From an uncultured Lachnospiraceae bacterium (GTDB taxonomy: Bacteria > Bacillota > Clostridia > Lachnospirales > Lachnospiraceae), in assembly GCA_949155905.1 (NCBI GenBank), contig CASCWU010000016.1, positions 1-47,170 of the forward strand: DNA of 47,170 bases. The letters run 5' to 3'. Each line of letters opens with the position of its first letter. Position 1 is the first letter of the stretch. Made by a program: the position numbers and the translations under genes. The notes under the pieces were generated by a model. The model made no database searches. It saw only the letters and a list, made by a program, of their open reading frames with translations, and was not told the DNA's origin. This document shows positions 1-47,170 of the stretch, piece by piece.

Positions 1-2
1 GT

Positions 3-137
3 GGATATCAAAATAGTGCGACGAAACATCTTGCGGTCAGGGAATGGGAGTGTCCGGAATGCGGAACCCATCATGACCGTGATGTCAATGCGGCAATCAA
101 TATCAGAAATGAGGGGATGCGGTTCGTAACTGTGTAA
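3..137 (+). CDS. tnpB: TnpB (IS200/IS605 family) C-terminal end, partial
   Basis: This is the last 44 residues of an open frame that enters from outside the window. It contains the second half of the TnpB zinc ribbon ([13 protein letters not shown]) followed directly by the RuvC-III region [14 protein letters not shown], then a TAA stop. In intact TnpB this Asp belongs to the RuvC nuclease site. Only the C-terminus is visible, so whether the upstream part is intact is unknown. The sequence just downstream has the organisation of an IS605-type right end, which supports a genuine element terminus. Confidence 0.85.
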
Positions 138-290
138 CCGAACGATAGAACCGTGGGACACACGGGGATAGCTCGCTTATGCTTCGTACATTGGTATGAT
201 CGAACGAGAACCGACTGTTTGCATGATGCAAAAGGAAGCTCCCACCTCTTTAGGTGGGGGAGGATGTCACTAGTAAGCATTGTTTTTATC
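138..290 (+). ncRNA. Likely IS605 right end / omega-RNA scaffold with guide
   Basis: The 130 bases after the tnpB stop carry a conserved-looking stretch (GTGGGACACACGGGGATAGC near 152-171) and end in a GC-rich hairpin, CCCACCTCtttaGGTGGGGG, at about 241-260, then AGGATGTCAC. This is the usual architecture of Firmicutes IS200/IS605 right ends, where the tnpB 3' region is processed into a guide RNA. By that model the element ends near 270 and the guide is the flanking DNA from about 271 to 290. The boundary and the RNA are inferred; no promoter is visible because the RNA would be cut from the tnpB transcript. Confidence 0.5.
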
Positions 291-545
291 CTGTTTATGT
301 CGTATCATGCAAACCCGGATTTGCGCGAAACGTATCCTTATGCCGGATATAGTACATTAGGAGATGAATATTGGGAGCATTACGGAGAAGATCGGACATT
401 GTCAGACGGCGTTACCGGTCTTGATGCACTGGAGTTGTTTCACGAAATCACTTATTTCTGGCTGGTTGCTCGGAAAGACATTGCCATGACGGGGAAATTT
501 CTATATGAGCTTTGTTTGTCCGCTTGGTTTGGTAAGAAGAAATGA
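264..545 (+). pseudogene. Unrecognised reading frame directly after the IS end
   Basis: A frame open through the IS605 right-end boundary continues for about 90 codons of flanking DNA and stops at 545. The N-terminal part is hydrophobic and the rest is acidic, with an aromatic-rich segment (FHEITYFWLV). No family was recognised, and no ribosome binding site precedes an in-frame start outside the IS end. It is best treated as the 3' remnant of a gene cut by the insertion, or as chance coding. It overlaps the next remnant by about 40 bases in another frame. Confidence 0.25.
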
Positions 546-828
546 AAGGGGAAAGGAAGTAAATTGTAATTATTATGAAAAGGAAGCATTGCGAAAACTT
601 CTTTCCCCTTTTATAATAAGCTGTCTGCAAAATCAAATCGGATTTGGGCTGGATACTTCTGTTTGTTATTGCATTGGCAGCGGAGAGAATTATAAATTTT
701 TACAAAAGCTCAATCAAGAGTATAAATTTTTTGATACGATAATAGCATTGGAGCATCCTCGCTATATTATGCAGTATCATTCTGAGCAGAAGGATCGCTA
801 TGTGGAAAAATATTTGAAGTATCTGTAG
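490..828 (+). pseudogene. SMUG2-type uracil-DNA glycosylase family, C-terminal remnant
   Basis: The open frame (first ATG at 505) encodes about 107 residues ending in GSGENYKFLQKLN and LEHPRYIMQY. These match the C-terminal half of SMUG2/DUF4918-type DNA glycosylases, where the HPR-containing loop contributes to the active site. The beginning (FYMSFVCPLGLV) also matches the family's core, but an in-frame stop at 487-489 and unrelated sequence upstream show that the N-terminal half is missing. Intact members are roughly twice this length. It is probably a relic left by insertions at the window's left edge. Confidence 0.6.
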
Positions 829-932
829 GTTTCTTGCCATAGCTCTGTTCTGCTTGACGGACAAAGGAAGCGATGACGAGTGGATTGAGCCGACAACTGT
901 GTGCGGAGGCGCCAAGGATGATACAATTGCGG

Positions 933-2708
933 TCAGCGGCGTGTAGCTTTGGAAAAATATAAAATTAAATCATCGTCATTTCGGACCGTTCCATATACTT
1001 CTGCCGGACGACCCTGATACCAGACGCCGGAGCCATCTGGTACATAGCCCCGTTTCGGATACATTCGCTGTGCCGCTCCATAGCCGGAGTAAAGCCCGAC
1101 CCCAAGGGTGACGACGTCAGACAGCTTAGCGGCCTGTGCTTCTGCAGCATCCAGCAGGGCAGAGCCGATTCCCTGTCGCTGACAGGCGATCAGGACGTTA
1201 AAGTCACTGATTTCCGGGTATTTTCCGGCAAATGGCCCATCCTTTGCCAGTGGGAGCAGCGTGACATAGCCAACCGGTTGCCCATTTTTTTCTGCTACAT
1301 AAACATAACGGGTTCCGGCCTCCTGATCTGCATAGTAGTGCCAGAGTGTTTCCTCCCGGTTGTCCCAGCCTTGAGCAAGAAAGGAGGCTGCCAGGATATG
1401 GATATCATTTTGGCAAATTGGCCGGATACAAAGCTTAGCTGCTTCTTCCCATTGCTCTGATAGATAAGACAGGACGGCCTCTTTCGTTTCTGGCGCTCCA
1501 TGGCCGGAAAGCAGTGTAGAGGAAGAGTGCTGCTGCAGGAAATGAAGAAACGTATGTAAGGTATTTGGCTCGTAAATCCCGTTATGCTCGTAGTAATCCT
1601 CACAGGCAGCGTCCCCCAGGAATAAAATCTGTTCCTCTGGGACATCAATTAAAACACTGTCTCCATGCGGCGCATGGATAGAAAGGAGCCTGGCAGAAAC
1701 GCCGCCTAAGTCCAGGGTAAGCTCCGCAGGCTCTGTTTCAGAGCCAAAGCTCAGATCGGCAGCGCCTGTTTGAATAGCGGATAAATCTGGATATTCCAAA
1801 CGAATGCAATGGTCGCAGAATTCGATATCAGTACCTTCCTGCAGCCGTTTTTGCATAGCCTCCTCTGTCCATTCCCAGGAGGCAACCTCCTTCAGCTTTT
1901 GATTCGTTGCCGCACTGGCCAGAATAAGAACAGGATGGGAAAATGGTTCCCCTGCCAGTATTTTCTTTAAAGCCGGGATACCAAAGGTATGATCCCAGTG
2001 CCAATGCGTCAGGACACAATAATCAGGTGGCGGGAGCTGTTTTTTGGCCAATGCGTCTAAAAAAAGCTTTACATGCTCGAAGGAATTTCCGGCATCGATC
2101 ATCAGGGAAGCATGGTTGCCGCGGATATAGCCAAGCACGGGACGGTCGGTTTCTTCCGTAGCCGGCAAATAATAAACGCGGTCGGTTAGCTGCTGGAGAT
2201 CGGCGGGATTCGTTTTCGGGCATTGGCTTAGATATACCATATCGGTCAAAAGCTGCCCTCCTTCATAAATTGGATGGTCATAATGCTCTGTAATAAAATT
2301 TTTGAGCCGATGCGATTCTGTAAAACCACACCGTTTATAAAAAGGAACAGTAAGAGGGCTATCCCCGGTTCCTACGTACATCGTGTTGCAGTCAGGATAA
2401 TAGGTAAGCAGGAATTGAATCAGTTGCCTGGCATAGCCTTTTTTCTGATGCTCCGGCCTGGTGGCCAGGTTTTTGATTTCGTAAATACCTGCGCCTTCCT
2501 TTGTCACGACACATTCTGCCAGAGCCCGGCTGCTTTTATCAAAAGTACCTGTTTTTTGCCCGGCGGAATCAGCCTTACATGGCTCTTCTGTCAGAATAAA
2601 CATTTCTCCGCGTTCCAGATAGCGGTCGATCATATCCTCCTGCTCGTCTGCCAGCAAAAGCAAATCCAGGTAGTCTTTTTTATTTGATGTTACTTTTTGA
2701 ATCTTCAT
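933..2708 (-). CDS. GNAT / metallo-beta-lactamase / GNAT three-domain fusion protein
   Basis: A 591-residue protein with three domains. Residues 1-155 are a GNAT acetyltransferase (ATRPEHQKKGYARQL is the acetyl-CoA loop). Residues 175-415 are a metallo-beta-lactamase-fold hydrolase with an intact HWHWDH motif (235-240), further ligands in APHGDS and LGDAA, and a late His in SGHGAP. Residues 430-591 are a second GNAT (ACQRQGIGSALL). The chosen ATG has GGGGGA upstream; an in-frame ATG 14 codons earlier would overlap the upstream gene. It is cytosolic, without a signal peptide. The substrates are unknown. It is the last gene of a long minus-strand run. Confidence 0.85.
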   Translation of the reverse strand: MKIQKVTSNKKDYLDLLLLADEQEDMIDRYLERGEMFILTEEPCKADSAGQKTGTFDKSSRALAECVVTKEGAGIYEIKNLATRPEHQKKGYARQLIQFLLTYYPDCNTMYVGTGDSPLTVPFYKRCGFTESHRLKNFITEHYDHPIYEGGQLLTDMVYLSQCPKTNPADLQQLTDRVYYLPATEETDRPVLGYIRGNHASLMIDAGNSFEHVKLFLDALAKKQLPPPDYCVLTHWHWDHTFGIPALKKILAGEPFSHPVLILASAATNQKLKEVASWEWTEEAMQKRLQEGTDIEFCDHCIRLEYPDLSAIQTGAADLSFGSETEPAELTLDLGGVSARLLSIHAPHGDSVLIDVPEEQILFLGDAACEDYYEHNGIYEPNTLHTFLHFLQQHSSSTLLSGHGAPETKEAVLSYLSEQWEEAAKLCIRPICQNDIHILAASFLAQGWDNREETLWHYYADQEAGTRYVYVAEKNGQPVGYVTLLPLAKDGPFAGKYPEISDFNVLIACQRQGIGSALLDAAEAQAAKLSDVVTLGVGLYSGYGAAQRMYPKRGYVPDGSGVWYQGRPAEVYGTVRNDDDLILYFSKATRR

Positions 2709-2725
2709 CCGTTGTTCCCCCATTT

Positions 2726-3226
2726 TTACAAAGCTTTTTCGTAGCACCACCAGTTAACCCCAAACATCGTGGCCTCCCCGCAGGAACGATAGCCTAATCG
2801 CTGGTAAACAGCCAGAGCAGCCGGATTCGTCTTGCTGACGAAAAAATGGATTCCGTCAAAACCGCGCCGGATAGCTTCCTGTTCCATGGCCGAAACCAGT
2901 TCCTTTGCCAGTCCCTGGTTTTGAAATTCCCGGCGGACACCAAGCCGTGACAGCCCGCAGGGACGTTGGATATCCGAACTCCAGCAGGTGACAGTCTCCA
3001 GATCCTCCTCTCTGCCCGCGGCCACAGCCGCTAAAATCGGGCTGTGTGCTGTTTGTTCTTCTACGGAACACAGCACATATAGCGCTTGCTGCGCCAGATC
3101 GGATTCTATGTCCTCCATAGCCGGGTAGTCCTCATCCCAGGAACAGCCGGGCGTTCCAATCAAAGAGCGGTAAAGTTGAAAAATTTCTTCCTTATCGTGT
3201 TCTGTTGCCAGTCGTATTTGTTTCAT
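2726..3226 (-). CDS. GNAT family N-acetyltransferase
   Basis: A 166-residue single-domain GNAT protein. The acetyl-CoA binding segment is visible as GVRREFQNQGLAKELV, and the C-terminal strand/helix NPAALAVYQRLGYR is typical. It probably transfers an acetyl group to a small-molecule or peptide amine; the acceptor cannot be read from sequence. It ends 17 bases before the GNAT/metallo-beta-lactamase fusion, so the two are likely co-transcribed. One of several GNATs clustered in 933-6873. The ATG start is preceded by GGGGGA at a rather long spacing. Confidence 0.85.
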   Translation of the reverse strand: MKQIRLATEHDKEEIFQLYRSLIGTPGCSWDEDYPAMEDIESDLAQQALYVLCSVEEQTAHSPILAAVAAGREEDLETVTCWSSDIQRPCGLSRLGVRREFQNQGLAKELVSAMEQEAIRRGFDGIHFFVSKTNPAALAVYQRLGYRSCGEATMFGVNWWCYEKAL

Positions 3227-3268
3227 GTTGTTTAAGCCGTCCCCCTTTTCGTATTGTTTTTTGTTCCA

Positions 3269-3904
3269 TTATTCTTGTAAGTTAATCCAGTCCAGGATGA
3301 TCTGCTGGGCAAAGGCTCTTGCGCCCGCCTTGGCTTCTTCTGTCTGGAAGGAGGCCTTATCGTTGGTATCCTGCACGGAATACATACCAAGATAGTGCAG
3401 ATGCGAATGCTCACAGTAGCGGATGATTCCTGTTTCAAAGGGCTCTGCGCCATACTCCTCGTCATAGCCATGAGTAGTCATTAAGGCCAACCCTTTTCCA
3501 GCCAGCATAGCTTCCGGATGGTTTTGTTTGGCTCCAGTCAGCATAACTTCTTTGGCGGATCCATAATATTTATTCAAACCGTATAGTCTGTCCAGCATAG
3601 CCTTCATTTGGGCAGGACAAGACCAGGTATAGATTGGAGTAGCAAATACGATAACGTCTGCCCAGAGCATTTGTCCGGTAATTTGCCACATATCATCCTG
3701 CTGGCAGCAGCCGTAGATGCCAGGAACCTGCTGACAGGCATAGCAGCCCTTGCAGGGGGCAATCGTTTTGTCGCTGACGGTTATGTAGGAAACGATAATG
3801 TCCTCCCATTTTTTCAGCTCCTTTAGTTCCTCTAAAAAGGGCTTGAGCAGCTCGGCAGTATTCCCATCGTGCCGCGGGCTTCCCATAAAAATTGCAATTT
3901 TCAT
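3269..3904 (-). CDS. NAD(P)H-dependent oxidoreductase, flavodoxin-like fold
   Basis: A protein of about 211 residues of the NADPH-dependent FMN reductase / flavodoxin-like family. It starts MKIAIFMGSPRHDGNT, whose SPR-HDGNT segment is the FMN-phosphate loop, and contains the typical cysteine cluster CKGCYACQ and the strand FATPIYTWSCPAQMKAMLDR. Such proteins use reduced flavin to reduce quinones, azo or nitro compounds, or serve as electron carriers. An upstream in-frame ATG at 3946 would add 14 residues not typical of the family, so the start at 3904 is preferred, although neither has a strong ribosome binding site. Confidence 0.85.
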   Translation of the reverse strand: MKIAIFMGSPRHDGNTAELLKPFLEELKELKKWEDIIVSYITVSDKTIAPCKGCYACQQVPGIYGCCQQDDMWQITGQMLWADVIVFATPIYTWSCPAQMKAMLDRLYGLNKYYGSAKEVMLTGAKQNHPEAMLAGKGLALMTTHGYDEEYGAEPFETGIIRYCEHSHLHYLGMYSVQDTNDKASFQTEEAKAGARAFAQQIILDWINLQE

Positions 3905-4055
3905 TATTTTTCCGTTGCTGCAGGAATTCCCGCAGCCTTTCTCCATTCTTTTAGTTTATTTTTTCAATTTGTTTTTCTTTTTGTTTAGTGTTCAATTTGT
4001 TTGTTTCTCTTTTCGTTTAATTCTCTTTTCGTTTGTCTCTGCAACTGATCTTTTA

Positions 4056-4779
4056 TCAGACAGTGGATTCGCTATTTTTAACTGGTATAGTTTCTGTGAA
4101 TTCGCTATTCTTAGCTGGTATAGTTTCTTCGGAATAGGAATCATAACAATGCCAGAGTGCATAGAAGCAGGCGCATCGTTTTTCGTAGGCTGGATTCGCT
4201 GCCGCACTCAGCCGGTCATATGTCTTTGCTGCCCGGAAAAGCTTGTCTGCAATATACAAAAAAGTGCCGTCCTTTGCCGAATGACAGAAGGGGAGGACAG
4301 CCTGCATTTCCTTACAGATCTGATAAGCCAGTTCCTCCGAGTAGCCGTAGCGGTGGAAGTTTGTCCCATAGCGGTTATCCCGCTCGATCATCTGGACAAC
4401 CAGTGTTTCATTTATCAAAAGATTGGTTAAATGGTCAGCAATCAAATAGTCTCTCCGATAGAGCTTTGCCAATTCCTGAACAGCGATAAACCAGAAGGAG
4501 TTCTGGCTGTCTTCGGAGCTTTGGGCAAGGTCTTGATTGGTTTCCTCTGAAAAAATTGGTTGGTAAACACCAATATCATAGCGCATACCGTTCTTTAAAA
4601 TGACCCGAAACAGCGTATAGGTATTGCCATCCTCCAGTAGCTCCGTCCGCCTGGACAGCCCCAGAAGCGACTCCTTGCGAAAGCCAAGCTGTTCCGGGCA
4701 ACCGGAAAAGCTGTTCCAACAGCCGGAGCAGATTTTGATAGAGAAGATCCTTTGTAATTTGTATGGTTATTTGTGCCAT
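4056..4779 (-). pseudogene. Frameshifted gene, possible nucleotidyltransferase-like protein
   Basis: Two overlapping frames seem to be halves of one gene. The first (4779-4576, MAQITIQITKDLLYQN...) drifts out of plausible coding near 4690. The second encodes LEDGNTYTLFRVILKNGMRYDIGVYQP and a helical domain ending at 4056. The RVI/RYDI strand pair and the helical tail (FWFIAVQELAKLYRRDYLIA) resemble nucleotidyltransferase-type proteins, but no GS-x-DxD catalytic motif is visible, so the call is weak. An indel in 4660-4740 would join the frames. The C-terminus contains an 11-codon tandem repeat. It starts 22 bases after the preceding gene of the run. Confidence 0.35.
4067..4129. repeat. 33-bp tandem repeat, two copies
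   Basis: Two adjacent copies (ATTCGCTATTTTTAACTGGT... and ATTCGCTATTCTTAGCTGGT...) are offset by 33 bases, i.e. 11 codons, so the protein repeats ETIPAKNSEFT / ETIPVKNSEST at the C-terminus of the frameshifted gene. Downstream (about 3955-4045) is a T-rich low-complexity stretch with repeated TTCTCTTTTCGTTT units. Slippage is the probable origin. Confidence 0.7.
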
Positions 4780-4801
4780 ATTCGGTATTATTTCCTCTTT
4801 T

Positions 4802-5635
4802 TTAGAGGATTCCTCCTACGTTGGAATCCCAGTTATCTGGTTGATGGGTTGTCCCACCCTCTACCACAGGCTGCGGGACAGCCGCCCTATCGCATTGCTC
4901 TGTCCCGGCTGCCTGATTTTCTGGTTTGCTTTCCTTTGCACGGTTTTTGCCGGCCGTTTCCAGGCTGACACCAAACAGCATTCCAAGGGCTATCCCCAAA
5001 CACATGCCCAAAGCGAGATTGTTAAAAACAGTCTTACCGAACACCATCCCAATCGGCATTCCCAGACACATATAAAGCGACATATAGCTGCCGGGGCGTT
5101 GGGTAAGCGTGTACTCTAGCTGACAGTCGCAGGGCTCTTTGGCAAGGCTGTCCGGATGGAATTCCGTCGCTTCCACACAGCCCATTTTTTTGTAAAAGAC
5201 CTGTGTTTCTACAGCAGAATGGGAAGAAATATAAATCTTTTTTGCCTTTAGATTGCCTGCACAGGAACAGGCGCAGTCAAAAAGCTTCCGGCCAATCCCC
5301 CGTCCCCGGTAGTCGTAGTCTACATGGAGAGAGGACAGCTCTACGTATTGATTTTGGCTGCCAAAGCGCTTGCTCTCTAAGGAGAAAAAACCGACGAGCC
5401 GTTCACCGTCAAATGCGCCGTATATGATTCCCCTGGTTTGTAAGGTGTTCGCGAGACACCGAACCAGTTCTTCTTTCTCATTTTCGCCCCATTCCTCGGT
5501 AAAGACGGCATCCTTGATCACCCACTTCCCGCCCCTTGCGCGAAAGACACGAGTGACCTCCTGATATCGGTTAAAGCAGTCAAACAGCTCTTTGGATAGA
5601 TTGCCTTCCTTGATTCTCCTAATCCGGAGTTCCAA
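4802..5635 (-). CDS. GNAT acetyltransferase with C-terminal membrane hairpin
   Basis: A protein of about 277 residues. Residues 1-180 form a GNAT domain (SSLHVDYDYRGRGIGRKLF acetyl-CoA loop; VFYKKMGC C-terminal motif). Residues ~185-230 are two hydrophobic, glycine-spaced segments (YMCLGMPIGMVFG and LGMCLGIALGMLFG) resembling a glycine-zipper membrane hairpin, then a hydrophilic tail. GNATs are usually soluble, so the tail suggests membrane attachment. The first in-frame start, GTG at 5644, touches the AGGAGG; a TTG at 5635 has ideal 8-base spacing and is preferred. Between the 54-residue small gene and the frameshifted gene in the run. Confidence 0.8.
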   Translation of the reverse strand: MELRIRRIKEGNLSKELFDCFNRYQEVTRVFRARGGKWVIKDAVFTEEWGENEKEELVRCLANTLQTRGIIYGAFDGERLVGFFSLESKRFGSQNQYVELSSLHVDYDYRGRGIGRKLFDCACSCAGNLKAKKIYISSHSAVETQVFYKKMGCVEATEFHPDSLAKEPCDCQLEYTLTQRPGSYMSLYMCLGMPIGMVFGKTVFNNLALGMCLGIALGMLFGVSLETAGKNRAKESKPENQAAGTEQCDRAAVPQPVVEGGTTHQPDNWDSNVGGIL

Positions 5636-5694
5636 AGCATACACCTCCTATTATATGCGGAAATTTGAAAAATGTTCCTGAAAATTATTTCCAA

Positions 5695-5859
5695 TCAATG
5701 ATTTCCATGGCTGATGCTCCTGTGCTGCATTGCCGTACCCTTGGCAGACTGCGGTTTTCCGCCGTATCCTTTCCCGGAATTTACCTTTCCTAAGGGTATA
5801 GAATTTTTCTTTTTCTGGATTTGCTCCAATATAGCCGAATCTACTTTTTTCTTACTCAT
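5695..5859 (-). CDS. Small basic protein, 54 residues, unrecognised
   Basis: A short gene with a near-perfect ribosome binding site (AAAGGAGG, 7 bases before ATG). It begins MSKKKVDSAILEQIQKKKNS and ends QHRSISHGNH. The product is strongly basic, Gly/Lys/Ser-rich in the middle (GKVNSGKGYGGKPQ), with no membrane segment or cysteine. It starts 13 bases after the stop of the P-loop kinase, so it is probably translated from the same message. I do not recognise the family. Ribosome binding site quality and operon position are the evidence for expression. Confidence 0.65.
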   Translation of the reverse strand: MSKKKVDSAILEQIQKKKNSIPLGKVNSGKGYGGKPQSAKGTAMQHRSISHGNH

Positions 5860-5872
5860 AAGAAAACCTCCT

Positions 5873-6316
5873 TTATGCTTTGAGAGCCTTACAAATACGT
5901 TCTACCGCCTCTTCTATGGGAACGGTATCGCTGTCAATAGAAATATCGCATGAAACCGGATCAAACATACCATGCTTTTTTTCTAACATGGCCGCTACTG
6001 GTGCCGGAAGATTCCCCTTCATACGGGCGGCAAAGCGTTCCTTTATCCGCTCCAGACCGGCTGTCACCCGAACCCGGAAGCAACCCTCCGGCAAAAATTT
6101 TAATAGCTCCTGCTCTGTTAAAACATAGATGATATGCTCTGCTCCTGTCAGGGCAGCCACAAGCTGCTCCGAAAAAAGCCGCTCTGCCTCCGCTTCACTT
6201 TTGGATAACTTTAGGTAGTCCTTTCCTGTGACAATCCGCGCACCCAGTGTTTTTCGGAGTTCCTCTGCAATAGAGGATTTTCCGGTACAGCTTTCCCCGA
6301 ATATTCCGATTACCAT
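5873..6316 (-). CDS. P-loop kinase / AAA-type nucleoside or nucleotide kinase-like protein
   Basis: A 147-residue protein starting MVIGIFGESCTGKSSIAEE, a Walker A loop of the form GxxxxGKSS at residues 7-14. The rest fits a small cytidylate-kinase-like fold with a lid region rich in Arg (ERIKERFAARMKG). The substrate is unknown. The ATG at 6316 is preceded by AAGGAG at good spacing; the longer open frame to 6421 overlaps the upstream GNAT gene and adds a non-homologous tail, so it was rejected. Co-transcribed with the GNAT upstream and the 54-residue gene downstream. Confidence 0.75.
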   Translation of the reverse strand: MVIGIFGESCTGKSSIAEELRKTLGARIVTGKDYLKLSKSEAEAERLFSEQLVAALTGAEHIIYVLTEQELLKFLPEGCFRVRVTAGLERIKERFAARMKGNLPAPVAAMLEKKHGMFDPVSCDISIDSDTVPIEEAVERICKALKA

Positions 6317-6360
6317 AGCAATCCACTCCTTCCTTACTATTATAAAAATTTTTTGACAAG

Positions 6361-6873
6361 CTACAGTGCCATAACGAAAATCTGGCAAGGATTTTTCTCT
6401 CCCCATAACGTCGGAAAGCATTCTAACTCCTGAAAGCCAACTCCCTTATAAAACTGATTGGTACGGTCGTATTCTGGATAATGCCCCTCTTGCACAGTTT
6501 TTACTTGAAGAAAAGAATATCCCCTCTCTCTGGTATACTTTCGCAGCGCCTCAAACAAGCTCCTTCCGACTCCCTTCCGGTGCCGTTTGGGCAGAACTCC
6601 CATTACATAAATCTCCGCCGTCGCCGGGCTGGTTTCCTTTAAAACAATAAACCCAAGCGCTTTTGCACCTGTCCGCGCTTCCTTCAGAAAAGAGGTATCC
6701 TCCGCTTTTCTTTCCTCTGGAAAAGCGAAAGCCGCCCAAAAAGGCAATCCCTGGCTCGTTAGCACATATTCCTCCACTGCCTCCGGAATCCCGAACCATT
6801 CCGGCAAGGCCGCCAGAACCCCTCGGGCAATCGCCTCCTTTGTCTCCCCATCCTCAATTTGTGTAATAACCAT
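6361..6873 (-). CDS. GNAT family N-acetyltransferase
   Basis: A 170-residue GNAT protein with the acetyl-CoA signature LPKRHRKGVGRSLFEAL and the late motif NQFYKGVGFQELE. Its N-terminal part (LPEWFGIPEAVEEYV) matches GNATs that act on small amines, but the acceptor is unknown. It begins 14 bases after the stop of the ABC exporter subunit, with GGAAGG upstream of ATG, so it is probably part of that operon. Fourth GNAT-containing protein in the 933-6873 stretch. Confidence 0.85.
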   Translation of the reverse strand: MVITQIEDGETKEAIARGVLAALPEWFGIPEAVEEYVLTSQGLPFWAAFAFPEERKAEDTSFLKEARTGAKALGFIVLKETSPATAEIYVMGVLPKRHRKGVGRSLFEALRKYTRERGYSFLQVKTVQEGHYPEYDRTNQFYKGVGFQELECFPTLWGEKNPCQIFVMAL

Positions 6874-6887
6874 AAAATCCTTCCTTT

Positions 6888-8678
6888 TTAAGCGACATCC
6901 CGGAACTGTGCCATATACAGCTGATAATACTGTCCCTTCTTCTCCATCAGTTCTGCCGGGGAACCCTGTTCCACAATCCCGCCTTTGTCAATAAAGAAGA
7001 TCCGATCCGCTTTTTGAATGGTCGAAAGCCGGTGTGCGATGACAAAGGAAGTCCTTCCTGCTAACAGTGTTTCAATCCCTTGCTGAACCAATAATTCTGT
7101 CTGGGTATCAATGCTGCTGGTGGCCTCGTCGAGAATCAAAATTTTCGGCATCGACACCATGGTTCTGGCAAATGCTAAAAGCTGACGCTGCCCGATTGAA
7201 AGCCCGGCGCCCCGTTCCTTGAGTACGGTATCGTAGCCCTTTTCCAGCTTGACAATAAAATCATGGGCGTTGACCGCCTTGGCTGCTGCGATGATTTCTT
7301 CATCGGTTGCGTCCAGCTTGCCGTAGCGGATGTTGTCCTTGATCGTACCGGAGAACAGGAAATTATCCTGCGTCATCACGCCCATTTGTTGTCTGAGGCT
7401 TTCTATCGAAATCTTGGTCAGATCGTAGCCGTCTACCCGGATCGTTCCCTTCTGAATATCATAAAAACGGCTGATTAAATTGACAATCGTCGTTTTTCCG
7501 GCTCCGGTTGGTCCGACCAGGGCGATAGTCTCTCCTGGCTGAATCGAAAAGCTGACGTCCTCTAATACCTTGGTTTCTGCCTCTGTTCCCTCGTCATAGG
7601 TAAAGGAAACATGGTCGAAGGTGACAGCTCCCTGGATGTCCGGCAGCTCTTCAACCTCGGCAGCATCTGTGATATCTGGCTTGGTATCGAGGATTTCAAA
7701 AATACGCTCTGCTCCGGCGACGTTTGTGATCAACTGGTTATAAAAATTGCTCAGGTTCATAATTGGATTCCAGAACATGGAAATATAAGTCCCAAATGCA
7801 ATCAACGTACCAACGGAAACAGTTCCCCGTCCCATCATACGAACACCTACCAGAAACAGTACCATTGTACCGATTCCCCAGCACAGGTCTACAATCGGGC
7901 CGAACATATCGGCGACCCGGCAGGCACTGACGAAGGAATTCCGATGCTCATCGACTAATTGATGGAATGTGCTGTCGGTTTCCTCCTCTGCGGAGAAGCT
8001 TTGAATGACACGGATACCAGATAGGTCCTCGTGAACAAACGCATTCAGATTCGAGCTTTTTTTACGAAAGCTTTGCCAGCGCTTATGAGAAATAGATTGT
8101 ACGATAAACACGCCGATAACCATAAGCGGAAGGCTGCTCAGGGAAGCCAGAGCGAGCCTGGCATCCTTGAAAATCATAATACCCAGTACGGCACAAATCG
8201 TAATGAAATCCGGAATCAGGGTAGTGACGCTGTTGCTTAATACCTGCTTTAAGGAGTTGACGTCTCCAATGATCCGAGCCAGGATTTTGCCGGTTGGCCT
8301 GCTGTCAAAAAAGCGGAAGGAGAGCGTCTGGATATGGACGTAGAGCTCCTGACGGATTTGCAGCAGGATTTTGTTGGAAATGACCGCCATAATATACATA
8401 CGTGCCTTGACCAACAGAACAAACAATATATTCAGGGCGGCAGCAAAAATACCGAGCCGTATCAGCCCTGACAGATCGCCGCCTGCGATATACACATCAA
8501 TAGCCTCCTCAATGATCAGAGGATTGAGTAAGGAGATGGTGACTGTCACCAGCATGATCAGCAAAACTACCGCAATCTGCAGCTTGTAGCCGAGCAGATA
8601 GCGGAAAAGACGCAGTAAGGTGCTGCGTTTACTGGCCGTACTGGAATTTTCATCATTCCGAAATGAATTCACTGCCAT
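6888..8678 (-). CDS. ABC exporter subunit with canonical Walker B Glu (heterodimer partner)
   Basis: A 596-residue type IV ABC exporter half: six membrane helices (about 1-320) followed by a nucleotide-binding domain. Walker A is GPTGAGKT (389-396), Walker B ILILD followed by catalytic Glu518, H-loop His549. The ABC signature is LSIGQ rather than LSGGQ (493-497). The upstream gene has a proper LSGGQ but Asp in place of the catalytic Glu. Together these put one degenerate and one consensus ATP site in the heterodimer, as in BmrC/BmrD or TM287/288. The likely role is export of drugs, lipids or peptides. ATG preceded by AGGAGG. Confidence 0.92.
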   Translation of the reverse strand: MAVNSFRNDENSSTASKRSTLLRLFRYLLGYKLQIAVVLLIMLVTVTISLLNPLIIEEAIDVYIAGGDLSGLIRLGIFAAALNILFVLLVKARMYIMAVISNKILLQIRQELYVHIQTLSFRFFDSRPTGKILARIIGDVNSLKQVLSNSVTTLIPDFITICAVLGIMIFKDARLALASLSSLPLMVIGVFIVQSISHKRWQSFRKKSSNLNAFVHEDLSGIRVIQSFSAEEETDSTFHQLVDEHRNSFVSACRVADMFGPIVDLCWGIGTMVLFLVGVRMMGRGTVSVGTLIAFGTYISMFWNPIMNLSNFYNQLITNVAGAERIFEILDTKPDITDAAEVEELPDIQGAVTFDHVSFTYDEGTEAETKVLEDVSFSIQPGETIALVGPTGAGKTTIVNLISRFYDIQKGTIRVDGYDLTKISIESLRQQMGVMTQDNFLFSGTIKDNIRYGKLDATDEEIIAAAKAVNAHDFIVKLEKGYDTVLKERGAGLSIGQRQLLAFARTMVSMPKILILDEATSSIDTQTELLVQQGIETLLAGRTSFVIAHRLSTIQKADRIFFIDKGGIVEQGSPAELMEKKGQYYQLYMAQFRDVA

Positions 8679-8706
8679 AAAAGATCCTCCTATTTTAAGT
8701 TCCGCG

Positions 8707-8725
8707 AGCCGGATTTTATCCGGCT
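8707..8725. repeat. Short palindrome AGCCGGATTTTATCCGGCT, copy 1
   Basis: A near-perfect hairpin of 8-bp stem and 3-base loop in the gap between the two exporter genes. Another copy, in inverted context (CGAGCCGGAT...TCCGGCTTA), is at 44466-44484. It is not followed by a U-tract, so it is unlikely to be a terminator. It may be a REP-like dispersed element or an mRNA-stability hairpin. Confidence 0.6.
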
Positions 8726-8769
8726 TAATTCCTTGTCAGGACATAGAATCCGGAGCTGGATTTCGCGGT

Positions 8770-10503
8770 TTATTTAGATGGCATTGTGTCGAGAAAGGTT
8801 CCGTACTGGCTTTGGAAGGTCTGGTAGTACAGACCCTTTAAGGCCATCAATTCCTCGTGGGTGCCGCGTTCGGCGATTTTTCCTCCATCCAGGTAAAGAA
8901 TTTCATCTGCATGGCGAACTGCAGAAATCCGATGGGCGATGATGATTTTCGTCGTATGGGTCAGAGTGGATAATTCCTGCTGGATAGCATGTTCTGTCTC
9001 CATGTCCAGGGCAGAGGTCGAATCGTCTAAAATCAGAATCGGATTCTGCTTGGCGACGGCTCTTGCAATGCTGATTCGCTGTTTTTGTCCGCCGGAGAGT
9101 CCGACGCCCCGTTCTCCGATAACGGTATCATATCCGGCATCCATTTTTTCAATAAAGCTTCTTGCCTGGGCGAATTCGGCGGAGCTTGTGATAATCGCAT
9201 CTGTCACCAGCTCATGCTTTCCCATTTTAATATTTTCCTTAATCGTATCGGAAAACAGGAACACGTCCTGCATGACCATGGAAATGCTTCCGCGGAGCTG
9301 CCGGAAGGACAGATCGCGGATATCGACACCATCTAGCAGGATGCTGCCCTCGTCTGCGTCGTAAAAACGCTGCAGCAGGTTAATGACCGAGGTTTTCCCG
9401 GCTCCGGTAGCGCCCATGATACCGAGTGTTTTGCCTGCCTCCAGGCGGAAGGAGATATCCGAAAGCACCTGGGAATCCCCAAGCTTTAAAGAAACTTGGC
9501 GGAATTCGACGGAGCCATTTACCTTCGGCAAAACCGTTGGCTGTTCCTTTTCTACTACGCTGGCGGCTGCATCGTAAATTTTTTTGATTTTTTTACGGGA
9601 AGCAACCGCTGCAGAAAAATCATTGGCCAGCCAACCGATGTTTTCCATAGGCCATACAATATTCCGGGAATATTCGGTAAAAGCCGCAAGATCTCCTAAG
9701 GTCAGCTCGCCCTGAATCACCAGAACACCGCCGAAGATCACGGAGAGAACAGGAATCAGCTTGGTAATGAACTGAAACATAGGCTGGTAGCGAACTAATT
9801 GGCGCGACTGTGTCATGTTCAGGTCATAATACCGTTGATTATGAGAAAGAAATTTCTCAATTTCAAATTTCTCTCTGGCGAATGCCTTAACCGTGCGGAC
9901 ACCAGCGAGATTTTCCTCGGCTACGGTGTTTAATTCCGCATTTTCTTCACTGATTTCCTCGTAAACCTTATCCAGCTTCCGTTCCATGATAACAGCGATG
10001 GTTGCCACAATCGGCATCCCGATACAAGGAATAATGGAAAGTTTAGGGCTGATGGAAAACATACAATATAATACGATTACCGTGTGGATGACTACTTCAA
10101 TAATCAGCATTCCGACATAGCCCAATGTTCCCTGGATTAAGTCGATGTCGTCCTTGAGACGTGCCATCAGCTCTCCGGTGTTGGTATTGTCAAAATAGCC
10201 GACTGACAGGCTTTGGATATGGGCAAACAAGTTTTTCCGCATATCCGCACCGATGGCAGAGCCCACCCGGTCAAAGGTAAATTCCTTTAAATATCCGAAA
10301 ATACATCGTCCGATGCCAACCAAAAGGATACCGCCTAAAAGCCCGGTTAAAAGCTCTAATTGTCCGTCTGTGATTACATCGTCAATGATGCTTCGGGTAA
10401 TCTGCGGGTATATCATATCCAGCGTGGTTGCCGTTATCATGCAAAGCAGTGCAAAGATATAAACATACCAGTATTTCAAAATATAGCTTGACAGTTTTTT
10501 CAA
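8770..10503 (-). CDS. ABC exporter subunit with degenerate ATPase site (heterodimer partner)
   Basis: A 577-residue ABC exporter half with a transmembrane domain (1-310) and a nucleotide-binding domain. Walker A is GATGAGKT (364-371), the signature is canonical LSGGQ (469-473), and Walker B ILILD is followed by Asp494 instead of the catalytic Glu. That substitution is the hallmark of the non-hydrolysing site of heterodimeric exporters. It is translated from ATG after a G-rich AGGGGGGA. It is the first gene of the exporter operon; the leader (10504-10685) has extensive inverted repeats that may regulate it. Confidence 0.92.
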   Translation of the reverse strand: MKKLSSYILKYWYVYIFALLCMITATTLDMIYPQITRSIIDDVITDGQLELLTGLLGGILLVGIGRCIFGYLKEFTFDRVGSAIGADMRKNLFAHIQSLSVGYFDNTNTGELMARLKDDIDLIQGTLGYVGMLIIEVVIHTVIVLYCMFSISPKLSIIPCIGMPIVATIAVIMERKLDKVYEEISEENAELNTVAEENLAGVRTVKAFAREKFEIEKFLSHNQRYYDLNMTQSRQLVRYQPMFQFITKLIPVLSVIFGGVLVIQGELTLGDLAAFTEYSRNIVWPMENIGWLANDFSAAVASRKKIKKIYDAAASVVEKEQPTVLPKVNGSVEFRQVSLKLGDSQVLSDISFRLEAGKTLGIMGATGAGKTSVINLLQRFYDADEGSILLDGVDIRDLSFRQLRGSISMVMQDVFLFSDTIKENIKMGKHELVTDAIITSSAEFAQARSFIEKMDAGYDTVIGERGVGLSGGQKQRISIARAVAKQNPILILDDSTSALDMETEHAIQQELSTLTHTTKIIIAHRISAVRHADEILYLDGGKIAERGTHEELMALKGLYYQTFQSQYGTFLDTMPSK

Positions 10504-10570
10504 AAAAATCCCCCCTAAATGCTGTTTGGCGATAACAGCCTATAACAGAACTGCTGTATTATGTTCGGTA

Positions 10571-10657
10571 AAGGTACAAGCTTTTTCCTCACGCTATAAA
10601 ATGACATCAAAACAAACGTCCGAATAGCTTGAAAAGTGTGAGTACCTTAACGTGAGG
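10571..10657 (-). promoter_or_regulatory. Leader of the ABC operon with interlocked inverted repeats
   Basis: On the plus strand the order is AAGGTAC (10571-10577), CCTCACG (10587-10593), GTACCTT (10642-10648), CGTGAGG (10651-10657). The first pairs with the third and the second with the fourth, an interlocked A-B-A'-B' order that would form a pseudoknot in RNA or alternative hairpins. The second pair also reads as an imperfect dyad ACCTTAACGTGAGGC, reminiscent of MerR-type operators. A small hairpin GCTGTT...AACAGC (10521-10539) lies near the ribosome binding site. No -35/-10 pair is convincing. Function is inferred. Confidence 0.4.
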
Positions 10658-10685
10658 CCTACGAAAATGCCGGAAATGGACACGC

Positions 10686-10711
10686 AAAAAAGCGTGGAGA
10701 CACATTCCACG
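10686..10711 (-). terminator. Intrinsic terminator after the 46-residue small gene
   Basis: On the minus strand, CGTGGA-(7 nt)-TCCACG is followed by CTTTTTT. It lies about 90 bases downstream of the small gene's stop and separates it from the exporter operon. Confidence 0.5.
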
Positions 10712-10797
10712 TTCCGGTGACACCACTATTCTGTTTTATTTACTGCATCAGGGCTTCCGCCGAAGATGACCGGCGCAAAGAAAACAAATCAGAGCTG

Positions 10798-10938
10798 TTA
10801 CTTTCGTATGGTTGAGGCAATCTCACAGGTAGAGTTCGTTATAAAATTGACAAGGTTCGGTGTCTGCATTGCTTTTAGCTGATTGATCCGTATGTTTGCA
10901 TTTGTACCGATTATCATTCTAAACTTTGTGTTACCCAT
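10798..10938 (-). CDS. Small protein of 46 residues, unrecognised, strongly expressed by context
   Basis: ATG with an ideal ribosome binding site (AAAGGAGG, 8-base spacing) encodes a basic, Asn/Thr-rich peptide starting MGNTKFRMIIGTNANIRINQ and ending STCEIASTIRK, with one cysteine and no membrane helix. It lies 48 bases downstream of the start site predicted by a consensus TTGACA-N17-TATAAT promoter and is followed by a likely terminator, so it looks like an independent transcription unit. The family is not recognised. It precedes an ABC exporter operon on the same strand, so a peptide substrate or a regulatory role is possible but unsupported. Confidence 0.6.
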   Translation of the reverse strand: MGNTKFRMIIGTNANIRINQLKAMQTPNLVNFITNSTCEIASTIRK

Positions 10939-10992
10939 GTGATGAGCCTCCTTTCTGAATATTTGCCATACCGCAACTTTATGACAGTTCTC

Positions 10993-11021
10993 ATTATAAA
11001 TCCGTAACAGGGGAATGTCAA
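10993..11021 (-). promoter_or_regulatory. Consensus sigma-A promoter for the 46-residue gene
   Basis: On the minus strand, TTGACA (11016-11021) and TATAAT (10993-10998) are separated by exactly 17 bases, a perfect match to the housekeeping consensus. Transcription would start near 10986. Confidence 0.8.
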
Positions 11022-11089
11022 CCCCGAAAAAACATTTTTTGCTAAAAATATTTTTATAATGAGAAAAGAAATCAAAAAAGGTAAAAGAA

Positions 11090-11131
11090 AGCCGAAAATC
11101 AAGGCGAACATAGTAGTTCTGATTTTCGGCT
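11090..11131. terminator. Bidirectional terminator downstream of the esterase
   Basis: A 12-bp perfect stem, AGCCGAAAATCA / TGATTTTCGGCT, with an 18-base loop. T-rich tracts follow on both strands. It ends the esterase transcript on the minus strand. Confidence 0.75.
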
Positions 11132-11139
11132 CTTCTTTT

Positions 11140-12393
11140 TTATTTTTTCTGGTTAGCCACCCACTCCCAGATTGTCATTGGCTCGCCGTTGACACAGACA
11201 TTGGTTCCATCCAGCTCTGTATGACATTCGTTATTTAAAATATTGTTCCATACGGCATGGTTAAACATTTTCCTCGGTTGGCCGAGTTCATCCTTGTACC
11301 GCCCGGTCGTATCCAAAAGGATTTCATAGTACGTGAAATGTACGTTTTTTGCGCCTGCTTCCTTCAAACGGAAGTAAGTCGGAAGAGAGGTTTCTCTTGA
11401 CGGCACCAGCTCGTCCTTTTTACAATGCACAAACCAGGTCGGGATATGCTTGATGTTGTTTAGCATTTCCTCTGTAATATTGGCACTGTAGAATACTTCG
11501 CAAGCCGGAAGTGCGGCAGCAAAGAAATCCGGGTAGTCAAAGATCATTCTCATTGTCATAAAACCGCCATTGGACATACCACCAATATAAATCCGTTCCA
11601 TATCAATCGTATCCTGGTGTTCTGCGATAAAGGCGTCAATGCAGGCTTTTAGTGGCTTAACGTAAATACTTTGATTGGATTTTCCAAGTTTTTCCACTCC
11701 GTCATCCATCCATACGGTCGGGCATTGCGGGGTAAGGATATAGGCAGCCCCGCCAAAGAACGGCTGAATATCTGGGGAGGATAAATAGCTGACTTTATTG
11801 GCACTGATTGTAATCCTTGGATCAGAACCACCCTCTCCGGCTCCGTGCAGCCATATAATCAAAGGAACCTTTTCCTCTGTCTGAGGGGCAAAGTAGCCAT
11901 AGTTTAAGCGGGAATCGCCTTCTGGATATTTTTGTGTCTGCCAGCCGGTAAGCTGCGGGCAGATCTCCTCTGTGCAGGTTTCAAAAACCAGCCCGGACTT
12001 GCCCGGATCGCCTCCAAAGGTATGCAAAAGCGTGATCCGATAAGCATTGTTGACATAACGGCTGGCCATGATAGTTCCTTCAATCCGCTTCCCTAAGGTT
12101 TCTTCGGAAAGCTCTAAGGCTACAAAGGAAGCCTGATTCTGATAAACGCCGTCTGCATCACAAGGATAAACCTTCCGTGGAATCTGATAGCCCTTGCAGA
12201 AGATTTCCGCCTGTGTCAGAAAGTTTTTGGAAACCACAATCTCATTGGTATCACATTCCCTTCTTTCTACATAAATGTTGAAGGAATCCTTTGAAACCTC
12301 GGCAGCATGTACCTCATACGGCATCTGCAAAATAAGTTTGGAGACATAAGGCCCCATTTCCGTAATCGTAGTGACAATTTTATAATTTCCCAT
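11140..12393 (-). CDS. Alpha/beta-hydrolase esterase with N-terminal Ig-like domain
   Basis: A 417-residue protein. The N-terminal ~155 residues look like a beta-sandwich domain, and the rest is an alpha/beta hydrolase of the PHB-depolymerase/prolyl-oligopeptidase-like esterase group. The oxyanion loop is WLHGAGEGG, the nucleophile is Ser274 in GMSNGG, and the acid/base are Asp325 (KKDELV) and His377 (FNHAVW). There is no signal peptide, so it acts in the cytoplasm, probably on esterified sugars or phenolics. ATG at 12393 has AAAGG upstream; a 43-codon extension was rejected because it is Arg-rich and non-homologous. Paralogue at 20531-21604. Confidence 0.85.
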   Translation of the reverse strand: MGNYKIVTTITEMGPYVSKLILQMPYEVHAAEVSKDSFNIYVERRECDTNEIVVSKNFLTQAEIFCKGYQIPRKVYPCDADGVYQNQASFVALELSEETLGKRIEGTIMASRYVNNAYRITLLHTFGGDPGKSGLVFETCTEEICPQLTGWQTQKYPEGDSRLNYGYFAPQTEEKVPLIIWLHGAGEGGSDPRITISANKVSYLSSPDIQPFFGGAAYILTPQCPTVWMDDGVEKLGKSNQSIYVKPLKACIDAFIAEHQDTIDMERIYIGGMSNGGFMTMRMIFDYPDFFAAALPACEVFYSANITEEMLNNIKHIPTWFVHCKKDELVPSRETSLPTYFRLKEAGAKNVHFTYYEILLDTTGRYKDELGQPRKMFNHAVWNNILNNECHTELDGTNVCVNGEPMTIWEWVANQKK

Positions 12394-12541
12394 ATGTGAC
12401 ATCCTTTCCGCCCGCCTTCGGCGAGCCTGTACGTATGAAGGAATTGCTATGGCGAACGACCCAATATCTGCCGCTTGCACACAGCAAAAACCGGTGCAGG
12501 GAATGCCGTAAGGAAAAGGCATGGCATTCTCTATAAAGAAT

Positions 12542-12547
12542 AGTATA
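12542..12547 (-). promoter_or_regulatory. Extended -10 element upstream of the esterase
   Basis: On the minus strand the sequence TGTTATACT fits the extended -10 pattern TGnTATAAT. No -35 match is visible. The stretch 12394-12632 contains no other feature that I can support. Confidence 0.45.
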
Positions 12548-12632
12548 ACATCGGGAAGAGAAAATTTCTATCTTAAAAAACATTTTAGTGCCACTCCTGA
12601 AAACTGCTGGAAATTACTGAAAATTTCCATTT

Positions 12633-13400
12633 TCATCTGTTATCAGAAACTTCAATCAAAGCACAGACTGGGTAATGGTCGGATAAATAAACGGCACCCT
12701 CTTGATCCGTCCATTTTTCAAGCTTTTTACAGGTACATCCCTTTAAAAAAATATAATCAATACACATTTCCTCTTCCTTTTTGCCAAACGCATGGAATGT
12801 CACTCCTATGCCTTCCGTAGCATTGACATAGCCCGGAAAGCGATCCAATATGCACATTTCCTCACTGCCTGGTTCTGCGTTCATATCACCGGCCAGAATA
12901 ATCGGAATATGAGGGAAAAAGGCTTCCTGCGAAAGCTTTTGTAGAATCTGCTCTAGTCCACGTTTTCTTGCTTCTACGCCGATATGATCCAGATGAGTAT
13001 TGACAAGCCGGAATACCTGTCCGGAATTTCGTTCCTGGAATATAGCCTCTGTACAGATCCGAGGACAGCGGCTTTGCTCCGGATAACGGGAGCCAGGCAG
13101 ATTTGGAGTCTCCGACAACCAATAGCTTTCCATAGAAATCAGGTTCAGCCGCTCTTTTTGATAAGCTACTGTAGTTTGTTCCCCTTGCAGGGATTCCTCT
13201 CTGCCGCAGCCGATGACATAATAATCCGTCAAAGACTCACGCAGCCAGTCGGCGACGTGGGGCAAAACCTCCTGGAAACATAGGACATCTGGTTGCTCGG
13301 CAAGGATTTTTTTGAGAATCAGATCCTTTCGGTACTCGAAGTTGTTCGCTCCATCCATACCATAGTCGCAGCGAATGTTGAAGGTTACAAGCTTTAACAT
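12633..13400 (-). CDS. Endonuclease/exonuclease/phosphatase (EEP) family hydrolase
   Basis: A 255-residue protein with the EEP signature: TFNIRCDYG at the N-terminus, FQEV (metal-binding Glu), VNTHLDH, AGDMNAEP and SDHYPV at the C-terminus. These positions supply the metal-binding and catalytic residues of the family, which covers sphingomyelinases, DNases and sugar-phosphate phosphatases. No signal peptide is present, so a cytoplasmic phosphodiesterase/phosphatase is likely; the substrate is unknown. It has its own promoter (13438-13466). Confidence 0.88.
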   Translation of the reverse strand: MLKLVTFNIRCDYGMDGANNFEYRKDLILKKILAEQPDVLCFQEVLPHVADWLRESLTDYYVIGCGREESLQGEQTTVAYQKERLNLISMESYWLSETPNLPGSRYPEQSRCPRICTEAIFQERNSGQVFRLVNTHLDHIGVEARKRGLEQILQKLSQEAFFPHIPIILAGDMNAEPGSEEMCILDRFPGYVNATEGIGVTFHAFGKKEEEMCIDYIFLKGCTCKKLEKWTDQEGAVYLSDHYPVCALIEVSDNR

Positions 13401-13437
13401 AAAATATCACCCCAATTTTTATTTTGTTTTCGAGGAC

Positions 13438-13466
13438 AGTATAGCATGTCCTTTCAAGATACTCAA
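13438..13466 (-). promoter_or_regulatory. Promoter of the EEP hydrolase
   Basis: Minus strand TTGAGT (13461-13466), a 17-base spacer, and TATACT (13438-13443) with an upstream TGC that makes it an extended -10. Confidence 0.7.
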
Positions 13467-13532
13467 GGAAAGCTTCAAAAACTACTATTTTTCATGGGAT
13501 ATAGATACTTTTGAATTTTGACAAATGGCAGA

Positions 13533-13561
13533 TTGACAGTGCGGAAGCATGTTCTTATAAT
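13533..13561 (+). promoter_or_regulatory. Promoter of the methyltransferase / PAP2 operon
   Basis: Plus strand TTGACA (13533-13538), a 17-base spacer and TATAAT (13556-13561): a perfect sigma-A consensus. It is divergent from the EEP promoter, with about 65 bases between them. Confidence 0.85.
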
Positions 13562-13629
13562 AAATAGTATCGTATCCAGTGTATAGAAACATATAAATGA
13601 TGATGTCTGAAAGGACAGGGAGGAAAAGG

Positions 13630-14559
13630 ATGGATTACAGCAGAAAAATAGCGGAACGTCTGTGGAACCTACCAGAGAAAGGGGAACTGGAAAGTCACAG
13701 AGAAGAAACCTTTATAGATGACATTGTTCAAAAAAGCCATATAGAGCATGAACTTTTGGCCAGCTTAGACGGAATCAAAACCGTATTTGATGGCGGAGCG
13801 GGCTGCGGCAGGTTTTCGATTCTATTAGCCAAGCAGGGTTGTCAGGTGACACATTTTGATATTTCACAGCCGATGATCGAAAAGGCAAGGGAGCTGGCGA
13901 AAAAAGCAGGTGTTTTGGATCGTATAACCTTTGTAAAAGGAGCGCTGGAGGATCTGAGTGCTTACGCAGATCATGCCTTTGATTTGGTGATGTCTTTTGA
14001 TGCGCCGATTTCCTACACCTATCCGAATCAGGAAGAGGTAATAGGCGAACTGGTGCGGATTGCCAAAAAAAGGATTATTCTAAGTGTGTCCAGCCGTCTG
14101 GGTTATTTGCCTTATTTGGCCAACCCACTTCAAAAAAACCAATTTATTCTTAATCAGGACTGTGAAGACTCCTGGGTGCAGTGGAGTATAGCTCATCGGC
14201 AGGAAATGGTGGATTCTTTTTTCTTTGATAAAGCAGGTATAGAAAAACTATGGGCAGATGGCCTGATGGGCGGGGAGGCAGAAATCGCAGAGTATGAACA
14301 AGGAGGCGCTCCCTGGTGTATTACATATACCTTTTTGCCAGGGGAATTAAAGGAACTGCTGGAGCATTTTGGAGTGAAAAACGTTCGTCTGGCCGGCCCG
14401 GGAGCATATGCAAGAACAATTCCCAATGAACTGCTTGTAAAAATAATGAAGGATCCAAAACAACGGGTAGATTTTCTGGAGGTCTGCTATCAATATGATT
14501 CCAATCCTTACGTATGCGGGATGGGGAAGGATAATCTGCTGGCAAAGGGGGAATTATGA
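13630..14559 (+). CDS. Class I SAM-dependent methyltransferase
   Basis: A 309-residue protein with the SAM-binding motif I VFDGGAGCGRFSILLA (residues 52-67) and an acidic motif II region (THFDIS). The fold is that of Rossmann-like small-molecule methyltransferases; the acceptor cannot be deduced. ATG at 13630 has GGGAGG just upstream. A longer frame from 13597 would begin inside the leader and was not preferred. The stop codon overlaps the start of the PAP2 gene, indicating translational coupling. Confidence 0.85.
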   Translation: MDYSRKIAERLWNLPEKGELESHREETFIDDIVQKSHIEHELLASLDGIKTVFDGGAGCGRFSILLAKQGCQVTHFDISQPMIEKARELAKKAGVLDRITFVKGALEDLSAYADHAFDLVMSFDAPISYTYPNQEEVIGELVRIAKKRIILSVSSRLGYLPYLANPLQKNQFILNQDCEDSWVQWSIAHRQEMVDSFFFDKAGIEKLWADGLMGGEAEIAEYEQGGAPWCITYTFLPGELKELLEHFGVKNVRLAGPGAYARTIPNELLVKIMKDPKQRVDFLEVCYQYDSNPYVCGMGKDNLLAKGEL

Positions 14560-15116
14560 TGGAATGGCTTTGGAAGCTGGATGCAGATATTTTGTTATTT
14601 TTACAGGAGTATGCCCGTATGCCGGTTTTAAATGAAATCCTACAGTTTTACACCAATTTAGGAAATGCGGGTTTGATTGCTATTTTAACCTGTGCAGTGC
14701 TGCTCATACTGCCTAAGACAAGAAGTGTTGGTTTAGCTGCTGCGGTTTCCCTGTTTATAGAATTTTTAATTGTCAATGTACTGTTAAAAAATGCAGTAGC
14801 CCGTATCCGTCCCTATGAGGTAATAGAAGGCTTGGAATGTATTACAGAGCTGGCAACAGATTATTCCTTTCCGTCCGGGCATACCGGAAGCTGCTTTGCA
14901 GTTGCGACTGTGATGTTTTTAAAGCTGCCGAAACGTTATGGAGTACCAGCTTTGTTTCTGGCAGTCTTAATGGCTTATTCCCGGCTCTATGTGGGTGTGC
15001 ATTATCCGACGGATGTATTGGCGGCATTTTTGATAGGCGTGTTGGTGGCAGTAGTGGTGTGTCGGGTAATATCCCATTGGAGGATGAATCTGTTTTTACA
15101 TAAGGAGCAATCATAA
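14556..15116 (+). CDS. PAP2-family membrane phosphatase
   Basis: A protein of about 185 residues with multiple membrane helices and the three PAP2 motifs: KNAVARIRP, SFPSGHTG and SRLYVGVHYPTD, whose two His and Arg residues carry out phosphoester hydrolysis. Likely substrates are undecaprenyl pyrophosphate or phosphatidate-type lipids. ATGATG allows starts at 14556 or 14559; the second has the better distance from GGGGG. It overlaps the methyltransferase stop and converges with the histidine kinase gene 7 bases downstream. Confidence 0.9.
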   Translation: MMEWLWKLDADILLFLQEYARMPVLNEILQFYTNLGNAGLIAILTCAVLLILPKTRSVGLAAAVSLFIEFLIVNVLLKNAVARIRPYEVIEGLECITELATDYSFPSGHTGSCFAVATVMFLKLPKRYGVPALFLAVLMAYSRLYVGVHYPTDVLAAFLIGVLVAVVVCRVISHWRMNLFLHKEQS

Positions 15117-15122
15117 GGATGC

Positions 15123-16379
15123 TTACTCTGCGGTTTGCCGGATAGCCGCCGGGATAGAGGAAAGCTGAATGAGAAAGCGATTGTGTCCGTGACTGCTTTC
15201 TGCCCATATTTTTCCGCGATGCTCCTTTATAATGTGTTCAGCAATCGGTAATCCCAGCCCGTAGCTATGATTTGTGCTACGGGCTTTGTCGATCCGATAA
15301 AAGCGTTTAAAAATATTTTTTAAGTCGCTGCGGGAAATCGTCTCTCCCTGGCTTTCTACCGAAAAAATGCAATGAGAGCCCTGGCGTTTCAGCAAAATAA
15401 AAACCGTGGAATGCGGAAGGGAATATTTCAAAGCATTGTCAAGCAAAATATCAGCAACCTGCCGAAGCTGGGAAATATTTCCTTTTACAAAAAGCGAGCG
15501 TTCTATCTTACACTGAAGTTCTAATCCCTTTTCAAAGTAGAGCGGTTCAAAAGGCAATACGGCATCGGAAATCAGCTGGCTGAGGGGAACAGTGGTAAAG
15601 CTGCTTTGAACAGTGCCATTATCCAATCTTGCAAGCTCCAGCAGGCGTTCTACCAGGCTGCGCATTTGCTGTGTCATGACTAGGATATTAGAGGAAAACT
15701 GCTTTTTGGTATGTGTATCATAATGATTTTCCAGGAGCATCTCGGCATTTGTCATAATAACAGTCAGCGGTGTTTTTAGTTCATGAGAGGCATCGGCTAT
15801 GAACTGTCGTTGCTGTTTCCAGGCGTTTTCTACAGGAAGGACAGCCCAGTATGCCCAGAAGAGACTGACCAGAAAAAATGCAGCAAAGCTAATAGCACCG
15901 ATAAAAAAGCAGGATCGGGACAGACTTTGGAGTAAAGCCTCCTCTGCGGAAATATCTGTAAAAACAAAAAGCTGCTCGACCGGAGAGGCTCGATAAAAGC
16001 GAAGCTGATATTGGGGAAGGACACCGCTTTCCTTAGGCAGCGGAGATATGGCATCTATTAGCTCGGATAAGAATTCAGAGGAGAATTCTTCATAGCTGCC
16101 GGGGCTTCCTGTGGTATTGATTTTTCCCTGAGCGGTTTTGTGTACAATAAAATAGGAAAATCCTGGTTCCTTAAAGGGTGCGTTTTGAGGTGCATCAGGA
16201 GGCGTCCCCGGCGGACCTGGCTGAAAATGGGAAGAAAGAGCCGCACGCATCCTTTGGATGCTTTCCTGTTCCATATTTGACCGGGTGAAGTAAAGCACCA
16301 TACTAAAAATAACACTTAACAGAACAAGGACAATCAGCATATTGATAAAAACAAATTTTATCCTAAGCCGTGTAATCAT
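15123..16379 (-). CDS. Sensor histidine kinase
   Basis: A 418-residue membrane kinase. TM1 is about 11-32, the extracytoplasmic region 33-155 contains a Pro-rich stretch (PGPPGTPPDAPQNAP), and TM2 is about 156-179. The dimerisation/phosphoacceptor motif FIADASHELKTPLT has His199. The ATP-binding domain has N box (DILLDNALKYS), F box (FKRFYR) and G box (SYGLGLPIAEHI). It lies 43 bases after the response regulator on the same strand, forming a VanRS/OmpR-like pair. The pair is divergent from the VTC operon and may regulate it (inference). Confidence 0.93.
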   Translation of the reverse strand: MITRLRIKFVFINMLIVLVLLSVIFSMVLYFTRSNMEQESIQRMRAALSSHFQPGPPGTPPDAPQNAPFKEPGFSYFIVHKTAQGKINTTGSPGSYEEFSSEFLSELIDAISPLPKESGVLPQYQLRFYRASPVEQLFVFTDISAEEALLQSLSRSCFFIGAISFAAFFLVSLFWAYWAVLPVENAWKQQRQFIADASHELKTPLTVIMTNAEMLLENHYDTHTKKQFSSNILVMTQQMRSLVERLLELARLDNGTVQSSFTTVPLSQLISDAVLPFEPLYFEKGLELQCKIERSLFVKGNISQLRQVADILLDNALKYSLPHSTVFILLKRQGSHCIFSVESQGETISRSDLKNIFKRFYRIDKARSTNHSYGLGLPIAEHIIKEHRGKIWAESSHGHNRFLIQLSSIPAAIRQTAE

Positions 16380-16422
16380 AATGTTTCTCCTATTCTGCAG
16401 TTTATAAGCAGCAAAGTTTTTC

Positions 16423-17097
16423 TTAGTGATCGTTTTTTTCTAAGTGATATCCTAATCGTCGAACAGCTTCAATATGAATGTTTGAGCCAATGCTGGATAA
16501 TTTTTTACGCAGGAATCCGACATATACTTCTACATGGTTTTCCACAGCATTGGATTCATAGCCCCATACCCTAGTAAGAAGAGTTTCTTTTGAAACATTA
16601 CGCTCTTTGGCCTGGAGAAGTATCCGCATAACATCAAATTCTCTGGAGGAAAGGCGAACCTCTCGCTCCTTGCATAATAGCTTGCCGGATTCCAGATCCA
16701 GTGAGGTATTGCCAAAAGTAAGCTCGTTTACCTCGTTTCCCTGACGGCGGAGTAAGGCATGAATGCAGGCGAGTAATTCTCTGGAATCAAAGGGCTTTGT
16801 CAGGTAATAATCAGCGCCTGCGTCCAACCCTTCGATACGATCCTCCAAGGCAGATCGGGCGGTTAGCATGAGAATCGGGGTACTGCAATGCCTTTCGCGT
16901 ATTCGTTTGGCAACCTCATAGCCGTTTTGCTCCGGCAACATCACATCTAAAAGAAGCAAATCGTAAATACCAAGCAGAGCATATTCTTCGCCGCTTTTTC
17001 CATCATATACGGCTTCCACCTCAAAGCCCTTGGATGTCAGGAGCGCCTGGATGGAATTGGCTAAAAGAATTTCATCTTCAATCACTAATATTTTCAT
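16423..17097 (-). CDS. OmpR-family response regulator
   Basis: A 224-residue regulator with a receiver domain (phosphoacceptor Asp51 in LLLLDVMLPEQNGYE; Lys in LTKPF) and a C-terminal winged helix (SSREFDVMRILLQ, VWGYESNAVENHVEVYVGFLRKKL). It binds DNA when phosphorylated by the adjacent kinase. It is divergently oriented to the VTC-like polymerase, with about 220 bases between. Confidence 0.95.
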   Translation of the reverse strand: MKILVIEDEILLANSIQALLTSKGFEVEAVYDGKSGEEYALLGIYDLLLLDVMLPEQNGYEVAKRIRERHCSTPILMLTARSALEDRIEGLDAGADYYLTKPFDSRELLACIHALLRRQGNEVNELTFGNTSLDLESGKLLCKEREVRLSSREFDVMRILLQAKERNVSKETLLTRVWGYESNAVENHVEVYVGFLRKKLSSIGSNIHIEAVRRLGYHLEKNDH

Positions 17098-17319
17098 AGG
17101 ATGGTTTGACCTCCGTGGATTCTATCATATTACTTTATCATAATAGTTTGCCGACGGCAAGAGAAAGAACGTTTGTTTTGTGATGGTAGTTTAACATATC
17201 TTGCTGAAATCATGCTGAAAATGAAAATAAAAAATAAAGGCTGTTTTTTCAGGTTCAATTCAGCTTTTGGTAATATAATGGCCTTACAGCTTGCAAAAAA
17301 CAAAAAGGAGCAGGAAGAA
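17098..17319. promoter_or_regulatory. Divergent control region between the two-component system and VTC operon
   Basis: The spacer contains the short palindrome TTGCCGACGGCAA (17148-17160), about 50 bases from the response-regulator start, and a TATAAT (17274-17279) some 45 bases before the VTC gene ATG. On the minus strand a TATGAT lies near 17125-17130. These are the likely places for autoregulation and for response-regulator control; binding is not shown. Confidence 0.4.
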
Positions 17320-18051
17320 ATGAGCAAAAGAACAAAAAAAGCAAAACAGGCAGAGGAAAGAGATGCAAATCAAGAGGAAAGGAGTTTTCGCCATGAATGG
17401 AAGCATGAGATTAATCCGTCTGATAGGCTAGTGATCCGTCAGCGCCTTAGGGCAGTGATGAAGTCAGATCCACATGCTGTAGATGGAGTGTATAGGATTC
17501 GGAGCTTGTATTTTGATACTTTATCGGACAAGGCGCTTAGGGAAAAGGCGGATGGTGTGAACCGGCGTGAGAAATTTCGTATTCGTTATTATAATGAAGA
17601 TGTTTCTTTCATTCAACTGGAAAAAAAGAGCAAACAAAATGGATTGGGGAGAAAGCAGAGCGTTCGTTTAAGGCCGGAGGAGGTGCAGGCACTTTTAGAA
17701 GGAAGATTGGACTGGATGCTGCAGTCAGGAGAGGCTCTGGTGCAGGAGCTATATGCTAAAATGAAAGCACAAGGACTTTCCCCTAAAACTATCGTAGCCT
17801 ATACAAGAGAACCATTCGTGTATGCTCCGGGAAATGTTCGGGTGACATTGGACTATGATATTCGGACAGGGTTAGGCAATGTTGATTTTTTGAATCCGGC
17901 CAGCTTGACCATTCCTGCAGAAGATAAAACTGCCGTGTTAGAGGTAAAATGGGATGCCTTTCTTCCTGCCTTCATCCGGGATATCGTAAGCTTAGAGGGG
18001 AGACAGGTGACATCCTTTTCCAAATATGCCATCTGCCGGAGGTACGGATAA
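17320..18051 (+). CDS. VTC-domain polyphosphate polymerase-like protein
   Basis: A 243-residue soluble protein with the VTC/CYTH-like tunnel-fold signature: RHEWKHEI at the start, RSLYFDT, REKFRIRYY, LEKKSKQNGLGRK, and a C-terminal VLEVKWD and SFSKYAICRRY. In VTC4 the equivalent basic and acidic residues bind phosphate chains and metal for polyphosphate synthesis. The first ~20 residues are a Lys-rich tail. ATG at 17320 has AAGGAG upstream; a longer frame to 17173 overlaps the promoter. First gene of a three-gene set with DUF4956 and CotH proteins, a recurring Firmicutes locus. Confidence 0.85.
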   Translation: MSKRTKKAKQAEERDANQEERSFRHEWKHEINPSDRLVIRQRLRAVMKSDPHAVDGVYRIRSLYFDTLSDKALREKADGVNRREKFRIRYYNEDVSFIQLEKKSKQNGLGRKQSVRLRPEEVQALLEGRLDWMLQSGEALVQELYAKMKAQGLSPKTIVAYTREPFVYAPGNVRVTLDYDIRTGLGNVDFLNPASLTIPAEDKTAVLEVKWDAFLPAFIRDIVSLEGRQVTSFSKYAICRRYG

Positions 18052-18108
18052 AGGCAGGGTTTAAACGGCTTGCCTTCATTCAAAAATATAGAAAAAGGAG
18101 ATAGAAGT

Positions 18109-18780
18109 ATGACATTTCGAGATATTTTTAAGTCAAGTTTTTTGGAAAATATAACCAGCATCAGTATATTGGATATGCTATTGGCATTGGTACTGGCATT
18201 TGGGATTGGGCTTTTTATTTTTCTTATTTATAAAAAGACCTTTTCAGGAGTAATGTATTCCTCCAGCTTCGGTGTAACATTGCTTGCTCTTACCATGATT
18301 ACGACCGTAGTTATTTTAGCTGTAACCAGTAATGTTGTACTTTCCTTGGGTATGGTAGGCGCTCTTTCGATTGTGCGGTTTCGGACTGCGATCAAAGAAC
18401 CATTAGACATTGCATTTCTGTTTTGGGCGATTGCCGCAGGGATTGTCTTAGCCGCAGGGATGCTTCCGCTGGCACTTATTGGCAGCGTGATGATTGGTCT
18501 TATTCTTTTGTTTTTTGTCAATCGTAAGACTCATAGTAATCCATATATTGTTGTACTTCAATGTGAGGATCATACCAGTGAGATACAGGCAAAGAGCTTT
18601 TTGGAGTTACGGACAGAGCGTTGTATTACAAAAAGCAAGACCGCACAAAGGGGAGAGATAGAATTAAATTTAGAGGTACGCTTAAAGGAGGATAATACCG
18701 ATTTTGTCAATGAGCTTTTAGAGATAGAGGGAATCAGGAGTGCTGTTCTGGTAAGCTATAATGGTGATTATATGGGATAG
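18109..18780 (+). CDS. DUF4956 family membrane protein
   Basis: A 223-residue protein with about four membrane helices (residues ~20-140), including the conserved GMVGALSIVRFRTAIKEPLDIAFLFWAIAAG stretch typical of DUF4956, and a cytoplasmic C-terminal alpha/beta domain of about 80 residues. The function of the family is unknown; its constant company with VTC and CotH genes suggests a membrane partner of polyphosphate or surface-polymer chemistry. ATG follows AAAAGGAG. Confidence 0.85.
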   Translation: MTFRDIFKSSFLENITSISILDMLLALVLAFGIGLFIFLIYKKTFSGVMYSSSFGVTLLALTMITTVVILAVTSNVVLSLGMVGALSIVRFRTAIKEPLDIAFLFWAIAAGIVLAAGMLPLALIGSVMIGLILLFFVNRKTHSNPYIVVLQCEDHTSEIQAKSFLELRTERCITKSKTAQRGEIELNLEVRLKEDNTDFVNELLEIEGIRSAVLVSYNGDYMG

Positions 18781-18792
18781 GAGGCGAGAGGA

Positions 18793-20526
18793 ATGTCTAC
18801 ACATAAATACATAGATACGATTTGTATTAGTATCATAACAGCCTCTCTTTTCATCGCCAGCCTTCTTGTTAAGGTGGGTGCGGCAGGGGCATCGGATAGT
18901 TCCCGTTTACTAGGCTATGAGAACCGTCTTTTTGATACCTCTTATATCCATTCCTTGGAGATTGTCATGGAGGATTGGGAAAGTTTTTTAGAAAATTGCG
19001 AGAATGAAGAGTATACGTCCTGTGCCGTAGTAATTGACGGGGAGGCTTATCGAAATATTGGGATTCGCGCAAAGGGAAATACTTCATTAAGTGCTGTTTC
19101 GGCTTTGGGAAGTAACCGCTATAGCTTTAAGCTGGAATTCGATCATTATGATAGCAGCAAAAGCTATTATGGTTTGGATAAGCTTAGCTTGAATAATATT
19201 ATTCAGGATAATACTTATATGAAGGACTATCTGGTTTACCAGATGATGGGGGATTTTGGGGTGGATGCTCCTTTGTGCAGTTATATTTTCATTATGGTAA
19301 ACGGGGAGGATTGGGGGCTTTATTTGGCAGTTGAAGGTGTAGAGGAGGCGTTTTTACAGCGGAATTACGGGAAGGATTATGGGAAATTATATAAGCCGGA
19401 TAGTATGAACCTTGGAGGAGGCAGAGGAGTCGGCGGGGCATTTGAAGGGGGTGGTATGGGAAGTTTGGATGTAAGGCTTCAGTATATAGATGATGATCTG
19501 GAAAGCTATCCTGGTATCTTTGACAATGCCAAAACAGATATCACAAAGGCCGATCAAATAAGATTGGTAGAAGCATTGGAGGCGCTTGGTAATCATACAG
19601 ATATAGAAAAGGTAGTAAACGTAGAAGAAGTGATTCGTTATTTTGTTGTTCATAACTTTGTCTGTAATGAAGATAGTTATACTGGAACAATGGTTCATAA
19701 TTACTATCTATATGAAGAAAATGGAACACTTTCTATGATACCATGGGACTATAATTTGGCATTTGGCACATTTCAGGCATCCGATTCTACCAAAATAATA
19801 AATACTCCGATTGATTCGCCGGTCTCTTCCGGGGACAACAGTGATCGGCCAATGCTGCATTGGATATTTGAAGAGGAAGGGTATACCGAACAATATCACC
19901 AATATTTTGCGGATTTTATAACAAACACTGATTTTGTAGGGTTAATAAAAGAAACAGTGGCACTGATTGCTCCTTATGTAGAAAAGGATCCAGGGAAATT
20001 TTGTACCTATGAAGAATTTGAAAAGGGAGCAGCAGCGATAGAGGATTTTTGTCTGCTTCGTGCAGAAAGTGTCAGGAAGCAATTGGAGGGGACGATTCCC
20101 TCTACTCTGGAGGGACAATCAGCAGCTACGGAATCCTTTATAGACGCTTCTGAGCTTGTGCTTTCTGAGATGGGGACGATGGAAAATGGCATGGGAAAGG
20201 CACCTAGGGAAATGATTCCGGCAGGTAATTTCTCAGAAGAGCAAAATTCTATGACGCCGGAGCCGCCGTCAAATGTGATGGATAGTTCAGAGAATAAAGA
20301 TTTTCCGAATGAGGGCAATATGCCAGAGAACGGGAAGATTCCAGAGGATTTCATCGGAGGATTTTCAGAAAAGGGAAATATACCAAAGGAAAATTGGTTC
20401 GAGGATAATAGGCCGAAAGAAGCAGGGAGTGACACCCAAGGCGCTTCCTCTCTGCTTCTTTCGGCCGTCTCTGTAGTAAGCCTGGCAGCAGGACTAGGAA
20501 TAGCTTTTCGGTATAAAAGATGGTAA
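18793..20526 (+). CDS. CotH-family protein, membrane-anchored
   Basis: A 577-residue protein with an N-terminal signal/TM helix (about 9-31), a CotH kinase-like domain (residues ~50-440) with AKGNTS, NNIIQDNTYMKDYLVY, MVNGEDWGLYLAVEG and the metal-binding-like IPWDYNLAFGTF, then a Pro/Glu/Asn-rich stalk (EGNMPENGKIP repeats) and a C-terminal TM helix with basic tail FRYKRW. CotH proteins include atypical protein kinases of the spore coat; here the layout implies surface or membrane location. The gene follows DUF4956 by 12 bases with AGGAGG and belongs to the VTC operon. Confidence 0.85.
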   Translation: MSTHKYIDTICISIITASLFIASLLVKVGAAGASDSSRLLGYENRLFDTSYIHSLEIVMEDWESFLENCENEEYTSCAVVIDGEAYRNIGIRAKGNTSLSAVSALGSNRYSFKLEFDHYDSSKSYYGLDKLSLNNIIQDNTYMKDYLVYQMMGDFGVDAPLCSYIFIMVNGEDWGLYLAVEGVEEAFLQRNYGKDYGKLYKPDSMNLGGGRGVGGAFEGGGMGSLDVRLQYIDDDLESYPGIFDNAKTDITKADQIRLVEALEALGNHTDIEKVVNVEEVIRYFVVHNFVCNEDSYTGTMVHNYYLYEENGTLSMIPWDYNLAFGTFQASDSTKIINTPIDSPVSSGDNSDRPMLHWIFEEEGYTEQYHQYFADFITNTDFVGLIKETVALIAPYVEKDPGKFCTYEEFEKGAAAIEDFCLLRAESVRKQLEGTIPSTLEGQSAATESFIDASELVLSEMGTMENGMGKAPREMIPAGNFSEEQNSMTPEPPSNVMDSSENKDFPNEGNMPENGKIPEDFIGGFSEKGNIPKENWFEDNRPKEAGSDTQGASSLLLSAVSVVSLAAGLGIAFRYKRW

Positions 20527-20530
20527 GTGT

Positions 20531-21604
20531 TTAATCCTCTCTTACCTGTTCTGTCAGCCAGCTTAAAATACCATGCTCGTTATGCAGAGTAAGAATCCAG
20601 GAGGCGTGATTAGCGCCGAATTTAGCGGCAAGCGGCATCTCCGGATCGGTTGCCAGTCCGTATGCCTCTAATTCTTCCGGGGAATAGAGAGTTAGATGGG
20701 CGTCGCGGTTGCCAGCATCCTTTAGTGCCATAATACCATCTACAATATATTTGTGACGGTATAGGGTATGGTCAATGTAGGCTGTCGAAATCCAAAGCTT
20801 GGTATGTGTCAGGCCGCAAAGAATACGATAAGTATCAGGAGTCATGGTAGGGCAGATAGGCGCTCCTGCAGCAAACAGGTCAGCACCGACAGATAAAGCC
20901 CGTAATGTTCCGCCGCCGCCCATGGACATACCAATCACATATACTCGTTTTGGATTTACCTTGCCCGCTGCAATCATCTGGCGAATGAGATCGCATACCC
21001 GGCCTAGCAGCGCACGGCTCCAGCCCTCCATTCCAGGGGTATCACTTGTAGCAAAGCGCATTTGGTTCATGTTTGGCATTGGTTTTCCGGAATTTAACAT
21101 CCCTCTTGGCGCTTGTGGAGCCATGACATACATTTCCGGATAACACTTTGCCAAATGGATAGCACCCAATGTACCCGTTAGCTGCGTCAGGTTGTCTGCA
21201 CCGCATTCGCCGCCGCCGTGTAAGAATAAAATAAGCGGACGGGCTTCTGCGGCGGCAGGGGAATACAGGCGGTAAAGGACATCATTTTCCTCTTTTTTCT
21301 CGAACAATGCTTCATCTTGAATATGAAGTGTGGCATTCGATTTTTGAACAGAGATATCCGAAGCGGAACCAGTGCCTGTAAGCCGGAATTCATTAGCTGG
21401 ACAAAATGGTTCTGTTTGGATGTATAAGGCGTTCTCCTGGCGTTGGACAGAGAGAATTGGGATGTTGATTTCCTTCTTTTCTACAAACCCGACTTGAACC
21501 GTAAGGCTGACCTCCTCCGGGCGGATGGCAGCATGGTTTTTTAGAACAAAGGTATCGGCGGTCAGACCGGAATCACCTACCCAGGCATTTACTTGAATCA
21601 TCAT
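20531..21604 (-). CDS. Alpha/beta-hydrolase esterase with N-terminal beta-sandwich domain
   Basis: A 357-residue protein: an N-terminal beta-sandwich-like region (1-105) and an alpha/beta hydrolase domain with FLHGGGECG oxyanion loop, nucleophile Ser227 in GMSMGG, a downstream Asp (TAYIDHTLY) and the catalytic His in GANHASW. It resembles PHB-depolymerase/feruloyl-type esterases and is a diverged paralogue of the gene at 11140-12393. No signal peptide. The start has AAAGGAG six bases before ATG; a second ATG follows immediately. It converges with the CotH gene, leaving four bases. Confidence 0.85.
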   Translation of the reverse strand: MMIQVNAWVGDSGLTADTFVLKNHAAIRPEEVSLTVQVGFVEKKEINIPILSVQRQENALYIQTEPFCPANEFRLTGTGSASDISVQKSNATLHIQDEALFEKKEENDVLYRLYSPAAAEARPLILFLHGGGECGADNLTQLTGTLGAIHLAKCYPEMYVMAPQAPRGMLNSGKPMPNMNQMRFATSDTPGMEGWSRALLGRVCDLIRQMIAAGKVNPKRVYVIGMSMGGGGTLRALSVGADLFAAGAPICPTMTPDTYRILCGLTHTKLWISTAYIDHTLYRHKYIVDGIMALKDAGNRDAHLTLYSPEELEAYGLATDPEMPLAAKFGANHASWILTLHNEHGILSWLTEQVRED

Positions 21605-21864
21605 AAAAAACTCCTTTCTGTATGTTTGCTGTTGTTAAAGATAAGAATAACTTTAGTTTAACAAATAATTAGGTGGAATCCAATGTCATTCTGCTCGAAA
21701 ATAGATAGTATATTTGTGCAGTTTTGGAATGTATGGAAGCAAAAGAAGGGGCATAAAATGACAGGGGAATATTGTTAGAATTGAATGAATAATATAAAAT
21801 AATCAGACAATTAAAACAATATAAAATCAGAAAATATTTTATTTAAAAAAGTTTCAAAAAAAGG
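21605..21864. other. AT-rich intergenic spacer
   Basis: I see no gene in these 260 bases. They form the upstream region of the esterase on the minus strand, and are followed on the plus strand by the strong promoter at 21865-21893. Confidence 0.6.
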
Positions 21865-21893
21865 TTGACAAAGTAAAAATCATATGATATGAT
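21865..21893 (+). promoter_or_regulatory. Consensus promoter of an orphan transcript
   Basis: TTGACA (21865-21870), a 17-base spacer and TATGAT (21888-21893). Transcription would begin near 21900, into a region without a recognisable gene. Confidence 0.8.
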
Positions 21894-21899
21894 TAAGAT

Positions 21900-22364
21900 A
21901 CAAAAACAAAGAAAAAGAAATTAGCAGAAATAAAAAGCGAGGAAAAGCGCAAGAATAGGGGTGATTCCAATGTACGATACTTCAGAAGGAGAATTCCTTA
22001 CTTCTTAAAAAAGGTTTTGGATTCCAATAACGAAGTTCCGGCAGAACCAGAGCGGAACAGTTACAAAGAAAAATAAAAGTAATATAGAAGAAAAAACCTG
22101 ATTACAATTAAATAATGTGTAATACCAGATAGTAAAAAGCGATAAATTTACATAGATGTAGGTAAAGAAATATCGCAGAAAGGAAGGTACGGTCCAAAGG
22201 GAACAGAAGTATAGGATATCCATAATAGAGATATCCAATAGGAGAATATGCCAGAAAGAGAGGTACAGTCCACCAGAAGCGTAAAGGATTGAATAAAATT
22301 ATATGGAAGAGATTATAGTTTAGAACGGGTATCAGAAAAAAGGATTCTGATACCCGCTTTCTAT
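21900..22364 (+). ncRNA. Candidate orphan RNA, about 460 nt
   Basis: A strong promoter and a strong intrinsic terminator (22326-22364) bracket this stretch, but no conventional gene lies between them. The only plus-strand frame with a plausible start is a 12-codon MYDTSEGEFLTS at 21971. The sequence is purine-rich, with imperfectly repeated blocks: GGAAGGTACGGTCC (near 22181) and GAGAGGTACAGTCC (near 22259), and repeated GGATATCC / GATATCC. It lacks hallmarks of 6S, tmRNA, SRP RNA or RNase P RNA that I know. A structured RNA or a short-peptide mRNA is possible. Confidence 0.45.
22326..22364 (+). terminator. Strong intrinsic terminator
   Basis: A 12-bp perfect stem CGGGTATCAGAA / TTCTGATACCCG with a 7-base loop, followed by CTTTCTATG. 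It ends the orphan transcript. Confidence 0.8.
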
Positions 22365-22405
22365 GCATAGGGTCGCGTAAGGAAATAAGAAAAGTTTTTT
22401 TAAAT

Positions 22406-22436
22406 AAAAAAAGATACCGCATTGGATATCTTTTTT
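22406..22436. terminator. Terminator of tRNA-Pro, bidirectional
   Basis: AAAAAAGATA...TATCTTTTTT forms a hairpin with T-tracts on both strands; on the minus strand it follows the tRNA by about 20 bases. Confidence 0.6.
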
Positions 22437-22453
22437 CTTTCTATTTGCTTAAA

Positions 22454-22527
22454 TCGAGGTGACAGGATTTGAACCTGCGACCTCTGCGTCCCGAACGCAG
22501 CGCTATACCAAACTTAGCCACACCTCG
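22454..22527 (-). tRNA. tRNA-Pro (anticodon CGG)
   Basis: A 74-base cloverleaf: acceptor CGAGGTG/CACCTCG with A discriminator, D stem GCTA/TAGC, anticodon stem CTGCG/CGCAG with loop TTCGGGA (anticodon CGG, decoding CCG), and T arm GCAGG-TTCAAAT-CCTGT. CCA is not encoded. It has its own promoter (22546-22573) and terminator. Confidence 0.95.
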
Positions 22528-22545
22528 TTTCCTTATGTACTAAAT

Positions 22546-22573
22546 ATTATATATGATTTAGGAAAAAAGTCAA
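22546..22573 (-). promoter_or_regulatory. Promoter of tRNA-Pro
   Basis: Minus strand TTGACT (22568-22573), a 16-base spacer and TATAAT (22546-22551), about 18 bases before the tRNA 5' end. The region from 22574 to 22784 otherwise holds a TATAAT at 22635-22640, possibly for the downstream kinase gene, and no gene. Confidence 0.75.
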
Positions 22574-22784
22574 GTGCTTTCTTGAACTTTTTTGTCATCC
22601 TTTTTTCGTTATAGCCAAATAGGGTGATTTGTAATATAATAGACCTCATAAGCTATGGCAAGTTTTACGAAAGAGGAACAAGGATAACAGCAATAGAGAA
22701 GGCTGGCATAGTGCCATAGAATGAAAGATAGAAATAACATAGTATCGCGGTATATATTTGGTACAAGAAGAAGGGAAGGTTTAT

Positions 22785-23777
22785 ATGGAAAGTACTACTA
22801 AAACAAAATTGACCAGAGAGGATCTGGAGTGTCTGGTTTGGAAGCAGTTCGGCTGTGGTCTGAAGGATTATAGCGAATCGGGGGAAGGGATGATGAATAG
22901 CATTTACCGTATCCGATTGGAGCGTCCTGTGCCTGATCAGGAGGTTATTTTGAAGGTGTCTTATTTTCCGGGAAAAGAGATTTTGACCTATGAGCGGGAA
23001 ATTATGCGTGCGGAGGTTTTGGTCTACCAGCTTTTGGAGGGCAAAGGAGTTCCGATTCCAAAGGTGTTATGTCATGATTTTTCTCATACGATGTTGGATG
23101 CAGATTATTTTTTTATGACTCCGGTGCTAGGAGTGTCCTGGAAATCGGTAAAAGAAGAACTTAGCTTAGAGGAAAAGGCGGAGTTAAAGAAGGAGTTGGG
23201 AAAATATCAGGCGATTTTACATTCGATAAGCGGAGAAGCGTTTGGCTACTATAAAGAGGGAAAGAGCGGTTTTGTCACCTGGGCAGAGGCGTTTTCTTCC
23301 ATGATTTGGGATATTACAGAGGATGGACGTATGCGGAGGGTTTCTCTTCCTTATGAGGAAATCAGAAGTGCTGTTTCAAAGCGGAAGGACTTGTTGAATG
23401 AGATTACAGTACCGCGGCTGGTAGACTTTGATTTGTGGGCAGGAAATGTTTTATTGGATAAAAAGAGCGGAGCCTGGTATATCAGCGCCATCATTGATTT
23501 TGAACGAGCGTTTTTCGGAGATCCATTTGCTGACTTTATTGCTGCCGTTGAACTGTATACAGAGATTGGTAGGGAGACACAGTTTCTGGAAGGATATCGG
23601 ACGGTGGATAAAGAATTTCAGGTGACAGAGCATGATAGAGAGCGAATGAAGTTGTATTCTTTATATTTGAATACGATTATGGCAGTAGAAACCTATCGCT
23701 TTGAAGAGAATTATGGGAAAATGATGCAGGAGTATTGCAGCCGGAATATTGATAAATTGTTAGGGGAATTAGCTTGA
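22785..23777 (+). CDS. Aminoglycoside phosphotransferase (APH)-family kinase
   Basis: A 330-residue protein of the APH/choline-kinase fold. The catalytic loop is LVDFDLWAGNVLLD (Brenner-type motif with Asp where His is usual) and the metal-binding Asp is in SAIIDFERAFFGDPFADF. The nucleotide-binding N-lobe contains VILKVSYFPG. Such proteins phosphorylate small molecules such as sugars, amino alcohols or antibiotics; the substrate is unknown and resistance should not be assumed. ATG at 22785 follows GGGAAGG. It is followed by a terminator at 23891. Confidence 0.85.
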   Translation: MESTTKTKLTREDLECLVWKQFGCGLKDYSESGEGMMNSIYRIRLERPVPDQEVILKVSYFPGKEILTYEREIMRAEVLVYQLLEGKGVPIPKVLCHDFSHTMLDADYFFMTPVLGVSWKSVKEELSLEEKAELKKELGKYQAILHSISGEAFGYYKEGKSGFVTWAEAFSSMIWDITEDGRMRRVSLPYEEIRSAVSKRKDLLNEITVPRLVDFDLWAGNVLLDKKSGAWYISAIIDFERAFFGDPFADFIAAVELYTEIGRETQFLEGYRTVDKEFQVTEHDRERMKLYSLYLNTIMAVETYRFEENYGKMMQEYCSRNIDKLLGELA

Positions 23778-23890
23778 GCAAATGCTATTTAGGAAATTTA
23801 GAAAAATTTTATCGCAAAAAATTACATTAAAAAATTGTTTTATTTTATACTGAAAAATACTTATTGCAAAAAATAACTATTATTTTTGAA

Positions 23891-23919
23891 AGAAGTTGCT
23901 GGCAGCAGCTTCTTTTTCT
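23891..23919 (+). terminator. Terminator after the APH-family gene
   Basis: AGAAGTTGCTG / CAGCAGCTTCT stem (one G-T pair) followed by TTTTTCT. Confidence 0.7.
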
Positions 23920-23971
23920 ATTTATACTATCCAAAAAATAATCATGTTATTCAGAAAGTGAGGAACCCATC

Positions 23972-25084
23972 ATGAAAAATGGAAAATTACAGGTAGCAGT
24001 CATCGGCTGCGGGGGAATTGCAAATTCCAAGCATTTCCCAGCTTTAACTTCTCAGACGGACAAATGCGAAATCGTCGCTTTTTGCGATATTATCGTAGAA
24101 CGAGCCGAAAAAGCGGCGAAAGAATACGGTACCCCAGATGCCAAGGTATACGAGGATTATCAGGAGCTTTTAAAGGATCCGGAAATTGACGTGGTACATG
24201 TCTGTACGCCGAACGTCGCGCATTGCCCGATTACGGTAGCGGCCTTTGAGGCAGGCAAGCATGTGCTGTGTGAAAAGCCGATGGCAGCGACAACGGAGGA
24301 TGCCGAGAAGATGATGGCTGCCTGGAGAAAATCCGGCAAGAAATTTACGATTGGCTATCAGAACCGGTTCCGTACCGACGCCCAGATGCTAAAGCGTGCT
24401 TGCGAGGAAGGAAAGCTAGGAGACATTTATTTTGCTAAGGCGCATGCGGTTAGAAGACGTGCTGTGCCGACCTGGGGCGTGTTCCCGGATAAGTCCAAGC
24501 AGGGCGGTGGGTCGTTGATTGATATCGGGACACACGCACTGGATATTACACTGTGGTGTATGGACAATTACAAGCCGGTTTCTGTGACCGGATCGGTATT
24601 TGAAAAGCTGGGGCATCTGCCGGAGGCAGCAGAAGGAAATATGTTCGGGCCATGGGATACGAACACCTTTGAGGTAGAGGATTCGGCCTTTGGCTTTATC
24701 AAAATGGAAGACGGCACAACGATTTTCCTGGAGTCGGCCTGGGCGTTAAATGTGAAAGATTCCAGAGAGGCCGCAACGACCCTTTGTGGGACAAGAGGCG
24801 GGGCGGAAATGGTTGGCGGGATGAGCGCCGAGGGCTACGATCTGGTCTTTAATCAGACGACTGGTGGAGTGCTGACCGAAGAGCATATTTCTGACGCCGG
24901 GGCAATCGCCTATTTTGAAGGCAGCACGGGCAGTACGCCAGAGGTCAAAGAATGTGAACAGTGGCTGACCGCTATTTTAGGGGATAAGGATCCGCTGGTA
25001 AAGCCAGAGCAGGCGTTTGTCGTGACACAGATTTTGGATAAGATTTACCAGTCTGCCGCAACCGGCAAGGAAGTAAAACTGTAA
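23972..25084 (+). CDS. Gfo/Idh/MocA oxidoreductase, DgpA-like
   Basis: A 370-residue dehydrogenase: N-terminal Rossmann fold (VAVIGCGGIANSKHFPAL) and C-terminal alpha/beta domain. The family's catalytic residues are visible: Lys102 in CEKPM, Asp184 and His188 in LIDIGTHALD. The family oxidises sugars or inositols with NAD(P). Because it directly precedes isomerase-fold and DUF6379 genes, the DgpA role is the best model: oxidising the sugar of a C-glycoside at C3 so the partner enzymes can eliminate the aglycone. Whether that holds for this protein is inferred. ATG follows GTGAGG. Confidence 0.85.
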   Translation: MKNGKLQVAVIGCGGIANSKHFPALTSQTDKCEIVAFCDIIVERAEKAAKEYGTPDAKVYEDYQELLKDPEIDVVHVCTPNVAHCPITVAAFEAGKHVLCEKPMAATTEDAEKMMAAWRKSGKKFTIGYQNRFRTDAQMLKRACEEGKLGDIYFAKAHAVRRRAVPTWGVFPDKSKQGGGSLIDIGTHALDITLWCMDNYKPVSVTGSVFEKLGHLPEAAEGNMFGPWDTNTFEVEDSAFGFIKMEDGTTIFLESAWALNVKDSREAATTLCGTRGGAEMVGGMSAEGYDLVFNQTTGGVLTEEHISDAGAIAYFEGSTGSTPEVKECEQWLTAILGDKDPLVKPEQAFVVTQILDKIYQSAATGKEVKL

Positions 25085-25128
25085 AATATGGATCACACAA
25101 TGTTAGCAAGAGGAAATTTCTGTGTATG

Positions 25129-25170
25129 TATAGTAAACGATAAAAACAAAGACTTTTGTCGTTCACTATA
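25129..25170 (+). promoter_or_regulatory. 17-bp inverted repeat between DgpA-like and DgpC-like genes
   Basis: The arms TATAGTAAACGATAAAA (25129-25145) and TTTTGTCGTTCACTATA (25154-25170) pair over 17 positions, with one T-G wobble and one A-C mismatch, around an 8-base loop. A related repeat precedes the lipoprotein of the second module (42599-42639), and a half copy is at 39270-39281. No U-tract follows, so a protein-binding operator or RNA processing hairpin is more likely than a terminator. Confidence 0.6.
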
Positions 25171-25221
25171 TCTGATAAAAAGGTAGTAAAATTAAAGAAG
25201 CAAAACAAAGGGGAAAAGGAT

Positions 25222-26274
25222 ATGGCAACAATCAAAACCTGTGTCAGCTTATACAGCTTGCAGGACGAATATTTAAACGGGCGCATGAGCCTGGCGGATA
25301 TTCTGTACTTTGTAAAGGAACAGGGTGCAGAGGGAATCGAAATCCTGCCGGATCAGATGTTAAAGGGAGCGCCGGAGGTTTCGGAGGAGACCGTGGCGGA
25401 ATGGAACCGCCTGCTTGCAGAAACTGGGTTAAAGCCGGTGGCGGCTGATGTATTTTTAAATACGAATCTTTATAAAAATCGTACCTTAACGCACAAAGAA
25501 AGTATTGATTTATTGATCAAGGAAATCAAACAGGCCGCAAGGCTGGGAATCCATCTGATCCGCCTGGTTTCGATGGTGCCGTACTGGGTGATCCGCCCGC
25601 TACTGCCGTACTGCGAAAAGTATGACGTGACGATTGCGTTAGAGGTACATGCAGCGATGGCCTTTGATATCCCAGAGACAAGGGCGTTTATCGAAGAAAT
25701 GAAGGCGGTCAATTCTCCGTATGTAGGACTGGTGATCGATACCGGAATTTTCTGCCGCCGTTTCCCACGGGTGGTTAGAGCCTATGAAACCTCGGTTGGG
25801 ACGAGCCCGGAGGTTTACGATTACCTGGATACCCTGTTTGAGGCAGGAAAGGATCTGCACCAGGCGATCCGCGATTATCAAAAGGAGCATCCAGGCGAGT
25901 ATCCGAAAGGACTGCAGGCCGCGATAAAAACACCACACGACCAGATGTCCGTACCGCTCTGCGATGGCTATGAGAACCTGCCATTTTCTGTACTGGACGA
26001 TTATCTGCCGTATATCAAACATATCCATTTCAAGCTTTTTGAAATGACGACGGAAGGAATCGAATCTGAGGATGGCGGAATGTCAGAATATTCTATCGAT
26101 TATAAGAGGCTACTCCAGTACCTACATGAGCATCAGTATGACGGCTATGTAGCAACAGAATACGAGGGCAACCGCTTTACCCTGGCCGGGAAGCCGATGG
26201 TGGAAAAGGAGCAGGTGGCAGCGCAGCAGGCATATATTCAGAAATGCCTGAAAGAGATTCAGGGGGTGCAGTAA
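25222..26274 (+). CDS. Sugar isomerase/epimerase-fold protein, DgpC-like C-glycoside deglycosidase alpha subunit
   Basis: A 350-residue TIM-barrel protein of the xylose-isomerase-like AP-endonuclease-2 superfamily. Putative metal ligands are Glu141 (ALEVH), Asp173 (VIDTG), His267 or His269 (KHIHFK) and Glu313 (ATEYEGN). His143 next to the first ligand fits the general base proposed for C-glycoside deglycosidases. It overlaps by one base with the DUF6379 gene (TAATG), the arrangement of known heteromeric DgpB-DgpC/CarB-CarC enzymes, which cleave the C-C bond of 3-oxo glycosides. Start chosen at ATG after AAGGGGAAAAGG. A plain sugar isomerase is the alternative. Confidence 0.85.
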   Translation: MATIKTCVSLYSLQDEYLNGRMSLADILYFVKEQGAEGIEILPDQMLKGAPEVSEETVAEWNRLLAETGLKPVAADVFLNTNLYKNRTLTHKESIDLLIKEIKQAARLGIHLIRLVSMVPYWVIRPLLPYCEKYDVTIALEVHAAMAFDIPETRAFIEEMKAVNSPYVGLVIDTGIFCRRFPRVVRAYETSVGTSPEVYDYLDTLFEAGKDLHQAIRDYQKEHPGEYPKGLQAAIKTPHDQMSVPLCDGYENLPFSVLDDYLPYIKHIHFKLFEMTTEGIESEDGGMSEYSIDYKRLLQYLHEHQYDGYVATEYEGNRFTLAGKPMVEKEQVAAQQAYIQKCLKEIQGVQ

Positions 26275-26666
26275 TGTTTGATAATAATGTATTTATTGAA
26301 AATTCATGTGTCAACGTGGAGGAAGCGGGACAGGTGACCGGCTATGAGCTGCAAACCCATATCACCTATTACCGGGGGATACCGCTTTCGATGATCGAAT
26401 ATATCCGGGTAGAGGTAGACGGCACAGAGGCAGATCCGGAAGCGATCCGTATTTCTACGGATCGGGAGGACTGGTTCACTTTGCCGGAAGCAGAAACCGT
26501 GACCAGCTATAAATGGGAATACGGCGAGCCGCTTTCTATCCGGGTACTGCAGGAGGGCGGCCTTGGCAAAGGAAGCCACCGGGTAAAGCTGACCGTGGCG
26601 ACGCGGACAGCGTATATTCCGGTGCCGCTAGAGGGAATCAAGGAAAGAGAGGTCATCATAGCATGA
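26274..26666 (+). CDS. DUF6379-type C-glycoside deglycosidase beta subunit, DgpB-like
   Basis: A 130-residue all-beta protein. The segments ITYYRGIPLSMIEYIRVEVDG, REDWFTL and VLQEGGLGKGSHRVKLTV followed by AYIPVP are the hallmarks of the small beta subunit that pairs with the isomerase-fold alpha subunit in gut-bacterial C-glycoside deglycosidases. The ATG overlaps the alpha-subunit stop with AGGGGG upstream, and its own stop overlaps the next ATG, so all are translationally coupled. No signal peptide. This small gene is the strongest single argument for a deglycosidase rather than a generic isomerase operon. Confidence 0.85.
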   Translation: MFDNNVFIENSCVNVEEAGQVTGYELQTHITYYRGIPLSMIEYIRVEVDGTEADPEAIRISTDREDWFTLPEAETVTSYKWEYGEPLSIRVLQEGGLGKGSHRVKLTVATRTAYIPVPLEGIKEREVIIA

Positions 26667-27646
26667 AAGTACTGGGGCTTTCGTTTGGCAGGAAGCAGGG
26701 CAATACCGATATTATGGTAAAAACCGCCCTGATGGAGTGTGAAAAGGCTGGGTGTGAGGTGCAGTTTATCCGGGTAGACGATTTGGATATTAAGCCATGT
26801 ACCGGTTGTATTTCCTGCGTGGTTGGGATGACGACCGGACGGGGAAAAGGCGGCTGCCCGATCCAGGATGATTTTGCAATTTTGGATGAAGCCCTGATGG
26901 AATGTGATGCCCTGGTGGTAGGCTCTCCGACTTATGTCCTGAGCCCAACCGGGCGGTTTAAGACGGTCTGCGACCGGATCGGGCCGTCCCACGACATTAC
27001 TTTCCGGAAAGCAACCTATGAGGAAGGGCTGGCAGCAGGAAAGGAAGCCAGCAAGCTTCCAGACACCCGAAGCTTTAAAAAACGGGTTGGTGCGTTGATT
27101 TCGGTAGGCGGAGCGATGACGAAAAACTGGCTGTCCTTTATGCTGCCGACGATGTATGAGTTTACGATGTCGATGGGCATTGACGTAATTGATATGCACG
27201 AATACCACGGAGCGATGGCCTATGAGCATGTGCTGGGCAACGAGCCGGAAATCGAGCGGATGAAGGAGATCGGGCGGCATATTGTAGAAGCGCTGCAGGC
27301 GGAAAGCGAGGAAGAGCGGATCCGGTTCCGCGGGGAGGATGAAGGCATCTGCCCGGTCTGCCATTGCGATATGCTGACCGTAGGAAAGGACAGGACGGGC
27401 GTGGAATGTCCAGTCTGCGGGATTGCAGGCAGGCTTTCTGTCGTAGACGGGAAAATAACCGTCGAGTTTTCCGAAGCAGAGCAGAAGCGTTCCAGGTTGC
27501 GTTGGGACGGGAAGCTGGAACATTCGACCGAGATTAAGACAAAGGCTGTAGGGCCGGGACAGATTCCAGATTTGAAGGAACGGCTTGCTGAGTACCAAAG
27601 ACTGACGGCTGGTTGGGATACGTTTCAGAGGGATACGAAGCAGTAG
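26663..27646 (+). CDS. Flavodoxin-fold NAD(P)H-dependent oxidoreductase with C-terminal zinc ribbon
   Basis: A 327-residue protein. Residues 1-215 are an NADPH-dependent FMN-reductase-like flavodoxin fold (SFGRKQGNTD phosphate loop; GSPTYVLSPTG flavin-ring loop) with the cluster CTGCISC (46-52). Residues 228-257 form a putative zinc ribbon, CPVCHC and CPVCG, separated by 14 residues. It starts inside the stop of the DUF6379 gene (ATGA). It may supply electrons or reduce a keto/aromatic product of the deglycosidase. A fusion of a flavodoxin-like reductase with a zinc ribbon is not common in my experience. Confidence 0.8.
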   Translation: MKVLGLSFGRKQGNTDIMVKTALMECEKAGCEVQFIRVDDLDIKPCTGCISCVVGMTTGRGKGGCPIQDDFAILDEALMECDALVVGSPTYVLSPTGRFKTVCDRIGPSHDITFRKATYEEGLAAGKEASKLPDTRSFKKRVGALISVGGAMTKNWLSFMLPTMYEFTMSMGIDVIDMHEYHGAMAYEHVLGNEPEIERMKEIGRHIVEALQAESEEERIRFRGEDEGICPVCHCDMLTVGKDRTGVECPVCGIAGRLSVVDGKITVEFSEAEQKRSRLRWDGKLEHSTEIKTKAVGPGQIPDLKERLAEYQRLTAGWDTFQRDTKQ

Positions 27647-27695
27647 GAATGAGAGTTCGGTGTGTTGTCGGGATTCTGATGGTGGTATGTGAATC

Positions 27696-27729
27696 TGTCC
27701 GGAGGGCAGGTCTCCCTGTCCTTCGGACA
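27696..27729 (+). terminator. Hairpin at the end of the deglycosidase operon
   Basis: TGTCCGGAGGGCAGG / CCTGTCCTTCGGACA pairs over 15 positions with two G-T pairs and a 4-base loop. The U-tract is weak (AAATAACA), so attenuation or processing is possible and read-through to the lipoprotein gene cannot be excluded. Confidence 0.5.
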
Positions 27730-27797
27730 AATAACATAGAAAATATACAAAAAAGGGAAATGTGAAAAAGAGGAAAGAAAAAGTGGAGGTAAACAAA

Positions 27798-29438
27798 ATG
27801 AGGCTTAGAGCCAGAAACAGTATGGTTTGCTTGTTGGTGATGGTATTATCGCTCTCTTTGTTGGCAGGCTGTAGTAAGAAGGAAGAACCGAAGCAGCAGG
27901 ACAATCAGGTAGAGGATCAAAAGGATTCCGAAAAACAGGATACGGCAGATGATTTTTTCCCTTTGGAGGAAACTGGGAAATTGTCTATGTGGCTGCTTTG
28001 GAGCAATGATTATATAGAAGATTATAACGACCTTCCAGCTGTCCAGAAGTTTGAACAGGATACGAATGTCCATGTAGATTACACCTCTGTTACGATAGGG
28101 GAAGCACAGGAAAAATTCGGCCTGATGATGGCTTCCGGGGATTATCCGGATATTGTAAAGCATGCAAATGCCTATTATGTAGGAGGACCGGTTCAGGGGG
28201 TGGAAGATGGCGTTTTTATTGATATGACAGATGTCGTAGAACAATATATGCCAAATTATAAGGCGTTGCGTGCCGGAAATGAGCAGGTTCGGAAGGAAAC
28301 CTGTGCGGACGATGGTTCACTGCCATGCCTTTGGACGTTGGCTACCAATAACGGAGTGATTGAAGGAGAACGAATGTGGCTTGGTATGACGGTACGCAAG
28401 GACTGGTTAGAGGAGCAGAACATGGAAGAACCACATACCCTGGAGCAATGGCATGATTATCTGGTGATGTGCCGGGATGTTTACGGCGCAGATGCTCCGT
28501 TGGTCGTAGAAAAAACAGGAGTAGATTTTATAGGCAGCTTTACGACGGCATTTGGGGTTTATCCAGGAATGTACCAGGAAAACGGTATAGTAAAATATGG
28601 GCCGTTAGAGGAAGGCTATCGGGAGTTTATTGAGTTGTTCCGGGACTGGTATGCAGAAGGCTTGATTGATAAGGATTTTGTAAGCTCTGGTGCAGCTGAT
28701 TTAGGAAATGGCGCTTATATTGCAACCGGCAGATCGGGCGCGACCTGTACAGTTTATGCCATGACGGCAGACTTTTTCCATCAGACTGGTTACACGCAGG
28801 AGGAGGATTTCTATTTGCTTCCGGTAACGGCTCCTGTCAGGACGGAAGGAGATACTCCTCAGACGGCCTATGATGCCAGAGGGCTTTTGAAGGAAAGCAT
28901 CAACATTACAAATAATTGCAAGAACGTAGAATTGGCGGCTCGTTGGCTGGATTATTTCTATGCAGCAGATACCTGGAAAACAGCAAGCTATGGAATTGAA
29001 GGAGAGAGCTATATAGAAAATGCGGATGGAAGCATTGATTTTACAGATTTGATTCTTCAGAACCCGGATGGCTATACTCCAAATGACGCAGTAGGGCTTT
29101 ATACGGTAGGAACTGCCGGAACGGGTCTGTATAACTGGGCGGCTGCACTGGCGACGGATAAGGAGTCTGAGCAGATTAAGGCACAATATAAGTGGAATGA
29201 GAATGCTTCTGATTTGATTTTACCGGCCAGCCTTTCTTTGACCTCAGAGGAAAGCACTACGTATAACCAGTATTTTACAGATTGTAAAACGATGGTAGAT
29301 GAAATGACTGTAAAATTTATTATGGGAACAGAGCCGATGGAGAATTATGACAACTTTGTAGAGTCTTTGAAGAGCTATGGTATCCAAAATTGTATCGACG
29401 CTTATCAGGCTGCCATGGATCGTTATAACAAGAGATAG
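27798..29438 (+). CDS. Extracellular solute-binding lipoprotein, LplA-like, module 1
   Basis: A 546-residue lipoprotein with signal peptide and lipobox LSLLAGC (Cys about 24), an acidic linker, then a type-1 ABC solute-binding fold (MWLLWSNDYIEDYNDLPAVQ; FGLMMASGDYPDIV; VRKDWLEEQNMEEP; IMGTEPMENYDNF). It would capture oligosaccharides or glycosides at the cell surface. LplA-type proteins usually come with LplB/YtcP-like permeases, but none is in this window, so the permease must be elsewhere or shared. ATG at 27798 follows GGAGG. Similar throughout to the lipoprotein at 42672-44378. The two are paralogues. Confidence 0.88.
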   Translation: MRLRARNSMVCLLVMVLSLSLLAGCSKKEEPKQQDNQVEDQKDSEKQDTADDFFPLEETGKLSMWLLWSNDYIEDYNDLPAVQKFEQDTNVHVDYTSVTIGEAQEKFGLMMASGDYPDIVKHANAYYVGGPVQGVEDGVFIDMTDVVEQYMPNYKALRAGNEQVRKETCADDGSLPCLWTLATNNGVIEGERMWLGMTVRKDWLEEQNMEEPHTLEQWHDYLVMCRDVYGADAPLVVEKTGVDFIGSFTTAFGVYPGMYQENGIVKYGPLEEGYREFIELFRDWYAEGLIDKDFVSSGAADLGNGAYIATGRSGATCTVYAMTADFFHQTGYTQEEDFYLLPVTAPVRTEGDTPQTAYDARGLLKESINITNNCKNVELAARWLDYFYAADTWKTASYGIEGESYIENADGSIDFTDLILQNPDGYTPNDAVGLYTVGTAGTGLYNWAAALATDKESEQIKAQYKWNENASDLILPASLSLTSEESTTYNQYFTDCKTMVDEMTVKFIMGTEPMENYDNFVESLKSYGIQNCIDAYQAAMDRYNKR

Positions 29439-29443
29439 GGAAT

Positions 29444-29497
29444 AAAACGGGCTGTGCTTGGAAGCTATCCGGATAACTTGGAGTACAGCCTGTTTTT
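29444..29497 (+). terminator. Terminator-like hairpin after lipoprotein 1
   Basis: AAAACGGGCTGT and ACAGCCTGTTTT pair over 12 positions (one G-T) with a 29-base loop and a T-tract. Confidence 0.55.
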
Positions 29498-29565
29498 ATA
29501 CACGGTGTTGTATAAGGAAGTTAAATCCAATAAGAAAAAACAAAAAGCAGAGGAGAGGATAAAAA

Positions 29566-31281
29566 ATGTCAAATAAATGTAGCCGTTCTCGTGTGACAGA
29601 AGGATTTGTCCATACAGATGGAACAAGGATGTTGAATGGAAAAGGAGAGCAGATTGTCCTGCGGGGCTGGGGAGCCGGGAACTGGACGAACCCGGAAGGC
29701 TTTATGGTAGGAGGGACGCAGCCTTTTGGAGGAGCCTATAACCAGGCGAAGCTGTTAGACCGTGCCAGATCCATGGAATGGCTGGTACAGGATTTGTGCG
29801 GGACAGAATATAACAAAAGATTCTGGCCGCAGTGGTACCGGAAGCATCTGGGGGAAGCGGATATTCAGGCAATGGCTGATCTGGGTTATAATTCTGTCCG
29901 TCTTGTTTTAAACGCAGCAGCGTTTTTATATGAAGAGCCAGGTATTACCTTTAATGAGGACAGCTTTGCGATGCTGGACGATGTATTGGATTGGTGCGAG
30001 AAATACCAGGTATATGCCATCTTAGATATGCACGCAGCGCCAGGAGGGCAGAGCTGCGGCGGCTGTGACAACGCCAGAGATAATGTTCCCCATCTGTTTT
30101 TAGATGAAGAGAGCTGGGAACGTGCTATCCGGCTCTGGGAGGAGTTTGCAAGGCGTTATCAGGATCGTTGGATTGTAGCAGGCTATGATCTTTTAAACGA
30201 GCCGTTAAACGCAAAGGAATGGTTTCATCTGACACCAAAGCTCCAGGAATTCTATGAGGAATGTATTCGCCGTATCCGTGCTATTGATCGGAATCATATG
30301 CTCACCCTGGAGGGAACCTTGTGGGCGACGCAGGTGTCTGTTTTTGACCGTGATTACGATCCGGAGTGCCATAACTGGTGTATTCATATCCATAATTATG
30401 GTTATACGCCGGAAATCCGGGAGGTTCAGGCTATGCTGGAGCGCTCCAGGGAGCTGAATGTCCCGATCTGGATGGGGGAGGGCGGCTCAAATAATACCGC
30501 TAATACTATTTTTTTGGAAATGCTGGCGCAGGAAGGAATTGGCTTTGCACTATGGTGCTGGAAAACGGCTGAAAAAACCAACGGAGAGGCTTCGGATACA
30601 AGAGATTGCGCTCCGGCGGAATATCAGCTTCCGGAGGGCTGGCAGCAGGTGTTTGAGTATGCCGACCATGGCGGGCCGAAGCCAGGATATGAAAAAAGCC
30701 AACGGATATTTGATGAACTGTTGGAAAATCTGGATTATAAAAAATGCCGCCATCCGGAAGTACGGCATCAGTATGTACTTCGTCAGCCTGGAATTACCAT
30801 ACCGGGAGCTGGTTATGACCATGGGAAGGCAGGAGAAGCCTTTCTGGGACATTGGGAGGGTGGAAATGCGTTTGAGTATCGGTTAGGAGATCGGGTGAAG
30901 CTGGTAGTAAAACCTGGCGGAAAACGCCAAGGACCGCAGGAAATGAAAGGGTTTGTCAATTCCTCTCCATTTGAAAAAATTCCGGCGGAGGAGGAGCTTT
31001 GGCCAGAGCTTTCTACAGGTGAATTTGTGCATTATACGATCCGGGACGTAAAAGAGGACTGTCCAGTAACGCTTCAGGTGAGAGCCCTGTGTGATTCGGT
31101 ATTGATAGTGTCAGTAGGCGGACAGGAAAGACGTCTGGAGCTTTCTAAAGCCTCCGGCCAGGAGACAGGAAAGGTGGAAGCCTTGACCTTGCCACAGGGA
31201 GAAGCCTATGCAGTTCGAGTAGAGGTAGAAAAAGGAACCATACAAATTGCATCGGTGGAGTTTGGAGCGAAACGGGATTAA
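29566..31281 (+). CDS. GH5 glycoside hydrolase, cytoplasmic, module 1
   Basis: A 571-residue enzyme. Residues ~30-370 are a GH5 TIM barrel: acid/base Glu212 in DLLNEP and nucleophile Glu305 in WMGEGG, with LDMHAAPGGQ and HIHNYG on the other strands. Residues ~390-571 form a beta-sandwich likely related to CBM-type domains. There is no signal peptide, so the substrate is imported; exo-beta-glucosidase-like activity is plausible, specificity unknown. It is separated from the lipoprotein by a terminator-like hairpin. Paralogue at 44523-46235 with the same two-domain layout. Confidence 0.88.
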   Translation: MSNKCSRSRVTEGFVHTDGTRMLNGKGEQIVLRGWGAGNWTNPEGFMVGGTQPFGGAYNQAKLLDRARSMEWLVQDLCGTEYNKRFWPQWYRKHLGEADIQAMADLGYNSVRLVLNAAAFLYEEPGITFNEDSFAMLDDVLDWCEKYQVYAILDMHAAPGGQSCGGCDNARDNVPHLFLDEESWERAIRLWEEFARRYQDRWIVAGYDLLNEPLNAKEWFHLTPKLQEFYEECIRRIRAIDRNHMLTLEGTLWATQVSVFDRDYDPECHNWCIHIHNYGYTPEIREVQAMLERSRELNVPIWMGEGGSNNTANTIFLEMLAQEGIGFALWCWKTAEKTNGEASDTRDCAPAEYQLPEGWQQVFEYADHGGPKPGYEKSQRIFDELLENLDYKKCRHPEVRHQYVLRQPGITIPGAGYDHGKAGEAFLGHWEGGNAFEYRLGDRVKLVVKPGGKRQGPQEMKGFVNSSPFEKIPAEEELWPELSTGEFVHYTIRDVKEDCPVTLQVRALCDSVLIVSVGGQERRLELSKASGQETGKVEALTLPQGEAYAVRVEVEKGTIQIASVEFGAKRD

Positions 31282-31301
31282 GAAGGAGAAAAAGGCGCAT
31301 T

Positions 31302-32939
31302 ATGCAGAAAAAGATAAAAAATCCGATCATTCCAGGTTTTTATCCAGATCCGACTATTTGTCGGGTAGGGGAGGATTTTTACCTGGCCTGTTCCAGTTTT
31401 GAACTCTGTCCGGGAATACCGGTTTTTCACAGCAAGGATTTGGCGCATTGGGAGCAGATTGGAGATGCTATGACGCCGGAAAACGGCTTCCATGTAGAAA
31501 AAAACAGCGGCAACGGGGGCATCATGGCACCGACCCTGCGTTATCATCGTGGATTGTTTTATATCATCAATACCAATTATAGTGATAAAGGTAATTATAT
31601 CATTACGGCGGAGCATGCAGAGGGACCCTGGTCAGAGCCGCACTGGCTGACCGATGTTCCGGGAATTGACGCGTCTCTTTTCTTTGATGAGGATGGAGAA
31701 GCTTATATTCTGGGAACTGGAAACGTCTGGGAGAATGGAGCTGGAGAAAAAGAGCGGGGAATATGGCTGGCACGTTTTGACATAGAGCGGTTTTGCTTGT
31801 CCGGAAATCCGGTAACGATTTTTAACAGTGCGCTTCGGGTGGGAGCTTCTCCGGAATCACCGCATCTGTACCATGTCGGGGAATATTATTATTTGGTCAT
31901 TGCAGAAGGAGGGACAGAGCATTATCATGCTGTTATGGTAGCACGAAGTAAGGAGCTATTTGGCTTTTACGAAGGGAATCCAGCGAACCCTGTTCTGACG
32001 CATCGGCATTTGGGCTTTCATTGCCCTATTACAAATGTGGGGCATGCGGATTTGGTGGAACTGGCAGATGGGAGCTGGTATGCGGTTGTGTTGGCCTCCA
32101 GGTTGATAAATGGATTTTATAAAAATTTAGGGAGAGAAACCTTTCTCTGTCCGGTAGTCTGGGAGCGTGGCTGGCCGCTTTTCAGTCCGAAAACCGGGCG
32201 TCTGGAGGAGGAATATGAGGCACCGGAAAGCCTGCCGTGGACAGAATATCCACCGGAGAAAAAGCGGGAGGAATTTGATCAGGAAAGGCTGGGGTTCGGC
32301 TGGAGCTTTTGGGGGACACCTTATAAAGACCTGTATCAGATTCAGAATTCCAGGTTGAAGCTGCGTTGTATCCGTCAATCCCTGGCAGAGGAGCTTCAGC
32401 CTATGAGCTACAAAAAGGAAGCCTCCAAAGATAGATTTGTTTCTTTTTTGGCTAGACGGCAGCGGGAAATAAATGTAACTATTACCTGTCAGATGACGTT
32501 TACACCGCAGCAGAATGAAAGCGCTGGGCTGGCAGTAGTACAGGCGATGAACCATCAATATCATCTGGAAAGAGCCCTACAGGGGGGAAAGCAGGTAGTT
32601 CGACTGGTGCTGGTGACGGCAGAGTTTGCAGTTCCGCCTTATATGCCAGGATTTGAGAGCAAAACAAGCTGCGAGGTACTGGCCGAAGCTCTGTGGGACG
32701 AGCCAGATATTGTTCTGCAAATGAAACTAGAGCAGGAGCGCTTTACAGTAAGCTACGGGAAGGAAAAAGAAAACTTGACCGAGCTTTGTATCGCGGATGG
32801 AGGAAAAATCAATCCGGAAATCGTCGGCTGTATGACAGGGACGATGCTTGGAATGTATGCGACCGGGAATGGGACGGACAGTGAGAACAGTGCAGAATTT
32901 GACTGGTTTGAAATTTTGCCTTGTGAAAGAGACTTGTGA
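31302..32939 (+). CDS. GH43 family beta-xylosidase / alpha-arabinofuranosidase-like enzyme
   Basis: A 545-residue cytoplasmic enzyme: N-terminal five-bladed propeller with the GH43 triad Asp16 (PDPTIC; base), Asp123 (GIDASLFFD; modulator) and Glu185 (ASPESPHLY; acid), then a C-terminal beta-sandwich (about 330-545) as in XynB-type xylosidases. Typical products are xylose or arabinose from short oligosaccharides or glycoside side chains. It begins 20 bases after the GH5 stop with AAGGAG upstream. Suitable for trimming pentoses from plant glycosides (inference). Confidence 0.9.
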   Translation: MQKKIKNPIIPGFYPDPTICRVGEDFYLACSSFELCPGIPVFHSKDLAHWEQIGDAMTPENGFHVEKNSGNGGIMAPTLRYHRGLFYIINTNYSDKGNYIITAEHAEGPWSEPHWLTDVPGIDASLFFDEDGEAYILGTGNVWENGAGEKERGIWLARFDIERFCLSGNPVTIFNSALRVGASPESPHLYHVGEYYYLVIAEGGTEHYHAVMVARSKELFGFYEGNPANPVLTHRHLGFHCPITNVGHADLVELADGSWYAVVLASRLINGFYKNLGRETFLCPVVWERGWPLFSPKTGRLEEEYEAPESLPWTEYPPEKKREEFDQERLGFGWSFWGTPYKDLYQIQNSRLKLRCIRQSLAEELQPMSYKKEASKDRFVSFLARRQREINVTITCQMTFTPQQNESAGLAVVQAMNHQYHLERALQGGKQVVRLVLVTAEFAVPPYMPGFESKTSCEVLAEALWDEPDIVLQMKLEQERFTVSYGKEKENLTELCIADGGKINPEIVGCMTGTMLGMYATGNGTDSENSAEFDWFEILPCERDL

Positions 32940-33020
32940 TATGTTTTAGAGGAATAAAAAAAGAGAAAACAGATAGCAGGAGCGGATAGAGAAACTGTCC
33001 GCTCCTTTGTTTTTGCAAGG

Positions 33021-33475
33021 AAACGAGCCAAGTAGCTATGCTTGCATTGATATCTCTATCATGTTTTGCTCCACAAATTGGACATATCCATTCCCTTATT
33101 GATAAATCTTTTGTATTAACACTTTGATAACCACAATTAGAACACAGCTGGCTGCTGGCATAGAAAGTATCTATTTTGATGTACTGCCTCCCATTCCACA
33201 ACGCCTTATATTCTAACTGTCTTGTTAATTCGTACCACGACACATCTGGTATTTGTTATCTTTTCATGGCATAATGCTATTTTCTTATTATCTTTGGATT
33301 CTCGTATTTCTTCCCATCTGATATAATGCATAAATATTTGATTCCTAAATCTAAACCTATATTTTGCCTGTTTGCGGTAGTTTTCCATGTTCCCATGACG
33401 CAAGTATAACACAAACCGCCACTTTTGGCTACCTTAATCCATCGTCTAAAGCCAGTGGGATTGCGATAGCCATTC
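33021..33475 (-). pseudogene. Degenerate tnpB (IS200/IS605 family)
   Basis: On the minus strand, fragments in two frames match TnpB: an upstream part with RuvC-I NIGLDLGIKYLCIISDGKKY that ends at a TAG (33278-33280), then a C-terminal part SWYELTRQLEYKALWNGRQY with the zinc ribbon CSNCGY...CPICGAKHDRD and RuvC-III. The middle region holding the RuvC-II Glu is missing between them. The N-terminus and the element ends are not recognisable. It fills the gap between the GH43 and AraC-GH39 genes. Confidence 0.75.
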
Positions 33476-33634
33476 TTTCAGAGTTACGAGTAAGATTTTA
33501 TAAAAGATAGGATATCACAAAATAAGAAAAATTACTATCTGTTTTTTGCCCGATATATTGTTGCGTTTTTTTGTGGGTTGTTTTAAAATAATTTAGTAAT
33601 ACTAGGAAAAGAAAAAGGAGTGACCCCCACAAGC

Positions 33635-36031
33635 ATGACCACTACATCAACCAAAAAAGATCCTCCGGCTAAACTGGAACTATTGTCTGGAATCGAGGAA
33701 CCCCGCCACGAGCATGCAGAAATCGAGCTGCTTTATGTGGCAGAGGGAACCTGCGACGTCTCCTATCGGAAGGAGCGCTACCGCCTGGAGCAGGAGGATG
33801 TTCTGTTAATCAATACCGAGCGGGAGCACAGCGTTTCCGTAGACGGGGATTCCCTCATCTGTAAGCTTTCCTATCCGTACTACGAGATCTGCCGGGAGTT
33901 AGAGGAGGACTATCTACTGTTCCGCTGCAACAGCATAATTGAGCATGGCTTTCCGTATGATCAGTTACGCAGGCAGATCCGGGAAGTGCTGCTGGAGTAT
34001 GCCAGCAACAGCAGCAACCAGCACTACCGTCTGCATGGCCTATATCAGCTGTTGCTTTCCTGCCTGTTGGACAATTTTAAAATGACGAGTATCAGCGTGG
34101 AAAACAGCAGGGAGTGGGAGGACGACCAGAAGCTGGCTGTGATCAAGGGCTATATCCACGAGCATTACCAGGAGGGCGGGAACCTGTCTGCCCTGGCGGA
34201 GCGGCTGTACTTGTCGCCTTCTTCGCTGTCCCGCTATTTTAAAAAGATGACCGGAGAGGCGTTCAGCAAATACATCCGCAAGCTCCGGCTGCAAAAGGTG
34301 GTAGAGCAGCTTGTGACGACGGATTTTTCTGTGACCCATATCGCAATCGAGCAGGGCTACAGCACACCTTCTGCGCTCAATAAGGATTTTAAGGAATATT
34401 TTCAGATGACGCCGAAGGAATACCGGGAAATGTACCAGACAAAGGCGCTGCCGAAGCAGAAAAAGGAGCAAGGACAGAGCCAGAAGCAGCGTCTGAGAAC
34501 TCTTTTACATATCCGGGAGGAGCAGGAGGAGGCGGAGAAGGATTATGAGGCCATTCATGCCGATTGCTCCAGGCAGGAGCCTTATAAAAAATGGGTGACA
34601 AGGATTATGAATGTCGGGGAAGCACGTGTCTTAAAGGACGCTCAGATGCAGCAGCATATCCTGCTGTTAAAGGAAAAGCTGCATATCGAATATGTGCGAA
34701 TCTGGTCGTTGTTTACCCAGGATATGATGATCGTAGGGGAGCAGAAGGGAGAGTATAATTTCCACCGGCTCGACAGTATTTTGGATTTTTGCGTCAGTCA
34801 TGGGCTAAAGCCGTTTTTGGATATGGGGCAGCGGACGAACCTGGCGATGTCCAGTGAGAAAAAGTACCTGTATAAGCGGGAGGACGGGATTGAGTTTGCA
34901 TCTGAGGAGGAATGGGTAGAGCTGACGGAACGGTTTTTCCGTCATATCTGGAAGCGCTACGGGGAGGAAACCATCAGCAGATGGATCATTGAGTTTACCT
35001 TTTTTCTCAATGCCAGGCCGTATTATATGGCCAATGTATTCAGTGCCCGCCGGGTATGGGAGCTGGGCTATCAAATTGTCAAAAAATATATTCCAAATGG
35101 AAAAATCGCTGGACCGGGGCTTCTGGCCGGGCTGGATGAGGAACTGATGAGGAAGGTGATGGATTCCTTTTTCAGTACGTCCTGCCTGCCGGATATTTTT
35201 ACCTCCTACAACTTTCCGTACCGGCCAACTACGGAGGAATATCAGTATCAGAAGATAAATGCAGATGATTTTTTAAGACGCCAGATCCAGACGATCCGGG
35301 GAGAGTTAGATCGGCAGGGCTATCAGGGAGAATATTATATCACCGACTGGAACAACAGCCTGGCGAACCGGAATTATATCCAGGATAGCTGTTACCGAGG
35401 AACCTTCCTGTTAAAAAATATTTTGGAGCATTATGAGAGTGTCGGGGAAATGGGGATCTGGTATGCATCGGATCTGCTGAATTTTTATTATGATTCAACA
35501 AGGCTGCTTTCCGGGAGCGGGGGGCTGGTGTCGAAGGACGGGATTTGCAAGCCGGTGTTTTATGCGCTGCTGTTTATCAGTACCATCGGACAGTACCGGG
35601 TGGCTCAGGGGGAAAATTTTATCATTACCAAGGACAGCGACGAGAAGTTTTATATCCTGGTGTTCCACAACAAAAGCCTGAACTATTATTATTATCTTTC
35701 CGAGGAGGACGCCTATAAGCCGGACGAAGTGACGAGGCTGTTCCAGAACCAGGACAGCCTGAAGCTTTCCGTAGAGCTAAGGAACCTGAAGCTGGACGGA
35801 AGCTACACCATCCGGGAAAAAATCGTCAACGAAGAGGCCGGGAACGTGCTGGGAAAGTGGAAGGAACTGGGCTTTGGACGGGATTTGAACTATGAGGATA
35901 TCGAGTATTTAAAGCAGACCACCATCCCAGAGGTGAAAATTGAGCATGTTCAGGTAGAGAAAAAACGGCTGCAGCTTACAATGGTATTGGCACCGCATGA
36001 AATGAGATGGATCGAGATCATAAAGGATTAG
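33635..36031 (+). CDS. AraC-family regulator fused to a GH39-like domain
   Basis: A 798-residue cytoplasmic protein: cupin-like sensor (about 20-75), AraC double helix-turn-helix (about 165-270; NLSALAERLYLSPSSLSRYFKK and IAIEQGYSTPSALNKDFKEYF), linker, and a GH39-like TIM barrel with C-terminal beta domain (about 320-798). The GH39 acid/base position, normally in a WNEP-type motif, reads EFTFFLN, and the nucleophile region reads ITDWNNS with Asp. The barrel is therefore probably a non-catalytic sugar sensor. A GTG at 33620 abuts AAGGAG; ATG 33635 (14 bases away) is preferred. It likely controls the flanking glycosidase modules. Confidence 0.85.
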   Translation: MTTTSTKKDPPAKLELLSGIEEPRHEHAEIELLYVAEGTCDVSYRKERYRLEQEDVLLINTEREHSVSVDGDSLICKLSYPYYEICRELEEDYLLFRCNSIIEHGFPYDQLRRQIREVLLEYASNSSNQHYRLHGLYQLLLSCLLDNFKMTSISVENSREWEDDQKLAVIKGYIHEHYQEGGNLSALAERLYLSPSSLSRYFKKMTGEAFSKYIRKLRLQKVVEQLVTTDFSVTHIAIEQGYSTPSALNKDFKEYFQMTPKEYREMYQTKALPKQKKEQGQSQKQRLRTLLHIREEQEEAEKDYEAIHADCSRQEPYKKWVTRIMNVGEARVLKDAQMQQHILLLKEKLHIEYVRIWSLFTQDMMIVGEQKGEYNFHRLDSILDFCVSHGLKPFLDMGQRTNLAMSSEKKYLYKREDGIEFASEEEWVELTERFFRHIWKRYGEETISRWIIEFTFFLNARPYYMANVFSARRVWELGYQIVKKYIPNGKIAGPGLLAGLDEELMRKVMDSFFSTSCLPDIFTSYNFPYRPTTEEYQYQKINADDFLRRQIQTIRGELDRQGYQGEYYITDWNNSLANRNYIQDSCYRGTFLLKNILEHYESVGEMGIWYASDLLNFYYDSTRLLSGSGGLVSKDGICKPVFYALLFISTIGQYRVAQGENFIITKDSDEKFYILVFHNKSLNYYYYLSEEDAYKPDEVTRLFQNQDSLKLSVELRNLKLDGSYTIREKIVNEEAGNVLGKWKELGFGRDLNYEDIEYLKQTTIPEVKIEHVQVEKKRLQLTMVLAPHEMRWIEIIKD

Positions 36032-36085
36032 CAATCAAGCGGGAAAGAGGAATCGTATTCCCTTACGCGGCTCTGTGCATAGAGC

Positions 36086-36114
36086 GAAAAAGAGGACGGT
36101 TCGTCCTCTTTTTT
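36086..36114 (+). terminator. Terminator after the AraC-GH39 gene
   Basis: AAAGAGGACG/CGTCCTCTTT stem with a 3-base loop followed by TTTTC. The spacer 36115-36281 has no other feature I can support. Confidence 0.8.
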
Positions 36115-36281
36115 CTGCATATTAGGAAAGTTCTCCGAACTCTCCCTGATAAAAAGCCCTCTGGGCAGAAGAGTACAGTTATATAAACATATTTATGTGT
36201 TTACACTTACATGTGCATATGGAAATTGGTTACTGTCACAACTGCGCTCCAGAGCAGGAATTCTGCTTTGTAAAATTCCTT

Positions 36282-36941
36282 TCAAATATGAGTACGTCGG
36301 ATAAGCTCTGCCTTTAAGGCCGATCCCTGGAATAAAACCAGAGCGGCCAGCAGGATAACGCTGAAGCTGACGCAGATGACGGAAGGATATACCATCCACA
36401 GCCACTGGCAGAGCAGCGGAATCAGCGGGAAAAAGCCTGCGAACAGGGAAATCCCTAAAGAGAGCAGATAATCCGAAGCTCGCAGGTGTAGCGCCCATGC
36501 CGTTGCCACGACGGCGATCTGCATACAGGGAATTAGGATCGGGAGGACAAAATTGATCGACCAGCCGCGGGAGCCGGTGCGCCAGTCCCATACCAAAAGC
36601 AGCACAGAGACGACGGCAAGCAGCCAGACAATGGCCTTGAGCGGATTGCGCCGTTTGGAAAGGGCGATGCCGATCACCAGCCATACGCTGGCCAGCCCTG
36701 CCGCCACAAACAAAAACCACCAGCCGCTTTCCGGGAAGCAGTAGTTGATGGCGATACACACAGCCAGGGCAGCGACCGTAAGGAAAAGAGCCATCCGTAT
36801 GATGAGTCCGTAAGGCGTCCTAGCCTCCTCAATCACCGGATAGGCGTCCTCCTCCGGTGTTCCGGCCAGCTCCCCCTGGCAGAGAGGGCAGCGTTTCCCG
36901 GAGCCGGATACGTGGATACCACATTTTTCACAATAAAACAT
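36282..36941 (-). CDS. Zinc-ribbon multi-pass membrane protein (DUF6320-like)
   Basis: A 219-residue protein with an N-terminal zinc ribbon (MFYCEKCG..KRCPLCQGE; Cys 4, 7, 18, 21) and about six membrane helices from residue 45 to 205. The function is unknown. It starts 2 bases after the acyltransferase stop, so translation is coupled; the same three-gene order (hydrolase, acyltransferase, this protein) is what I recall from Clostridia. A role presenting or exporting an acylated product is possible but not shown. Confidence 0.75.
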   Translation of the reverse strand: MFYCEKCGIHVSGSGKRCPLCQGELAGTPEEDAYPVIEEARTPYGLIIRMALFLTVAALAVCIAINYCFPESGWWFLFVAAGLASVWLVIGIALSKRRNPLKAIVWLLAVVSVLLLVWDWRTGSRGWSINFVLPILIPCMQIAVVATAWALHLRASDYLLSLGISLFAGFFPLIPLLCQWLWMVYPSVICVSFSVILLAALVLFQGSALKAELIRRTHI

Positions 36942-36943
36942 AC

Positions 36944-38236
36944 CTAATTCACCTCACTCTCGGAAGGTAGGTTGGTCGTCAATATGACATCTATTCCCAT
37001 TTGTGACAGCTTACGGAAAAAAATACGCTCTGTTTCACAGGATCGGAACGGACTGGCAAAGCTGACGATATATTGCCCGTGAAAGGAGCAGGCGCAGGCC
37101 TGCAGCATTCCAGCGCTTGTAAAAACGTTGAACAGATGGATATGCCGATTCATTTCCTCTGGCATGGACACTCTTCCGATATTGGAGAAGGAGGCTGTGA
37201 TACCACGGGAGGTCAGCCAGTTCGCGATACGCAGGACGATATCCTTGATCGGGAGAGGCACCAGACGGAGCGGGATGCTGTGTTCCAGCGCACAAAGCGT
37301 ATTCATTTGCTCCCGCATTCGTTCCTCGGTCAGGTTGGCTTGGAAGCTACGTTTGACTTCTGCTAAAACCGATTCCAGGCTGCCGTCTCCTTTGCCAAAA
37401 TCATAGCCGACATTTATCGTAGCAAAAAAGTTTCTGGCAGATTCCGATGGGAAATAATTCCGCAGGTTGACCGGAATGGTAATCACTACGGGCTTTTTTC
37501 GATCTCGTACCCGCATCCCTTCCTGGAGGGCAAGGAGAAAAACAGCCGCCATCAGCTCGGTCAGAGTGGCTCCCTTTGCACGCGCACAGGCAAGGATGTC
37601 CTCTAACGGCATTCGACCCTCCAAAATAGCAAGGTGATTTCTGGGAAGGCGTTCTCCTTTTAACTGGTAGGCGGCAGGGGAGGAGCCAGGGAGACGTCTG
37701 GCCGGCTTTTCGTAATATTTCTGGAAGCTGTCGGTCTGCCGCTGGGACTGGGAAGCATCGTAGGGCAGAGCTGGGAAGGGCTTTGGAAACTCGTCCGGGT
37801 GCCGCAGGAGCAAATATTCATAAACGAGGGTGCAGAGGAAATTCAGCGCACCGGTGCCGTCTGTGAGGGCGTGATAAACCTCCAGGCTGATTCGCTTCCG
37901 GTAGTAGAGGACGCGGAATAAGAGGCTGCGGCGGATAGAAGGATAAATCGGGCAGCAGGGCGGCGAATCCTCCTCACGGATCTTGGCAGGAAGTGTGCTG
38001 TCCTCCAGATAATACCAGAACCAGCCGCGTTTCATGACAGAACGGTACATCGGGAAACGTTCGATGGTTTTATCCAGCGCTTTCTGTAAAAGCGGAGGAG
38101 AGACTTCCTCCTGCAGCTCACAGACAAAGCGGAATACCTTGGAATCATGCGATGATCCGGTAGACGGGAAAATCTTTGCCGCATTGTCTAACGTCCACCA
38201 GGACGGTACGTTTTTATTCGTTCGATTCTTCATCAT
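36944..38236 (-). CDS. Condensation/acyltransferase-fold protein (alcohol acetyltransferase-like)
   Basis: A 430-residue protein of the CoA-dependent acyltransferase/condensation superfamily. The catalytic motif HxxxDG is present as HALTDG (His122-Gly127), and a later segment FSNIGR resembles the DFGWG-region strand. Such enzymes join an acyl group to an alcohol or amine. Its start (ATGATG) overlaps the hydrolase stop by 23 bases. With the adjacent hydrolase it may make and break an ester; the substrates are unknown. Confidence 0.8.
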   Translation of the reverse strand: MMKNRTNKNVPSWWTLDNAAKIFPSTGSSHDSKVFRFVCELQEEVSPPLLQKALDKTIERFPMYRSVMKRGWFWYYLEDSTLPAKIREEDSPPCCPIYPSIRRSLLFRVLYYRKRISLEVYHALTDGTGALNFLCTLVYEYLLLRHPDEFPKPFPALPYDASQSQRQTDSFQKYYEKPARRLPGSSPAAYQLKGERLPRNHLAILEGRMPLEDILACARAKGATLTELMAAVFLLALQEGMRVRDRKKPVVITIPVNLRNYFPSESARNFFATINVGYDFGKGDGSLESVLAEVKRSFQANLTEERMREQMNTLCALEHSIPLRLVPLPIKDIVLRIANWLTSRGITASFSNIGRVSMPEEMNRHIHLFNVFTSAGMLQACACSFHGQYIVSFASPFRSCETERIFFRKLSQMGIDVILTTNLPSESEVN

Positions 38237-39158
38237 TCTTCTCCAAAAAACGGTTGATTATGTCATAGGTACGTTTGACGAGGGAAAAACGGAGCGGGAG
38301 CGAAAAATACCCGTGGAGGGCGTCAGGGATACGGTGAAGCTCTACTCGCCCGCCTGCTTCGGCCAGTTTTTGTCCATAGGCCTCGCCCTCGTCTCGCAGC
38401 GGACAGTACTCGGCGGTGATCAGCAGGGTATCTGGCTGCCTGGTAAAGTCCGAGGCATTTAAAGGGGCAAAGTAAGGATTTTCCAGATCCTCCTCGGAGG
38501 CGCGGTAAAGGGCAAGGTACTCCTCGACCCGCTTTGACGTCAGCAGATAGCCGGTTCCGTTTTCCCGTACAGAAGGATAAGGAGAGCTTTCCGAATGGTC
38601 GCTGCCCAGAGCCGGATAAATCAAAATCTGCCGTTTCGGGGAAAAGTCTCCTCGATCTCTGGCCATCAGGGAAACCGCCGCTGCCAGGTTTCCTCCAGCG
38701 CTGTCGCCGATCAGGACGATACGATCCGGCTGCAATCCCAACAGGCCAGCATGGGAAAACAGCTCACGCGAGGCAGCGTAGCAATCCTCCGGCGCGGCAG
38801 GAAAATGGTGTTCTGGTGCCAGTCGGTAATCGACCGAAGCGACCAGACAGCCGGTCGCCGCTGCCATATCCGAGCAAACGCCGTCATAGCTGTCTACCGT
38901 TCCTGTCACCCAGCCGCCGCCGTGGAAGAAAAGCAGCAGAAAGTCCTTCGTAGGCTCGGCAGGCTCAAACAGGCGCACTGGAACCAGGTGGCCGCCGCTG
39001 TCCACCGAATGCTCCCACATATGGTAAAGAGAAGAATTTTTCAGGCGGCGAGAAACCAGCTTGTGGAATTCCCGTTCCATCAGGTAGGTTTTTTTGAGAT
39101 CCAGTTCCGGGTAGGACAGGATACTGAGCGCTGCCCGCATTGCTTTGTTGATTGCCAT
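38214..39158 (-). CDS. Alpha/beta hydrolase, hormone-sensitive-lipase family
   Basis: A 314-residue esterase: oxyanion motif HGGGW (79-83), nucleophile Ser153 in GDSAGGN, Asp in PLRDEGEAY and His in ALHGYFS. These are the hallmarks of HSL/BioH-like bacterial carboxylesterases, which prefer short acyl or acetyl esters. First gene of the minus-strand operon hydrolase-acyltransferase-membrane protein. An extended -10 (TGCTATAAT, 39203-39208) lies about 45 bases upstream. Confidence 0.88.
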   Translation of the reverse strand: MAINKAMRAALSILSYPELDLKKTYLMEREFHKLVSRRLKNSSLYHMWEHSVDSGGHLVPVRLFEPAEPTKDFLLLFFHGGGWVTGTVDSYDGVCSDMAAATGCLVASVDYRLAPEHHFPAAPEDCYAASRELFSHAGLLGLQPDRIVLIGDSAGGNLAAAVSLMARDRGDFSPKRQILIYPALGSDHSESSPYPSVRENGTGYLLTSKRVEEYLALYRASEEDLENPYFAPLNASDFTRQPDTLLITAEYCPLRDEGEAYGQKLAEAGGRVELHRIPDALHGYFSLPLRFSLVKRTYDIINRFLEKNDEESNE

Positions 39159-39202
39159 AGCTGCTCCTTTTCTCTGATTCGTTTACTTTTCTTATTTTCC
39201 CC

Positions 39203-39208
39203 ATTATA
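39203..39208 (-). promoter_or_regulatory. Extended -10 for the hydrolase/acyltransferase operon
   Basis: Minus-strand TGCTATAAT matches TGnTATAAT. The -35 (GTGTAA at 39226-39231) is weak. Confidence 0.55.
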
Positions 39209-39269
39209 GCATAGGAAACGCTTCTTTACACTACCCTTTTTATAAAATTGGTATAAAATAAAGGCTAGG

Positions 39270-39281
39270 TATAGGGAACGA
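39270..39281 (+). promoter_or_regulatory. Half copy of the TATAGGGAACGA motif
   Basis: TATAGGGAACGA equals the expected left arm of the inverted repeats at 25129-25170 and 42599-42639 (their right arms read TCGTTCACTATA and TCGTTCCCTATA). It lies in the divergent spacer between the hydrolase operon and the alcohol dehydrogenase remnant. The second arm is not present, so a weaker or single-site operator is the most it can be. Confidence 0.4.
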
Positions 39282-39389
39282 TATAATTTTTGCCATTTAT
39301 GATAAGTCTGGCAATCAGGCAGCTTTTATGGTAGAATAGCGCTGATGTAGAAGGTAGAAGATGACTCTAAGAAAGCGAGGAGGATACAG

Positions 39390-39761
39390 ATGTTACAGCA
39401 GGTGATGACCAGGCCGGGAGAGATTGTGTTCCAAGAGGTGCCGATCCCGCCGTTAAAAGAGGGGCAGGTTCTGGTAAAAATCAAACGGATTGGGATTTGC
39501 GGGTCAGATATCCACATGTTTGCCGGAATGGCCGAAATCGATCTGGCTGTCGCCAACGACCATGAGCTGGATATCAAAAGCACGATGATGTACCGGCATG
39601 AGGATTATCTGGACGGGATCCGTCTGGTAAAGGAGGGACGAGTACAGCTAAAACCGCTGATTTCTAAGTCCTTTGCCTTTCAGGATTATTTAAAAGCTTA
39701 TCAGTATATTGATGAGAACCGGGAGTCCACGATGAAGGTACTGATAACGGTATCGGAATAA
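39390..39761 (+). pseudogene. Zinc-type alcohol/sorbitol dehydrogenase with large internal deletion
   Basis: A 123-residue open frame with the N-terminal 45 residues of a medium-chain zinc dehydrogenase (PPLKEGQVLVKIKRIGICGSDIHMF; the Cys is a zinc ligand) joined directly to its C-terminal ~75 residues (DIKSTMMYRHEDYLDGIRLVKEGRV). About 220 residues of the usual ~345, including the Rossmann fold, are missing, yet the frame is preserved. It retains AGGAGG before ATG, an extended -10 (TGGTAGAAT, 39332-39337) and a terminator, so a short product may still be made but cannot be an active dehydrogenase. Confidence 0.8.
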
Positions 39762-39786
39762 AAGGGAAGAACATTCCGGTCTTTTT

Positions 39787-39836
39787 GCGGCGGCGTACGG
39801 GCTGGCTTTGCTGGCTCCGTGCGCCCGCCGTTTTTT
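39787..39836 (+). terminator. Terminator of the dehydrogenase remnant
   Basis: CGGCGGCGTACGG pairs with CCGTGCGCCCGCCG (one bulge) and is followed by TTTTTT. Confidence 0.75.
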
Positions 39837-39849
39837 ATGCAGAGGAAAT

Positions 39850-41097
39850 CTATTTCCGTACCCATTTCCCGAAGATCGTTTTCTTGAAGTGGCTTAATGC
39901 CTGTTGTGCAGGGGCATAATCCTTCGCCTTCTGGAGATATTCCACTCCTTTTTTGATATCCTGAGGAATGCCCAAGCCTTCGGTATAGATAATACCTAGA
40001 CCATAGTTTTTCAAATCAGAGGTATAGTCCGCCTCTTGGAAGCGCTTCAGAGCCAGAGCCGGATCCTTGTCACAGCCCCAACCAAACAGGTAGCAGATAC
40101 CTGACATATCGTTGCCCCAGGTATTGTCGCCGTTGGTTCTGGCCTGCTCAAAAAGCCGGACTGCCCGTGCGTAATCCTGGAAAACGCCGTCCTCTCCCAG
40201 AAACAGCAGCCGTCCTGCCCGGTTGGCACAGCCAATCTGTTTTGGATCTGCAAGCCCCTTTTCATAACATTCCATCGCCTTGCGGCAATCCTTGGAGACG
40301 ACCTTTCCTTGTTCATAGGCGTAGCCGACATGGTACCAGCTAGAGAGCTGCCCCTGCCCGGCGGCTGCGGAGTATAAATCGAACACCTGTTTGCTCCAGC
40401 CATCCCGTTCCTTTAGAAGATTGGCATAGCGTTCCTGCCAGTCCGGATAGCCCTTTTCCGCGCCCAGCCGGGCTACAGCCTCCGCTTTTCCCTTGTCAAC
40501 CGGAAAAGTACCGTCGTCTCCGTCGTTATAGAGGTTATACAGGTTCAGGCCGGAAAAGCCCATACCGCCCCGGAATGCTTTTTCAAACCAAGGGATGCAC
40601 TTTAGCTCCGTTTCCCGAAGCCACTGGCCGAAAGCCGCCTCGCTTGGGAAGTCACCAGGCCCCTTGTTCTCGATCCGGGGAATGTCCAGCCAGAAATAGG
40701 TATTACCGATCATATTCATACAGAACAGGCAGCCTGCTTCGGCCTTTTCATAGACGGCATCCCAGGCTTGCTTGATCGTATCGAAGGGCATAGCCTGTTC
40801 CATCTCTGGGGTAAGCATCCCGCACCGCATCGCCCCCAGTACCCCCATAGCGCTGCCGGAAACAATGCTTTGGCGGATCCATTGCTCGGTCAGATCGTCG
40901 TCGTCCTCGAAAGGATGGTACTTCCAGCTATACTGAGGTCCGGAGGTACAGCGGGACAGGATATAGGCAGCATCTCCGTCCCCGTTTTTGGCTGCTTCGG
41001 TCAAAGGTTCGAGACACGCTGCCGCCCTGTCCCGGTCATAGGTGTAATAAATTGCCTCAAGGGCGTTGTCTACGACGTCACTGAAATAAATTCCCAT
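39850..41097 (-). CDS. Sel1-like repeat protein
   Basis: A 415-residue cytosolic protein built of Sel1-like (tetratricopeptide-type) helical repeats, for example AAAGQGQLSSWYHVGYAYEQGKVV, AGRLLFLGEDGVFQDYARAVRLFEQA and YGLGIIYTEGLGIPQDIKKGVEYLQKA, with the recurring G-Y-x-x-A and ARxLFExA positions. There is no signal peptide or catalytic motif. Such solenoids usually mediate protein interaction. ATG follows AAAGGAG. Its neighbours give no functional hint. Confidence 0.8.
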   Translation of the reverse strand: MGIYFSDVVDNALEAIYYTYDRDRAAACLEPLTEAAKNGDGDAAYILSRCTSGPQYSWKYHPFEDDDDLTEQWIRQSIVSGSAMGVLGAMRCGMLTPEMEQAMPFDTIKQAWDAVYEKAEAGCLFCMNMIGNTYFWLDIPRIENKGPGDFPSEAAFGQWLRETELKCIPWFEKAFRGGMGFSGLNLYNLYNDGDDGTFPVDKGKAEAVARLGAEKGYPDWQERYANLLKERDGWSKQVFDLYSAAAGQGQLSSWYHVGYAYEQGKVVSKDCRKAMECYEKGLADPKQIGCANRAGRLLFLGEDGVFQDYARAVRLFEQARTNGDNTWGNDMSGICYLFGWGCDKDPALALKRFQEADYTSDLKNYGLGIIYTEGLGIPQDIKKGVEYLQKAKDYAPAQQALSHFKKTIFGKWVRK

Positions 41098-41191
41098 CGT
41101 GTTTTACTCCTTTTCTTCTTTTTTGTATTTTGTTTTTTTCATGATAGCACAGTTCGGGTTTCTTTTCACGCTCTTTTTTGTAAAATTCCCA

Positions 41192-41266
41192 TTTTTCAGC
41201 CTACAGCCTGTTTTGAGGCTGCCTTCTGTTTTTCAATCTGCAATCTGTTTTTCAGGCTGCAGTCCG
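41192..41266. repeat. Four tandem copies of an imperfect 19-bp repeat
   Basis: Units TTTTTCAGCCTACAGCCTG, TTTTGAGGCTGCCTTCTG, TTTTTCAATCTGCAATCTG and TTTTTCAGGCTGCAGTCCG follow one another (41192-41210, 41211-41228, 41229-41247, 41248-41266). They share a TTTT-C and a CTGC core. The array lies in the 420-bp gap upstream of the second glycan module, roughly 130-200 bases before its promoter-like sequence. Confidence 0.65.
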
Positions 41267-41394
41267 TTCTGCTAGAAACGTTTCAGAAGTAGCACAAAAA
41301 TTCAATCATTTTTTGCACTATAACAAAAAAAATTTTAAAACACAAAAAAAGAGTATAAAATCAGCTACAAAAAACAAGCTACTACTAGCTCTGT

Positions 41395-41422
41395 TTGTTA
41401 CAATAAGCCTACAAACTATAAC
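41395..41422 (+). promoter_or_regulatory. Possible promoter of module 2
   Basis: TTGTTA (41395-41400), a 16-base spacer, TATAAC (41417-41422), about 95 bases before the oxidoreductase start. A-rich runs precede it. No other gene is visible in 41098-41516. Confidence 0.45.
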
Positions 41423-41516
41423 AATTCCGTACCGGTTATGTCATTTTCAGTCTGGTAAACGGGAAAAGAGCAGGAAACGGGAAGGGTTGTGTAAATGAAA
41501 AAATAGGAGATGTAGC

Positions 41517-42590
41517 ATGAAGGAGATTGGGATAGCGATTATCGGCCATGGCTTTATGGGTCATGAGCATGAAGCGATGCTGACCAGGCTGGAGGGATAT
41601 CGGGTCGTAGGAATTTCCGACCGTGATCCGGAGCAGTTGGCCGATGTCAAGGAGGGAATCAAGCGGTATTCCGCAAACGAAGAGCTGTTCGCCGATCCGG
41701 AGGTAGAGGTGGTGCTGATTGCGGCAAACAACAACCAGCACCACGATCTGGTGATTCAGGCCGCGCAGGCAGGCAAGGATATCATCTGCGAAAAGCCGGT
41801 AGCGATGAATACCAAAGAGCTGGAGGAGATGGAGCAAGTTGTAAAGGAATGCGGCGTGAAATTTACCGTCCATCATCAGAGGCGGTACGACCAGGATTTC
41901 CGGATTATAAAGGAAGTCTATGACCAGGGGGCGTTAGGCGAGGTTTACACCCTGAAAAACAGCCTTTATGGATTTAACGGCAATATGCACGACTGGCATG
42001 TTTCTATCAGCGAGGGCGGCGGGATGCTTTACGACTGGGGTGTCCATCTGCTTGACCAGGTGCTGTGGATGATGCCGGGAGCGAAAATCAAAAGCGTGTT
42101 TGCCGATGTCCGCAACGTCATCAATTTTGAGGTAGATGATTATTTTAAAATCCTGTTGCGGTTTGACAATGGCGTGACTGCCGAGGTCGAGCTGGGAACT
42201 TATTTCCTGACGGATAAAATGCAGGAAAAGTGGTTTGAGCGGCATTGGTTTATAGGCGGGAACAAAGGAAGCGCCTATGTCGATGGCTTTGAACCGGAGG
42301 GGAAAATCGTCCGTACCTCCCATTTACTGACAAACGTAGCCGGGCAGCGAACGATGACGGCAGCCGGGCCGACCCGTTCCTTTGGGCCTCCGCCGGAGGG
42401 GAGGATTGTAACAGAGGATGTACCAGGGATAGACACCTGTCATGAGGATTATTTTCGGAATTACCACCAGGCTTATTGCGGAGAGGGCGAATTTTTGGTG
42501 AAAATCTCGGAGACAAGACGGGTGCTGGCTTTGATGGAGGCTGTTCGCAAATCTGCAAAAAGCGAAGAATCCGTGCGCTTTGAAGAATAG
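41517..42590 (+). CDS. Gfo/Idh/MocA oxidoreductase, module 2
   Basis: A 357-residue NAD(P)-dependent dehydrogenase: Rossmann IAIIGHGFMGHEH, catalytic Lys93 in CEKPV, Asp173 and His177 in MLYDWGVHLLD. It belongs to the same family as the DgpA-like protein at 23972 but is clearly diverged (for example an HHQRR loop and the late segment TRSFGPPPEGRI). It lies 81 bases before the second lipoprotein. The likely role is oxidation of a sugar or sugar acid released inside the cell. ATG follows AGGAG. Confidence 0.88.
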   Translation: MKEIGIAIIGHGFMGHEHEAMLTRLEGYRVVGISDRDPEQLADVKEGIKRYSANEELFADPEVEVVLIAANNNQHHDLVIQAAQAGKDIICEKPVAMNTKELEEMEQVVKECGVKFTVHHQRRYDQDFRIIKEVYDQGALGEVYTLKNSLYGFNGNMHDWHVSISEGGGMLYDWGVHLLDQVLWMMPGAKIKSVFADVRNVINFEVDDYFKILLRFDNGVTAEVELGTYFLTDKMQEKWFERHWFIGGNKGSAYVDGFEPEGKIVRTSHLLTNVAGQRTMTAAGPTRSFGPPPEGRIVTEDVPGIDTCHEDYFRNYHQAYCGEGEFLVKISETRRVLALMEAVRKSAKSEESVRFEE

Positions 42591-42598
42591 TCTGATTC

Positions 42599-42639
42599 TA
42601 TCGGAAGCGACAAAACAAAAACGTTTGTCGTTCCCTATA
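42599..42639 (+). promoter_or_regulatory. Inverted repeat before lipoprotein 2, related to 25129-25170
   Basis: The arms TATCGGAAGCGACAAA (42599-42614) and TTTGTCGTTCCCTATA (42624-42639) pair at 13 of 16 positions around a 9-base loop. The right arm and the first module's right arm share TTTGTCGTTC-CTATA. It lies between the oxidoreductase stop and the lipoprotein ATG. Confidence 0.6.
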
Positions 42640-42671
42640 AAAAGGAAAAAAGAAAAGAGGAGGGTTTTTTG

Positions 42672-44378
42672 ATGAAAGCAAAAAAAGGTTTGGCGTTGTT
42701 GCTGATGATGGTTCTGGCAGTTTCCCTGTTCGCAGGCTGCGGAAATAAGGAAAAGGGGAAAAAGGAAGAGCAGAACCAGCAGGTGGAAAAACAGGAAACT
42801 GACGATAAGGGTTCCAAAGACGACGCCGGGAAGGAAGACACCGGCGGGAATACCGAAGGAGAAGAGGCTTCTTCTGGTACAGAGGGCGAGACTGGTACCA
42901 GCGGGATCCAGTTCCCGTTGGCAGAAAAGGAAGAGCTGTCGATGTGGCTGATCTGGACGAACAGCTACAAAGAGGATCCGAACGAGTTGATTTCCGTACA
43001 GAAGGTAGAGGAAAACACCAACGTCCATGTGAAGTGGACTACCGTATCGAGCAATGAGGCAACCGAAAAATTCGGCCTGATGCTGGCCTCCGGAGATTAT
43101 CCAGAGCTTATCTACAGCGCTGCAACTTATCCGAATGGTATGGTTAAGGGTGTAGAGGATGGTGTGTACCTAGATTTGACGGAAGAGATTCCTAAGTATA
43201 TGCCAAACTATGAAGCATTGCGTAGGAGTGATGAAACGGTCTATAAGGATACAGTGACAGATGACGGAAGGTCGGTGGCCGTCTATGTCCTGGCAAGTGA
43301 CGATGAAGGTATCCGGGCAGAAAAGGTATTTGGCGGACTTTTAGTAAGGCAGGATTGGCTCGACGAACTCAAGCTTCCTCTGCCGGAGACGATGGAGGAC
43401 TGGCATACGATGCTGACGGCCTTTAAGGACACATATCATTGCGAGGCTCCGCATCTGATGTTCCGTGACGGAATGGATTTTGTCATGGCCTATGGAGTAT
43501 TGGATGAATTTTACCAGGAGAACGGCACGGTAAAATACGGCCCGTTGGAGCCAAGCTACCGCGAGTATCTGGAAACGATGAATCAGTGGTATAACGAAGG
43601 GCTGATTGACCGGAATTTTATGTCGAGCAGTCAGTTCTGGCCGACAGCAGCAGATACGGCTACCGGACGCGGAGGTGCAGCAGGCGGTATTTGGGGAGAG
43701 GCAGCAGACAGCCTGTTGACGAGAGGCTTGACGCAGGAAGAAAGTTTTTGCTTGACAGCCGTAGCGAACCCGGTGTTAAACCATGGGGATATGCCGCAGA
43801 TAGATACAGGCGCAGACAGCAGGATTTCCAAAATTCCGGTTGCTGTGACGAAAAACTGTAAAAATGTTGAGCTGGCTCTATCCTGGCTGGATTATTGGTA
43901 TACTGAGGAATGTATGATGCTTGCTACTTATGGAGTGGAAGGGGAAACCTATACAAAGGATAGCAACGGAGCAGTGGTCATGACCGATTTGATTATGAAC
44001 AGTCCGGATGGTTATACACCAATGGATGCTCTAAGTCAATATACGTTAGGCGTAGCGAATTTCGGTCTCTATGACTGGATGTCGATGGATGTCTTAAACA
44101 GTGGATCTAAGGCACTTTCTGCCAAGGATACCTGGGATGCGATGGGCAGAGACTTGATTATTCCATCGACCGTAACCATGACACCGGACGAGGCTTACCA
44201 GTATGCGGACAAATACACCGCCGTCCAGACGATGGTACAGGAAATGAGCATCAAATACATGACCGGACAGGAATCCTTTGATGGCTATGATGCCTTTCTG
44301 GACAATCTGAAAAAATATGGAATTGAGGATTGCATCGCTATCTGGCAGGCCGCACTCGACCGGTATAATAACCGATAA
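42672..44378 (+). CDS. Extracellular solute-binding lipoprotein, LplA-like, module 2
   Basis: A 568-residue lipoprotein: signal peptide with lipobox VSLFAGC (Cys about 22), a Lys/Glu/Gly-rich linker (about 25-75), then a type-1 solute-binding fold closely parallel to the first lipoprotein (MWLIWTNSYKEDPNEL; FGLMLASGDYPELI; VRQDWLDEL; YMTGQESFDGYDAF). No permease genes accompany it. GAGGAGGG precedes ATG; the neighbouring TTG two bases closer was rejected. It probably feeds an oligosaccharide or glycoside to the GH5 and oxidoreductase beside it. Confidence 0.88.
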   Translation: MKAKKGLALLLMMVLAVSLFAGCGNKEKGKKEEQNQQVEKQETDDKGSKDDAGKEDTGGNTEGEEASSGTEGETGTSGIQFPLAEKEELSMWLIWTNSYKEDPNELISVQKVEENTNVHVKWTTVSSNEATEKFGLMLASGDYPELIYSAATYPNGMVKGVEDGVYLDLTEEIPKYMPNYEALRRSDETVYKDTVTDDGRSVAVYVLASDDEGIRAEKVFGGLLVRQDWLDELKLPLPETMEDWHTMLTAFKDTYHCEAPHLMFRDGMDFVMAYGVLDEFYQENGTVKYGPLEPSYREYLETMNQWYNEGLIDRNFMSSSQFWPTAADTATGRGGAAGGIWGEAADSLLTRGLTQEESFCLTAVANPVLNHGDMPQIDTGADSRISKIPVAVTKNCKNVELALSWLDYWYTEECMMLATYGVEGETYTKDSNGAVVMTDLIMNSPDGYTPMDALSQYTLGVANFGLYDWMSMDVLNSGSKALSAKDTWDAMGRDLIIPSTVTMTPDEAYQYADKYTAVQTMVQEMSIKYMTGQESFDGYDAFLDNLKKYGIEDCIAIWQAALDRYNNR

Positions 44379-44405
44379 AAACAGTCTTGGAACGGAAGCA
44401 CCCCT

Positions 44406-44450
44406 GGGAGGAATTTCTGGCATGTTTCTTTATGACAGAAATTCTCTCCC
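44406..44450 (+). terminator. Terminator-like hairpin after lipoprotein 2
   Basis: GGGAGGAATTTCTG and CAGAAATTCTCTCCC pair with one bulge around a 16-base loop; the T-tract is weak (CTTTAAAT), so partial attenuation before GH5 is possible. Confidence 0.5.
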
Positions 44451-44465
44451 CTTTAAATAGGGGTA

Positions 44466-44484
44466 AGCCGGACTTTATCCGGCT
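44466..44484. repeat. Short palindrome AGCCGGACTTTATCCGGCT, copy 2
   Basis: Differs from the copy at 8707-8725 by one base and lies in inverted context. It is in the gap between lipoprotein 2 and GH5. Confidence 0.6.
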
Positions 44485-44522
44485 CGGAGTGGAGAGACAG
44501 AACTTAAAATAGGAGAGATAAG

Positions 44523-46235
44523 ATGAGTAAATTTGATAATCAATGTGTAAAAGGCGTTTTGAAAACGCAAGGCACCCGTTTTGTCAACGGGGAAGGGGAG
44601 GAGGTCATCCTCCATGGCTATGGCGTAGCCAACTGGGAAAATGTAGAGGGCTTTATGATTGGCTCTGCGCCATTGCCGCGGGATACGTTCCAGTTTATCC
44701 TTTTTCCGGGGCCGGGAAAGGATCACAACCCGGAACGCTGGACGTGCCGCCGTTTTGTCAGCCAGCAGGTAAGAGAACTGTGCGGCCAGAAGTATTTGGA
44801 TACCTTTTGGGATCGCTGGGAGGAAAACCATCTGCGGGAAGAGGACATTGCACTGATGGCAGATCTGGGCTTTAATTGCGTACGGATCGTGTTAAACGCC
44901 AACGCCCTGTTATATGAGGAGCCAGGGATTCAGTTTCATGAAGGAGGCTTTGGCCGTCTCGAAAAGGTTATTGACTGGTGTGAAAAGTATCGTCTCTATG
45001 CGATCTTAGATATGCATGGGGTAGTCGGAGGCAATAACGGAGCGACCGGAGACAGTCTGTTCTGTGAGTATCCTTCTCTCTTTTTAGATAAAGAATCCAA
45101 GGAACGGCAGATTCTGTTATGGGAGGAAATTGTCCGCCGCTTTGGAAGCCGCTGGATTATAGCCGGGTACGATCTGATCAATGAGCCGGTTTCTTCACCG
45201 GTGCAGCATGAGTACATTCCTTTGCTGGAGCAGTATTATGAGGAGTGCATAGAGCGGATCCGCAAGATTGATACGGAGCATATTTTCTTCCTGGAGGGGG
45301 CAAAATACGCCCGCGATGCACGGATTTTTGACCATTCGTATGATCCGCAGTACCACAACTGGGCGATTTCCATTCATCTTTATGGCGCTTCCCCGGAGAT
45401 TAAGGATTTGTATCCGTGGCTGCTAAAAAGAGAAGAACGAAACGTCCCACTTTGGCTGGGAGAATGCGGAGCAGGGCCGATCAACGATGCCGTATTTTAT
45501 GATATCTGCGCTCATTATGGAGTGGCATATACTCCTTGGGGCTGGAAGACTGCCCTCGACCCGCACGGACATCCTGGCCATGGGCCAGTCAACCATCCTC
45601 TGCCAAAGGACTGGGAAAAGATTCAGGCCTTCCAGATGGTAGGGCCGAGGCCATCCTATGAGGAATCGATCCGTATTATGGATGAATTTATTGAACTGAC
45701 CAAGCTGGAGCATTGCGTGATCAACCGGGATGGTGTCCGTCTGGCTGCGAAAAAGCCGGATATCGACTTGCCAGGCGTGGCTTACGATATGTGGGAGAAG
45801 GACGGCAGGCGTTACTATGGAAGCTGGGAACTGTCGAACTACTTAAATTTCCGGCTGGAAGATCATACAAAGCTGATCTGGGCAAGCAAAAAGGCGCTGC
45901 CTTATCCGAAATTTGCCTGGTATGAGGATAAAAACGAGGAACGGTATCATCCGTTAGAGGATTTGGCTCTGGAGCTGTCCCAAGGAGAATATGCCAATTA
46001 TACTGTGCGAGGGGTTGAGAAGGATTGCCAGGTAAGACTGAGCGGCGTGGGTGCCTGTGAGGTGGAACTTTCCTGTGACGGCGTGACTCTTGGTATTGTC
46101 ACCCTGGAGGAAGGAGATATCCTCAATCCAAAGGAAACGGATGCGGTAGTTCTTTCTCCTGGAGAGGAACGTACGGTAAAGGTGACAGTGAAGAAAGGGA
46201 TACTGCAACTGAAAACCGTGAAATTCGCGTATTAG
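44523..46235 (+). CDS. GH5 glycoside hydrolase, cytoplasmic, module 2
   Basis: A 570-residue enzyme of the same layout as 29566-31281. The GH5 barrel has acid/base Glu221 (DLINEP) and nucleophile Glu314 (WLGECG), with LDMHGVVGGNNG and SIHLYG; the C-terminal ~170 residues form a beta-sandwich. No signal peptide. The two GH5 proteins share the unusual sequence order around MADLGxNxVRxVLNA and YEEPGI, so they arose from a common ancestor, but loops near the active site (FQFILFPGPGKD; GGNNGATGDS) differ and suggest different substrates. ATG follows AGGAG. Confidence 0.88.
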   Translation: MSKFDNQCVKGVLKTQGTRFVNGEGEEVILHGYGVANWENVEGFMIGSAPLPRDTFQFILFPGPGKDHNPERWTCRRFVSQQVRELCGQKYLDTFWDRWEENHLREEDIALMADLGFNCVRIVLNANALLYEEPGIQFHEGGFGRLEKVIDWCEKYRLYAILDMHGVVGGNNGATGDSLFCEYPSLFLDKESKERQILLWEEIVRRFGSRWIIAGYDLINEPVSSPVQHEYIPLLEQYYEECIERIRKIDTEHIFFLEGAKYARDARIFDHSYDPQYHNWAISIHLYGASPEIKDLYPWLLKREERNVPLWLGECGAGPINDAVFYDICAHYGVAYTPWGWKTALDPHGHPGHGPVNHPLPKDWEKIQAFQMVGPRPSYEESIRIMDEFIELTKLEHCVINRDGVRLAAKKPDIDLPGVAYDMWEKDGRRYYGSWELSNYLNFRLEDHTKLIWASKKALPYPKFAWYEDKNEERYHPLEDLALELSQGEYANYTVRGVEKDCQVRLSGVGACEVELSCDGVTLGIVTLEEGDILNPKETDAVVLSPGEERTVKVTVKKGILQLKTVKFAY

Positions 46236-46270
46236 GATCTTTCGTAAGGCTATCAATAGAAATATAACAG

Positions 46271-46327
46271 GATACCTTTTAAGCAGACAAGGGAAAGAAC
46301 CCAAATCTGCTTAGGAGGTATTTTTTG
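46271..46327 (+). terminator. Terminator of module 2
   Basis: ATACC...AAGCAGA and TCTGCTT...GGTAT form an extended stem with an internal loop, followed by TTTTTT. Confidence 0.65.
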
Positions 46328-46374
46328 ATAGCGGGAATATATCCGAAAAAGGCGGCACGATTGTGAAGGGTAGA

Positions 46375-46719
46375 TCAGAAGAGAGGGAAATTCCCACCTT
46401 TATATATAGGCGGTATATTCCGGAGGAGATCGCGCAAATTTACTCTCTGGATTTTCGTGTTCCCCATCAGCTTCTTACGACAGGTCAACCATATGTCCGA
46501 GGGGACTATCCCCTCATGAAGAGCCAACACCAGCGTTTGGTCTTTCAAGTACTGATGCTTCGTTTCTTTCACATCCCGCCCTTGATACAGATAACACCCA
46601 TTTGTGCCGGTAAAGTCAGCGGTGTACTTGCGGAACACATCATAAAGTTGCTGTTCCAATTCCTGGCGTTTGACTGCTTCCTGCTCCGGCGTAAATACTG
46701 GGGAGAGATTCCCCCGCAC
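46375..46719 (-). pseudogene. Large serine recombinase, internal fragment
   Basis: A 114-codon minus-strand frame containing GTNGCYLYQGRDVKETKHQY and LVLALHEGIVPSDIWLTCRKKL, which match the recombinase/zinc-ribbon region of large serine integrases (the 'HEGIVxxxxWLxCRxKL' block before the Cys-rich zinc domain). The catalytic N-terminus is absent and the frame breaks down after about 46400, so it is a remnant. It is joined in another frame to the cysteine-rich VLP fragment upstream. Confidence 0.7.
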
Positions 46720-46907
46720 TCCACACAGCGTTTCAAATCCTTGTCACGGTAAATCTCCGTTTCCAGCGTCCCATCCATCGGCAAGACCGCCCAACGGAAC
46801 CACTTGCAGCAGACGGAGAATGTAATCATCTGCGGACAGGCACAGGTGTCGCCATCGTCCAGCGCAAGGCAGTTTCCACCGTCACAGTTGCAGCGCTCCC
46901 GGCGCAC
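46710..46907 (-). pseudogene. Cysteine-rich VLP-domain protein, fragment
   Basis: The minus-strand frame begins RRERCNCDGGNCLALDDGDT and CACPQMITFSVCCKWFRWAVLP with Cys-rich spacing and continues to KRCVECGG, matching the Cys_rich_VLP family found in conjugative elements of Clostridia. After 46715 the frame goes out of register with the family and into the recombinase fragment. The start is a GTG, or further upstream (NDRLKRNTLAGE) if the earlier frame is part of it. A relic of the same mobile element. The spacer 46950-47073 holds no gene I can support. Confidence 0.65.
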
Positions 46908-47073
46908 TTCCCCGGCCAGGGTATTTCTTTTTAGACGGTCATTTAGTTTTCAAGGGGCTTGTCCGTCGATGAATTATCCCAAGTCTACACTTTTTTAACC
47001 GCCTGCGCTGTATATCCAAGAGGTAGGAAATCTGCCCGGAAAACTCGTTATTTCCACGCTTTCGGATTTGTGG

Positions 47074-47079
47074 TATAAT
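47074..47079 (+). promoter_or_regulatory. Extended -10 for the XRE gene
   Basis: TGGTATAAT matches TGnTATAAT; the -35 position (TTTCCA) is weak. The partial gene begins about 40 bases downstream. Confidence 0.5.
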
Positions 47080-47117
47080 TGAGAAGCGTCAAAGCGAAAG
47101 GGGGCGGCAGTAGGGCA

Positions 47118-47170
47118 TTGACAATACAAGAACGCTTGAAAGACCTGCGTGTAGAGTGTGGCTTGACGCT
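47118..47170 (+). CDS. XRE-family helix-turn-helix regulator, N-terminal end (partial)
   Basis: From a TTG start the frame reads LTIQERLKDLRVECGLTL and runs off the window. This is the beginning of a Cro/C1-type helix-turn-helix (the first helix and turn, RLKDLRxExGLTL). Similar regulators sit in clostridial mobile elements, which fits the recombinase and VLP remnants to the left. The start codon is uncertain because no good ribosome binding site sits at ideal spacing. Confidence 0.6.
   Translation, partial: MTIQERLKDLRVECGLT

Follow-up and report, generated by a model that had tools for sequence, protein, structure and literature searches.

A DgpA-DgpC-DgpB-type locus followed by a putative reductase gene

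The DNA analyzed here (the window) is a stretch of 47,170 nucleotides, positions 1 to 47,170 of the forward strand of contig CASCWU010000016.1, from assembly GCA_949155905.1 of an uncultured Lachnospiraceae bacterium, likely a gut bacterium. Four adjacent genes on the forward strand are referred to herein as A (23972..25084, 370 amino acids), C (25222..26274, 350 amino acids), B (26274..26666, 130 amino acids) and F (26663..27646, 327 amino acids). An initial annotation of this DNA had described them as a Gfo/Idh/MocA dehydrogenase, a TIM-barrel protein, a small beta subunit and a fourth open reading frame. All four were present where it had placed them, and the start/stop overlaps that it had proposed for C, B and F were borne out: the C stop and B start have one base in common (TAATG, 26272-26276), and the B stop and F start have four (ATGA, 26663-26666).

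A consensus scan identified a terminator-like hairpin between an upstream APH-family gene and A (23888..23916, forward strand; a 13-pair stem, then a T-rich tail). As 10 such sites were found in 22500-29700 versus 6.3 expected, this hairpin is individually weak, and is a possible upstream operon edge. Between F and a downstream solute-binding-protein gene lies a strong 15-pair hairpin that has no T-run (27696..27729, forward strand). The folding energy of 27685-27745 was -31.1 kcal/mol versus a shuffle mean of -12.2 (z = -7.4), and the hairpin may represent a downstream edge or an RNA processing site. Its 14-base left arm had no second perfect match genome-wide; the idea that it is a repeated element was rejected, as its approximate matches in the genome were no more numerous than those of a control pattern.

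The genes in 27762-36031 were assigned by Pfam to the solute-binding protein, a GH5, a GH43 and an AraC-GH39 protein. Further downstream is a second Gfo/Idh/MocA dehydrogenase (A' type; 41517..42590, forward strand; PF01408 and PF22725), which falls into one single-linkage protein cluster with A' of 31 other loci. While the A' type adjoins A-C-B-F in many related loci, it lies 14 kb downstream here, and whether it belongs to the system is uncertain. Neither an MFS transporter nor T5, both common at related loci, was found beside A-C-B-F in our neighborhood maps; these maps derive from a crude ORF caller that is blind even to B and F of the window, which makes the tblastn table used below the safer count. 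We consider A-C-B-F likely to be a single operon.

A, C and B resemble C-glycoside deglycosidase systems

Gene A matched PF01408 (116 bits) and PF02894, confirming that it is a Gfo/Idh/MocA dehydrogenase. Its best E-value was 1.6e-156; it shares 63.4% identity over 361 residues with DgpA (7xr9; 524 bits, versus 484 bits for DgpA1, 9m3d). These domains, the close identity to a characterized DgpA and the adjoining deglycosidase genes mark A as DgpA-type. A second DgpA-like gene, 57% identical to A, is located on contig 24, where the neighborhood maps placed no C, B or F cluster members beside it.

Gene C encodes a xylose-isomerase-like TIM barrel (PF01261, 81 bits; best E-value 1.6e-127). It shares 61.9% identity over 331 residues with DgpC1 (9m3b_A). 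Residues E141, D173, H269, K271, E313, H143 and E315 of C aligned with E141, D173, H263, K265, E299, H143 and E301 of DgpC from strain PUE. Metal-ligand and catalytic roles have been named for AgCGD2 in the available text of PMC8563793, and we transferred them to PUE DgpC numbering using a constant offset of six, derived from two residues named in both. On this alignment, E141, D173, H269, K271 and E313 are the predicted metal ligands, H143 the predicted base and E315 its predicted helper. The initial annotation had proposed a TIM barrel with Glu141, Asp173, His267 and Glu313; the fold and three of these residues stand, whereas the histidine that aligns with the metal-binding position is His269, and Lys271 lies beside it. 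No ligand of the PUE DgpC set was lost.

Gene B matched the CGDB profile PF19906, which we take to be the former DUF6379, at 122.6 bits (cut-off 27.6; E = 8.6e-36), in agreement with its earlier description as a DUF6379 beta subunit. Its best E-value was 6.9e-44, and it is 61.4% identical over 127 residues to DgpB1 (9m3b_B). As expected of C-glycoside deglycosidases such as DgpBC, CarBC and DfgAB, the locus holds a CGDB-family beta subunit adjoining an alpha subunit with the predicted Glu/Asp/His/Lys/Glu ligands and catalytic His and Glu. B was the only CGDB match in this genome, which is rated 93.8% complete, making this locus the sole C-deglycosidase candidate found there. Structure matches of C and B included 9m3b, in which the pair has been solved, and 8qrz, a naturally occurring fusion.

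Compared with dgpABC of strain PUE (DgpA 7xr9; DgpBC 7bvr), the window encodes the same three kinds of protein, with the same predicted metal and catalytic residues in C. However, C and B are far closer to DgpC1 and DgpB1 of 'P581a' (428 versus 94 bits for C; 152 versus 52 bits for B), and here F follows B. No publication on DgpC1 of P581a/W974-1 was found in the open-access literature. Every sequence test that we ran, namely family matches, identities and aligned residues, upheld the proposal that the trio is a predicted C-glycoside deglycosidase system. The solute-binding protein, GH5, GH43 and AraC-GH39 genes downstream could instead suggest an O-glycoside or a sugar derived from a polysaccharide as the substrate of A, C and B, but the CGDB match, the complete C-deglycosidase residue set and the hairpin that separates F from these genes make this reading very improbable.

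F is a distant relative of the flavone reductase FLR

Gene F matched PF03358 (FMN_red; 61.9 bits). The initial annotation had described it as a flavodoxin-fold protein with a CxxC-x14-CxxC zinc ribbon, and as a new partner added to the trio. The fold and the addition hold, but the C-terminal spacing is x15 (C230-x2-C233-x15-C249-x2-C252), an N-terminal set (C46, C49, C52 and C65) had gone unmentioned, and F is better described as a relative of FLR. The plain zinc-ribbon reductase reading was dropped, as F has all eight of its cysteines, and its C-terminal region, in common with Flavonifractor plautii FLR (PDB 7d38, 7d39, 7d3a and 7d3b); the supposed zinc-ribbon cysteines fall in the region aligned to the FLR C-terminal domain.

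The fold of F, predicted from an alignment of P0004 and 75 of 240 listed homologs, matched FLR over its full length, with a flavodoxin-like FMN domain followed by the C-terminal domain and tail; the next-ranked flavodoxin-fold structures aligned over at most 199 residues. Alanine mutants of FLR G106, W149, H271 and I275 are reported to lack activity, and all four have counterparts in F (G107, W156, H287 and I291), including the two that contact the flat aglycone in FLR (H271 and I275). These positions were kept in 57 of 57 rows, apart from G107 in one row. Since they are near-universal on both the F and FLR sides, they mark the family rather than a substrate. FLR Ser147 is replaced by alanine in F; the S147A mutant of FLR is reported to be slightly more active.

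In sequence, however, F lies well away from FLR. Identity is about 30% (33% over 295 aligned residues with HMMER, 29% with MAFFT and 25-28% in structural alignments); the BLASTP cut-off for FLR given in the accessible part of Yang 2021 is at least 30% identity over 80%. Only 7 of 17 FLR positions checked were conserved, with several FMN or dimer contacts differing. In our tree, a long branch of 2.38 changes per column separates the F rows from the F. plautii FLR rows, although bootstrap support is unsettled and intermediates are thin because sampling was near either side. Of the assayed FLRs, the tree covers those of F. plautii and not that of C. ljungdahlii or any other. The 57 rows of the residue table and tree were hand-picked on the FLR and F sides from two homolog lists (the best 120 of 963 and the best 120 of 713), omitting locus L022 and every F-like ORF below 270 residues. 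This genome has a single F match.

F is linked to CGDB genes across genomes

By tblastn, 13 of the 27 related loci also have C, B and F in this order, while 11 have no F in the stretch examined, some of which end at contig edges. Among 16 F relatives, four are separated from a CGDB gene by over 12 kb or sit on a different contig. We counted linkage over 397 genomes, 33 of them with a CGDB match above the cut-off (34 at E 1e-3; the one sub-cut-off genome was omitted), keeping 95 F matches, omitting three partial ones and scoring up to five candidates per genome. F-CGDB linkage was far above chance. The 27 loci and 397 genomes partly overlap and are hence non-independent, and L025/L051 and L037/L058 give identical F proteins.

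This linkage, together with the full-length FLR match, leaves it exceedingly unlikely that F serves as a generic FMN reductase or redox helper whose chemistry is unrelated to the aglycone, placed by chance or for the redox balance of A, even though Pfam assigns F only to the broad FMN_red family. The position of F directly behind B could also reflect a role on the sugar: F would reduce C1=C2 of the enone that C/B would release, aiding sugar recovery. The proposed cleavage product is indeed an enone (available text of PMC8563793), a plausible ene-reductase substrate made by every such operon, and F is distant from FLR in sequence. However, T5 or A' was retained in 8 of the 11 loci that have no F (neighborhood maps, crude ORF calls), suggesting that F is dispensable for the sugar branch, although the sugar role of T5 and A' is itself presumed. 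As the aglycone-contact residues of FLR are also retained in F, we regard a sugar substrate as improbable.

A proposed route from flavone C-glycoside to flavanone

We think it rather probable that this DgpA-DgpC-DgpB-type operon and its FLR relative convert a flavone C-glycoside to the free flavone and then to the flavanone. Given 63% identity to DgpA, A would oxidize C3 of the C-linked sugar (3''-oxidation). The C/B complex, on the strength of 61-62% identity and the complete aligned residue set, would take the C2'' proton, breaking the aryl C-C bond to yield the aglycone and 1,5-anhydro-hex-1-en-3-ulose. Fold, residues and conserved linkage suggest that F, as an FMN protein, would saturate C2=C3 of the flavone once it is released, by transfer of two electrons and two protons. 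Several points speak against this route: the sequence distance between F and FLR, the related loci and genomes in which F is missing or remote from CGDB genes, and the lack of an MFS transporter and T5 in the mapped neighborhood of this copy. In addition, the DAPG_hydrolase profile (PF18089), the family of phloretin hydrolase, had no match in this genome, a weak result as it matched no control genome either.

FLR is reported to act on flavones and flavonols, and the available text of PMC7862272 gives the isoflavone daidzein and anthocyanidins as not acted on. Homoorientin, isovitexin, orientin and vitexin are therefore likelier substrates than puerarin or aloin. Against a flavone-reducing role of F, one F. 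plautii FLR paralog has been reported to be inactive on apigenin (Yang 2021, cited in Goris 2021). The C-glycosides could belong to another aromatic class (isoflavone, xanthone, anthraquinone or dihydrochalcone), with F acting as a reductase of the corresponding aglycone or of the uncleaved glycoside. C-glycoside deglycosidases accept a broad range of aglycones (available text of PMC8563793), A is closest to DgpA 7xr9, puerarin being the reported context of strain PUE DgpA, and F is far from FLR in the tree. Set against the retained FLR fold and key residues and the inactivity of FLR on daidzein and anthocyanidins, this seems to us unlikely, and we favor a flavone substrate.

FLR is described as unable to use NAD(P)H, and its electron donor is left open in the accessible text of the FLR paper. 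A speculative extension, which we consider rather unlikely, is that F represents a distinct FLR-type subfamily that specializes in the degradation of C-glycosides. In F, coupling to the C-C lyase might allow the aglycone, or even the enone sugar, to be reduced on release, pulling oxidation and lysis forward; the two invariant cysteine tetrads would hold a metal or Fe-S site feeding electrons to FMN, which would account for the inability of FLR to use NAD(P)H.

Related arrangements are known. Clostridium butyricum flr-fcr-phy likewise places a predicted FLR gene within an operon-like row of flavonoid genes, but pairs it with aglycone ring cleavage rather than C-deglycosylation (available text of PMC11868195). 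Catenibacillus scindens and C. decagia have both C-deglycosidases and FLR, but the available text of PMC11170127 does not describe FLR as adjoining dgpBC, from which the dgpA genes are also separate. Titles and abstract openings in the open-access literature contained no claim of an FLR gene beside dgpBC.

Implications for C-glycosyl flavone conversion

C-glycosyl flavones, which occur commonly in plant foods, are resistant to ordinary glycosidases. The enzymes that release the aglycone and those that reduce the flavone have so far been characterized separately; here, both appear to be encoded in one likely operon. If so, the gene set would point to flavones, as opposed to isoflavones, as the substrate class of many DgpABC-like clusters, and F-type genes would provide material for asking what donates electrons to FLR-type enzymes. 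A recurrent set with both activities would allow genome-based prediction of bacteria that convert C-glycosyl flavone straight to flavanone.

A predicted C-glycoside deglycosidase operon with an FLR-type fourth gene

The window comes from a Lachnospiraceae bacterium, likely of gut origin judging by the names of related records. Its plus strand carries four consecutive genes in the same orientation: a DgpA-type Gfo/Idh/MocA oxidoreductase (A; 23972-25084), a deglycosidase alpha subunit (C; 25222-26274), a beta subunit (B; 26274-26666) and a relative of the FMN flavone ene-reductase FLR of Flavonifractor plautii (F; 26663-27646). As the initial annotation had described, the start and stop codons of the last three genes overlap, by 1 base (C/B) and 4 bases (B/F), an arrangement typical of translational coupling. 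Since a purine stretch, GGGG/AAGG, precedes the ATG of C at 25222, a longer form of C starting at TTG 25156 is less likely. Upstream of A is a terminator-like hairpin (23888-23916, plus strand), of a kind just slightly more frequent than chance, and a strong unrepeated hairpin (27696-27729, plus strand; z -7.4) lies 50 bases 3' of F. Because of these flanking hairpins, A-C-B-F is likely to form one transcription unit.

The trio of A, C and B is itself already known, and dgpABC has been described as a single operon in strain PUE (PMC11170127). The small protein encoded at 26274-26666, previously suggested to be the beta subunit, belongs to that family, scoring 122.6 bits against PF19906 (C-glycoside deglycosidase beta subunit, CGDB; cut-off 27.6). 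The nearest PDB entries were DgpA for A (7xr9; 524 bits, 63.4% over 361 residues), DgpC1 for C (9m3b_A; 428 bits, 61.9% identity) and DgpB1 for B (9m3b_B; 152 bits, 61.4% identity). One PDB chain, 8qrz_A, matches both B (14-118) and C (143-331), which would lend natural support to a B-C pairing.

In the deglycosidase AgCGD2, the metal ligands are Glu147, Asp179, His269, Lys271 and Glu305 and the catalytic residues are His149 and Glu307 (Mori et al. 2021, PMC8563793), the latter two corresponding, with an offset of six, to His143 and Glu301 in PUE (PMC8563793). The AgCGD2 residues were carried to PUE DgpC by this offset and then to C by HMMER alignment, in which all seven are kept (E141, D173, H269, K271, E313, H143 and E315). 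Three of the four ligands initially annotated (Glu141, Asp173 and Glu313) are among them, while the fourth, His267, had been placed two residues from the aligned H269. From these comparisons, the trio is very probably a C-glycoside deglycosidase.

F is linked to CGDB genes

We surveyed 397 genomes from the same family, including that of the window: CGDB scored above cut-off in 33 and an F relative of at least 50% identity occurred in 16, every one of which also carried CGDB (Fisher p 8.7e-20). The two genes lay within 12 kb on the same strand in 12 of these 16 genomes and within 3 kb in 9, versus 0.38/16 expected under random placement. Weaker F relatives were less linked to CGDB (7/25 at 37-49% identity; 4/54 at 30-36%). 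In a second sample, 392 genomes of the order, seven matched F at E 1e-60; the five new ones all carried CGDB, directly adjoining F in two, at 10-11 kb in two and at 14 kb in one. We found no description in the openly accessible literature of this recurrent linkage, or of an FLR-type gene tied to the trio by overlapping codons.

F was present in 16 of 27 loci retrieved with C, most from Lachnospiraceae or other Clostridia by record title, and the exact order C-B-F in 13. The Trichococcus, Sedimentibacter and Listeria loci lack F; because seven further loci also lack it, F follows neither taxonomy nor habitat cleanly. The fuller common set adds to A, C, B and F an AraC/GH39 regulator, an MFS transporter, a TIM-barrel protein (T5), a second Gfo/Idh/MocA dehydrogenase (A') and a ROK kinase, in an order that varies. 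A' is encoded at 41517-42590 (plus strand). No member of the related transporter or T5 clusters turned up in the window, and this genome's best T5 match, 31% identical, is on another contig.

AraC-type regulators whose C-terminal domain is GH39 (protein cluster 8, 14 related loci; domain scanned in one representative) lie beside many C-deglycosylation operons and may be glycoside sensors. The window protein at 33620-36031 has the same domains yet falls outside this cluster. The region 41517-46235 (Gfo/Idh/MocA dehydrogenase, solute-binding protein, GH5) resembles the solute-binding protein/GH5 pair at 27762-31281, possibly through duplication. Three genes in a row on the minus strand (36282-39158) encode DUF6320, an alcohol-acetyltransferase-like protein and an alpha/beta hydrolase.

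Elsewhere, in Eubacterium plexicaudatum ASF492, the C match (L042:10001-11804) is split over two frames; A and F remain and no B match was reported at this locus. Either the copy is decaying or the sequencing is at fault. L066, L067 and L069, related loci in other genomes of the family, show a different CGDB cluster type, in which members of two protein clusters separate the lyase from an F-like gene. One of these clusters is represented by a FAD_binding_2 flavoprotein (L067:5449-6900). The representative of the other, a 705-residue Fe-S/pyridine-nucleotide flavoprotein (L069:7909-10026), may donate electrons to FLR-type reductases.

F is a distant relative of FLR

Residues 46, 49, 52 and 65 of F form a Cys-x2-Cys-x2-Cys-x12-Cys motif, invariant in 57/57 FLR-like rows examined, which we take to resemble that of archaeal iron-sulfur flavoproteins. 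Neither zinc nor iron turned up when the FLR paper (PMC7862272) was searched by word. Since the conserved residues are common to the F and FLR sides, they mark the family, not the substrate. F and FLR are 29-33% identical, and one long, fully supported branch parted their rows in a 57-row tree whose bootstrap had not settled and whose rows were picked near F or near FLR, so that the gap is partly sampling. F thus appears to be no close orthologue of FLR. Assayed FLRs themselves differ widely: a C. butyricum protein shares 70% identity with the assayed FLR of C. ljungdahlii but 28% with that of F. plautii (PMC11868195). One F. plautii FLR paralogue was reported to lack activity on apigenin (PMC8398226).

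Proposed pathway

A would oxidise C3 of the C-linked sugar. With a divalent metal, C/B would then abstract the proton from C2'', and cleavage of the aryl C-C bond would give the aglycone and an enone sugar. This cleavage mechanism has been proposed for the C/B type (PMC8563793), and we infer that it transfers to this locus. F with FMN would, on balance, then reduce C2=C3 of the flavone. The main rival, reduction of the enone sugar by F, is less likely: crude ORF maps show T5 or A' kept in 8/11 loci without F (13/16 with F). Electrons do not pass directly from NAD(P)H to FLR (PMC7862272). As FLR is active on flavones and flavonols and inactive on daidzein (PMC7862272), the presence of F makes flavone C-glycosides the likely substrates of this locus.
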